DNA of 64,000 nt from Cymbidium sinense (taxonomy: Eukaryota; Streptophyta; Magnoliopsida; Asparagales; Orchidaceae). The position numbers and the translations under genes were made by a program. Below are positions 1 to 64,000 of this stretch, in pieces; positions within the stretch are counted from its first letter, which is position 1; every line of letters starts with the position of its first letter. The DNA lies in the NCBI GenBank assembly GCA_021442155.1, contig CM038222.1, forward strand, positions 55,361,352-55,425,351, in the 5' to 3' direction. The notes below the pieces were generated by a model that was not told the DNA's origin, did not search any database, and was given only the letters and a program-made list of their open reading frames with translations.

Positions 1-480
1 AAATCCAATTCCAAAAAACTTTTCTAAGTCCTTTGATTCCCTCTCATGGACATAGCTCAAATCTAATCTAAATCAATTCAAATTCAAGGAGTTTTCTCAT
101 AACCCAATTATATTATCATTTATATTCACATATATGAAAAATAAATTCAAATAACTAAAAATAAATTCAAAAATCAAATCCAAATTCAATCCAAATTCAA
201 CCTAAGTCTTTCAAGTCAAACTCTTGAACTTAGCCAAATCCAACTTAAACCAAGTCAAACTCCTGATTTTTCTTCATAATTCAACCAATCCAAGAATCAT
301 GAATCCAAATATAAACATTAAATTCAATCATCAAATCAAAAATCAATTCAAAAATCAAACTCAAGTCAAACTCATGTTCACCCTTTTGAACTTGAAATTA
401 TCAAATGAATCAAAACTCATTTGACTTCAAACCATTTGCAAGTGGATTTATATTTCAATCATAAGTCCATGTGTGAGTTC

Positions 481-1330
481 AATCAAACACAAATCAAGCT
501 TTAACCAAGCCATTTGACCACATATGCTCACTTGATCCAAAGTGACCTAAAGTATCCTTATGAGTCAAATTATAATCCTAACCAAATTGGATTGAACTAA
601 GCCCAACTAAGCCTCACATTGTGAGCAACCTAAGGGTCAAACCAATTGGGTCAAACCAAGTCAAACCTAAGGGTTGCCAAGTCAACACTTAGCCAAAATA
701 GAACTTAAACTAGTCAAATATACCATAAGCCAAATTGATTAAAACCATTGATCAAAACTCATTCATGACCAATGTTTGAACTTGACCAAGTCATCATTTA
801 AGCCAAACCTAGCCCAATTGGCCACTTGACCCTAGTTGACCCAACTTGACCTAAAAAGTTAAAATATGTTAAACTTGATCTAAGCAAAATTGATTAAAAC
901 CAATGGGTCGAGTTCATTCCAAAATGATTGTTGAACTCGACCAAAGCCTCAATTGGCCAACTAGACCCAACCTGACCCAATTGACCATGAACCTAACTTA
1001 ACCTAAAAGGTCAAATTGAGTCAAACTCAAATATAAACCAAACTGATTACAAACAAAAGATGCCAATCAATTTCAAATGACTAATCAAACATAAACCAAC
1101 CCATGACCTAACCTAAATAGGTCAAATGGGTCAAATTGGTCAACTTAACCCATTTGACCTAAACGAAATCGAATGAACCAAATTCAAATATAATAAAATT
1201 TAACCAAACCAATGATGCCAACATATTTTAAATGGCCATATCAACTTGACCCAACTCTTAGTTTGACCCAATTTAACCTATCGGTCAACTTGATCCAAGT
1301 TGACCTATTTTGACCTACATTGGTCAACAT
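481..1330. repeat. TTGAC/GTCAA-rich zone in the upstream part of the LTR
   Basis: TTGAC words, mostly followed by C and often by AA, are very dense here. I count eleven on the plus strand in 850 bp, plus many GTCAA words (the same motif on the other strand). The equivalent zone recurs at about 21340-22200, 33890-34680 and, inverted, 45900-46950. TTGACC/T is the core W-box bound by WRKY transcription factors. It lies in what would be U3, so a regulatory role is possible, but the array could also be simple amplification of a short AT-rich word. Confidence 0.5.
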
Positions 1331-1589
1331 GAGCCAAATCATATCAATTCAACTCCAAATTCATTGAAACTTGGCCCAACCCATTTTTAAATTATACTAA
1401 ACATATTCAAATTAAAATCCAAGCCAAATGACCATTTTACCCCTAATTCAAAGGGTAAATTTTGGCCAAATTCACTTAGAATTTGGTCAAATCCTCTCCA
1501 TGACCACTTGGCACACCCATAGTGAACCAAGTGGACACTAGTGAGTGTGATGCACCTAACCCATTAGGTTTGGGTCAGCCCAACCCAAC

Positions 1590-2240
1590 CCAAGGTCAAA
1601 ATCAACCACCCCCATGGACATAAGCACATGGGATTCCTTTCTCCAATTGAATTAAGCACATGGCAAGCTCCTCCACTCCTTCTCTGGCCAAAACCAAATG
1701 CCATGCCCCTCTAAATGGCCTAAACAACCCATTGAATAGGGTGTATTGGATCAAAATAGTAAAGCTCTTCACGATCATCCGATTCACCTAGGGGGAGATA
1801 TACTCCCCCTAATTTCATTTGAATTCAACACTCTCCAATTCAATTTAGCTAAGGTAACTTAGAGGAACCATTTCCAAGTCCCCCCAAGCTCTCTCAAGCC
1901 AATTGAACTTCTCCATTTTTGGATTTTCTCAAACTGAGAACAAGGGAGCTCAAGAAAAATTCAATCTCACTCCACACTCAATACCAACCCAATTCACATT
2001 ACAAGCTTCATCAGGGAACTCAATCTAGTTCACTCAAGCCTTCACACAAGTTCTCCAAGCAAGGGAAGAGTGTTCTAGATCAAGGTTGTGAGCATATCAA
2101 GGTGAGCTTTGTCCATAGGAAGATCCATCCAATTTCAACACCTCAAAACTTAAAAAAGGCTTCATCTCCACTAGACGAAGCTACTTCAAAGGAATCGAGC
2201 ACTGGTGATAGCCTCCGGTGAGGTATGCCATTAAATTGAG
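1590..2240 (+). other. GC-richer LTR island ending in a splice-donor-like GAG/GTA
   Basis: A local rise in GC within the AT-rich LTR ends with a motif containing GGTGAGGTATG at about 2217-2227. Counterparts lie at about 22910-22935 (A 3' LTR), 27690-27700 (B), 35530-35550 (C) and, inverted, about 45321-45335 (D). GAG followed by GTA survives in four of the five; the A 3' LTR has GATGTAC. It reads like a conserved 5' splice donor at the end of a transcribed segment. The 100-codon frame at 1919-2221 is not maintained in the other copies, so I do not call a protein. Confidence 0.3.
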
Positions 2241-5200
2241 CATAATTTCATCTCCTCTTGGTCCTTTATGAAAGGAAGTTTCATCTCAAGCAAAGTTAGT
2301 CATTGGATGTGTTCCCTTTACTCTTAAATGGTGTGGGTTGAATTTGGATTCAATCTGACCCCAATCGAGCTTGGATCTTCCACTAGAAGATGGACGGTGG
2401 CCATCTACCATAGGCAAGATCAGGGATAGATCATGGGCCATCCATCTGAGCATTTTGGATGGACGACCATGATCATGACACATAGATCCATCGTTCCCCA
2501 GGCTTGATCTCAATCATCTGATCCTTCATCGACCACGGGAGAGGCACGAGCTGATGCGTTATGATGTGAAATTTAAATAGCCTCTCCCATCATGCCACAT
2601 CGAAAGTGGCTACATCGACATTAGCTATTTAATTAAGGGATTAATTACCTAATTAATAAAATCTTCAAATAATCATGTAAAAAATCAAACAAATATGAAA
2701 TAAATTGCATATGAAAGATAATTGAATGTAGAATATTATAACTTTGATTTTGATGGATTTTGAATAGTTATTTTTTTGAATTTAGGTTTTGTTAGGAATA
2801 TAATTAGGCTAATTACTCTCTGATTATTCCATTAATTAATCTCAAACTTCTTATGTGTATTTAGTGGGATTACTTCTACCTTCCTTAATTTTCTTGGAAT
2901 TTATTAATGGTTTACTTAGGGTAATTACTAGATTCATTCCTAATTACTCTCCTAATGTAATTAAGCCTAATTAATTGTGTAATCAGTGGTTTAATCCCTT
3001 GATTGAATTAATTAAGGTTTGTTTAAATGAACAAGAGATTTAGGTAATAATTTTTGGATATTTTTCTTAAGCTGTTCCTTAAACACCCTTCTTCCATAAT
3101 CCAAATTTAATTAAGGATTAATCCACTAATTACCTAGCTAATTAATTTGATAAAATTCTAAAACCTTCCAAAACTTAATTAATTCATCTTAGGTAGGTGC
3201 TTAGGTGTTCAATAACCTAATTACATTGAGAAAATCAAAATCCAACTCACATGTGTGACAGGGGTTATGAAAGTATTTAAATTAAACCCTTTAGCTTAAT
3301 TAATCATTAATCATTAATCATGAGCCAATTGCATTAGGTCCCTTTCTTTCTTAGGTGCATTATTGATTTAAATTCTTTGTATAGTTTTATGTCATATATT
3401 GGCTCATAATTATTTGGTTAAGTATGCTATGGTGTAGTGGGTAATAACACACTTAATTCACACCTTAACTTAAACAAAATATAAAAATCACCTAACGATC
3501 CTAAGAACAAATTAAATTAACTCACATATGGCAGAAATGGGTTAGGACCAGCAAACATTCTTTCCCATTTCCTAAATCAAACATAAAGCAAATTCAAAAA
3601 AACAAAAATCACATTAAACAAACTTTTATTCACTTTGAACTTTCTCCATAAGATTGTCTTTAGGAATTAATTAGGGTGAATGAGTTTACATTGATTTCAT
3701 CACTTTATATCTTTTCTAGCATGCTAAATGTGTATGTCATATGAAAATCATGCATCCATCCCTTTTAAAAATAAAATTAAAAATGGAATATTTTCTTTAT
3801 TTCAAATTGCATGGGTTGGCTAAAGTAAAAAATATGAATGGCTATTATCACTATTAAATCTAAAATTATTTTGAAAACTTATAAATCAAATATCAAAATT
3901 AAAAGGTATGCTACTTATACTTTATTTATAAGCTTGCATGTGAATATAAAAATGTGCCTTATGTTCGCTTCCTTTCTTTCCTTTTAACATGGATTTGAAT
4001 AAGATTCGCAAAGTGTATAGTTCTTTTAAAAGAATATAACACTTGCTTACAATCTACTCTTATCCTCTTCCATGTTATAACTTAAGAAGATATTTACATT
4101 TATACACATAAATTGCATAAACAAACCAATAAATAAATAAACATAAACTTTGCATCTTTCTGTTTTCCATTTATCACTTCTGTATATGCATATGTATTTA
4201 AAGAAGGTGGTATCTTAGTCTGGACAACCCCAAGATTGTGAGGCTTTAAGTAGCCCTAAGTAGGTCTTGTGTCTTACACCCCTGGTGCTAACAATGGCTT
4301 TGTACTCACTTATGCCTTTTATACATACACATGTGCATATGAATAAAGGATAAAAGAATAATACTTTTTTACTTAATGAAAATCATGCATCATAAAGCAT
4401 TCAAAATTTCTTAAGTAATATTTCTTAGCATTCATCATAAAGTGTCCTAACTATTTCTAATTATATGTATAGATATGCTTAGGATTCATTCATATGTATA
4501 TTATACATGTTGGGAAAGAAACGAAATGGTGTATGTTTTGTAATATTATTTCACTTTACTTAATCTTAAAATGTCTTTCCTTTTTGAATAGGTTTGTTTA
4601 GAGTTAATCTAAACTTAGGATTAATTAAAACACATTAAAAAATTCACTAAACAAAATTAAACATGAATTTACTTTAGAAATTACTTAGTTCTCTTCTCTT
4701 TTCTCTTTACAACTTAATACTTAATAGGATTCTCCTAAACCAAATCAAAAATACAAAATAAAATTAACCCCAAAATAACTAAACAACTTAAATTCAAACC
4801 ATCCTCTAAGTTAAACATTTTCATAATTAGGAAATCTAAACCTTAAAGCCATAGCTAAGTTTACCACATAAACCTTTTAAAGCACACGCATTAGGCTAAG
4901 TCACTACTTGTAGCTTTAGGTTATGGCGGTGCATGATTTAACATTTTCTTCTATTTTATGATATTTTATTTTAGTCTGGATATTAGGGTGTATGTGCGTA
5001 GACTGAATGGTAGGATGATTTAGTCTAATCATTATCTTTTGCATGGTATTATGCTTAAGTGGCATTTAATAAATAAAAATATAAATGCTTTTACTGTGTA
5101 GGTGCTTATACCCCTAAGCATAATCCAATAGACCAGGAAGACTTGGTTACCCATGTGTGGGTTGCTAAGTTCAATATACATGCTTGGGATTTGTATGATT

Positions 5201-6730
5201 TATTTAGTTAATCTATGTTTTGTATGTGTTAGTTAGATTAACTTTTCCTTTTCATGTACTTTTATAATTAATATTTTAGAAGGATTGTTATGGAGGATTA
5301 TGATGAGCATTGGTCATAAGATTTCATCTTATGTACCATGTGAAGCCTTCGGAACAACCATGTTCCAACCATCCAAAGGAAGGAATAAAAAAAAGAAATA
5401 AGAAAGAAGAAAAGAAGAAATGATGACCCCATATAACATTAATTTTGCTAATTGTAGTTAATTCATTTGTAACTGGGTTGTATAAGGGTATAGCTTGGCA
5501 ACCCAATTTGTCTTCAAGTTTGAGCAGTGGAGCCCGACCACAAATGGCCTTTGATGTTTTATTTAGCTTATGCATTAGAAATGACATGTTTTCCTAGTTT
5601 CTTCCTTGCTTGATGTATGGCCTGGATGACGATTAGGCTCTTAGGGAAAAAAAATCTTCTACCAAATTAATCAACTCAAAATTAAAAATAAACAACTCAT
5701 AACCTCACTTAAATCCAAAGTTAAAATCAAGATAAAAGAATTAGTAACCCCTTAATTGGATGTGTACTTTCTTTTCTAACATCATGCATAAAAGCATATT
5801 ATTTTACTCTTGATTGGAGGGCTTCCACCTTTGCCAAAGAATTTGGCTTGACCTGTGAGAGTCATGGTGGAAACACACCTCCTTATCTTACTAATTTTGG
5901 CCCATAATCTTATTTCTCATGCATAAAAATCCTAAAGCCGGTGTCAAATTGATTGTCCAAAATAAAAATAAAATGTAACAAAATTTGCATTAGATTTAAG
6001 TCGTTAAAGCATGCCCTACATGATCTAGTCTCTTAAAGAGTGTGTTTGCGGACTTAGTCTCTTTTTAAATAAATAATAGCTTAGCTATCTTGCAAAAGCA
6101 TTTTAATTGCCTACATATTTTAAAACTGTAGGAGGAGTTAGTTAGCGGCCACCCCCAGGCGGTTGTAAGCCCAACAGTTAAGCGATTTATCCTCTCTTGT
6201 GGAGGTATACCAAATACCCATTTTTGCCTTAAATTTAAGTCATGCTTTTGTCCCTCACCAAAGCTCCCTAGATTTATGTTCAAAGGTTGCTACTTTCCTT
6301 TGTGGGCTATGAGCATAAATCATCACCTCTTAGGCATTTTCATGATCTTGTATCATAGAATCATAAGCCTTAACTTTCTAATAAAATTTCAACTCAAATA
6401 AATCAATTCAATTTCAAAAATATAAAGCCCAACCATAGGATAGTTTGGGATGCTTACTAGGCTTCCTAGTATCCTAAGAATCCCCTACTTATCTTCATTT
6501 AGCTTCGATAAGAACTTCCTCCTCTTGATCGATCCAACTTGACTTTTCTAAAAATAAGCCAATCAATCGATAGTCCTACCTTTCAAAATCTTTGGAGACA
6601 ATGATTATTTACCTTAATTGAGAGTATTCCTAAAGAATCTTATTCCTTGGGATGTAATTAACTATGTGGGCTTGCCCCTATAGGGAACTTAATGAACCCA
6701 GTTTAAAATAAACCCTACTTTACTTTTCCA

Positions 6731-6736
6731 TATAAA
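6731..6736 (+). promoter_or_regulatory. TATA box of the element A 5' LTR
   Basis: TATAAA sits within CCATATAAAGTAGGGG, about 245 bp before the LTR end, a usual place for the U3/R boundary. The same context is kept at 27290-27295 (A 3' LTR) and about 38169 (C, ATAAAATAGG), and is altered in B (about 32500). Conservation within the family and position support the call; no transcript evidence is available. Confidence 0.45.
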
Positions 6737-6980
6737 GTAGGGGAAGAATCTCTGGCATAAGACATAGTCCCAGAGTCCTTAGGTGATTAGGTCCATTGTA
6801 GGGTGATGACTTCTATCTCCTAAGATAATATACATCTCTTCAATGTCATACCCGATCACCCTACTAAGAACATATGCAGATCTGCATGGTGTCCCACCAA
6901 GGTGTTATATATTTCTGTTTTCATTTATCCTTCTTTCCAAAAGGGGATAGATGAAGGCGAAGATATATAATTTTACCACA

Positions 6981-7010
6981 GATTTTTCTAGCAACTCCAC
7001 TGGAGAAGGT
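6981..7010 (+). other. Possible primer-binding site region of element A
   Basis: Directly after the LTR end come GATTTTTCTAGCAACTCC and ACTGGAGAAGG. From memory this resembles the post-LTR sequence of Tat-lineage elements, where a tRNA 3' end pairs with a GCGACTCC-like core. Here the core reads GCAACTCC. The position is right, but I cannot check it against a tRNA set. Confidence 0.35.
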
Positions 7011-7544
7011 TCCTCTCTCAATCATTGGTAAATGATCATTATATCCAAGTATCGATAGTAGGTTTGTACTTTTGTATGAATCCAATACTATCTTTCTTTT
7101 CCGTTGGCACTTAGCTTATTTCATCCTTAAGTTAAGCTAGCCAACATCTTTAGGTTTTAAGACCTCACCCTATGTTGGTCTTAAAACCCCATTGGGTTCT
7201 CCAATGAGTGAAAATAAAAATTTTAACAAAAAGAAAATAATTAAAGACTTCCTATCATTTTTACGGTAAGGAAAGGTTCATTCCAAAAATAAAATTAAAA
7301 TAAATCCTTCATAAAAAGTCTTGCTTTTCAAAAGCACTTTTTCAAAATACACTTAATAAAATATTTGCACTACATCTAACAATTTTTATAATTGTTACAT
7401 GTAGGAACATTTCAAAAATAAAACCAACAATCATATTTTCCAAAAGCACAAATGAATAACTTCACTCAATTTACTTGAAATAAAAACAATAATTATCTTT
7501 CCAAAAATAAAATTCCAACAATCATGTTTTCAAAAAGCTCCAAA
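7011..7544 (+). other. AT-rich leader between the LTR and the hairpin array
   Basis: No coding signal is visible. The stretch is AT-rich, with A-tracts and repeated words such as TTTCAAAAATAAAA that also separate the hairpins further on, so it may be a worn-down beginning of that array. There is no counterpart elsewhere in the window because copy D lacks this part. Confidence 0.4.
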
Positions 7545-9420
7545 ATTTGAAGATGGGCCTTTCCATTCAATACATCCAAATGTGTTGGATGAATGTTACA
7601 TCTTCAAGCAAAACCACAACATTAAAATTTCACTCAACTCATTCCACATATGTTAAGTTGGAATTTTCACCTTTTCAAAATGCACATATGAAACATCTTC
7701 ATTCAATATACCCACACTTATTGAATGGAGGTTTCATTTCCAATCAAAATCAAAAATAAACTTTCAAAAGCAATATGAAACCTCTTCATTCAATATACCC
7801 ACACTTATTGAATGGAGGTTTCATTTCCAATCAAAATCAAAAATAAACCTTCAAAAAGCACATATGAAACCTCTTCATTCAGTATACCCACACTTATTGA
7901 ATAGAGATTTCATTTCCAATTAAAATCAAAAATAAACTATAAAAAAGCACATATGAACATCTCCATTCAATATACCCAAATTTATTGAATGAAGATTTTA
8001 TTTCCAAATAAAATGACACTGTTTTTGAAATTTCACTTAACATATTTCATATATGATTAGGTTGGTTTTTCCTCTTTCAAAAATTGGTTTCCATCTCACA
8101 TACCCAAATTTGTTAAATGGAAATCTCTCTTTTCAAAATCAATAAAATATAAGATTTTAAAAAATAAAAAAAATATTTGGATCTTCATTTTAGCATACCA
8201 CATTTGCTAAGGTGAAGTCTCCATTTTCAAAAAATAAAATAAAATAACACATTTTTGGAATTTCACTTAGCATACTCAAATTTGCTAAGTGAAATCACCA
8301 TTTCACAAAATTTTCAAAACACATTTGGAACTTCATTTTAGCATGACACATTTGCTAAAGTGAAGTCTCCATTTTTAAAAACAAATTTTGAAACACATTT
8401 TGAATTTCATTTAGCATACTCAAATTTTCTAAGTGAAATCCATTTCACAAAATTTTCAAAACACGTTTGGAACTTCATTTTAGCATACCACATTTGCTAA
8501 AGTGAAGTCTCCATTTTCAAAAACAAAATTTAAAATACATTTTTGGAATTTCATTTCACATACTCAAATTTTCTAAGTGAAATATCCATTTCACAAAAAT
8601 CAAAACACATTGAAACTTCATTTTAGTATACCATATTTCCTAAAGTGAAGCCTCCATCTTTTTCAAAACAAAATTTGAAACACATTTATGGACTTTTATT
8701 TAGCATACTCAAATTTTCTAAGTAAAATCTCCTTTTCACAAAATCCAAAACACATTGGAACTTCATTCTAGCATACCACATTTGCTAAAGTGAAGTCCCC
8801 ACTTTCTACACAAAATCCAAAACAAAAGAAACACATTAGGATTTCCTTAGCATACCCAAATTTGCTAAGAACCCTATTTTTCAAAATCAAATTTTCTAAA
8901 AGAAAAAGAAATACATTAGGATTTTCTTAGCATACTCAAATTTGCTAAGGATCCTATTTTCAAAATTTTCAAAAAAAAAAAAACAAACACACTTGGATTC
9001 CTTATTTAGCATACCCAAATTTGTTAAATGAGAATACCATTTTCAAATCATAAATGATTCACAAAACAAAACAAATGAAGAAAAATAAGAAATTATTTTC
9101 AAACACCTCACTTAGCATACCCAAATTTGCTAAGTGAGTAAATTCTAGAAATCTCAAATCAAAACAAAATTTATTGACCCTTTACATTGAAATACCCAAA
9201 TTTGTTAAATAAAGGGTCCTCAAAATCAAAATCAAAATTCAAACATGAACCTATGGAAGCATCTCTCCAAAAATATTTGAACCCATTTTCAACATACCCA
9301 AATTTGTTGAAAGTGGATTCTACATTCAAAAATTCTCCTTTCAATCAATCTCAAAATCCCTTCTAAATCCATTTGAGCCCCCACTCACATTCGAGATGTT
9401 GAGTGTGGGTTCAAATTCTA
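7545..9420 (+). repeat. Tandem array of about 20 hairpins in the element A leader
   Basis: Units of roughly 65-100 bp each contain an inverted repeat around a similar loop (TACCCAAAT, TACTCAAAT, TACCACAT or TACCCACACT). Stems differ between units yet still pair: CATTCAATA/TATTGAATG (about 7698, 7783), ATTTCACTTAGCA/TGCTAAGTGAAAT (about 8257-8293), ACTTCATTTTAGCA/TGCTAAAGTGAAGT with one G-U pair (about 8333 and 8474), CTCACTTAGCA/TGCTAAGTGAG (about 9106), GACCCTTTA/TAAAGGGTC (about 9176), and CCATTTTCAACA/TGTTGAAAGTGG (about 9283). A-rich linkers such as TTTCAAAACACA separate them. A few units (about 7870, 8030, 8690) have partly lost pairing. The array lies between the primer-binding region and gag, that is, in the would-be 5' leader of the genomic RNA. 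Function is unknown; packaging, dimerisation or translation control are possibilities only. Confidence 0.8.
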
Positions 9421-10990
9421 AATTTAAATTCAAAAATCAACAAAATAGGAATCTGATTTAAGTTTATTTTTAATATTGTAGACTTTCGCTTAGTTCGGGC
9501 TTCACTGATTGCAATGGCGCTAATGTGTTCACTTTCCTCATGGGATGGACTTGGCCCAGATCGGCCTTCATGACATTATGCCCACCTCATCCACTTTGGT
9601 GAGGTTTTGATTACATGTGAGGGACTCCCCTCATGCTAGGACCATGGTGACCAGGCGGTCATCATGACATGCCATCTAACTCAGATATTCCCTCATTGAA
9701 GAGGAAGCGGTGGCGGTTCCCATCATTAGTGCCGGTGGCGGTGCCCGGTTTTCATGTTGCCCTAGGGCTAGCACCCACTCAGCACCTTCAAGGGGAAGGC
9801 TCCCGATCCAGGATTCTCCCACTTTTGAGGTTGGGTCTAGCTCTTACTCTCACCAGACCCCAAAAGGAAAACAAGAACGCATGATAAAGCATACCACACC
9901 ACATTGAGATGAGGTCTTCGATAGTTGTGAGTTGCCCATGATGGTTTCCCTGGTTATAGTAAACCATTCCATCCCTCTCTGGGTGATAGAGGATGCTAGG
10001 AGGACTTCACCTCCACCGGTTTTAGTTCACCGTCGGTGAGAGGAGGAATATGTGCCTCCGTTAGTTTACGAGTAGGTGGAACTACGGATGATCGAGTCAG
10101 CTCAATTTGATTTGAGATCATCATGTGGCGTTGGGGAAGCGAGAGGGCTAGAGGCCCATACATATTCATATCACTAGCGGAGTGCGTAGTGGCGTCGCAC
10201 TCTTGTTTGATTTTCAGATCATGCTACCCGATATGACATCTTACTGGGGACTACACCATGGGAGGGAGCTCTATCTAGAGAGTCGGTGGTGCCTCACCAC
10301 ACCACTCTTCTCATCCTTCCATCACGTCATGTTCATCTCTATTCCAAAGGCCATGAAGGCCGCATCTGGGGAGAAGAGACCCCCACTGGTGATCCGGCTA
10401 TGGGAGATCCCATCCATCTACACCTCTTGTGGCGAGGTCAAGCTCTCTGCTCAACCTTACGCCCTAGTGGTGAATAAGGAATGGTGACTCAAGCATTGTC
10501 ATCCCTTCACCACCACCCACCATGAGATATGGAGATTGTGCGGTAGAGGAGAGGAGTTCATTGATGATATCCTCTAGGAGTGTCACCTAGATATGGCGGT
10601 CGAGTATTTCTCTGGTAGTACAATCCTCACAAGATTGATTCTCCAAGGAGGTTAGTGTATATCATGCACAGTGATCCCACATCGGTCATGTTTTGTGCAG
10701 TAGATTCATTCTAGATGACATAGTAGCTCATTATTTCATGGAAGAAGGAAATCTAGGATATGGTCCAATTTGAGGAGAAGATCGCTTTGATCCCAATGAA
10801 GATGATTTGGGATTGAGGGGGGCATGGTAGATACCGAGGGTTCTCCCTCACTTTGAATTATGGAAGGTGTTGAGGTTGGTAGGAAGACCATTACCAACAC
10901 CTCCTAGAAATAAAGAAGAAAGATGAAAATAGATAGGATGGAGAAGAGCTGAGGACTTGTTAGTCTTAGCACTTCAAAATAAGCAGTTCA
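9421..10990 (+). other. Decayed region upstream of recognisable gag
   Basis: Base composition rises to a more balanced GC here, unlike the flanking leader, which suggests former coding or host-derived sequence. Several short frames run through it (for example 9669-9884, 10182-10487), but none extends far and I recognise no domain. In a Tat-type element the gag N-terminus or an extra upstream ORF would sit here. Stops occur in all frames at short intervals, so it is non-functional whatever it was. Confidence 0.35.
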
Positions 10991-12170
10991 TCCTACTATA
11001 GGACTAGTCATTAGTTGGTGCATGTCTTGGATCAAAGACTTTACCTCCATGAGCAAGGTAGCACCTATAGGAAGGTAGTGGAGTACCTCCATGAAAAGAT
11101 ATCAAGATGGTTGAGCAAGGGTGAAGCATTGGCTCAAGCCAGGATCATCGGTTCAAAGGGTAGACCCTACCGGAGGAATTTGATGCAATCCAATATCCTA
11201 AGGGTTTCACCTTCTTTCAAGAGTTTTGATGGCGTGGGGGCAGAGACATATTGTTACTTAGCTAGTTGTTGCAACAAGGTGGTAGTGATGCTTTACTCTT
11301 CCATCTCTTTGTTAGTTGTTTAGCAAGCATAGCCTTTGATTATGTTGAACTTAGTTGTGAAGACTTTTCTAAGTTGGAGCAACTCTTATCAAGAGGTTTC
11401 TTTGGAGCTCAAAAGGGTGATTGTTGGATCTCATTGTAACAACAAAGTGAGTCTCATTGATTACATTCTCAGATGGCATAATTTGAGTATGAAATGTGAA
11501 CCACAATTGTGTGAATAGTATATCATTGAGATTCTACTTAAGAATATTCATAGCCCAATCACCATCATGCTCAAAGGTTTCACCATCAAAACTTTTAAGA
11601 AACTAATCAACAAGGTAGCTAACAAGGAAGAAACAAGCAGTCACCTTTCAGACCAATCAATAAAGCAAATATAAAAAAGAGGAAGGCGGATAGCGTAGAT
11701 AAGGGAAGCTACCAGAGATTGTTTGAGACACCTCGTGCTACAACCATCACTTCCACCTCTCTACCACCCAGAAGCCCTGCCTACACAGCCTCCACACCTC
11801 ACCTCCTCCTCGACCACATCATCAGCGGTACACAGCATCCCGGTAGGTATGGTCCACTACTCTTTTTTATAAACTTAACAAGCCTTATTCATTTAAGAGG
11901 TAATCAGAAGATCTTTAAGAATCTCTTAAAGTTACCTACAAACCTAGGAGAGAGGAAGTGGGCAAAATGATCTAACTTTTGCCCTACCACCATATGCTAG
12001 GTCATGTTTTGGAAGATTGCTTCACATTTAAGGACGGCTTGAACATAGCTTCAAGACCGTGTTATAGTTATCTGAAGGAATACCTTGTGGAACAACCATC
12101 CAGTTCCATTAGGGTAATCCTTGGGGATACTTGATCCTTCAAAACAAAGAAGGTTGGGATATCTCCTTAT
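10991..12170 (+). pseudogene. gag remnant of element A (Tat-like Ty3/gypsy)
   Basis: Gag would form the retrotransposon capsid. Pieces in shifting frames match the usual order of plant gypsy gag. The segment around 11195-11235 contains PSFKSFDG, like the start of the retrotrans_gag domain. About 11340-11640 reads KTFLSWSNSYQEVSLE, then IDYILRWHNLSMKCEP and IEILLKNIHSPITIMLKGF, typical of the core gag fold. About 11985-12090 contains GHVLEDCFTFKDG, resembling the zinc-knuckle tail, though the first cysteine is not visible. Stop codons (for example near 11323 and 11518) and frameshifts break it, so no gag can be made. Family recognition is from memory of plant gag sequences. Confidence 0.65.
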
Positions 12171-12720
12171 CCAAAACTAGAAAATTGTCTCAAAATCAAG
12201 AAACTTTCCTTGTAGGTGCTTGAGTAGCTCAAACCTCAACATCAAGGAAGGTTTGCAAGTTGCAGAGCCAACTCGGAAAGGGAGCTTCAGCTGACATGTG
12301 CCCGACAGATAGCAAAGTGGTGCAACCCGACTCAGCCTCAGTCCACCGTTGTAGCTACTATATCAATGACTACCTCTACTTCAGCTAGCTCTTCTTCTAA
12401 TATACATCTTGTATCAGTGGATGGGGAGATCAAATCCCTCAGCCCTCTTACTTTACTTGATTTCTACTATGTAACTCTTTTCAAATCCAAGAAATTAAAG
12501 AATAAAGCTAGCTTGACTTATATTTGTGTCACTTCTGATGGGTTATCCAAATCTATTCCTAATGATAACACTTCAAGTCTAAACAACAATTATAATAATT
12601 GATCTTCCTCTTTAATTGAGTTGGATTTCCTTCTAAATACTACGGGTTCACCTCTTGAGATAAACTTGGAATCATCCAATTTTGAGGGTCCCATAGGAGA
12701 AGCTATGTAGTGAGCGTGCG
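12171..12720 (+). pseudogene. gag-protease spacer of element A
   Basis: The frame open at 12366-12602 is serine- and asparagine-rich (TTSTSASSSSNIH) and has no domain I recognise. It joins the gag tail to the protease region. The 5' breakpoint of the inverted pol copy D falls just past this spacer, so D gives no second copy for comparison. It is probably a linker of the former polyprotein. Confidence 0.4.
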
Positions 12721-13520
12721 GTAATCTTCCATTACCTACCATAAGAGATCACCAAGTCAACCTCCGTGTGGCAAGGTTCTACCTCTAGGGCTGCACCTCA
12801 AGATAGAGGAAATAAGTCATTGGTTAGAGGATGAGAAGCCCCTCCATAGATGCTCCCCTTGGATATGCTTGTGGAGGATCATAGGTGGACTACAATGTCC
12901 TCTCACCTAAGAAAGTTGTCATCTAAGCTAAGCATATACGATGCTCTTATCTTATCCAAAGAGATGAGGGAATCATTAATCAAGGCTCTCTTTGATCTTA
13001 AGATATGCTTAGCTCAGCTGACTGCTATTGGTGAGGAGGCACATTATTTCAGAGAAGCTCAAGGAATCACTTTCATAGATGAAGACCTTCTTCTAGGAGA
13101 CATGGAGCACAACCGTCCCCTCTACATTATAATTGACATGGGCAGATTTAGATTTACCATAGTTCTCATTGATCTAGGTGTATTGGTAAACAATATGAGT
13201 CTAAAGACTCTTGCCTATTTGAGGATCAACATCTCCACACTCCGAGGAGACTGGATGATGTTGAGAGGATTCAATGAACAAAGCGAGGGGGCTTTAGGTT
13301 TCATAGTGTTACCTTTGGAGATAGGTATTTGGAAGACTGAAGCCAAGTTTTATATCATTGATTTGAATACTTCATTCACCAGTTTGCTCGGTAGGCTTTG
13401 GATACATCAGAATAAGATGATTCCATCCTCCCTCCATCAGTGCATCAAGTTCAGAAGGATGGGATTGAGTACTATGTCAAAGGAGATGAAAATTTTTAGT
13501 TAGAGGTTGAGATATATGAG
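12720..13520 (+). pseudogene. Aspartic protease domain remnant of element A pol
   Basis: The longest surviving frame of the element runs from 12850 to 13503 (217 codons). Its first 65 or so codons (KLSSKLSIYDALILSKEMRESL) recur in copy D at 40737-40937. Then FIDEDLLLGDMEHNRPLYI leads into the retropepsin region: VLIDLGVLVNNMSLKTL stands where active proteases have a D-S/T-G or DPGA-type triad followed by hydrophobic residues, so the catalytic glycine context is altered. FTSLLGRLWIHQNKMIPSS matches the conserved LLGRPWIH segment near the domain end, with P changed to L. The protease would cleave Gag-Pol; this copy is very unlikely to be active. Confidence 0.75.
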
Positions 13521-14398
13521 GATGCGACCTACTATCTTCCTCAAAACACCCTTTCAGTGAACTTGGACAAAATTCAAATTCAAAAGAAAAGAAAATGAAG
13601 AAAAGAAAAAAGAAAGAGAAAATGAAAATCCAAGTGAACAAGAAAGGAATTGAAGAAGAAATAGAAGCATATCACATTCCACCACAGTTCATTCCATCAT
13701 ATGGACATGTGGGTGGGATGACTCAACCTCCACTGAGAGGTAGAGAAATAGGCAATTCTAGAGGTGGAAGACCCACGGTTGGCCATCACCAATAGGGGTT
13801 ATGTTCAGTTCATAGAGTACCCTACTATTCACATAGACTTGGAATCAGCTCAGGATGAGTCTAATGTGATTAGCATACCACCAACCCTCTCGGTGGGTTT
13901 CATTGGAGGTGACACTTGAGTCGATGACGGCGCCTCGACAAAGCAAAGTATTGAATCAAATGTATGTGAAACTATCGGTGGTTAGGAACCTTAGCTCTAA
14001 CCTCACTTTCATCTCAAAAGTTGAAGGTTTAGTAGTTAAGAAGCCCTAAGTCTTCAGGATATGAAGCGAGAGATTCTTTTTTGGGATCATCATCCTCAAG
14101 TCTTGAAGTTGATGTAGAACTTGAGGAGAATTCATATAAAGAATTAATGGAATTTTTGATTTTACTCACCTTGTGTTCATAATCTTACAAAGAAGGGCTT
14201 GATTCCTTATTCATGGTCTAAGAACAGGTCAGAGTACTTCAAGAAGCTATGGAACAATACAGGCATGGATGCACAATCAAGATCAAAATTAGGATTTGGT
14301 ACAGTGGGTCCAGTCGATGATGATGATTACTGCTTAGTTATCACCAACCATCTAGAGTATGATAGGTTCTTTTTACTCTAAACCAACTCTTATGAGGA
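13521..14398 (+). pseudogene. Protease-RT linker of element A pol
   Basis: A lysine/glutamate-rich stretch (13595-13795) is followed by worn linker sequence. The short frame 14199-14381 ends in GPVDDDDYCLVITNH, which is nearly the same in copy D (GPVDDDDYYLVITNH, 39295-39726), showing it was coding in the ancestor. No catalytic domain lies here. Confidence 0.55.
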
Positions 14399-15440
14399 TG
14401 TGTATTTAGAAACTTCAAATGATCCAGAGGATCTCCAAATTGAAGATGCACTACCAAAATTTGAAGAAAATATTCATTCAACAATTGACAAGCTTAAAGA
14501 AATTAACCTTGGGATGGAAGGAAATTCACGCCCAACATACATCAGTTCGTTGCTGAATGAGGAAGAAACTAATGACTTAGTTAGGCTATTGACTTAGTTT
14601 AAGGACTATTTTGGATGCAGTTATGAAGAGAGGCCCAAATTATCTCATAATATAGCAATCCACAAACTAGCAATAGATCCTAATGCTAACCCTATCAAGC
14701 AAGCTCCTAGACGATAGAAATTGAAAAGTCATTTGAAATTGATCGATGCGATTTCATTAGAAGAAAAATACCTGTTGTTCAAGTTGAAGAAGAATGGCCA
14801 AATTTGTATTAATTTTAGGGACTTAAATAAGGCATGTCCTAAGGATGAGTTTTCTCTAAATTAATGGTGGACGTCACCTCATCTCATGCAATTTTCTCCT
14901 TCATGGACAGGTCATCTTGCTACAACCAAATCAAGATGGCCCACGAGGATGAAAGAAATACTATTTGTTGAGCCCCGATCGAAATCTATTATTATAAGGT
15001 CATACCTTTCAGCCTTAAAAATACTGGTGCTACCTACCAATGGGCCATGACTCAAATCTTCAACGAACTCATCCATCATCAAGTTGAGTGCTAAGTTGAT
15101 GATCTAGTAGTCAACAGCAGAGAAAAGGAAGACCATCTATTTGACTTTAGAGTAGTTTTTGAATGGATAATATAACCTCAAATGAATCAAGTGCATTCTA
15201 AGTAGCTTGGAAATTCCTTGGGTTTGTTCACACCGGAATAGAAATAGATCCAAAAAAGAAAAAGTTCTTAGAAATTCCACCTCCTAAAGTTTAAATTTAG
15301 ATCTTTCCTGGTTGGATATTTAAGACATTTATTTCCAACCTATCAAGATGTGATTCTCAGATTTATCTTCAAAAAAAATGCGGGATGAAGTGTCGATGCC
15401 TTTGAAGATATCAAGCAAGATTTGGTCAGCTCTAGTGCTA
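14399..15440 (+). pseudogene. Reverse transcriptase remnant of element A, catalytic Tyr codon now a stop
   Basis: RT would copy element RNA into DNA. TNDLVRLLT and FKDYFGCSYEE precede the fingers, as in Tat-lineage RTs. CINFRDLNKACPKDEF (about 14797-14850) is the conserved RT block. NTGATYQWAMTQIFNELIHHQ (about 15023-15082) precedes the catalytic box, which reads EC-stop-VDDLVV at about 15088-15111: the YVDD tyrosine codon has become TAA. Other stops (for example after LVRLLT at about 14596) and frameshifts divide the domain. Copy D on the minus strand keeps YIDD at the same place, so this loss is specific to A. Confidence 0.8.
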
Positions 15441-16500
15441 TCTGCCACTCATCCTCGCTACATTGATGACTCTCTTGCTTGGCCCAAGCCAAGGATGAAG
15501 GGAAGGAAAGTGCTCTCTACTACCTCAAGCATCATCTGGTCCCTGCTAAAGTGAACTACCCATCTATTGAGAAACATTGCCTAGCTTTGATCTTTGCATC
15601 CCAAAATTAAGGCACTCTATGCTTTCTCATAAGGTGAACTTGATTTCTAACCAATCCACTACAGATATCTCATGACACCAATATCCGATGTATGACACAT
15701 TGGTCCATGATTCTTTTGATATCACATTCACTCTCATGAAAAAGCAAGCATTTCTTAAAAAGACACCCACTACCTGCTGATTTCCTGCTTAGTGATGATC
15801 TCCTTGATGAACAAATCATGAACTTAGGGGAGGTTGACAAACACCATTAAGAGATGTATTTTGATGATGTGGCATCTTTTCATAAAGGAGAAGCACCACA
15901 ATCTACTCTTCCGTGAAAGGCGGTAGAATAGTTCTCTTAACGCACATGATGTGATGAGATTCTCCAATCCCACAACAAGCCGAGAATGAGGCTTTGATTA
16001 TCAAGAGAGTTAGTGTATGTCAAGAGCATCAACATCTTTGAGATTCTCGGGGTCATCACAAGATTGGGTCCTACAAGGTTCTCAAACCCATCCTTCGTCA
16101 TTACCGTGAGTATACCAAGAAGTTGTTGGCCCAAATCCTTGAAGTCACCATCTATATGGTTCCTCAAGCAAAGAACATAGCAGTAGATGATTTGGCCAAA
16201 CTTGCCAAAGAATTGGTATGTCCGGAAGACGATTTCATTCCAATAAGGGTCCAAAACAGACAAGTCTTATCCCTTATTGATGTTGAACTCATTGAGAGAC
16301 TTTCTCTTGAAGGGAAAGTTATCGTTGCCTATAACGACAAGGAGCTGGATTGGAGGCAACCATTCATAGGCTATTTGAACTCTTGCAAACCACCTCAAGA
16401 AAAGTCACAAGCCCATCATATGAAATAAAGAACTCTCTCCTATGCTCTAGTTGATGGCACCTTGTACCGACACCCTTTCAATCAAATATTGTTACATTGT
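15441..16500 (+). pseudogene. RNase H / second RNase H-like linker remnant of element A
   Basis: The first half is badly broken; fragments such as HPRYIDDSLAWPKPRMKG and a string of short pieces mark where RNase H would lie. From 16123 to 16428 a cleaner frame reads LAQILEVTIYMVPQAKNIAVDDLAKLAKE, which matches the RNase H C-terminal motif (P..KN..AD.L.KLA) common in plant Ty3/gypsy elements, and continues through DWRQPFIGYLNS into the integrase linker. Its aspartate survives (VDDLAKLA). RNase H would remove RNA from the hybrid during reverse transcription. Confidence 0.65.
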
Positions 16501-17546
16501 TTGGACAAACACAAATCATAGGATTATCACCGAGGTACATTAGTCTATGCGAGCAATTTAAAGATGAAGATGAAGATCAAGAGACTAGATACTATCCTTT
16601 GATGATTACAGACTGCATGGATGTAACTAAGAGATGCCATCAGTGTCATGTACACTGTGTAGTCTTACATCAACCACCCAACATTCTACACCCTACATTG
16701 GCTTCATGGCCATTTAAATATTAGGGTACCAGCATTATGGGTCTAGTCGATCCTCCTTCTTCTAAGGGTCATCGGTTCATTTTAGCTATCACTGACTACT
16801 TTTTCAAGTGGCAAAGGTAATCCCACTCAGAGAGGTCACAACTCACAATATGCTTCAATTTTTCAGAAACCACATTGTATATAAGTTCAACGTGCCTTAA
16901 CGAATTATATCAGATAATAGTACTACATTCAAAAGCACCAAGATCAACAACTTCACCAAAAGATATGGTATAGATTGGAGATACTCCACCATCTACTACC
17001 CTGAGCAAATGGCTTAGCAGAAGTAATCAACAAAACTCTCATCTAGATACTAAAGAAGATACTTGATGATAACAAGCGGTAGTGGGATGAGCAATTGGTT
17101 GAAGCCATGTGGGCCTACCGCACCACTTACTGAACTCCAACTCAATCTATCATATTTTCCTTAGTGCATGGTTTTGAAGCCGTTTTACCTTTAGGAATTC
17201 AACTCCCGTAACTAAGGATAGCATTGGGTAGCAAGATCACTAGAGAATGCAAAAAGAGAAGAGCTCAGGTTTGGAGGAGAGTCACTAGCTGCGAACCTAC
17301 AAAGCCAAAATGATTCAAGCTCACAATAAGATGGTCCACCTTAGGTCTTTCTAAGTAGGAGAACTTGTGTTAGTCCTAAGGAGACTAATTGTTGCCTGTC
17401 AAAAGATGGGAGGCAAGTTTGAACCCACTTGGGAAGGACCTATGTCATAGAGAAGGCCTACCAAAGAGGATCCTATCAGCTCAGTGATTATAAAAGGGAA
17501 CACCCAATGCTTCCAATTAATGGGCTCTATTTGAAGAAATCATAAA
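16500..17546 (+). pseudogene. Integrase remnant of element A
   Basis: Integrase would insert the element's DNA. CMDVTKRCHQCHVH (about 16617-16655) is the cysteine pair of the HHCC zinc-binding domain. GHRFILAITDYFFKWQ (about 16768-16815) carries the first catalytic aspartate of the DDE core. The second aspartate lies in ISDNSTTF (about 16910-16935), and the glutamate region is frameshifted near 17010-17035 (GLAEVINKTL). GGKFEPTWEGP (about 17410-17445) marks the end of the polyprotein. Several stops and frame changes separate these blocks. Coding similarity ends at about 17546. Confidence 0.75.
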
Positions 17547-20405
17547 ACATATTGGGAAATAATTATCAACAAAAGAATAAAATTTTGATTCCATTTCATC
17601 AAAATCTTCTCTTCTTTCGAAGCAATGTTTCTTCGTCTTATGGATCTATCATGACGTATTTAAGATAGGTGTAAGAGAACCCAAGAGGCATCATATCTCT
17701 CTTTCACAACATAAACACAATCTCCTTGGGCTATTAGAATAGGTATTAGAGAACCCAAGGAGCATCCTATTTTGATTAGCACAATTAAGTTAGGTGTAAG
17801 AAAACTCGAGTGGCATCCTTTCTTAGTGGAAATTCTCAGTTGCCATCCGTGACACCATTTCATTAAACTCCCTAAGCGTGTTTAGGGTAGGTGTGGGATG
17901 ACCCAAGTGGCATCTTATTCCCTTTAACACAAGCACAAAAACACATGCATATCTTTTATCTCGGGCTATTGGCACTCACTCATTAGGTGCTCTAGGTCGG
18001 GTCTACATGCCACCTTGCTGGTATGTCACCCCAGTGCTCACTTATTTGGAAGATCTGAGTCCCCGAGCTTTCTTCCTAACTTGACCATTACAAATTGATG
18101 AGCACCTTGTTAGTTTGGTAGGCTTCACTGCACAACCAGTAAGCTACCTCATGTTGACTTTATTTAAGAAGATTTGAGTCCCCAAGCTTTCTTCATGAAC
18201 TAACCACCATGTACTAACTAAGTCGAGTATACTTGATATTTAGGATAAGCTCCCTAGAGGCTCTTTTCCTCTTGACTAAATTTAAGTTGATATAAGTCCT
18301 CTAGCATCATTCACTCAATAGTCACCCTTAGTCGGATAGCACCTGTCAAGCCGAAGACAGACTATCCCAACAATTAGTTCTGCTATAGGAGAATGTGAGT
18401 CCCCAAGCTTTCTTCCTAGCTGATTGATGCAAATCGATAGGCACCTTAGTTGATGTTCGCTATGCTGACAGTGACTCACCCGGTGGATACACCACTCTTG
18501 GCAGATGTGAGTTCCCGTGCTTTCTCCTTGAGTTGTCCACTGAATATCTATTTGATATATGACTAGTCATGTCATCTTCTCCATAGTTTTGGATCAAGCC
18601 TTTAGTGGCCCCTCTCCCTACAGGAACTCTACTTGGATCATGTTTTTTGTGACCACATTTAGACACTATTCAGGTTACTCTTAAATTATACAGTCCCCCT
18701 TTCCTCATAGCCACCCCTGTGGTTGGAAAATTTGTTCAACGAATGCACATATTCTCTTTTGGTTCAGTAAATCTATGATAGGTCTAGGCTAATATAAGCT
18801 CGTTCTTAGTTTGATCCCATGCAAACTAACAGGGTCCACAATAAACAAACTAAACAAACAAATAAAATATATTTTCTTGAGGATTAGGAATTCAAGCCCC
18901 CAAAGGGCCCCTCTTCCCAACTAGAAATCTATCTAGGTGTCACAACTCCCATATACAAATTGCTGACCACTGAGTTGAGATAAATCTCGTCACTCACTCA
19001 GTCGCCCTGTCGCATTCAATCTATTTTTCCATAAGAAGGTTACCCTGGCAATCATTCAACTTTGGAAGATGTAAGACTATGATGCATTCTTTCTAGCATG
19101 ATTGTCACAAATCGACGGGCAGCCTAGGCCGAGTTCGATTTTTTGCCCAAAGAAACTGATCACCCTATTGGTCTTTTGTAGTGGAAGATATGAGTCAGTT
19201 TTCTCAATTGATCACAAACCAAAAGGCACTCCTTTGGTCGAGATAGTTCTCTCTAGAGAAGCTACTCTCTTGGTTAAATCAGATAGGTCTAGGCTAATAT
19301 AAGCTCCTTCTCAATGTGATCCATCGCAAACCAACAAAATACATCAAAATAATCTATGGAATGAGATTAATCTTGACTATCCTTGAGCTGATCTAAGTTT
19401 CCCAGCAGCATTCACTCAATATTCAGCCCTAGGTCAAGTTTGATTTATTTCCTCACCAACCGATCACCCCAGTGATTCCTTATTTTGGAAGATGTGAGTC
19501 CTCACACGTTCTTCCAAACTTGACCATCGCAAACCAAAAGACACCTCTTTAGTTGGGTAGTCCTACCTTGTGGTTGGTAGACTATTCACTTTGGATTGGT
19601 AAATCTGAGTTTGCCCAAGGCCTCCATGGCTCCTACTCAATGCAGTCCATCATAAACCGATCAGATTCATCAAAATAATAAAAATAACTAAAAAAATTTA
19701 AATTAATCTTGACTATCTTTGAGTCAATCTAAGTCCCCCAGAGGCATTCACTCAGTGGTCAGCCTAGGTCAGGTTCAATTTCTTTTCTTGCCAACTGATC
19801 ACCCCAGTGGTTCCTTATTTTGAAAGGTGTGAGTCCCAAGCTTTCTTCCTAACTTGACCATTGCACATCGAAAGGCATCCCTTTGGTTGGTTAGTCCTAC
19901 TATGTTTGGTAGACTACTTCTTTGGATTGGTAAATCTGAGTTAGGTTTAGGCCTCCTAGGCCCTACTCAGTACGATCCATCATAAACCAATAGGATTTAT
20001 CTCAAATTCAAAAATCTAAAATATAATAATTAAACAAATCCAATCAATCTCTCCCAGTAGAGTCAATCAAATAAAATAAGCAAAATAAACACAACTAAAC
20101 AATCAACAAATCAAATCAATTTCTCTCCCTAGTGAGATTCAAATCAAATCAAACCTCTCATCTCCTCATGTATGACTTGAACCAATTTCCCTAATGGAAG
20201 GTTCACATGCTCTATCCCTGGTGGATTCCATTTTCACTCTCTTATGTTTGTGACTTGAGTAGAGTCACATCGCTTTGGATTCCTTCTACACCTTGGGTTA
20301 GGAGTAGATCATTTCTGTTAGTGTATCGGTGTTGTTGATTGTTCCGGTCAACATCAATATGTGCGGTGTACCTTATCAGTCACGCCACACCAATTAGGCA
20401 CCCTT
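17547..20405 (+). repeat. 3' non-coding zone of element A with degenerate tandem repeats
   Basis: There is no coding signal. A block with GATGTGAGTCCCCAAGCTTT followed by CTTCCTAACTTGACCAT recurs, worn, at about 18050, 18173, 18385, 18497, 19487 and 19823. It is interspersed with a second block (TAGGTCTAGGCTAATATAAG) at about 18780 and 19285, with variants at about 19610 and 19930. A third motif (TAGGTGTAAGAGAACCC) repeats at 17660-17900. Such repeats between pol and the 3' LTR are known in Tat/Ogre-type elements. No clear polypurine tract stands just before the LTR start at 20406, so that site is eroded or atypical. Confidence 0.65.
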
Positions 20406-23400
20406 TGTTGATATCATTTTTAGGTTGAGCTCTCAACCCCTCCATCTTAGACATAGGACTTCTCTTAGACACTAAGAGTCTCTTTAGTCTTAAAAAACTT
20501 CTAGTGATTAGGTGGACACTCAACTTAACCCTAGAGACTTAGAAGAGTTAGCCAGAAAATAGTCATACCTTAGGTGAGAAAACTTTCCTATCCCTGCTTC
20601 CTCTTTCAATCTCACTTCCTTCAAGTCAAACTCCAAACCAAATCAACTTCAAACTCAAATCAATTCCAAATGATTGAAGCTCATGATTGAAATTCCAAAT
20701 TCAAAAATCCTTCCTAAGTCACTTTGATTTCATCTTATAGCCTTAGCCTAAAATCAACTCCAAATTAATTCAAATTTAAGAAATTTTCTCATAACCCATT
20801 TATATTCTCATTTATATCCACAAATATAAATGAAATATAAATTCAAATATCCAAAATCAATTCAAAACAAACTCAAATTCAATCAAAATTCAACCTAAGC
20901 CTTTCAAGTCAAATTCTTGAACTTAGCTAAATCAAATTTCAAATCAAGCCAAACCCTTAATTTTATTCATGATTCAATCAATCCTTCAATCATGCCAAAT
21001 ATAAATATAAATCATCAATCCAAAATCAATTCAAAACTCAAATCCAAATTCAACCAAAATTCAACCTAAGCCTTTCAAGTCAAATTCTTGAACTTAGCCA
21101 AATCAAATTCAAATCAAGCTAAACTCTTGATTTTTCTTCATGATTCAATCAATCCTTCAATCATGAATCCAAATATAAACATAAACTTCAATCAACAAAT
21201 AAAAAACTAATCAAACCCAAATCAAACTCATGTTCACCCTTTGAACTTGAAATTGTCAAGTGAATCAAAACCCATTTGACTTCAAATCACTTGCAAATGA
21301 ATTTATATTGCAATCATAAGTCCATATGTGAATTCAATCAAACTTGATTCAAGCCTTGATCAAGTTAATTGACCCACTTAGGCTCACTTGACCCAAAGTG
21401 ACCTAAAGTATCCCTATTGAGCCAAATTATAATCTTACCCAAATTGGATTGAACTAAGCCCAACTAATTAGTGAGCATCATCATGAGAGATCAATCACTC
21501 AAATTAGGTCAAACCAAGTCAAACCTAAGGGTTGACCAAGTCAACACTTAGCCAAAATGAAACCTAAACTAGCCAAAATCCACCATAGGCCAAATTGATT
21601 CAAACCATTGATCAAAACTCATTCATGATCAATGTTTGAACTTGGCCAAGTCATCATTTGAGCCTAACCTAGCCCAATTGGCACTTGACCCAAGTTGACC
21701 CAACTTGACCTAAAAAGTCAAAATGTATCAAAACTTGATCTATGCCAAATTGATTAAAACCAATGGGTCAAGTTCATTCCAAATCACTTGTTGAACTTGA
21801 CCAAAGCCTCAATTGGCCAACTAGACCCAACCTAGCCCAATTGACCTTGAACCCAACTTCACCTAAAAGGTCAAAATGAGCCAAATTCAAACTAAATCAA
21901 AATTGATTGGAAACAAAGACACCAATACATTTCATTTGACCAATGAAACATAAACCAACCCATGACCTAACCCAATTAGGTCAAATGAGTCAAATTGGTC
22001 AACTTGACCCATTTGACCTAAATGAAATCAAATGAACCAAATCCAAATATAAATCAAATTGAACCAAACCAATTATGCTAAAACATTTCAAATGGTCATA
22101 TGAACTTGACCCAACCCTTGGTTTGACCCAATTTGACCAATTGGTCAACTTGACTCAAGTTGACCTATTTTGACCTAAATAGGTCAACATGAGACAAATC
22201 ATATCAAACCAACTCTAAATTCATTGAAACTTGGCCCAACCCATTTTTCAATCATACTGAACATACTCAAACTTAAATCCAAGCCAAATAACCATTTTAC
22301 CCCTAGGTCATAATCAAATGGCCAATTCCACTTGAAATTTGGTCATATCCTTAGTCCACTTGGCACCTCTTAGTGGACCAAGTGGACACTAGGACATGGT
22401 GCACTTGACCCAATGGGTTTGGGTCAGCCAAACCCAAACCCAAGGTTAAAATTGACCACCACTTGAAGCACATGGGAATCACTCCCACACCTTGTTTTGT
22501 AGCACATGGCAACTTCTCCACTACCCTCCGCCAAAATGAACCATGCAACCCTAAATAACAAAACCCATAGGGTGAATTTGATCAAAATGGATTAAGCACC
22601 GACCATCCAAGGGGAGAATTACTTTTCAATTCAACACTCTCACACTCAATTGAAGCTAGAGCAATCCCAAGCTTCCTAAATCCATCTCCATCCATTTCTT
22701 AAAAAAATGGGGAGCTTCACCATTTTCAATAATCCCAATCCTCCTCTTGCAAGCACTCAGGAAACCCAAGTCATCCAAGTTCACCCAAGCTCCAATGGAA
22801 GAGGGAGGGACGATCAAGGCCATGAGCATTTGAAGTGACCTGGTCCATAGAAGATTCACTCAACCACAACAAACCTTCAAGGACTTCACTAGAAGACCTT
22901 TGGGAGAACCATTGATAGCCTCCGGTGATGTACTATTCAAAATCGAGCAAAATTTGAATTTTTCTTGGTCCTTTTCGAAGGAAAGTTTCACCCCATGAGA
23001 ATTTGACGTAGATCTTTAAATGGTGTGATTGGTGAGTTTGATCTCAATCCAGCTCAATCAGCTTGATGTTGCCAGAGAGTGGATGGTCCCTTCCCATAGA
23101 AGCGGATGGATCATACGCCCATCATGCATTTTGGATGGACATGATCCGATAGATCCCGATTCACCCCTTAAGAATTGCGATCTCAATCCAACCATGAGAT
23201 GGCGCATCACGCTGACCGGATTTTATGATAACTGCCACATGACGCTTCACCACCGATGGGATCATTATAATTAAGGATTTAATTACCTAATAAACATGGA
23301 AACTTTAAAATAACATAAAAAAAATAAAAAAAAAAAACAAAAATAATTAGAAGATAATTCAGAGGAATAAAATTATTTAATGGATTTTGAATTAAATTTT

Positions 23401-26400
23401 CTTAATGGTTTTAATGAAAACTTAACTAATTATTCATAATTCATTTCAAATTTCTTAGATGCATTTAGTGGGATGATCTCTACCTCCCATAATTTTATTG
23501 GGATTTATTGAAGAGTTAATTAAGAAAATCAATTAATGGATCCTTAATCACTCTCTTTATATAATTAAGCTTAATTAAGCATATGAATAGTGGCCTAATC
23601 TTTTTATTAATTCAATTAAGCCTTGCTTCAGTGAAGAAGAGGTTTATGGAATGGATTTCAAGAATTTTTTCTAAGACATTCCCTAAACACCTTTCCTTCC
23701 TTAATCCAAACTTAATTAAGGCCTAATCCACTAATCACCTACTTAATTAACTTGATAAAATTTTCAAAACATTCTAAAACTTAACCAATTCATCTTGTGT
23801 AGGTACTTAGTTGTTCAATAACCTTAGCAACTTAAGGAAATCAAAATCCAACCCACATGTGTGGGAAGGGTTATGAAAGTACTTAAATTAAACCCTTTAA
23901 CGTAATTAATCACTAATTACGAGCCAATTGCATTAGGCCCTTTCTTTTTTAGGTGCATTGCTGATTTAAATTCCTTGTGTCATTTATGTCATACATTAGC
24001 TCATAATTGTTTGATTAAATATGTTAAAGGGGTATAGATAAGGGGTAATTAATGCACTTAATTCACACCTTAACCAAAACAAAATTATAAAAATCATCTA
24101 ATGGTTCTAAAATTAAACTAAAATAACATACACATGTGGAAAATGGGTTAGGACCAGCAAACCTCTTCACATTTTCTAAATTCAAATCAAACTCAAACAA
24201 AACTAAAAATCTCTTTAAAATAAATTTGATTTGCTTTAAATAATTCTATTCCATAAGATTGTCTTTAGGAATTAATTAGGGTGAATGAATTTACATGATT
24301 TCATCACTTCATTTCTTTCCTAGCAAGCTAAATATGCATGTCATATGAAAATCATGCCTTCATGCCTTTTGAAACTCCAATGAAAAATGAAATGTTTACT
24401 TTATGTCAAATTATAAGTTTTGGCTAAAGTAAGAATATGAATGGCTATTATGACTATTAAATCCAAAATTATTTTTCAAAGCTTATAAATCAAATATTAT
24501 AACTAAAAGGCATGTTACTTATAATTATTTATAAGCTTGCATGTGAGTATAAAATGTGGTATGTAATTCTTGCTCTCTTTCTTAACATAGAATTTTATAG
24601 GATTTGCAAAATGTATAGTCTATTTGAAAAGGACATAACACTTGCTTAAATCCATTCCTATACACTTCTATGTCATGACTCAAGATAGAATTCCTCATCA
24701 CACATATAAACTAAACAATCAAATCAAAATCAAACAAACATAAACTTTTGCATGATTATTTTTCCATGCATGTCCTTTTGTACATGCACATGTATTTAAG
24801 AAAAGTTTAATCTGACAACCCCGCGTGAGGTTTTAAGCTAAGTAGGTCCTTACACCTTGGTAATGGTTCCATACTCACTTATGTTTTTATACTTGTAAAT
24901 GTGCAAATGAAAAATGGATAAAAAAAATCACTCTTTTTCTACTTAACAAAATCATGCATCATGAAGCATCCAAATTTTCTTAACCAACTCTCTTAGCATT
25001 CATCATTAAGGTGCGCTAAATATTTCCATTTGCATGTATAGATATGCTTAGGTCATCCATATGCACATGTTGGAAAAGAAATAAAGTGATGTGTGTGTTG
25101 TGCTAGTATTTCACTTTACTTAATCTTAAAATGTCTTTCTTTTTGAATGGGTTTGTTTAGGGAAAATCTAAACTTAAGATTAATTAAAACACATAATAAA
25201 ACATTCACTAAACAAAAATAAAATATGAATCTACCTTATAAGTTTCTTAAGGTAGAAAAAAAAGAGAAGCTCTCTTCTCTTATACTCTCTTTACAACTTA
25301 GTAATTAATTGCAGAATTCATTCAAACTGAATCGAAATATAAAATAAAATTAACCAAAGCAACTAAAACACTAAAATAAAACCACACTTTAAGTTGAACA
25401 CTTTCACACTTAGAAAATTTCAATCTTAAAGCCTAGCTAAGCATACTACATAAACCTTAAATGGCACACACATTAGGCTAAGTCACCATTTCTAACTTCA
25501 GGTTAGGGCAGTGCATGGTTTGATTTTGCTTTTATTTTGTGATATTTTATTTTAATCTGGATGTTAGGGTGTATATGCATAGACTGAATGATAGGGAAAT
25601 CTTAGTCTAACCATTATCTTTTACAGGGGATCGTGCTTAAGGTGCGATGTAATAAAAATATAACTACTTTTGTTGTGCGGGTGCTTATTCCCCTAAGCAT
25701 AATACAAAATTGGCCATGTGAACTTGGTTACCTATATGTGGGGTGCTAAGTCTAATTTATATATATACATGCTTGGGATTGTATGGTTATTTGGCTAATC
25801 TCTATTTTGTAGGTTTTGGTTAGATTTCATTTTTCCCATTTTCATGTAATTTTACAGTTAGGGTTTTGGAATGATTGTTATGGGGTATTAGGATGAATAT
25901 TGGCCATAAGAAGTGGAGCAACTTTCCAACCAACTAAAAAGAAGAAGAAAAGAAGAAAGAAGAAAGAAGAAATGAAGAATGAAGACCCCATAACAATGAA
26001 TTCCTTCTTGATTGTAATTTATTCATTTATAAGTTGTATAGGTAGAGCTCGGCTTTCTAATTTATTTGGGTTTGGTGTGGAACCCACCATAAATGGCCTT
26101 TTTCTTTTTTTGTTTTATAAATTGATTGATGTTTGTTTAGCTTGTGCATTAAGATGGCATCTTTTCCTAGTTTCTTCCTTGCTTTGATGTATGGCCTAGA
26201 TAATGATTAGGCTCTTAGGAAAATAAATTATATATCCAACTAATCAATTCAAACTACAAAATTAAATAATTCATAATCTCACTTAAAGCTTAGGTCATAA
26301 ATCAAGATAATAGAATTAGCAACCCCTTAGCTAGATGTTGTATTACTTTTCTAACATCATGCATGAAAAGCTTATTATTTCACTCTTGATTGGATCGCTT

Positions 26401-27542
26401 CCACCTTTTCTAGAAACTTGGGTTGATCTTTGATAGCCATGAAGAAAATACACCTCCTTATCTCACTGATTTTGGCCCATAATCTAATTTTTCATGCATT
26501 AGGCATATGAATCCTAAAGCCTGTGTCAAATTGATTGTCTAAAAAACAAAATAATATGATAAAAAAATTTGCATTAGATTTAAGTCATTAAATCATGCAC
26601 TACATGAACTAGTCTCTTAGGATGTTAAAGGACTTAGCCTCTTTCTAAATAAATAATAGCTTAGCTATCTTGCCAAAGCATATGACTTGCCTACATATTT
26701 TAAAATCATAGGAGGAGATAGTTGGTGGCCACCCCCAGGCGGTTGTATGCCAACAGTCATGTGATTTATCCTCTCTTGTGGATGTCAACCAAATACCCAT
26801 TTTTGTCTTAGATTTAGGTCATGCTTTTGGCCCTCACCAAAGCTCCCTAGATTTAGGTTCAGAGGTGCTACTTTATGCTGCCACCCTCACCTCTTTTTCC
26901 ATGATCTTGTATCATGAAATTGTAAGCCCTAACTTTCTAATAAAAATTCAACTCAAATAAATCAATTCAATTTCAAAAATATAAAGTCCAGCCATAAAAT
27001 AATTTTGGATGCTTACTAGGCTTCATAGTATCCTAAGCATCCCCTACTTATCTTCATTTGGCTTCGATAAGAACTCCCTCCTCTTGATCAATCCCACTTA
27101 ACTTTTCTAAAAATAAACCAATCGATTGATAGTCCTACCTTTCAAAATCTTTGGAGATAATGATCATTTTCCTTAATCAAGAGCATTCCTAAGAAATTTT
27201 ATTCCTCATGATGTAATTAATTATAGGGACTTGCTTCTATAGGGAACTTAACGAACCTGATTTAAAATAAACCCTGCTTTATTTTTTCATATAAAGTAGG
27301 GAAAAAATCTCTAGTAAATTCTAAGAAGTCCTTAGAATCCTTATTAAGGTGAGTCCATTATAGGGTGGTGACTTCTATCTCTCAAGATAGTATACCTCTC
27401 CTCAATGTCATACTTGATCACCCTAATAAGAATATTTATAGATCTACGTGGTATCCTGCCAAGGCATTATATATTTCTATTTTCATTTATCCTCCTTTTC
27501 AAAAGGGGATAAATGAAGGCAGAGATATATAATTTCACCACA
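20406..27542 (+). mobile_element. 3' LTR of giant element A, full length (7137 bp)
   Basis: It begins with TGTTGATATC and ends with TTTCACCACA. The start was fixed by comparison with the inverted LTR D, whose outer end (complement of 48033-48044) reads TGTTGATCTCAC; sequence outside that point is unrelated in the two copies. The end was fixed by comparison with 6980 and 32702. Internal order is the same as in the 5' LTR: TTGAC-rich zone about 21340-22200, GC-richer island about 22330-22940, AT-rich body, TATA at 27290-27295. At more than 7 kb it exceeds the usual range of plant LTRs (hundreds of bp to about 5 kb). Confidence 0.85.
27290..27295 (+). promoter_or_regulatory. TATA box of the element A 3' LTR
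   Basis: TATAAA in the context CATATAAAGTAGGG lies about 250 bp before the LTR end and matches the box at 6731 in the 5' LTR. In a 3' LTR it would direct transcription rightward, here into LTR fragment B. Confidence 0.4.
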
Positions 27543-30500
27543 AGGAGTTTGATCAAGACTGAAGCTCCAAAGCACCTATCTTGGTCATTCGAGAGATCTA
27601 CTTCAAATCAAGGCCCAAGCTTCTCAATAGGGCTTCACCTAAACTAGGTGAAGCTACCTCCTTCGATCCCACTGCTGGTCTTGAGCTCTGATGAGGTAAT
27701 TCCTCAAAATTATAAATTTAGAAAAAAGTGATTGGTCTTTTTCAAAGAAAATTTGTATGTCGAGCAATTTTGACCGTTAGATATGTTCTTCTCCTTCCCT
27801 TGATGGTATGAGATCATTTTGGAAGTAATATGAGCTTTTGTGAGCTCAGATCGAATAAAGAAAGTCAGACGGCATCCGCCTTTCTTCGCTCGCAAAAGAG
27901 AAAGATCATGGGCCATCCATTTCGCATGATCGAAATGGACAGTCGAGATTAGATCAAGTTTAAATCCCTGAATTTCTTTTTAAACTACGAGATTAATCGT
28001 GGTCATCTGATCTTAGATCGGATGGTCCACAAGAAAGCACATCCACCGTCGACTGATTCAGCCACGTGATGTAACAACATAAATAACCTAGCCCATCGCA
28101 CCACGTGGAAAGCGTGTTGTGTTAGAGTCATGTGGCACTAATGGGATTAGGGCTTTAATTAGGGTTAATTAATCTATTTTTAAGGCTGAAACTTCTAAAA
28201 TTCATAATTAATAATAAAAAATTATAAAAATTACAAATGAGGGCTTATTTTAAAGATATTTCAACGAAGAATTTAATTAAAGTGTTTCCAATGGATTTTA
28301 AATAGTAAAAATGGCTTAATTATGGTTTAATTAAAAATGTAATTAGCTTAATTACTTCTTAATTAATGGTCCAATTTGTTTCAAACTTTCTAAGGATGTT
28401 TATGGGGATAACCTCTGCCTTCCCTACGTTTCTTGGATTTTACTAGTTGCTTAATTAAAAATTTTGATTAATTAATCCCTAATTACCCTCTTAACTTTAT
28501 TAAAGGGTGATTAAGCATATGAACAATGACTAATTAACTATTTGGACTCCTTAACCACTGTTGAAAAGTAAGGAGACTTAGGGAAGTGGGTTAGATCCTC
28601 CCTCCTAATCCCTTCTCTAATTTTTCCTCTCTTTTCAACAAAAGTCCTAATTATTAATTAATTAACTAATTAGAAACTTAGTTATCTAAACTAAAATCCC
28701 AAACACATCAAGTCATGCTTAAGTTCAGTGGATGGCTTATGGGATTAAGTGAGGACCTCTTTCCCCTACCTTTTCCCTTAAGCTCATCTCATTTCAAGAT
28801 AATTATTAATTTTGGTTAGTCTCTTTTAGGAGAGGTAAATTAAGGGATTAATTGATTTAATTGATTTGAAAATTTTAATTAAATCTAATTTTTCCCTTAA
28901 TCCATCTTGGGCAGAGCTTTAGGTGTTCAATAACCTAAAGAGAGCTAATGAAATTATGGTTAGCTCACAAGTGTGAGAAAACCATAAGAGTAATTAAGTG
29001 AGTTCTTTAAGCTTAATTATTAAATAATTATGAGCTAATTGCATTAGGCCCCTTTCATTTCAAAGGAGCATTGATATTTACTTTTCAATTTGTTTGCATA
29101 TCATATTAGCTCATAATTGTTTAATTAATTACCTTAAGGTAACATAGGTAAGGGTTAATTAATTAATTTAATCATGCTTAACTCAATCAATCCATAAAAT
29201 TAACCTAATTACTTTCCATTAAATCAAATTAATTCACATATAGGGAATGGGGTTAGGAGTAGCAAACATCTTTCTCATACCTTTTTTTTAAATCAAGTTA
29301 AACATAAAATCAAAAGTGGCATTATGAAATTTTAGTTTATTTTAATCTTATTTAATATGATTGTCCTTAGGAATTAATTGGATTGAATGAAGTTATGTCC
29401 TAATGTTCTTTTATTTCTCTCCAATTGTATTAAATGTTGTATGTCACTTGATTCACGCATTCATTCCTTTCCAAAAAAATTAATTAAATGAAATGATTTC
29501 CTTTATGTCAAATTTGCATGTATTGGCTTAATTAAAAATATGTGTGGCTATTATCACTATTAAATCTCAAATGTATTTTCAAAAGTTTATTAATGAAAAA
29601 TAATACATGTTGTGACATTAGCTATACATACATAAGAGGTGCATGTGAATATAAGCTCAATGCATGAAGTGAAGTTCCTTTCTTTCATTTATATGTTGAT
29701 TTGCATAAGTAAGAATGTTAGAAGGTATATTAGTCTGGACATTCCGGGGATGCACAGCTTTAAGTAGCTTCAGGAGGTTCCTACCTCACCCCCCTAGTGC
29801 AAAACAATGGAGACATACCCATTTGATTTCATTCTTATGCATTTTTGACATTAGAATTTGGATAGAGCTTTAATTTATTCACACAAATAAATCAATTAAA
29901 TTCTACTTATGCATGGTTTTTTATTCTTATAGTTGCTTATACATCCGTATGTATTTAAGAATAGTATGTATATTTATTTGGACATTCCGGGGATACGGCT
30001 TTAAGTACCTCCAAGGAGGTTCTTACCTGACTCCCCTGGTGCAAAACAATGGTGATGCACTTACTTAAAATTGTCATAAATTTGAATGTGTATTTATCTA
30101 ATGAATGAAAATACTATTTTCTATAAAACTCATCTATGCGTCCTACATTTAAGTATGTCAAAAATATATTGCATGTATAGATATGTTTAGGACATAATCA
30201 TATGCACGTTATATATGATGGAAAGAAATGAATGAATATGTGTCATGTAATAGTAGTTCATTCTAATTAATTTTAAGAAGCCTCTCTTATCGAATGTGAT
30301 TATTTAAAGTGAACCTAAACTTAGGATTAATTTAAAAATATGTAATAAGCCATTCACTAAAGAAAATTCATTTAATTAATTTACTTTAGATGTGGCTTAA
30401 GGAAGGGATAAAAGAGAGTGATCCTCTCTTTTCTTCTCTTTATAACACTTAGTTGTTAAGTTTAAATCAAGTGAAACAAAAGAAAATATTAAGTAAAACT

Positions 30501-32702
30501 TATAAATCAATTAAATCACTTCAAGTAAAATCATCCTTCAAATTAAATCTTTCTTACAAATAAAATTATAATAAAGCTTAATTAAGGCATACTACACAAG
30601 CCTTAATATACACACTTTAGATTAGGTCACCATTTCTAGCTTTATGTTAGGGCGGTATATGGTTTGATGTATGTTTGGTTTAATGATGTATTATTGTAGA
30701 CTAGATGTTAGGTGTGCTTCGTAGACTAGATGCTAGGTCATGATTAGCCTAATTCTATCTTCTGTAGGAGATTGTGCTTAAGGGGTGCTTAAAAATAAAA
30801 TAAATGCTCTCTTTTATATGTTGCTTAACCCCCTAAGCATAATCTAAGTTAGGACAGAGGGACTTGGTTACCCATGTGCAAGGTGCTAACTCTAAATTAT
30901 ACATATAACAGCTTGGGTTGTATGTTGTGTTTAGGCAACACTTATTTTACAAGTGTAGTTAGATTTACTTTTCCTATTTTTAATATAATCTTGCATTAAG
31001 AATTAAGATTAGTGTTATGGGAGATTAGGATGAGTGATGGCTAAAAGGCTTTGTTTGGGGAGGTCCCCGTGATGCCTTCGAAGTAAGCAAATCCAAACAA
31101 AGAAGTAAAGAAGAGGAAACTTGAAGATATGAAGAGTGAAGAACCCCATAGCATTTATTTATTTGTATTTGTAATTATTCTTTCATATACCGGGTTGTAT
31201 AAGGGTAGAGCTTGACTACCCAATTTTATTTTTGGGTTGTACGGTGGTACCCGACTACACCGGCCTATTATTCTTTTAATTTGGGTTTATAAATTATTTG
31301 ATGCTTTGTTTATGATCGTGCAACATAAATGGCATATATTTTTCTAATTTCTTCATATGTGATGATTTAATGTGTGTCCTGGATCCAATTAAGCTCTTAG
31401 GAAAAAATAAATTTTCTACCCTGACTATAACTCATAACTAAATTTTCTAAATAACTCATAACCTCACATAAATTCTTAGTATTAAATCAGGATAATTAAA
31501 AGATTTAGCAACCTCTTAGCTGGATGTTGTATGCTTAATATCATGCATGTCATCTTGTTTCACTTTTGCTAAGAGAGAGTTTCCATCCTTACACGATAGG
31601 GGAAGACTTGACCTTTGAGTGTCTCCTCTGTGGTAAAAAAATACCTATTTCTTTCTAATTTAGCCAATAACCTTATTTCATCATGCATTTAAACATATAA
31701 AATTTTATAGCTTTTGTCAAAATAAAGAGTCAAAAATCAAATAAAAATTGATAAGATTTGCATTAGACTAAGTCATTACTCATACTACTCATGTTCTAGT
31801 CTCTTAGGGAGTGGGTTTAAGGGCTTTAGTCTCTTTATAATAAAAATAACCTAATCATCTTGCAAAATCATATGACTTGGCCATATGGTTTTAAAATATA
31901 GGATGAGTTAACTGGCTGCCACTCCATGCAATTATAAGTCTAGCAGTCAGGTGGTTTACTCTCTCTGATGGAGGTAAATCATATACCCATCTTCGCTTAG
32001 ATTTAAGACATGATTTGGCCCTCACTAAAGCTCCCTAGGCATAAGGTCTAAGATCGATATTTTCTTCGGGCTACAAGCATAAATCCTCACCTCTTATGTA
32101 TTTTCATAATCTTGTATTGTGGATTATAAGTCCTAATTTTTTAACAAAAATTCAACTCAAATATATATAATTCTCTTTGATTTCAAACATATAAAGCCCA
32201 ACTATAGGATAGATTGGAATGCTCACTAAGCTTTCTAGTATCATGAGCATTCCCTACTCATCTCCCTTTGGATTCGATAATAAGTCTCTTCTTTTCTATC
32301 TATCCCATTTGATTTTCTGACATAAATTTATTGATTGATAGTCTTATCTTTAAAATCTTTGGAGATAAAAATTGTCTACTTTAATCAAGAGTATTCCTAA
32401 AAAATTCATCTTGCTTAGGATGTAATTAACTATAGAGGCATGACCCCATAAGGAACTTTAGAACCTAGTTTAAATAAACCCTACTTTATCATACATGTGA
32501 AGTAGGAGAAAATCTCTGGTATATTTGAAGACTCGTCATGCCTTAAGAGTCCTTATTAGGTGATTAGGTACATTGTAAGATAGTAATTTCTATCTTTTGA
32601 GATAATGCACTATTTCTTGATGTCATACCAGATCACCTCAATAAGTGCACCCTTAGATCTGCGTGGTGTCCCCCATACATATATTTTAAAATAAACACCA
32701 CA
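27543..32702 (+). mobile_element. LTR fragment B of the same giant family, 5'-truncated
   Basis: Immediately after the end of LTR A the sequence re-enters the same family at about LTR offset 2.1-2.4 kb: the conserved region GGTGAAGCTACCTCCTTCG and GATGAGGTAA at 27650-27700 matches 2170-2225. It then runs colinearly to the terminal CACCACA at 32702. It carries two copies of the CTTTAAGTAG-containing block (about 29730-29820 and 29955-30055), where LTR A has one. The simplest reading is that element A inserted into an older LTR, in which case the missing first part of B lies upstream of the window. There is no coding content. Confidence 0.75.
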
Positions 32703-32767
32703 GTGCTGCTAAGAAATTTGCTGGTGCTTACCCAAACTGTGATAAGATCATGGACCAATGTGCCAAC
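32703..32767. other. Short junction segment between LTR fragments B and C
   Basis: About 65 bp follow the end of LTR B (GTGCTGCTAAGAAATTTG onward) before homology to the LTR resumes near CAAACTCCAAAG. It could be a relic of B's internal region just after its LTR, or filler DNA from a deletion joining B to C. It is too short to classify. Confidence 0.4.
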
Positions 32768-35700
32768 TGTCAAACTCCAAAGTAATTATATTTGATTTTC
32801 TCCAAATGCAAATCAACTCCATATGATTGAAACCCATGATCAAAATCCATCAAAATTCCTAAGTCCAAATTTTGCTTTAAGTCCTTAATTTCCCTTAAGG
32901 ACTTATCCAAAATTATGATTCAAAGCTATTCAAACCTTTGAGTTTTTCTCATAATCATGATTCAAACCTATTCTCATTTATATTCACATACATAAATGAA
33001 ATATAAATTCAAATCAAATTCAAAATCAATTCATGAAATTTTTCTTAAATCCTTTAAATTTCCTTTAATGGAATTAACCTAAATCTTGATCAAACCTATT
33101 CAAACCTTTGGGATTTTCTCAAAACTTATTTATATTCTCATTTATATTCACATATATATATGAAATATAAATATAAATCAATCAAATCAAAGGAAAAAAT
33201 TAAAGTTCAATTTAAAATTCCCTTAAATCCTTTAAATTCCCTTTAATGGATTTAACTTAAATATTGATCAAATCATTTCAAACTCAAGGATTTTCTCAAA
33301 ACTTATTTATATTCTCATTTATATTCTCATCTATAAATGAAATATAAATATAAATCAATCCAATCCAATTCAAAAATTAAATTTTAATTTTAAATTTTCC
33401 TTAAGTCCTTTAAATCCTTCCTAATGGACTTAGCCCAAATCATGATTAAACCACTTCAAATCCTTGAAATTTTCTCATGATCCATTTATATTCTCATTTA
33501 TATTCACATATATAAATGAAATATAAATTCAAACAATCAAAACCAATTCAAAAAATCAAACTCAAATCAACTCAAAATCTAATCCAAGCCTTTCAAGTCA
33601 AAATCTTGAACTTAGCCAAAATAATTTCAAATCAATCCAAACTCTTGATTTTCTCTCATGATTCAATCAACCCTACGATCATGAGCTCATATATAAATCC
33701 AAACTTCAATCACTCAATCAAACCCAAGTCCAAAAATCAAGCCAAAACCCCTTCATATTCTTCCTTGAATATGAAATTTTCAAATGGATCAAAACCTATT
33801 TGACTTCAAACCACTTGTAAATGGATTAATATTTCAATCATGAGTCCATATACACGATCAACCAACTTCAAATCAAGCTTTGACCAAGCCATTTGACCCA
33901 CTTAGGCTCACTTGACCCAAAGTGACCTAAAGTACCCTTATAAGCAAATTTTGATCCTAAAAATTAGGTGAACCAAACTCATATCCCTCATCATCATGAT
34001 CAGCAATCATCATATGGGATGATCAATCAATCAAATTGGCTCCAAAAGTCAAACTAGGTTGAGCAGTCAACACTTAACCCAAAATGGAACCTAACATAGC
34101 CAAATTCTGCCATAGGCCAAATTGATTGAAACCATTGATCTAAGTTCACTCATGACTTATGTTTGAACTTGACCATGCCAACATTTGAGCCTAACCTAAT
34201 CTAATTGGCTCACTTGACCCAAGTTGACCCATTTTGACCTAAAGGGTCAAAATGTGTCAAAACTTGATCTAAGCCAAATTGATTGAAACCAATGGATCAA
34301 GTCCATCCCAAATCACTTGTGGAACCTAACCAAAGCCTCAATTGGCCAACTGCCTAACCCAAATGATTAGACCCAACATGACCTAAAGGTGTCATGTTGA
34401 GCCAAAATTGAACTTAACCCAAATTGATAGGAAACAAAGATACCAAACATATGACTAACCAAACCTAAACCCTACCATCGATAGGTCAAATGGGTCAAAT
34501 AGGTCAACTTGACCCATTTCATATGAGGCAAAACAAAATATATACCAAATTGAATCAAACCAAAGCCAACAAAATATTTCAAATGGTCATATAAACTTGA
34601 CCCAACCCTTGGTTTGACCCAATTTGACCTATTGGTCAACTTGACCCAAGTTGACCCATTTTGACCTAAATGGGTCAACATGAGCCAAACCCTATCAAAT
34701 GAATTTTAAATCCAATGAAACTTGGCCAAACCTAGTTTCTCCACATACCCAACATATCCAAAGTGGAAAAATAGCAAAATGACCATCCTACCCCAAAGCC
34801 ATAGAACAAATTTTGGCCTAACCCATGGGTAATTTGGACATACCCTCTTCACTTCCACTTGAGGCTTTCCTAAAGCTCGAGGAGACTTAGTGAGGAGTGG
34901 CACACCCAACCCAATGGATTTGGGTCAGCCCATTTGGTCCCTAGACCAAACCCGACCCTATGATCAAAAAATGAAATTTCAAACTCCCTCTCAAGCTCAA
35001 ATTCAAGCACATGGGAGGTTGGCAATCCACTCCTTGGCTCAAACCGACCATGGGCACACCCCTAACTGATCAAACAACCCTTGGCCTATGATCAATTGGA
35101 TCAAAATGCCATGTCCATTGTCGACCATCCAATCCTTCAAGGGGGAGATATACTCCCCCTAATTCACTTATGTTTTCATTCACTCAAGGTTGATTGGAGG
35201 ATAGGAAGCCAGAGATGCCATTGGAGATTGATCCTAAGCCTCCTAATGCTCTTACCATTTTCCTTTTCTAGGCTTTTGAATAGTGAAAAATAAGGGAGGT
35301 AGAGTGAAATTCCAACTTCTTATACATTCCATTTGAATCCAATTGCTCACACCATCAAAGGGTCAGTTTGCCTGCTCTCTTTGAAGTTCTAAAGGCAAGG
35401 GGATCAGCGAAACTCAAGCAAGGAGGAGTTGGTCCATACATTGATCTACTCAATCTCAAGTGCTCATACTTTTAGCAAGGCTTTATCTCAACCAGACGAA
35501 GCTTCTCTAAGGGAATCGAGCACCGGTGATCACCTCCAATGAGGTATGGGATTTTCTGACCATTAAACTCAATGTGGTGTGGAGCTTTATGGAAGAAATT
35601 TTTACCCTATCAATTTTTTATCATTGAATTTGCCGCTCTCTGTCTTTAGTTGGTGTGGCTTAAATTTGGTTTGATTCCATGCTAGATCTAGCTTGGATCT

Positions 35701-38348
35701 TCCCCTTAATCATTGATGGTCTCTATTGATCAAGGGGAAGAACTTGGATGATCTCAGCTATCTATCCGATCAATTTAGATGGACGGCTGAGATTATTTAG
35801 CATGTTAGAAAATCCTTTTAACCTTTTTAAAATGGGGTGGCTCCTTAGCCATCTGATCTTTGATCGAACGGTAAAGGATTAAAGCATGTGCACCACCACC
35901 GCCGTTTAGGATGTGACAAGTTAAGTGACCCCCTCATGGTGTAATGCGTGTAAAGCATGCTTACCGCCTCCACTACATGTCACGTTGTGTGCTAGGGATT
36001 AATTAGGATTAGTTAAAAATGCTTAATTAATTTTTGATTTATCCAAGGATTTTCTAAAATGCATAACTCTTTTTAAAAAAATTTATAAAAATATGAAATA
36101 AAATTCTATGGATAGATAATTAAACCTAGAACATTTTAAAATTAATTTTGAGGAGTTCTGAATTATGCTTTTCTCTAGATTTGGGTTTTATTGAAAACTG
36201 TATTTTTTTTCTAATTACTCTTTAATTAAGCCTCTGATTAATCTCAAATTTCTTGGGTAAGTTTTAGGGGATGACTTCTGCCACCCCTAAGTTTCTTAGG
36301 GTTTATCAAAGTTTGATTAGAATAATTGCATATGGTTTCCTTAATTACCCTTCTTATATAATTAAGCATAATTAGGATATGATTGGTGATTTTAACTTAT
36401 GATTAGAGTTGATTAAGGTCAGAACCAGTGAGTGGGAGGATTATGGATTATTTTTGAGACATTTCCACTAAGCTATTCCTGAAATCGCCTCTTCTCTCCA
36501 TAGTCTCCTCTTAATTAAGGATTAATTCATTAATTATCACCTTAATCAATTTCTAAAAATTCTAAAAAGTTCCAAAACTTAATTAATCTACTTTGGGTAG
36601 ATTCTTAGTTATTTAATAGCCTAAGTTTAATTAAGGAAATCAAAATTATATTCACATGTGTGAAAGGGTATTTTGAAATTACTTGAGCTAAACCTCTTAG
36701 CTTAATTTACTTTTAATTGTGAGCCAAACTGCATTAGGCCTTTTCATTAGGTACATTGCAAATTTAAATTTCTTGTGAGTTTTATGTCATCTCATTGGCT
36801 CATAATTATTTAGTTAATTCTTCTAACGTGGTGTAGGTAAGGGTTAATGAAGCTACTTAATTCATACATTAACCTAATCAATGCATAAAAAAGGATCTAA
36901 TTATCTAAAAATTAAACAAAAATATCAAACACATGTGGGAATGGGTTAGGGATAGCAAACTCATCTCACCTTTTTAAAATTAAATAAAACTTCAAACTAA
37001 ACAAAACTCACTTTGAAATTAACTTTGATTTATTTTAAGCTTTCTTATTCCATAAGAATGTCTTTAGGATTTAAGTGAAGTGAGTTTGTTTACATGCTTT
37101 CATTGCTTTGGATCTTTTCCCAACATGTTAAGTTGTATGTCATGTGATGTCATGCCTTCCTAATTTTGAAATTCAAATTTTAAAATGAAATTATTTACTT
37201 TATGTCAAATTTGTATGTGTTGCCTAAAGTAGAAATATGAATGGCTATTATCACTACTAAATCAAATTATTTTCAAAACATATAAACTAAATACAAAATC
37301 TGAAAGTGTGCTACTTATACGTTAATTATAAGCTTGCATGTGATAGATTATAAAGTCATGCTTAGCATAGGTTCCCTTTCTTTCTTATGTTAGCATGGTT
37401 TTGAATAGGAGTTGGTAAGATGTAGGGTTAGCATAGGTTCTCTTTCTTTCTTTACATGATCTAGTCTCTTTAGGGAGTGAGTTTAAGGACTTAGTCTCTT
37501 TCTAAATAATAATAGCCTAACTATCTTGCATAAGCATAATGACTTGCCTACATATATTCAAAATCATAGGAGTTAGTTGGCGACCACCCCCAGGCGGTTG
37601 TAAGTCCAAGCTGTCGGGTAATTTTTTCTCTCTTTTGGAGACAATCCAATTACCCATTTTTCATCTTAGATTTAGGTTATACTTTTGGCCCTCGCCAAAG
37701 CTCCCTAGATTTAAGTTCTGAGATTTCTTCTCTCCTTTGCGAGCCATAAGCATAATTTCTCACCTCTTAGGCATTTTCTTAATCTTGTGTTAAGGAATCT
37801 TAAGTCCTAAATTTCTTATGAAAAAATAACTCAAATAAACTAAATCAATTTTTAAAATATAAAGCCCAACTATAGGATAGTTTGGGATGCTTGCTAGGTT
37901 TCCTAGCATCGTAAGCATCTCTTACTTATCTTCCATTTTGGCTTTAATAATAGCTCCCTCTTTTGAGTAATCCCATTTGATCTTTAAACATAAACAAATC
38001 AATTGATATTTTTTTCCTATTGAAATCTTTAAAGACAATGATCATTTACCTTAATCGAGAGTTTTCCTAAGGAATCCCCATTCCTTAGGATGTAATTAAC
38101 TATGGGGGCTTGCCCATGTAGGGAACTTTACTAACCCAGTTTAAAATAAACTCTATTTTACTTTTCCATATAAAATAGGAGAAGAATCTCTGGTACATAT
38201 GCAGACCCATCGTCCTTAGAAGTCCTTATTGAGGTGATTAGGTCTATTAAAGGGTAGTGACTTCTGTCATCCAAGTTAGTACACTATACCTTGTTGATGT
38301 ACTCAATCACTTGAATAAGTATATCTATGGATCTACGTGGCATCCTAA
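32768..38348 (+). mobile_element. LTR fragment C of the giant family, truncated at both ends and internally deleted
   Basis: Homology starts at about LTR offset 226 (CAAACTCCAA, compare 20638) and stops near GATCTACGTGGCATCC at 38330-38345, about 100 bp before the expected LTR end. The TTGAC-rich zone is at about 33890-34680 and the GC-richer island with GAGGTATGG at about 34900-35550. About 2 kb is missing near 37340-37460: sequence equivalent to position 3970 is followed directly by sequence equivalent to about 6020. Two copies of AGCATAGGTTC (37364 and 37429) sit at that junction, consistent with a deletion between short repeats. It abuts the inverted pol fragment of copy D. Confidence 0.75.
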
Positions 38349-39726
38349 AAAGATGAATTTTTATATAGGTGCTTCCTCTTTCATTTCTCCTCAATAGATT
38401 TAAAAGGTGACTCCCTCTATAGGAATTTTTCTCCACATATATAGTATCATTAGCTTGCCTGGGATAAGGGCTACTAAAACTAGCAATGTTTTCAAGAAGT
38501 GCTTGATGTCTTCGAAGGCATGCTGGCACTTGTCATCCCACTTGAACTTAGTCTCCTTTTTGACAAGTGTTGAGAATAGTTGGCATCTTCCTGATAGGTT
38601 AGAAATGAAGTGCCTTAGATATGCTAACCGCCCTTAGAATGATCTGAGTTGAGTCAGACTTTTAGGGGGTGGTATTTTTAAAATCACTTTGATCTTCTCT
38701 GGATTGATTTCAATTCCCCAGTGTTGGACAACAAACCAAAGGAATTTTCCTGAAGCTACTCTGAATGCACTTCAGGGGATTCATTTTAAGATTAAATTAT
38801 CCTAACCATTCAAAAATTACTCTTAAGTTAAAGTGGTGGTCTTCCTTTTCTTTACTTTTGACTGCGATATCATCAATGTAGCATTCAACTTGATGATGAA
38901 TGAGTTCATTGAAGATTCACGTCATGGCCCACTGGTATGTAGCACCAGTATTTTTAAGGCCGAAAAGCATGACCCTATAGCAAAAGATTTTGATCGGGGT
39001 TTGAAATGCAATGTTCCTTTCATCTTCAGTGGCCATCTTTATTTGGTTATATCCATATGAGCCATCCATGAAAGAAAAGACTGCATGAGATGAGACAATG
39101 TCCACCATCAGTTCTAGTATGGGTAGTGGAAATTTATCTTTTGGACATGCCTTACTAAGATCCCTAAAATTGACGTAGATATGAATTTAGCTATTTTTTT
39201 CTTAACTGGAATGACACTAGCTAACTTAGGTAGGGTATTTTTCTTCCCTAATAAATCCAGCATCGATCAATTTCTTGACTTTAGAAATGACCTATTATTT
39301 GATGTCTAATCGCATGCATCTAGGAGATTTCTTAATAGAGTTAGCACTAGGCTCTACTGCTAATTTATGGGATGTTACATCAGAAGATAAACTGGGCATC
39401 TCTTCATAACTCCATACAAAGCAATCCTTAAACTTAGTCAATAGCCTAACTAAGTCATTAGTTTCAGTATCATTCAATAAAGAACTTATATATGTCAAAT
39501 GTTGATTATCTTCAGTTCTTACGTTAGTTTCTTTGAGCTCGTCGATGGTTGATCTGATCTTCTCTTTGAACTCTGGTGATGCATCTCTAACTTTAAGATC
39601 ATCTCGAGTATCTAATGTTTCTAAACACACCTCCTCATATGAGTTGGCATGATTTAAGAAGAACCTATCAGATTTCAAATGATTTGTTATGACTAAATAG
39701 TAATCATCATCATCGACTGGACCCAC
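38349..39726 (-). pseudogene. Reverse transcriptase remnant of inverted copy D, YIDD retained
   Basis: Read on the minus strand, 39726-39295 is one open frame of 143 codons with GPVDDDDYYLVITNH, then TNDLVRLLTKFKDCFVWSYE, the segment just before the RT fingers. 39108-38917 holds VFSFMDGSYGYNQIKMA and NTGATYQWAMT. About 38880-38860 gives HHQVECYIDDIAVKSK, an intact YIDD catalytic box, unlike copy A. 38529-38400 continues into the RT-RNase H connection. Stops (for example after YQWAMT) and the truncation near 38349 mean no enzyme is made. The whole segment is colinear with 14.2-15.5 kb of element A. Confidence 0.8.
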
Positions 39727-41090
39727 TGTACAAATCCTATTCTTGGTCTTGATTGAGAGCTCTTGTATTTATTGTTCCATAACCTTTCAAAGCAATCTGA
39801 CCTATGTTTGGACCATGTATATCGAATAAATCCTTTCTTTGCTAAATTTAGAACACAAGGTGAGTACCAATCAAAAGGTAAATTTTATTAAATCTTTATA
39901 TGAATCATCCTCAAGTTCTACATCAACTTCTTGACTTGAGAATGATGCTCCCAGAGAGAACCTCTAAGTCATCACATTTGTAGATGACTTAGGGGCTTCC
40001 TTAATAACCAAACCCTCATTTTTTTGAGAGAAAAGTGGGTTAGAGCTAAGGTTCCCAACTGACTCCTAACTATTTCACATGCAGACTTGGATACATTTAT
40101 GCTTTGCCTTGGAGCCTGGTCTTCATCGTTGTCCTGCTTGAGTGTCACCTCTAAAGGGATCTACTACTGAGAAGAGCTAGCTGGTGTGCTAACCACATAA
40201 GACTCATCCTCTAAACTAGACTCTATGTCTATGTAGATAACAAGTGTACTCTTGATGGTTAGGACATACCTCCTATTAGGTTGCCAATAGGGAGGCTTTC
40301 CACCTCGAGGGCTACCTCTAAACTTTTCTCTACCTCTTTCTGGTGGAGGTCAGGTCATCCTGCCCATATGTTTGAATGGAGTAACAAATTATGGGTGGAA
40401 TTTAATGTCAGACTCTATATCTTTCCCTGAGTTTATTTCTCACTTCCTTTTTATCCTCTTTTCTTTCTTATTGTCCCTCATGGGGATCTTGAATAAGCTC
40501 ACGAGAATGGACTTGTTGATTTTAGGGAAGGAAATAGGTTGTATCTTCATATATCCTGACTTCACAAACTATAAATGGTTTGAGATCTCCTTTGACACAA
40601 TACTTAATCCCACCTCTCATGAACTTCATGCACTAATGTAGAGAGGATGGAACTATATTATTTTCATGTATCCATGGTCTCCTAAGCAAAGCATTGAAAG
40701 ATGTATCTGAGTATATGATGTGAAACTTGGCTTCAGTCAGCCAATCATATATCTCTTCTTTAATATGATTAGCTGAGCTAAGAATATATATAGATCAAGT
40801 AGAGCCTTGATTAAAGATTCCCTCATCTTTTTGGATAAGACAAGGGCATCATATATGCTTAATTTAGCTGACAACTTTTTAAGATGTACTAGGACATTGT
40901 AATCAACTATGACTTGGTCCTCCATAAGCATATCCATAGGTGGAGCATCCTGTGGAGGGGTTATCTGCTCACTAGAACCAATAACTTATTTTTCCTTATC
41001 CTGAGGTGCTACCCTAGGAGGTAGAACTTTGCCACTATGCAGGTTGACTTCAGTGACTTTATGGAATGATGAACTTATGAAAAGTTCTAA
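39727..41090 (-). pseudogene. Protease and linker remnant of inverted copy D
   Basis: On the minus strand, 40937-40737 encodes HLKKLSAKLSIYDALVLS, nearly the same as the start of the element A protease region (12.85 kb). The rest is colinear with 12.72-14.2 kb of A but has more stops. At 41090 it is joined directly to the truncated LTR of D, so gag, the leader and the hairpin array are missing from this copy. The deletion joins LTR offset about 5.5 kb to element position equivalent to 12.72 kb. Confidence 0.65.
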
Positions 41091-44000
41091 GTAGCCGAGC
41101 TCTACTCTTATACAACCCGGTATATTAAATAATAATTATAAATTATCCAAATGAATAAATGTTATGGGGGCTCTTCTTATCTTCATATCTCCTTTATTTC
41201 TTCATTTGGATTTGCTTGCATCAAAGGCATCATAGGGCCCTAGCCACTGCTCATCCTAATCCCTTATAACATTAATATTAATTTCTAATACAAAATTATA
41301 TTAAAAATAGAAAAAGTAACTCTAACTATACCTACAAAATAAGTGTTAGCTAAGCACATCATACAACCCAAGTAGTTATATTTATCTTAGCACCATGCAC
41401 ATGGGTAATCAACCAAGCCCACATTCCTAGCTTGGATTATGCTTAGGGGTTTAAGCAACTTGTAAAAGAGAGCATTTATATTTATTTTTAAGTGACCCCT
41501 TTAAACACAATCCCCTGTAGAAAATATGATTAAGCTAATCACAGTCTAACATCCAGTCTATGAAGCATCCACCCTAACTTCCAGTCTAAAATAATACATC
41601 ATAAAACCAAACACACATCATTTCATACACCACCCTAACATAAAGCTAGAAGTGATGAATTAATTCTAAAGTGTGTGTATTAAGGCTTGTGTGATATGTC
41701 TTAACTAGGCTTTATTAGAATTTTCTAAGCATGAAATGATATTTAATCATAAGAGGTTGATTTCACTTTAAATGATTTAGTTAATTTGAGAAATTCTTAC
41801 TTAACATTTTCATTTTGTTCCACTTGACTTACTCTTATCAACTAAGTGTTATAAAGAGAAAAAAAGAGAGGATTACTCTCTTTTATCCCTACCTTAGGTC
41901 ACTTCTAAAGCATATTAATTAAATGAATTCTCTTTAATGAATGACTTATTGCATATTTTTAATTAATCTTAGGTTTAGGTTCACTTTAAATATTCAATAA
42001 GAAAGACATCTTAAGATTAATTGGAATTACTTACTATTACGTAACAGATATTTATTTATTTTTTTTATAATATGTAGCATGCATATGATTAAGTCATAAA
42101 CATATCTATACATGCAATATGTGTTGGCACACTTAAATGATGAATATGAATAAGTATATTTAAAGTTTATATTCTTTTTCTTTTGATTGAATTATTTTAT
42201 CAAATTAATTTAAAACTCCATCTAGATTCTTATACAAAAGTACATAGGAATGAAATTAAATAGGTACGTGTCATTATTAACCAAGAAAGTGAGTTAATCA
42301 AATGACCCCCATTGAGCTACTTAAAGCCTCATATTCCCAGGATGTCCAAACTAAATACCATTTGCATTCAAACTCATGTAAGTTTGCATACATGAATGTA
42401 AGAAAGAGAACTTTCAATCACATAATTAATTAAATCTATCACTTAAACAATTGCATATGCATGTATTTTGGTAAAAGAAAGAGGGGGTCCATAATTAAAT
42501 ACACACACATATGTATAAGAGACATAAGCTAGTACATGCTATTGTTAACCAAGGAAGTGAGGTAATCAAATGGCCTCCTTGGGGCTACTTAAAGTCACGT
42601 ATTCTTGGATGTCTAGACTAAATATTTGCTATTCTCAAATACCTATGGATGTATATATAAATAAATGATAGAAAACCATGCAAAACTTGTATTTTTATTT
42701 GATTGAAAAGATTTATACATATGGAGTAAAGTCTTATTTAAATTCTAATATTGAAATATGTAAGAATGAAATCAAATGGAGTATGTGTCATTGTTAAACT
42801 AGGGAAGTGAGGTAATCAAATGACCTCCTTGGTGCTACTTAAATCCTTGTATTCCCAATATTTCCAGACTAAATACCCATTAATATTCATACTTACACAA
42901 ATCAATATATGAATGAAAGAAAATAATTTAACCTTATGCACTTAATCTATAATCATTTGCATTTCCTATGTATTTATAACTATCATTTATAACATATGTA
43001 ATCATTCATTCATAATATTTTAAAAATAGATTTGAATTTAATAGTGATAATAGACACATATATATTAAATTAAATCAACAGATGCAAGCTTGACATAAAA
43101 GAAATCATTTAGTTTTAATTAATTTTTGAAGAAATGAATGCATGAATTAAGTGGCATACAACATTTTAATATGATTGGAAAGAAATAAAGAAACATAAGC
43201 ACATAATTTCATTCAATCCAACTAATTTCTATGGACAATCATACTAAATAAGCTTATTTAAAATAAGCCAAAGTTCCTTAATGTCACTTTTGATTTTATG
43301 TTTAACTTGATTCAAGAGAAGTGAGAAAGATTTGCTAATTCTAATCTCATTCCCATATGTGTGAGTTAATTTGGTTTAAGAAGCAAATTAGATTAATTTT
43401 ATGGATTGATTAAGTTAAGCATGCATTAAATCAATTAATTAAACCCTTACCTAAGGTAATTGATTAAATGATTATGAGCTAATGTAATATGAAAAAGAAT
43501 TGAAAAGTAAATAGCAATGCTCTATGAAATGAAAGGGGCCTAATGCAATTAACTCACAATCATTTATTAATTAGTCTTAAAAAACTCACTTAATTACTTT
43601 CATGATTTTCTCACACATGTGACCTAATCAAGATTTCATTAAATCTCTTTAGGTTATTGAACACCTAAAGCTCTACCCATGGATCAATTAAGATAAATCA
43701 GATTTAATTAGATCTTTAATTTAATTAATCAAATTATTAATCCATTAATTCTTTTCTCCTTAATTAATTGCCATAGTTAATTGATTATCTTTTGACATGA
43801 GATGAGCTTAAGGGAAAAAGTTGGGAAAGATGTCCCAACCTAATTCCATAAGCAATCCATTTGATCAAACATGATTTAATGTGATTTGAATTTTAATTTT
43901 GCCAATTAAGTCATTAATTAGCATTTCGGATAAAGAGAGGGAAACTTATGGAAAATATTAGGAGGGAGAACCCAATCCAATTCCCTTCATCTCCTTACTG

Positions 44001-47000
44001 TTCAATAGCAATTAGGGAGTCCAAATAGTTAATTAATTACTATTCATAAACTTAATTATCCCTTAATTAAGTTAAAAAGGTAAGTAGGTCTTAATTAGTC
44101 AATTCTCCTAATTTACCGAGTAATAAAAACCAAAAAAAATAGAAGAGGCAGATGTCATCTTCTCAAATAATCTCAAAAATTTTAGGATAAATTATTTGAA
44201 TGATTAGAGAGTAATTAAGTTAATTAAATTTTTAATTAAACCCTAATGAAGCTATATTTACGGTTCAAAATCAATAAAAAAATATTTTTATTAAATTCTC
44301 CTTTGAAATACCTTTAAAATGAGTCATTATTTGTATTTTTTTAGATTTTTTTATAATTAGTTATGAATTATGAAAGTTTCAGCCTTTAAGATGATTTTCA
44401 TAAAGTCTATTAATTTATTTTTATTAAAATAAACTATTTTAGCTTCAAAATTTAATATCTTCCACTCCATAAGTCATCTTAACTTGAAATTTGTATGACA
44501 GACGTATTTTAAGTTTAATTTCAATTCTTGAAAGTTTCAACTTAATTCAATACATGTTTTTAGAGTAATTGATAAAATTTAATTTTCACTAAAACTCAAA
44601 TTAAACTTAAAGTATTTAGTGAAATTTGTGGATTTTGGATTTGTTGAATTTTTCTTAGAAAGACGAATCCAACGAGCTCTTATTTGTGATTTTTCACTTA
44701 GCATTTTATTTTCTACAAATTTTTGAAGCTTCAAGCAATTTAAATAGTTTCTTAAAATCAGAAAATAGGCACTTTTCTACTTAAACTAGTCAACGCCACG
44801 TGGCGCTGATGCGGTGATCCGGTGCCACGCGGCATCGCATGAGTAGGTCATGCGGTTGGCGCATGGCACGCCCATTGTCGATCGTCGATATGTGGTGCCA
44901 CGCGACCGATTGTAGTGTGTTTTTGCGAAGAAAGTTCATTTGTGTGGATCGTCGGACCGTCGACGCAATGACGGTCCATCATCCACATACTAACGGGCTA
45001 AAATCGCATGAGATTACTTCTAATCGCAGTTGTCAGATCCCATAGAGGCGAGGTCAGACAATAACTGCTTTGTTCGCTCTCCAACGGACAAAAGTGAGCC
45101 TTGGAACAATGTTTCTGAGCAGGAAAACATAAAAAAAATGCAAAAAAATTGTCCGAATGAGGTGCGATTGGGCTCAATTCCATGTTGATTCTCGCCAAAA
45201 AAACTTCCGATTTACGTAGGGATGATATAAAATAAATAATACAAGTTTTATCTAAAAAAACTTTTAAATTTGCACAAAAATATCACAAATAAAAGCTCCT
45301 AAGGCTAGCTATGGTTTAGCAAAATTACCTCATCAAGGATGGTTTCCAGTGGTGGTGAAGATCCGAGCGAGGTCCTCGGTGTGAGAGGAAGCCTTGGAAT
45401 AAGTTTGAACCTTTGCTTTGCTTTGGAATGTCGTAATCACCAACCTTCATCATACCCTTGTCGGAATCCGCTTAGCTTTGATATTTTTCAATCTAAATGG
45501 CTCAAAGGAAGTGGGGAAGGGATGTTCTTTTCTTGGGGAAGCTCTTGGGAACTGAATGAATGCAGAATCCCAAGTTTTGAACCCTTTTTTTTTCTTTCAA
45601 GTGGATGGCCAAAATTTTCCATCAAATGGTGGGATTTGAGTAGCCCTAGCCTCCTTATAATGGGTTAAGAAGCTAGGTAAGTCCCTATTTGAGTGATGGC
45701 TGGCTGCCAAAGGTGATGGGAGAGTGGACTTTGCTCTCTTTTTAGATAAGATCACATGTTGGATGGCATTTCCAAGATGGATTACCTTGGGTTTGGCTCC
45801 AATTGGGTTTAGAGTGATTTTGGGCTGATCCCAAGTGGGTTTGGGTTGGGTTTGATCAAGTCCCAGTGGGTCATGGTTTAGTTTCAAGGATTTGGCTCAA
45901 TTTTGGTTATATGGGTTACATTGGGTCATGTTGGGTTAGGTTGATCAATTGGTCAAATTGGGTCAAACCAAGGCTTAGGTTAGGTTCAAATGATGATTTG
46001 AAGTATTTTATTTTGATCAATTTGATTTAATTTGGCTAAGAATTGATTTTGGCTCATTTGGAATCAAATGGGTTAAATGGGTCAAGTTGACCAATTTGAT
46101 CAAAATTGGCCAAATTGGTTTTGGTTATGGGTTGATTTATGTTCAATTGGCTAATTGAATATGAATGTCATCTTTAGTTTGAATCAATTTAGATTTAATT
46201 TGGATTTAATTTAAATTTTGGCCAATTTATCCTTTAGGTCAATTTGAGCAAGGTTGGGTCAAGTTGAGCAATTTGTCAAATTGGGCTCAATTATGGCTTT
46301 GGACAAGTTTAATAATCAATTTAGAATGAACTTGAGCCATTGGTTGCAAATAATTTGGGTTAGATCATGATTTGACTCAATTTGGTCCTTTAGGCCAATT
46401 TGGGTCAACTTGGGTCAAATGTCCAATTAAGCTTAGTTTGGTTCAATTGGTGGCCACATCATGTTCAATCATTGGTTTTAGGTTGGTGTGGAGCAATGGT
46501 TTCAATCAATTTGGTGTATGGTGGGTTTTGGCTAGTTTAGGTTTCATTTGGGCTAAAGGTTGACTTAGTCAAAGGACTAAGTTGGCATTGTTTGGCCTAA
46601 TTGAGGTGATTGATCATCCTAGGGTGATTGTTGATCATGATATGAGGCTTGGATGGCCTTGATTTAGTCCAACTTGGGTTGGACTAGAACTTGGCTCAAA
46701 AGGGTTCTTTAGGCCACTTTGGGTCAAGTGGACCAAAATGGGTCAATTGATTTGATTTTGGCTCGATTCAAGTTTAGTTTAACTTATACATGAGCCTAAG
46801 ATTGAAATATAAATCTAACTACAATCAATTTGGTGTCTAATAGATTTTAGCACATTTGAAGTTTTCAAGTTCAAAGCGCTAACTTGGAGCTGACTTGGGT
46901 TGACTTGAGTTTGGTTTGATAGTTGTAGTTTTAATTTATATTAGTCTAGATGATTGAAGGAATGATTGATTCAAGAGAAAATCCATTGATTTTAACTTGG

Positions 47001-48044
47001 TTTAGGTTGATTTTGGTTAAGTCCAAGAAATTAGCTTAAATGGTATAAATTGGGTTTTGGTTTAATTTTGGATTTGGTTTTGGCTATTTAGATTTATATT
47101 TCATTTATATTTAGGAATGTAAATGAAAATATAAATGATTCTGATAAAATAACTTGAGTTCAAAGTGATTTGGAAGCAAATTTGATCAAGCTCTTGGATG
47201 TAGGTCAAAAGGGCTAAGATGGGAAACCAATTTAGTTTGATTTATTTTTTGTCATTAGAAGGTGACTTTCATTTATATTTGTGAATAAAAATGAAGGAAT
47301 AATTGATTTATGAAGATATAAATTAATTTTGGGTTGATTTGGGTTAAGATTTGGTTAAGTTTATGGAGGTAGGTCCATATGACTTAAGAAGGGTCTTGGT
47401 TTTATTTGATTTAGTTTGATTTAGTTTTGATATGGATTTCATTTATTTGTGAATATAAATGTAGGAATAATTGATTTATAAGGAAATCAATTGATTTTGA
47501 GATAATTTAGGTGGAGATTTGGCTAAGGCTATGAAGGTGGGTCATATGGTTTAAGAGGGAAATTTGAACTTGGATTTGATTTTGGGTTCCAATCATGGAA
47601 TTGAGTTTAGATTTGGATTTGATAAATAATTGAGTGATTGAATTGATTTTTTAGAAAATCAATTGAATTGGGTTTGAATTGGATTTAGCTAAGGTTGAGG
47701 CTATGAAATTCAATCATGAAGTTTTATGGAGAAATTTTGAGCTTGGATTTGATTATGAAATTGATTATGAACTCAGAAGATTTGGTTTGGATTTGGCATG
47801 AATTTGAGGTTTGGTTTGAGAAGGAAAGCATAAGTTGGGTTTAGGCTATAGGGTGAGCAAGTCTCCCTAAGACTCCCTAAAGCATAACCTTTCCTTATGG
47901 TTAACCCTTCTAACTCTCTAGGCTTAGGTTAAGTGTTTTTCTAATCACTAAAAGTGTCTTAGAACTAAGAAGCTCTTAGTGTCTATAAGAGTCCTAGATC
48001 TACGATGAGAAAGTTGAGAACTCACTCCAAAAGTGAGATCAACA
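41091..48044 (-). mobile_element. Inverted LTR of copy D, 3'-truncated
   Basis: The complement starts at 48044 with TGTTGATCTCAC, the same terminus as LTR A, and runs to about 41091 (TATACAACCCGG on the plus strand at 41110, equivalent to about 31190 in B). Roughly 1.5 kb of the LTR 3' end is missing. The TTGAC-rich zone appears as GGTCAA/TTGACC words at 45900-46950, and the GC-richer island at about 44790-45700, including the donor-like motif at about 45321-45335. The CTTTAAGTAG-containing block is present three times (about 42275, 42535 and 42785). Beyond 48044 the sequence is unrelated, giving a clear outer boundary of the family. Confidence 0.8.
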
Positions 48045-49590
48045 CCCAACCTCGCTTAAGCCATAATTATCATCAACCAACCACCTCCTCATGTATCTTA
48101 CCTACCTAACTTAAGCATAAATCCTTTCTAATCATCTCATATATTTTTTTATTAGATTTTGATGTGCAAGTTAATTTGTCCTTTTTCAAAGTTATTACAC
48201 AATCACATGCCTAACTGCTTCTTATCCCAGTTATAGTCATCAAGGTTCTCTCAAGTGATTATTCATTACTAAGTAGTGGTACCTCTTAAGGCACAAACTC
48301 CTTTCATGCCAACATCCGCCAAGTACATTTAATCCATGATAAAAGATCCTTATACATTTGTTTCATTGTTGGATTATATTTAATTTCTAAAAAATTTCTA
48401 GTCATCCACCTTTCATAAATTAGATCAAATATTTCTGATATTATTTCAAGCTATTTCAACTCAAACACTCTTTTTACTCTCTGCTCTTATGATTCCTTCA
48501 TCTTCTTCTCTATCATTTAGTGCCTTCACCTTAGAGTTTTTCAATCAAGATATGATTTTTTTTCTTTTTTTTTCTTTTTCTTTTTTTTGTAATTATGTCG
48601 TCTTAGGGGGGCACCAAGTGCATATCTTGTTCAAGATTTAATATTGATAGTGTCCATAATTGATATGAATTTGAGTAAAAATTCTTATGCTGCTTTGATG
48701 GGCTATGACGAATGATTTTTTATTTTTTTTATTTTTTTTTACTAGAAGTAAGCAATCTTCTATTTTGTCTCATTTTTATAGCAACATTTAACCTTTCCTA
48801 TTATCATCATGAGAGAGTATGTTTAATTTGGTTACTTCAAACACTTGATGACTAAATAGTAGTCTCATTTCATTGAGGCCTTATTAAAAAATTTTTGGTC
48901 AATTTTGAGGCATTGGATTTTAGTTGCTCTGTATGCTCAATGCATCAAACCAATCCTATTATCACCTATAATTTATCCATTTGCATTCATCTCTATATTT
49001 GCATATAGATGGGTATAACCTCAATAAATAATTATTACTGCTTGAAACATCATTAATTCATCGTGATTATAAGCAACATTATGGTCCTTCTTTAATCAAT
49101 CCATATAAAAGTGATAAATAATATCATCTCATCTAGATTTTTTTTTTTTTTTTTTGCATTAATTAATGCATGGTCATCAAATATTTTGCTCATAAATATA
49201 TACATCTTAAAAAAATAGAAATTATTCTAAATCTTTAGCATGATGAATAAACTTTTCACCAAATAATACATTACTTTTTTTATGATACATTCGCCCCATG
49301 TAATCTTATTATAATTTATGTAAAATAAATAGATAATCTGAATTTAAAACAAGAGATGAAGAGAAATAGTATAACCTAACTATTTATTTACTATTGTAAA
49401 TGTGCATTATCAATCTTTGTCATTGTCATAATCAATGATGTTAATTTGATTATAAATACACCTACATTTAATCAATCAAGTTTCTATATAAGTGCCATTC
49501 TTTGTAACATATTTTCTTTTGCAGACATCCAATACATTTTACATTTGTTCAACCCTTTCTTTCTTTCTACACCTCCACATTAAGTTTCTA
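48045..49590. other. AT-rich non-coding DNA, no gene seen
   Basis: The stretch holds T-rich tracts (48554-48590, 48718-48740, 49138-49157) and scattered AT-rich words, but no repeat shared with the flanking elements and no open frame of note. It may be the host target DNA into which the family D element inserted, or an unrecognised old repeat. Confidence 0.5.
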
Positions 49591-49918
49591 TTTATTTACT
49601 GTTTTTTTTTTAAACAAAAAAGAGAGGATAATAATGCTGCCCTGAAACACAACCTTTAGAAGGCAATAAGTGGCTGAAATTAACAAACCTCATCACCAAT
49701 AAAAAAAACTTAAAAGGTACGTGAGAAAGAAAACTTTCGGGACCGAACAGGATGTTAAGTATCCCAGCAGTCTGCAGGGTCCCCTCCTCTCTCAGTCCTT
49801 TCCAGTTATAGCTCGTGGAGATCGATATAGCCACATGGAATCCATGGATCCAGCAATGAAAATAACTACTGCCCGAAGGTACCACCCATGCCGACCTGAA
49901 CACTAGGCTTCGCAGAAG
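49591..49918. other. Moderate-GC segment of unknown nature
   Basis: GC content rises here compared with the AT-rich DNA before it. Frames of 61 codons (plus, 49721-49906) and 106 codons (minus, 49930-49610) overlap and neither resembles a known family. It lies directly upstream of the G-box cluster and could be distal promoter, a worn exon, or part of an unrecognised repeat. Confidence 0.3.
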
Positions 49919-50195
49919 GCCACGTGTCACGCTGACGTGTTCTCATCCTCTCCCTCCACACCCCATGCACTTGAGGCCGACATGCCCCCGTTTACACTGT
50001 AACATGAAACAGCCTTCACATACGTATCACGTGTCATGCAGCGTGCGTACGAAGGACTCAATTATACACTTGAAATTACCAATAAGAACATGACACGTCG
50101 TCTCTATCTGCAACACACAAAGAGGAAGAGAGAGAGAGAAGAAGAAGGAGAGGAAGAAGATGGAGAACAGCACTGTAATTCATGCAGTGACGTAG
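49919..50195. promoter_or_regulatory. Cluster of G-box/ABRE and ACGT-core motifs
   Basis: ACGT-core elements lie at 49919-49930 (GCCACGTGTCAC, a full G-box), 49933-49940 (TGACGTGT), 50026-50035 (ATCACGTGTC, a second G-box), 50092-50099 (GACACGTC) and 50188-50195 (TGACGTAG). This density is typical of ABA- or light-responsive plant promoters bound by bZIP or bHLH factors. A purine-rich tract (about 50110-50160, GA repeats) is followed by an ATG at 50160 with only 11 codons. No TATA box or downstream gene is visible; element E begins at 50826 and may have displaced the gene. Confidence 0.4.
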
Positions 50196-50825
50196 CAGTA
50201 GTAGTCATGTGACCTGCCGGGCGAGGAGAGCTCACCTAACGTTACTGTTATGTCATATTTGCATATGTGCCCCTCAAAGTTTGGGATGTTACAATATGTA
50301 ATCCATAAAGTTAAGCATCTTAAACTGTTCTATGTTATATAGCTCCTTAAGTCAATGTCGGCAATATTTTGCTTTGGAACGCTATTATTGCAATTGGAAT
50401 ATACCAAAACTGCGCGCACCAATTTATGTATTTATCAACATCATAGCATTTAATAGTTGAAATAAAACTAAACTAGGCAAAATTCTTCTAAACAATTTGA
50501 ATGCAAACATTATGTATATTTATCACTATAAGAAATATACATGTTCATTTATTAAGGTACATTCTAGTTTTTAGTCATTTGAGTTTTTCTTAAATATTTT
50601 CATAGACATTTAGATTTGTTCAATTCGGCTCTACATTACGTACCCCACTAGTAGAACCCAAAGCGGATACTTTGTATTTGTTCTCCAGTTAATCAGATCT
50701 TTTCTAATTTCTATTCTTCGTATTTCTTTGCAAGGGATATTTCTGAAGGCACAAAGTGCAAAAATTATATATCTTATGGACCTGCATATGCAGACTATCT
50801 GTTACCATTAACAGTCGTTATTATT
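50196..50825. other. AT-rich spacer before element E
   Basis: No open frame or recognisable repeat is visible. It ends at TTATT (50821-50825), the probable target-site copy next to the element E 5' LTR. Confidence 0.4.
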
Positions 50826-51606
50826 TGATATGACCCTAAAAATTCTACTAGTCGAAGCACGAATCTTGATGTCAAAAGCAATCTAATTTTGAATCAAGAC
50901 TACCCAGATCAGCGTTTATCAACCTCTTAAAACATGGAGTGTTTTATAGTCGAAATCTCTGGCCGGATCTAAGCCCAAGATCTCATTCGACTTCATTTGA
51001 GCATTCAAATACTTAAAATGCATCAAATCAAAGGAATCATTTTGAGTTGTCAGATGAAGTGGAGTGGTTCAATTTTGCGTATTTCTGATATCTCTCCATC
51101 TATAAATAGCCTCACACATTCCTCGATGAGGGAGGCCAAAGAGGAGGAGAGCTCCAAAGCTTGAAAATCCTCCGGGCATAATCATTCCACTCGGCGGTCC
51201 CGACCACTCCGTTAGTTACCAACCACGGCCATGTGCCGCCGTCATCACCGATCATAATATCGTCGATCTTTGATCTCATCCTTTTCGTCAGTGGATGTTT
51301 TGTTGTTCACCGCTACCACTAGCAACTACAACTGAGCTATATATATGTTGTTGTTGTCGATTTGGGATTCCATCACTTCTCATATATAATTATGTAATCC
51401 CGTTATCGGGAAAACTTGTACTCCAAAACAAATATATAGTGGAAGCTTTTTACTGGGCTAGGCGACATGATTTTTTCCCTCTTTTCGAGGTTTTCCACAT
51501 AAAAATTATGGAATTTTCTTGTTCACTCTTTAAATACTTGTATGTGTGCTAGATTTCACAATAAGGCTAAGGCGTAAACTTTCACTCTCTGTGGTTCTAG
51601 CATGCA
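50826..51606 (+). mobile_element. 5' LTR of non-coding LTR element E
   Basis: It starts with TGATATGACCC and ends near CTAGCATGCA. It is directly repeated at 54872-55543 and present inverted as a solo LTR at 62327-63330. Shared landmarks are ATTCTACTAGTCGAAGC near the start, CATGGAGTG, a TATA box, and near the end ACATAAAAATT with TTCTAGCA. The 5-bp flank TTATT resembles ATATT after the 3' LTR (four of five bases). No primer-binding site matching initiator tRNA-Met is obvious after the LTR. Superfamily is not determined because there is no coding region; the compact LTR would suit a Copia-type or non-autonomous element. Confidence 0.75.
51101..51108 (+). promoter_or_regulatory. TATA box of element E 5' LTR
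   Basis: TATAAATA in the context CCATCTATAAATAGCC is kept at 55154-55161 in the 3' LTR and, inverted, at 63009-63016 in the solo LTR. Conservation in all three copies supports it as the LTR promoter. Confidence 0.55.
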
Positions 51607-51884
51607 AAGTTTTCATCTATCTTCATATGGCTTCCCAACAAGATCAAAACCACCATCGAGGTGGAGCATTTCAAGCTTTTAAGGAACACAAGCGAAGAAT
51701 GAAGATTTATCAAACTTAGTTCCTTCAGATTCTGTCGAAAACTGGGGGGGGCAACTCTTAATCTCAAAAGATTATCCAAATCAATATTCTGGATATCTAA
51801 TTGATGATCAGTTAGAGAAGAAAGTCAGTAATACCAATGAAAAAGACCAAGGTTAAGGAGCAACTTTGGCTACAACAACAAACG
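51607..51884 (+). other. Element E internal region before the first repeat array
   Basis: A short frame at 51627-51716 begins MASQQDQNHHRGGAF and stops after 30 codons. It sits where gag would start, but I do not recognise it and no continuation is seen in other frames. The rest is AT-rich non-coding DNA. Confidence 0.3.
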
Positions 51885-52880
51885 GTTGTTTTGATTTGAC
51901 CTCTTCCATACAGGTTAACGTCATCAAGTAATACTTTGACAAATAATCTCGGATAGGTCAAAAATTCTCAATGGATTCAATTCGACATCTTCCATACAGG
52001 TTAACATCATCGGGTAACACATTGACAAACAATGTCGGATAGGTCAAAAATCCTTAGCAGATTCAATTCGACCTCTTTCATATTCCATCTGGGTAACACC
52101 CTGACAAACAACCTCGGATAGGTCAAAAATTCTCAGTGGATTCAATTCAACCTCTTCCGCATAGGTTAACGTCATCGAGCAAAGACTCTGACAAACAACT
52201 TAGGATAGGTCAAAAGGTCCTTGGTGGACTTCCCACGGTCTCTTCAATACAGGTTAATGTTATCAAGTAATACTTTGACAAACAATCTCGGATAGGTCAA
52301 AAATCCTCAGCGGATTCAATATGACCTCTTCCATACAGGTTAACGTCATCAGGTAACACTCTAACAAACAACCTCGAATAGGTCAAAAATCGTTAGCAGA
52401 TTCAATTCGACCTCTTCCATACAGGTTAACTTCATCGGGTAACACCATGACAAACAACCTCGGATAGGTCAAAATCCTCAGCGGATTCAATTCAACCTCA
52501 TCCATGTAGTTAACGCTGCACGGTGACGAACAACCTCTGATAGGTCAAAAATCCTCAGCGGATTCAATTTGACTTCTTCCATACAGATTAACCTCATCGG
52601 GTAACACTCTGACAAACAATCTCGGATAGGTCAAAAATTCTTAGCAAATTCAATTCGACCTCTTTCATATAGGTTAACGCCATCTAAACTCGATAAATTC
52701 AACCCTCTTTCACGGTTTCATGGCCGACAAACTTAGATCGTCAAGGTAGACTTCCGGTCTTCCACCATTCTTCCCTCAACCTCGGATAGGTCAAAATCCT
52801 CGGATTTAATTCAACCTCTTCCGTTAACCTCATCGTAACACTCGACAAACAACCTCGATAGTCAAAATCATCGCCGTCTT
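51885..52880 (+). repeat. Tandem array of about 86-bp repeats inside element E
   Basis: About eleven units share, in order, CCTCTTCCATACAGGTTAAC, CATCGGGTAACACTCTGAC, AACCTCGGATAGGTCAAAAA and TCAGCGGATTCAATTC. The GGATAGGTC landmark occurs at about 51951, 52037, 52116, 52203, 52290, 52375, 52462, 52537, 52624, 52784 and, worn, 52857, giving spacings mostly of 85-87 bp. Units after 52640 are shortened and diverged. The period is not a multiple of three, and there is no long frame. Confidence 0.85.
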
Positions 52881-53584
52881 GGTCCGCTAAACCATGCATC
52901 TCATGGGTCACCACCATCGTCTGGTCCTCCTTTCGATCACCACACCATATTCGTGCCGGTTATTTCTTAACCACGTCGCCGCCTTATCACCGCTGCCATT
53001 CGACAGATCTGGTATTCCATTGATTCTGGCCGGTGACCCGCAGATTCTTTGGTCAGCCGTTCATTTGCTGATCCGGCAGGTCACCATGCTGCCGGTCATC
53101 CATTATTCTGGTGCCGGTCACCGTATTCTGGCTGGTTATTCCCGAATTACTGTGACCAATTTTGTTCGTCTGCCGCGCCCGTGGCGTATGGACAATCTTA
53201 ATCCTGCCACCATGGATTGGTCATCCCGTGATTACCAGGTATTGGCCATGTACACTGATTATTTTACCTTCTGACACCCGTCTGCCAATCGCTTGTCGTC
53301 GATCACCCGCGCATTTCACGTATTGTCACCGCTACTATCGCTGGCAATCTCCGCCGGTCCCATTTGTCGCCGGTCATCGCTGCTACCGATTCATTCCGTC
53401 ATTGTTGCCATTTTTATTTTGTGCCCGTCGGTAGCCAACCGATCCGATCATCGCGATCGCGGCCAATCTCTGGCTGGTCACACCATCATCGCCCATCTCG
53501 GTCACCCCGGTCGCTAGTCATCCCATATCGGGCCGTGCCATCACCGTCGTCGGTTATCGTTGTCGATCATCACCTCCAAACCCG
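52881..53584. other. GC-rich core of element E
   Basis: This is a marked GC-rich segment in an AT-rich region, with repeated CCGGTCA and CACCG words and overlapping frames of 74-126 codons on the plus strand (52894-53274 is the longest). The frames are rich in His, Pro and Arg, as expected of shadow translation of GC-rich repeats, and match no family I know. A protein-coding role is not supported. Confidence 0.4.
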
Positions 53585-54225
53585 GTCAATCTGACGAGGG
53601 CAGTTGATGCCTTTTTCGAGAGAAACCCAGAGCCTCATCGTATTAACTATGAGCTTGGATCGCCTCCAAACCCGGGTCCCGGCTGCCTCTTTCGAGGGAG
53701 AACCGTCATATGAACTATGGGCCTTGATCGCTTTCGGTCGAAAGGACGGCGCGTCTCTTTCGAGGGAAAATCGGAGATTCACCGTATGAACTACGGGCCT
53801 TGATCGCCTCCGAACCCGGTCAGTCCGACAAGAGCAGTTGACACCTCTTTCGAGGGAAAACCCGGGTCGCATGAACTACATGCCTTGATCGCCGAACCTG
53901 GGTGACAAGGCGGTTGACACCTCTTTAGAGGAAAATGAGCTACTGGGCGCCTTGATCGCCTCCAATCGGTTGGTCGAAAGAACGCCTCTTTCGAAGGAAA
54001 ACCGGGGCCAGATGTATGAGCTAACCTTGATCGCCTCAACCCGATCATGGACAAGTTGATGCTTCTTTCGAGGAAAAATTGGAGCTTCACCATATGAACT
54101 ACAGGCCTTGATCACCTTCGAACCCAGTCGGTCCGACAAGGGCAATTGACACCTCTTTCGAGGGAAAATCGGAGTCTCACCGTATGAACTACGGGCATTG
54201 ATCGCCTCCAAATGACCTTCTCCCA
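53585..54225 (+). repeat. Second tandem array in element E, about 60-92-bp spacing
   Basis: Eight or so units share TTGATCGCCTCCAAACCCGG, CCGACAAGGGCAGTTGACAC, CTCTTTCGAGGGAAAA and GTATGAACTACGGGC. The CGAGGGAAAA landmark falls near 53613, 53690, 53756, 53848, 53927, 53988, 54068 and 54158, so spacing varies by deletion within units from about 61 to 92 bp. The three 100-116-codon frames on the minus strand here only mirror the repeat and shift frame between units, so I do not treat them as genes. Confidence 0.8.
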
Positions 54226-54871
54226 AGAAGAAGAGAAGGTGTCTTATCCCTTGGCCCTAGGGGGGTTTTTATAGACTCCCTATAGGGACAAAAAGGTCAA
54301 AAATCACTAAAAACCGCTCAAAACTACTCAAAAGTCAAAACGGGCGGATATTTTCTGCAGCACTGGCAGACCATGCACGCGCCGACCCCAGCCTCCTCGC
54401 CCGGCCTCAATTCCGACCCAAAACAAAACCGTCACGACCCAACCCCAGGCCGGCCGATAGCGTATCGCACTTCGCCGCCCATTATCGCAGCCTCGTGACC
54501 CCTGACTGCCGGCCGACCGCTCAGCGTTCTGGGACTGTCCGCCAAGTCTGGTATTTCGCGAAGGTTCTGCGACGTGACCGTTCGCGACGTTTACATTAAA
54601 ACGGGAGACCCTTTCCACGCCGATATATTCGACCAGCAGGCATGGCTCTCAGTCTCCGTAAGTGCCCGGATGGGTCCATAACCTAAAATCTTACACCTGA
54701 GTACCCATCCAGCGACATCCGCTTCAGTGATCATAATCAGACTCATGAAGATATGTTCTCTCAAAATGTATGGTTAATGGACCATAAATTTCATTGAAGA
54801 ATCTTATTTTCAAGTATTTGGCATATATATTTTGGATGATTGAGATAATATCATCCAAAAAATAGGGCAAC
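54226..54871. other. Element E segment with a minus-strand TATA-like site and an inverted repeat
   Basis: On the minus strand, TCTATAAAAACCCCC (54261-54275) resembles an LTR-type TATA box reading leftward toward the second array. GGATGGGT (54668-54675) and ACCCATCC (54703-54710) form an 8-bp inverted repeat with a 27-nt loop. Together with the sharp GC rise, this suggests that a different element may be nested here in reverse, but I could not find paired termini or target duplications. Confidence 0.3.
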
Positions 54872-55543
54872 CGACATGACCCCGAAAATTCTCTAGTGGC
54901 GAATCTTGATGCCGTCTCGATTCTCAATAGCAAGATCAGATCAAACGCTTATTATCAATTGACTCTTAAACATGGAGTGTTTATACTCAAATCGATCGTC
55001 TCGACAAGCCGGATCTAACAAGCCCAAGATGTCACAATTCTGACTTTATTTGAGCATTCAAATACTTTCAAAATGATCAAAGGAATCATTTTGAGCCGTC
55101 CGATAAAGTGGAGTGGTTGGATTTTGCGTGTATTCTGAGATCTACTTTCCATCTATAAATAGCCTTATATTCCTGAGGGAGGCTCAAAAGAGAGAATCGC
55201 GTGCCATCCTCGGCGATTAATCGCGTTACCTCGCGTGCGTCGTCGTCGGTAGCCGTCGATCTTGATCGCCGGTCTCTTCATCATGATGACCTTCATCGTT
55301 AATGGATGTTCATGTTCACCATCATCTCGCTACTACGCAACACTGACGTATATATGATTGTTGTTTTGGGATTCTATTCCCTCTGATTATGTTTTCGAAA
55401 TATAAATTTCTTAAAGCTATATGATTTTCCTCTTCTCGAGATTTTCCAAGTGCGGGTTTTGTTTCTTTAAATATCAGTATGTTTGGATTTACAATAATAA
55501 AAGTAAAACTTTCACTCTATCACGATTAATTTTCTAGCACGCA
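54872..55543 (+). mobile_element. 3' LTR of element E
   Basis: It is colinear with 50826-51606: CGACATGACCCCGAAAATTC at the start (TG eroded to CG), CATGGAGTG, the TATAAATA box at 55154-55161, and ATTTTCTAGCACGCA at the end. It is about 110 bp shorter than the 5' LTR through scattered deletions. The next five bases, ATATT, resemble TTATT at 50821-50825 and may be the aged target-site duplication. Confidence 0.7.
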
Positions 55544-55728
55544 ATATTACTATTCCTTTCATTACTTGAATTCAGTTCATTGTCGGTTCTCTCATAATAT
55601 TTACTATCTCCATATATATCTCCTTCTCATAAATATCATCTTCTTCCCACTACTCCTCCTCCATAAACGTGTTCTTTTCAGTGACCAGAAGCTGACCACC
55701 AATTAATGTCTGCCAAATTTCCCATCAG

Positions 55729-55730
<2 letters not shown>
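55544..55730. other. AT/pyrimidine-rich spacer after element E
   Basis: A pyrimidine-rich stretch contains many TCTCC and ATATC words. No gene or recognisable repeat is visible before the CT microsatellite. Confidence 0.4.

Positions 55731-55762
<32 letters not shown>
55731..55762. repeat. (CT)n microsatellite
   Basis: About sixteen uninterrupted CT units are followed by a short TATATATATA tract. Pyrimidine tracts like this often occur in plant promoters or 5' UTRs, but no gene follows closely. Confidence 0.9.
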
Positions 55763-55764
<2 letters not shown>

Positions 55765-56940
55765 ACTATATATATATACTCTTCATATCTCCCTACCAAT
55801 ATCTTCTTCACAAAAATCATATATACAGAAGCATGCACGCATTCCGCTTATGCAAGTAAGTTTCCTTTTTCATCCAAATCATATTTAAGCCAGATTTCAT
55901 GTAATAGTTTATTCCCTGTATGTAGTAATGTTTTTTGTTTAAGATTTAGTTCATACTTTCATAAGAAGCTAATTAGTTGGATCGAAATAAATATACATTC
56001 TGAATCATAAAATGTATATTTACTTGCATTATAAAGAAAATTTTTGTGATTCCTACCGAAGATAATATGGCTTCTGTCAACAACCTATGCTTTGACAGAA
56101 TTCTACATCAGCTCCTGTAGTTGTCTGCTCACTCTGTGAGCAGAGATCTGATGCAAGATTGCACTGTTCTTTGGTTCCACTACCTGCCACATAAGATTAA
56201 TTTGTGTGTCAGTTGGATAAGATGGACGTACATGTGGCAGATAGAAAAGGGGCTGTTTCCTGCCATGGTTCTTATAGGTTATGTGGAGTTGATTAGTAAT
56301 TAAGATTAAGTTTGGAAGATTTAATTATCAATAGTGTGGGATGGCATTAGTAGAGATACTTTGTGAAAATTTTCAATAAATCTCAATAAATTAGTCAATT
56401 TATAATGAAGTCACTTATCACACTTAGTAAAGTGAGGTATTAATATGCATACTACATAATTCTTTTGTTTTTGTATTTCTAATATCTAAAATTTAATATT
56501 TAATTATTTAATATTTTTTTATGTTATATAAAAAATGCCACCAATATTAATTTTCTTAAAATAAAAAATATTATTTCATGCATACGTTCATATGTGCTTG
56601 AAATACTAAAATACTATATAAATAAATATTAAGATTTAGATGTTAGATATATAAATACATAAGAATTCTATGATACATATGAAAATCCCCTTTTATAATT
56701 TGGACAACTATTAATTAAATTTAATTATACATTATCTTTTTTAATAAGATCCATTCAATTGAATATTAGTACAATTTAGCCTAAAAGTGAAGACACTTTA
56801 TTGTTGCTAATTAGATCTCTCATCAAGAGAATTATCATATTTCATCAATTGGATTCATTTATAGAGAGATTTAATTATTTAATTAAAAAATCACAAAAGG
56901 TTATTAAATCAATTCTATAAATTTAGTATTTTACAAAATT
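55763..56940. other. AT-rich spacer containing three short perfect inverted repeats
   Basis: The stretch is mostly AT-rich without coding signal. Between 56072 and 56240 there are three perfect inverted repeats: TTCTGTCAA/TTGACAGAA (56072-56080, 56092-56100), CTGCTCAC/GTGAGCAG (56125-56132, 56136-56143) and CTGCCACAT/ATGTGGCAG (56184-56192, 56232-56240). A non-coding RNA is possible but no known precursor is recognised. The 60-codon frame at 56121-56303 overlaps two of them and resembles nothing known. Confidence 0.35.
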
Positions 56941-56942
56941 GA

Positions 56943-56944
<2 letters not shown>

Positions 56945-57025
<81 letters not shown>
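56945..57025. repeat. (TA)n microsatellite
   Basis: About forty TA units lie without interruption. Such tracts mutate quickly in length and can extrude cruciforms. Confidence 0.95.
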
Positions 57026-57029
<4 letters not shown>

Positions 57030-57394
57030 TTTGATTAGATCTGATAGGGTTAATTTTTTTATTTGTATGATAAACAGTTGAATTCAATCATGCATCAAAT
57101 GATATTGAAAAAAATATTTATATCAATATCAAAATACAAGTGATTTATCCATCTTAGACCTAAGACTTTCTTTTAGTAGAAAATTAATTTAATTAATTAC
57201 GGATATATCAGGCTCACCTAACTTGTTCAACTCTCTTACTTTGGTCCACTCACTAGCAATTATTAGTTTTATGTGTAGTTGGCCTTCAGCTACTGTCTTT
57301 TATAAATTAAAATTGAAAGTTTAACAGCTCATGCTTAGACAAAATAAAAAATAAAAAAAAATTAGAAAAAAAAAAACTCATGCTTAGACCAAAT
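57026..57394. other. AT-rich spacer, nothing recognised
   Basis: No coding frame or shared repeat was found. Poly-A-rich tracts at 57340-57376 lie just beyond the LINE tail. Confidence 0.4.
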
Positions 57395-57660
57395 GGGATT
57401 GGCTTCAACAACAATAATAATAAACATTTATCTCACTAAATGGGGTCGGCTATATGAATCATTCGTCTCAATTATGTCCTATTATATATCAAATTCATGT
57501 TTAATTCAAATATACTAAGATCATTTTAGATATATCTTATCCAAATCTTTTCAGGTCTACCTCTACCTTTCTTAATATAAGACAAATCTAATGCATCTAC
57601 TCTCCTAACCGGGTCATCGGATGGCTGACGCTTTATGTGGCCAAACCATGTAAAGGGCAT
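57395..57660 (-). mobile_element. 5'-truncated RTE-type LINE, C-terminal and 3' UTR part
   Basis: On the minus strand, about 57657-57532 translates to WFGHIKRQPSDDPVRRVD followed by KKGRGRPEKIWIRYI and a stop. This is the well-known C-terminal tail of plant RTE-clade LINE reverse transcriptases. It is followed by GCCGACCCCATTTAGTGAGA (complement of about 57438-57457) and a TTATTATTGTTGTTG-type 3' end, typical of these elements. Only about 270 bp remain, the usual result of incomplete target-primed reverse transcription. It is related to the fragment at 60205-60545. Confidence 0.7.
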
Positions 57661-58786
57661 GATCAAGTTATCAACGATGAGATAATATCATAAGTTTCTC
57701 ATTGACTTGACTCTAATGGTCCATGGGAAAATAGTTGTGATTTTTAACATAAAGACTTTAATTTCAATTGACATAGAAGAAAATGCATCTTAACATTATT
57801 TAAAATTTGCTTAGTAAAATACATAAACTTGATTAGACTTTAATTAGCTTTATAATTATTCTTCAATCATTTTTATTTTCATTCTTGATAAATGATTAAT
57901 CTAGCTATTGAATACATCAGAAAAAATTTTTTTTTTTTATGATATTTTAAAAAATTATTAGTTTGTTTAACATCAACTGAATACAACAAAATTTTCTAAT
58001 TAAACAAATTACTCTTAATAGAAGAGAGGATAATTGCACTTTTAAAATATAGAAGCTATCAAATTATTAAAAACTAATTATATTGGATGTTTTTGGTTGA
58101 TGGAATACCTAGATAAAATTAAAATTTTAGAAAATGCCACCTGGTTTGCATGATCATTCTTCCATCCAACATATATATAGTTGATGAATAGGAAATATTA
58201 ATCAAAATTGACTAAACTATAGCCTTTAAAAAATTAATTTGTAGATTAAATGAGAGACCACATTAAAAAAGAGAGATTATTACGTACAAAGTCTGAATAT
58301 AGCTTTACATCTAAACTCTAATAACATAGCACTACATGACACTGAGTCAATACACATATGTTGTGTATTAGCTATAAAATACTTATATATTTACTATGCA
58401 TTGATGTAATATTAACTTCACGTTAATACATAGTATCTATATAAATAATAATTGTGTATTAGCTAAGTATCATACGACGATATGTTATTGAAGTTTGGAT
58501 GTAAAGTCATATTCTCGCTCTGCATGCAATAATTTTTCTAATTACATTCGTACAATGCATGTAATAATTTTTCTTAAAAAATTATGAGATTAAACTTGCA
58601 TCAACGTCAACATAATATTGTACATTTATAAAAAAATAAAAATAAAAAAACCTTGAAAACCATCAAAAACGTGTCGACGTGCATTTCCAACACAAATATA
58701 ATGCAAATATATATATATAGAAAAATTCATGAACTCTATAGAACAAAGTGCAGAGTTTAACAGCTCGCTAGCTTATCTTAGAATCC
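57661..58786. other. AT-rich spacer, nothing recognised
   Basis: AT-rich DNA without a coding frame. A direct repetition of words around TGTATTAGCTA (58366 and 58453) is visible but short. Confidence 0.4.
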
Positions 58787-58794
58787 TATATAAG
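58787..58794 (+). promoter_or_regulatory. TATA-box-like site with a small downstream frame
   Basis: TATATAAG in the context AATCCTATATAAGAGCG is followed 30-40 bp later by a moderate-GC segment, as at plant core promoters. The first sizeable ATG downstream is at 59063 and opens 37 codons (MGTVADVEEAICFF onward, stop at 59174-59176). It could be the first exon of a small gene or mere chance. No domain is recognised. Confidence 0.25.
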
Positions 58795-59249
58795 AGCGTG
58801 AGGCAGCTGAGAGACAATCTTACAATTGACAAAAACATTATAAGGAATCCCTAATTAGAGATATGCACTTCTAAATTCAATACTTACTCAACCGTGCGTC
58901 CACGTCACGTTCAATCGATGGTGACTAAGGAGTAAAAAAAAAGTTCTATTAATAAGTTTCTTGAACTAAATCTCCCTGTTTTTTCTTCTGTCGTTTATAT
59001 AACTTCGCCATTCAGTCACAGTTGTGGCCGTTGTTGTTGAATTTATAAGCACTGCTTAACTTATGGGCACCGTCGCCGACGTTGAGGAGGCAATCTGTTT
59101 CTTCCCGCTATGGTCTGTGTTTTCTTCCTCTTTTGGAGATATTATTAAACTATTCATTTTATACGTAACATATTAAGGATTTACTATATATAAAACTTTA
59201 GCAATGCTCTGTATATATACTTGCTGTAGTGCAGAATTATCCGTCCACG

Positions 59250-59303
<54 letters not shown>

Positions 59304-60204
59304 GTACGTGGCAATCTTGCTGTATTATTAAAGCTTTTAGACAATGTTGTATGGCTTCCTAAACAAAAAAGTCATTAAAATAATTTTCATTGAACATTAA
59401 GTTATCCAATTGCTTTACCATCCACTGTATTTGAATGGCTACTTGTTTTAGAATGGGTCTTTTTCGGAGTAGAAGGTCAAACTTACTTACTGAATGGACA
59501 AAACTAGTAAGATAATAAATAATATCCATTAGAAGAAAAAAAAATATTTCACGTCTTACAAAAACAAATTTATACTTAGGAGAAGAATAAATATGATGAT
59601 TTGACAAGATAATATATGACTTTCATCCATTATATATAACATGCATGCATTATGTTAAATAGTTATACATTCATAGGTCATTCTTGATTATATAGGAGCG
59701 ATAATTGAGAGGAGTTAATTGATCTCTTTGAATTTTATAATTTCTTTTACATACGAGATGGACAAATTAATCATTCTCTTCGATAAATTATATTTGCCTT
59801 CCAATTTTTCTCTAATATGTAAATTATTCTCGTGTGAGAAGAGAGATTAATTCCGCTATCCGAGTTATTTACAAAATTAATATGCTCTTATTTTTATTCA
59901 TCAAATTCCTATTTAAATATTAAAATGATTAATAAAATATTAAGTAATATTTTTCACTCTTATCAAACTATTAATGATTTTAAATTTATAAATAGGATAG
60001 ATTTCAATGCATATGAATAAATCTCCAACTTTATTTTAAAAGCAATTTTAAACCCTAAAAGATCACTTAAATAATAATAATTACAATCCTTAATTATTTA
60101 TTGTGACATGAAAGAATGTAAGATGTGACAAGATTATTAGTTCCCTAGACTTATAGAACACTAAGTTCATAGCAATAATTGAATTAGGTAAAATCAACAA
60201 AAAA
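58795..60204. other. AT-rich spacer with one microsatellite, no supported gene
   Basis: Apart from the small frame at 59063-59176 and the TA/GA microsatellite at 59254-59303, I see only AT-rich DNA. The minus-strand frame of 82 codons at 59607-59359 is low-complexity and matches nothing. Confidence 0.4.
59254..59303. repeat. Compound (TA)n(GA)n microsatellite
   Basis: About fourteen TA units run straight into about ten GA units with no interruption. Confidence 0.9.
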
Positions 60205-60545
60205 TCATAAGATACAACAATAACAACAAGCTTTTTTATCCTACGGCCTAATCCTTTGTCTCTATTGTGTGTCTATTACAAATTTTCATTTAATTCAAGA
60301 TATCAAGATCATTTTTATACATCTTAACAAGTCTTTTTTAGGTACCTACCTTTCTTAACATAACAAATCTATCTACTCTCCTGATCGTTGACACGATTAT
60401 GTACCATCTAAGGCATTTCTCTAATTTTATTTCACCTGGAGTTACTCCAACTTTTTCCCGAACATACTCATTTCGCATTTTATCTCTAAGAGTAAAGTCA
60501 CTCATCCACCTGAGCATCCTCATGTATGTAATACTTAGCTTAGTC
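60205..60545 (-). mobile_element. Second 5'-truncated RTE-type LINE fragment
   Basis: On the minus strand, 60523-60338 translates to MRMLRWMSDFTLRDKMRNEY followed by VREKVGVTPGEIKLEKCLRW, the conserved segment just upstream of the FGHV tail in plant RTE LINE polyproteins. In intact elements MCGHTR-like residues follow RW; here they are changed and the frame later breaks. The low-coordinate end carries the complement of a TTGTTGTTATTGTTG tail at about 60208-60226. It is a dead insertion, in the same orientation as the copy at 57.4 kb and about 2.8 kb from it. Confidence 0.7.
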
Positions 60546-61069
60546 TTATGCTTCTTTTATTGGTATCAGATAAATAAAAACAAAATAAAATAAATAATTA
60601 TATTCAATTGGAGCTTCTTTTTTTTAATTTGAATGTGATTTGAAAGTTCCAAATTCACATTGAATTACATCTACATCATCCTAACTGTTCAACATTAGTC
60701 AAGAAAATAAGCTGCATATCTAATTAATTAAATTGATTTAGTACAAAGCTTTAGCCGCATGTTTCTAATATTTAAATGTCATGATCAAACATCTATCTCA
60801 TATGATAACGACAACTGTGCCAATATATTAGAAAAAATTTAGCTTAAGATATTTTTTGTCTTAATTATTGATTATAATTAGTTTTAAATAAATTACTATA
60901 AAATTTTAATAATTTTTAATGTATTAAATATGTCTATAAATAAATTTAATAGCTGTTAGATTTATCTTAATTAGAACTTTTATAGGTGTGCTGACCAAAA
61001 AATTTCCTTTTTACCGGGCCCACCAGGACTTTCACCGCTTTTACCTCCGGTAGCAGACGAACAAGTCTC
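60546..61069. other. Upstream region of the GA2ox gene
   Basis: AT-rich DNA runs to about 61010, then a short GC-richer stretch with CACCGCTTTTACCTCCGG just before the TATA box. No well-defined hormone-response element stands out by eye. Confidence 0.4.
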
Positions 61070-61077
61070 TATATATT
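61070..61077 (+). promoter_or_regulatory. Probable TATA box of the GA2ox gene
   Basis: TATATATT in CTCTATATATTAATATG lies 96 bp before the start codon, so transcription would begin near 61100, with a pyrimidine-rich 5' UTR of about 65 nt. An ATG at 61081 would open a 19-codon upstream frame (stop at 61138-61140) only if transcription began further upstream. Confidence 0.45.
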
Positions 61078-61165
61078 AATATGAGACAAGGAAAACTCCC
61101 CCTCCGTGTTGCTCACACTTCATCTTCTTCAGACACTTAAATCATCTCAACAACACTGCAGCTCC

Positions 61166-61921
61166 ATGGTCTCCGGTGATCCCAACCCTCCATTTCTAAA
61201 ATCCTACGAGTTTCTCCTCGATGACCGTATTTCTTCCGCTCCGCCGCCGCCGCCTCCTCCTCCGGAGAAGGAAGCCGTCGTCGACTTGCCACTCATTGAT
61301 CTCAGCCGTCTGACCCTCGACCCCGAGGAATGCAAGGCTGAGATTCGCGTGGCCGCCGCCGAATGGGGTTTCTTTCAGGTCATTGGCGTATACATGATAA
61401 TAACAATATAAATTTCGAATCTTCGTCTTAAATCCCGAATAATTCTGTTCCAGGTGGTCAACCATGGCGTGCCGGGGGAGCTTCTGGAGAGAATGCGGAT
61501 GGTGGAGGCTGACCTGTTCCGACGTCCTTTCGCTGAGAAGGAGAAAGGAAACTTGCTTGACTTTGCGGCGGGGTACTGTTACTCGTGGGGCACGCCGACG
61601 GCCACGTCTCTGAGAGATTTATCGTGGTCCGAGGCGTATCACATCCCCATGACGCCATCAGCGATGCCGACGAAGCTCAAGGCCAGGTACGACATCTTGC
61701 ATGCATTGTCGGGTCGGGTTTCGATCCGGACCTCTTTTTTCGAAGATCCGAACCGACCAATGCATTAATCTCTCCATTGATCCCCCTAATAAATATTTGT
61801 TCATTTGTTATATAGTTTGGCTATATAATTAACTCAAATTTATCTTATATTTTTATAAATGTATTTATTTAAAGAGTTAATTAGGAATTATTGATTGCAT
61901 TTAACTTGATAATAATACATA

Positions 61922-62014
<93 letters not shown>

Positions 62015-64000
62015 TTCTAGTGTTCATCATGTTGAATTGATATTTAGTTTGATTTTATCTTATGTTTTTAAGTTTATCTATTTAAGAGCATATTTACCTC
62101 AAAAATATTCTGATTATATTCATATATAAATAAATATTTGCATATATGTGCTTTTGATGTGCATGCATGAATATATAGAACATTAATTTATTGAATATAC
62201 ATATATTTCTTGTGTGCGTGTACACACATTGTGATGATATGTATATTCTATAATTTATCTACAGATTTTTTAATTTATTTATTAATTCGATTAAATCAGT
62301 TATAAGATTACATTTATTTATAATATTGTTGGGTGCTAGAAAAAGAGTTACGGTAAAATAAAATTTTACGTCTTAGCCTTGTTGAGAAATCCAGCAAGAC
62401 CTTGTTGAGAAATCCAGCACACATACACAAATATTTGAAGAGATAACGAAAAATTCTAGGATTTTTATGTGAAAAAATCCTGAAAAGAGCGAAAAAATCA
62501 CGGGGCCTAACCTAGTAAAAATATTCCACTATATATCTGTTTTAGAGTACAAAGTTTAAGTTTTCTCAATAACTGGATTACAGAGTTGTAAGTGAGAAAG
62601 CATGACAACGAAATTCAAATCAACAACTATACATCAGAATTTATAATTGTTGGCGATCGGCGATGGTAATTAGTGATAATCTAGCGACTCTCGGGTAGTG
62701 GTAGCTTCGTGATAAAGCAGCGTCGATGGTGACAAATAATAGTACGATGGCGGCGGTGGTGTGGCGGCTCGGTGGTGGCGGTCGAGGCAAGCTACGACAA
62801 TCGGCGGTGGTTAACGGCGGTGGTCGACCGTGGTTGATGGCGGCAAGGATCGGCGGTGGTGGCCGATGACGGGGACTGGCGGTGATTGGCGAGTGATTGG
62901 CAGCAATGGTCGTCAATTGGTGGCACGATTATGCTTTGAGGTTCTTCAAGCCTCAAAGCTCTCTCTTCTCCTTTGCTTCGGGGGCCCCTCATATGAAGAA
63001 TAAAAAAATATTTATAGATTAGAGAAGTGGCGTTTCAGAATTAATTGCAAAATCAAACAAAGATGGCTCAAAATGATTTGATCATCTATGTATTTTAAGT
63101 ATTTAAATACTTAAATGAAGTCAAACCGAGAGATCTTGGGCTTGTTTAGACTCATCAAGATTGATTTTATAAACACTCCATATTTAGGAGCTATTTAGGG
63201 ATTTGACTAATATCTCAAAATTTTTAATTATATTTTAAGCACTTAATCTGAGATAATCTCGACTAAGAATCAAATTATTTTCGATATCAAGATTCATACT
63301 TCAACTAGTGGAATTTTTAGTGTCATATCAAATATATATGTAGGTCGTAGTATTTCTACTACATATTAGATCCTCTTAGAATTTTAATATTATTAGGATA
63401 AGATATTAATATTAATAAAAATTATTAGTAAGCAACACTATCAACCAACTTAGTAGTCAAATGAATCAACTTTATATAGCATATTTACGAGGAAGCTATC
63501 AAGTTTAAAAATGCAACTTTAATTAAACTTGGTGTTAAATAAACATGTATTATAAAACATAAATAAGTAGCTTGAATTCATGAATAATAGTAATATAATA
63601 GATAAATTAATAAGACTCCTACATAATCACATATTAATAATTTTTAAATTGTATCTTAAATGATATATTATAGAGCCTTACTCAAGCAAATTAACGGGCT
63701 TTAAATAATATTATTTATCATATTAATGAACAGAGTACTAAACTATTCAAGATTCATAAGAGTATTTATAAAAGTGTTAAAATTCTTCGATTAGCTCAGC
63801 AAATTAAATCATCGTGAATCTAATAAATATTTAATGGCTTTTTTAATACTTAATAAAAATATTAATTAATACATGCAGGCGTGTGATAGATGAATATGCC
63901 ATGAGAATGGCTCAGCTTTCATATCAGCTTGCGGGGATATTAGCTGAAGACTTTGAAGGAAAAGAAGGAAGAGAGAGCATTCAGTACATGGAAGAGCAGT
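61166..64000 (+). CDS. Gibberellin 2-beta-dioxygenase, C20-GA2ox type (3' end off-window)
   Basis: The predicted enzyme is a cytosolic 2-oxoglutarate/Fe(II) dioxygenase that hydroxylates gibberellins at C-2 and so inactivates them, lowering GA signalling. Exon 1 is 61166-61378 (71 codons; ATG in CTCCATGG), with a proline run and then LPLIDLSRLT and AAAEWGFFQ of the DIOX_N domain. Exon 2, 61454-61686, gives VVNHGVPGELLERM and then YSWGTPTATSLRDLSWSEAY, a signature of the GA2ox8-like C20 group. Exon 3 starts at 63879 (RRVIDEYAMRMAQLSYQLAG) and runs off the window. Both introns are GT-AG (61379-61453, 75 bp; 61687-63878, 2192 bp) and phases agree. The HxD...H iron ligands and the RxS 2-oxoglutarate site lie off-window. 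No stop or frameshift is seen. The alternative is another GA-oxidase-like dioxygenase; the PTATSLR-SWSEA block favours C20-GA2ox. Confidence 0.85.
61918..62011. repeat. (TA)n microsatellite in GA2ox intron 2
   Basis: More than forty TA units, with one TG interruption near the start, lie about 230 bp after the 5' splice site. Length changes here are likely among individuals. The tract is also self-complementary and could fold in the pre-mRNA. Confidence 0.95.
62327..63330 (-). mobile_element. Solo LTR of the element E family in GA2ox intron 2
   Basis: Read on the minus strand it starts TGATATGACACTAAAAATTC and ends TTTCTAGCACCCAACA, the same ends and landmarks as the LTRs at 50826 and 54872. 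It is 1004 bp, with TG/CA termini, flanked by perfect 5-bp duplications AATAT (62322-62326 and 63331-63335). With no internal region, it is the product of recombination between two LTRs. The copy contains a GGCGGTGGT-rich stretch (about 62747-62900) that creates meaningless open frames. Its TATA box faces against the gene. Confidence 0.9.
63009..63016 (-). promoter_or_regulatory. TATA box of the solo LTR, antisense to GA2ox
   Basis: TATAAATA on the minus strand lies where it does in the two LTRs of element E. If active it would start transcription leftward through intron 2 toward exons 2 and 1, antisense to the gene. Confidence 0.4.

Follow-up and report, generated by a model that had tools for sequence, protein, structure and literature searches.

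Much of the first 48 kb of the window (the whole stretch of DNA analysed, 64,000 nucleotides) is covered by a single family of LTR retrotransposons, whose LTRs are about 7 kb long, and self-comparison of the window finds several LTR copies of this family in direct order and one reversed. The copy that concerns us has the Ty3/gypsy arrangement, that is, a pair of LTRs followed by protease, reverse transcriptase, RNase H and integrase in order on the plus strand, with the reverse transcriptase and integrase matches both below Pfam's own cut-offs (Table 1). The primer-binding-site-like sequence at 6984 may resemble the tRNA-Arg-type primer site of Tat/Ogre elements. The left LTR aligns piecewise with 20691-27542, at 80.9% and 83.7% identity at the start and 77.7% over 2630-6980, and the final LTR-LTR alignment stops at 6980/27542. 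Over 1432 aligned U3 positions the left and right LTRs are 82.8% identical, and on that account the element copy must be regarded as old and largely decayed.

What kind of element is this? Over 53 residues the gag-like piece has 62% identity with the beginning of a Dendrobium catenatum protein, which continues into the protease region; the piece has no Pfam match. The protease frame has seven protein matches, five of them at 57-65% identity over the aligned part and two at 30%. Its identity to a Dendrobium nobile protein is 58%, and the named matches comprise two proteins of Dendrobium and one under the label Klebsiella pneumoniae. The last of these, the best relative of the frame, sits on a 2.2-kb contig and is probably plant DNA contaminating a bacterial assembly. 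The source plant may be a monocot in the neighbourhood of the orchids. The aRH domain is described as setting the Tat clade apart (PMC6317226). Between RNase H and integrase, at 15886-16116, a stretch weakly matches the RVT_3 portion of a Dendrobium protein, and a further weak match to the additional RNase H spans 17 residues; Pfam has no match in 16042-16425. Given the weak match to an extra RNase H domain, it is plausible that the element is of the Tat type. Its 3' region, between the integrase remnant and the right LTR, contains a single direct repeat of about 390 bases (19303-19693 versus 19629-20021, 76.6% identical). Nine pieces searched against Pfam at E up to 0.1 gave nothing, and the piece at 10152-10484 gave two candidates, neither of which scored.

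Relatives were also sought in other collections. The protease frame has no relative in viral_contigs, its alignment gave 137 pattern matches in genome_contigs and 42 in viral_contigs with none confirmed in either, and the plasmid collection has no match. Since these collections are not plant ones, the lack of relatives says little. Elsewhere in the window a reverse-strand element seems to be without leader and gag start, as its LTR match ends at 41091 and its pol match begins at 41050.

Table 1. Features of the retrotransposon and of the hairpin string in its leader (positions in the window)
Feature	Positions	Strand	Remarks
Left LTR	1..6980	+	about 7 kb; begins before the window
Primer-binding-site-like sequence	6984..7005	+	just 3' of left LTR
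Best 5' splice-site-like sequence between LTR and array	7266..7271	+	top 0.7% of 2636 GT in the window; candidate, a guess
Hairpin u01	7564..7591	+	variant loop, two wobble pairs
Hairpin u03	7695..7732	+	
Hairpin u04	7783..7818	+	identical to u03 over 36 aligned bases
Hairpin u05	7872..7907	+	
Hairpin u06	7956..7999	+	
Hairpin u08	8086..8125	+	
Hairpin u09	8183..8217	+	class B, loop UACCACAUU
Hairpin u10	8260..8295	+	class A, 13 perfect pairs
Hairpin u11	8330..8366	+	class B, variant loop
Hairpin u12	8401..8442	+	class A
Hairpin u13	8472..8508	+	class B
Hairpin u14	8548..8583	+	class A, broken inner stem
Hairpin u15	8616..8650	+	class B, variant loop
Hairpin u16	8694..8727	+	class A; C-G to U-A double change relative to u12
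Hairpin u17	8757..8799	+	class B
Hairpin u18	8840..8875	+	
Hairpin u19	8920..8955	+	
Hairpin u20	9001..9032	+	
Hairpin u21	9107..9138	+	11 perfect pairs
Hairpin u22	9180..9215	+	outer stem GACCCUUUA, weak inner stem
Hairpin u23	9279..9320	+	
Hairpin u24	9371..9416	+	final hairpin; stem of 17 positions, loop of another kind
Best 3' splice-site-like sequence after array	9420..9481	+	CTGAT, U-rich tract, TAG at 9481; top 0.9% of 3334 AG; candidate, a guess
Gag-like piece	11489..11647	+	upstream of protease; named gag by position
Protease-region ORF	12850..13503	+	protein matches
Reverse transcriptase remnants	14849..15091	+	two pieces, Pfam RVT_1 E 0.081 and 0.075, under family cut-off
RNase H of reverse transcriptase	15470..15607	+	Pfam RT_RNaseH E 7e-7
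Possible second RNase H domain	15886..16116	+	30% identity, E 0.005, to RVT_3 part of P0005
Integrase core remnant	16901..17014	+	Pfam rve E 0.00087, under family cut-off
Right LTR, same family	20640..27541	+	start possibly near 20406

The plus strand between the left LTR and the gag-like region carries, at 7564-9416, a string of 24 catalogued hairpins: 21 belong to one family, two are degenerate (loops near 7642 and 8034) and the last has another loop. An earlier note on this DNA had described a tandem array of about 20 hairpins at 7545-9420, in the leader of the element. The description was sound, as the array does lie between LTR and gag-like region on the coding strand, 20 of its hairpins are found by structure alone, and the six stems quoted there are present with their loops and pair with their far arms. 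The 21 family hairpins agree in stem register, and their loop of 9-10 nt reads UACYCAAAUU, UACCACAUU or a close variant of these; they align ungapped except for one loop base. Centre-to-centre spacing among the 22 well-formed hairpins is 67.5-136 nt, and the periods assigned to the stretch by Tandem Repeats Finder include 89, 145 and 80. Across 8183-8799 units of class A, with loop UACUCAAAUU, alternate with units of class B, with loop UACCACAUU and variants of it in u11 and u15; outside that stretch the loops are mostly UACCCAAAUU, with UACCCACACU in u03-u05 and CAUCCAAAUG in u01. Several units of one class have U-G pairs in common, and the outer stems of neighbours such as u21-u24 are widely different, yet paired. 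The interval from the LTR to the array has three more hairpins, whose loops are different, at 7110-7136, 7153-7188 and 7370-7404.

The number of hairpins is far above chance. A finder that uses structure only, run over 7545-9420, returns 20 hairpins scoring at least 13, whereas 100 dinucleotide shuffles average 3.36 and do not exceed 7; at a score of at least 15 the count is 16, against a shuffle mean of 1.15 and a maximum of 3. Folding z averages -3.3 in 17 windows of 120 nt (starts 7441-9361) and -0.97 in all 533 windows. Strong folding is found elsewhere in the window too, above all in the U3 parts of the LTRs, and therefore strong folding alone is not special to the array. A covariance model built from the 21 units recovers them, and elsewhere in the 64 kb it gives marginal matches and minus-strand echoes of the same hairpins; the best match outside the array, at 43031-43075, has an E of 0.024 and lies in sequence of 13% GC, and no convincing unit was found outside the array in the 64 kb. 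No known RNA family is recognised: Rfam at the gathering score has no match in the 64 kb. The loop-and-stem pattern has no match in viral_contigs, a collection not of plants.

Is the pairing of the arms kept while their sequences change, as the earlier note had suspected? The covariation set consists of 21 of the 24 units (20 distinct rows), with the two degenerate units and the odd-loop unit left out. Among its 260 cells 88.8% are paired, compared with 71.6% when the 3' letters are shuffled (reached in none of 500 shuffles) and 33-50% with slid partners; the covariation score is 0.589, versus 0.268 shuffled and 0.08-0.17 slid, and 56 cells are changed on both sides, versus 20.5 shuffled. Two simpler counts are not beyond chance in the same shuffles, namely the number of pairs with a double-sided change (10 of 13, matched in 63 of 500) and that of distinct pair types (171 of 500). 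RNAalifold independently predicts the same 13 pairs. The units were registered by their loop; the 20 hairpins found by structure alone were nonetheless found without it.

Because the relatedness of the units had to be allowed for, whole arms were swapped among 12 representatives. Own arms bind at -15.5 kcal/mol and swapped arms at -7.5 kcal/mol, a difference reached in none of 20000 permutations, although in five of the 12 rows (u01, u03, u06, u20 and u23) the right arm of some other unit outbinds the unit's own. The classes and their representatives were picked by eye, and with all 24 units the values are -13.95 (own) and -7.6 kcal/mol (swapped), again with no permutation reaching the difference. 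In a further comparison the arms evolved unconstrained from a perfect hairpin along a tree of the units, built on 36 columns; the observed pairing of 0.894 was reached in none of 2800 runs (0/1000, 0/600, 0/600 and 0/600 at rate scales of 0.5, 0.75, 1 and 1.5). The covariation thus exceeds shuffled, slid, arm-swapped and tree-simulated backgrounds, and we take it as real at this one old, decayed copy. The structure of the array is well supported.

The loop behaves quite differently from its surroundings. In the 12 units with ten-base loops, a set that leaves out class B with its nine-base loops and includes two same-class pairs (u10/u12 and u18/u19), loop identity is 0.88, that of arm positions 8-13 is 0.40-0.41 and that of positions 14-18 is 0.28-0.37. 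Ungapped spacers of 11 units are 0.39 identical, versus 0.36 when shuffled, and a gapped alignment gives 0.82 for the loop block and 0.32-0.50 for the flanking spacer blocks, these last values being without a shuffled control. The loop occurs in two lengths, with variants. Exact loop motifs number 15 on the plus strand of the leader and none on the minus strand. G makes up 27% of the 3' arms, 2% of the loops and 6% of the 5' arms and spacers; the LTR U3 part is likewise G-poor (8-10%), so the low G of the array is no proof in itself.

How might matched arms of such diverse sequence have arisen? One account is that these are neutral tandem repeats of one hairpin, merely decayed and under no constraint. 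Tandem arrays are described as common in Tat elements (PMC7004042), but the arm-swap, slide and tree-simulation tests contradict neutral decay of one duplicated hairpin, which we reject as having next to no likelihood. The earlier note had offered two other sources, selection on RNA structure and a mechanism that copies one arm onto the other. Arm copying, by template switching of reverse transcriptase or by quasi-palindrome correction in DNA, would rewrite one arm from the other, so that mutation, rather than use, would maintain the pairing. The LTRs of the family supply a control, consisting of U3 hairpins in four family LTR copies that are 60-83% identical, in comparisons where at least 80% of the pairs are lettered and half are unchanged. 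There 26 of 107 changed pairs (24%) still pair and 81 are broken, a number of breaks that is inflated because the hairpins were chosen as strong in one copy; related comparisons are also counted several times, and the control favours the selection reading somewhat. In the array the changed pairs that still pair are 115 of 172 at 65-80% arm identity, 25 of 51 at 80% or above and 76-83% at lower identity, so that across identity bands 49-83% still pair. The LTR hairpins of the family, then, do not in general keep their arms matched; the array does. Two clean compensated changes do occur in LTR hairpins, between 906-942 and 21766-21802 (CpG on both arms) and between 22150-22197 and 34641-34688, and these speak for arm copying, as do the widely different but paired outer stems of u21-u24.

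The wobble pairs bear on the same question. GU outnumbers AC by 27 to 11 in the raw count over the first 13 pairs of 22 units and by 20 to 9 in Watson-Crick-delimited stems; once class-shared events are collapsed the ratio is 12 to 9, a small excess that would suit arm copying. Between classes the counts are 260:109 and within classes 11:9, with related pairs counted many times in both, and in the LTR control they are 11:39. The counts from the array lean weakly toward sense-strand RNA as against DNA, short of deciding between them; a reading that fits is that wobbles were tolerated while the element lived and that decay has been balanced since. Arm copying leaves unexplained why class-shared U-G pairs persist and why a loop of 88% identity stands beside nearly random spacers. 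Of the two mechanisms, selection on RNA structure is the better fit, since the loop is kept, the spacers are near random identity and diverging LTR hairpins mostly lose their pairing; the earlier interpretation is borne out in part. Arm copying we consider unlikely, if still the strongest competitor as a source of the pairing, and we infer that selection acted on the RNA and not on the DNA.

What use might selected hairpins have had? A conserved single-stranded loop on a stem of free sequence is a usual sign of a loop-binding protein, and stem-loops in a 5' leader are placed as a packaging signal would be. Retroviral packaging signals are commonly at the RNA 5' end (PMC8876502), and viruses are known with many stem-loops that have a common recognition motif (PMC6281560); for these reasons a many-valent domain for Gag binding and packing is favoured. 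The 5' leader would encode about 22 short sense-strand RNA hairpins, some 68-136 nt apart in a G-poor background, nearly all of them presenting a related single-stranded loop on a stem whose sequence is free provided that pairing holds. The array may have expanded through tandem duplication, with selection maintaining pairing and loop during the active life of the element. Many of the hairpins would be docking points for a protein that binds the loop, in the first place the Gag of the element itself, and by analogy only, the docking of Gag would lead to recognition of the genomic RNA and its packing into particles. Multivalent binding is thus the probable role of the array, with Gag as the most likely partner if the analogy holds, a function that we infer. 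On the whole reading, that about 22 sense-strand hairpins were selected for pairing and loop and that their likeliest use was multivalent Gag docking for RNA packaging, we are evenly balanced.

Two more specific roles for the loops were rejected. Kissing-loop dimerisation would use the AAUU palindrome of class A, which is missing from the loops of class B (UACCACAUU) and of u03-u05 (UACCCACACU). Long-range loop pairing was examined through matches to the loop complement: at no more than one mismatch there are 28 (chance mean for all, 11.3), 12 of them being the loops themselves on the minus strand and 16 falling in other places. On the sense strand of 6981-20640 there is only one, at 11480, with one mismatch.

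Translation control is the main functional rival to packaging. The hairpin string, together with the 31 ATGs in 6981-9482, might drive ribosome shunting or internal initiation at gag, or might block translation of genomic copies, and for plant pararetroviruses ribosome shunting is described, on leaders that are long and structured and contain upstream reading frames (PMC5902531). The array has 24 ATGs where mononucleotide shuffles average 22, so that neither depletion nor enrichment of ATG is seen, and a translation device does not require a conserved loop. Shunting leaders, moreover, are known for one long hairpin and not for many small ones with one loop. On balance we find a translation device rather improbable. 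Might the array instead act as DNA, as an enhancer-like set of palindromic protein-binding sites of the sort proposed for the repeated motifs of Sireviruses? In thirteen Sirevirus elements the LTR and linker contain 8-32 palindromic boxes per element (PMC2829016). Dyad sites keep their arms and vary at the centre, whereas in the array identity is about 0.40 in the outer arms and 0.88 in the centre. Dyad DNA-binding sites are rejected because the wrong part is conserved, and to an array working at the DNA level in general we assign a very low likelihood.

If the array is a packaging domain for Gag, how would packaged and translated RNAs be told apart? One conceivable arrangement would be the natural equivalent of the MS2 hairpin array used in engineering: a loop-specific packaging domain, many copies in tandem, that is spliced out of the translated RNA; we regard this as doubtful. 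The best splice-site-like sequences on either side of the array (Table 1) were scored with plant splice matrices of general background frequencies, and the scoring was tried after the sequence had been seen. Of 6128 offsets in the window, 2.3% have a donor/acceptor-like pair as strong and at the same spacing, and for that reason the splicing part is only a hint. Were 7266 and 9481 used, unspliced genomic RNA alone would carry the 22 hairpins and be packed, and those of the 31 ATGs that follow 7266 would drop from the translated RNA.

It is useful to set the array beside known systems. HIV-1 psi has four distinct stem-loops, whereas the array, known here from its sequence, has about 22 copies of one kind. 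The array conserves no palindromic kissing loop such as might be sought by comparison with retroviral psi or the 5' ends of Ty1 and Ty3; the 5' end of Ty1 RNA is described as highly structured (PMC4974528). The packaging signals of ssRNA viruses and hepatitis B virus likewise consist of many stem-loops with a common motif and otherwise variable sequence (PMC6281560), but they are dispersed over the genome and have been studied with coat proteins, whereas the putative signal here is a tandem cluster in one leader. Closer to home, Tat, Ogre and Retand elements, which are probably of the same broad type, have family-specific tandem arrays in their internal regions, described as lying downstream of pol, whereas the present array is structured and lies in the LTR-gag interval (PMC7004042, PMC11963269); the word "hairpin" is absent from the main text of both papers. 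Sirevirus motifs are also high-copy dyads in non-coding parts of plant LTR retrotransposons, but Sireviruses are Ty1/copia elements and their motifs are short, with conserved arms and a CGG-CCG core in 12 of 13 elements, in the LTR and before env (PMC2829016). Conserved palindromic arms with a CGG-CCG core are not present in the array, where the arms vary. BARE, again a plant element, has packaged and translated RNAs that differ, but it too is Ty1/copia, and the excerpted text of PMC3735527, which mentions packaging signals of plant elements in general terms, describes no hairpin array. Among the matches listed from the open-access literature, none is a leader array of covarying hairpins in a plant element. 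Tat tandem arrays downstream of pol and Sirevirus boxes with conserved arms are known, then, and this comparison suggests that a covarying leader hairpin array, seen here in one decayed copy, may be new.

With its loop conserved and its stems free to vary, a tandem array of this kind is an unusually readable candidate for a packaging signal. Each unit is a natural replicate, and therefore covariation within a single element yields the structure without an alignment of the family; the array also offers a test of selection against arm copying as sources of covariation. If real, such a domain would give a direct route to its RNA-binding partner, and it would be one way in which the tandem repeats of giant plant elements serve a use, beyond being products of slippage.

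Several other repeated or folded sequences were noticed in the window. The U3 parts of the LTRs contain strongly folding inverted TTGACC/GGTCAA-like motifs, which we take to be W-box-like, at 1118-1161, 21973-22024, 22150-22197, 34224-34260 and 34641-34688. A hairpin with 32-nt arms, present in two copies (6904-6971 and 27466-27533), ends 8-9 bases before the 3' end of the LTR, and by eye the changes between the copies look uncompensated. Short tandem duplications occur within LTR starts, at 20833-21193 (171 bases) and 33044-33541 (178 bases), and a separate tandem array with periods of 86 and 162 bases lies at 51894-52680.
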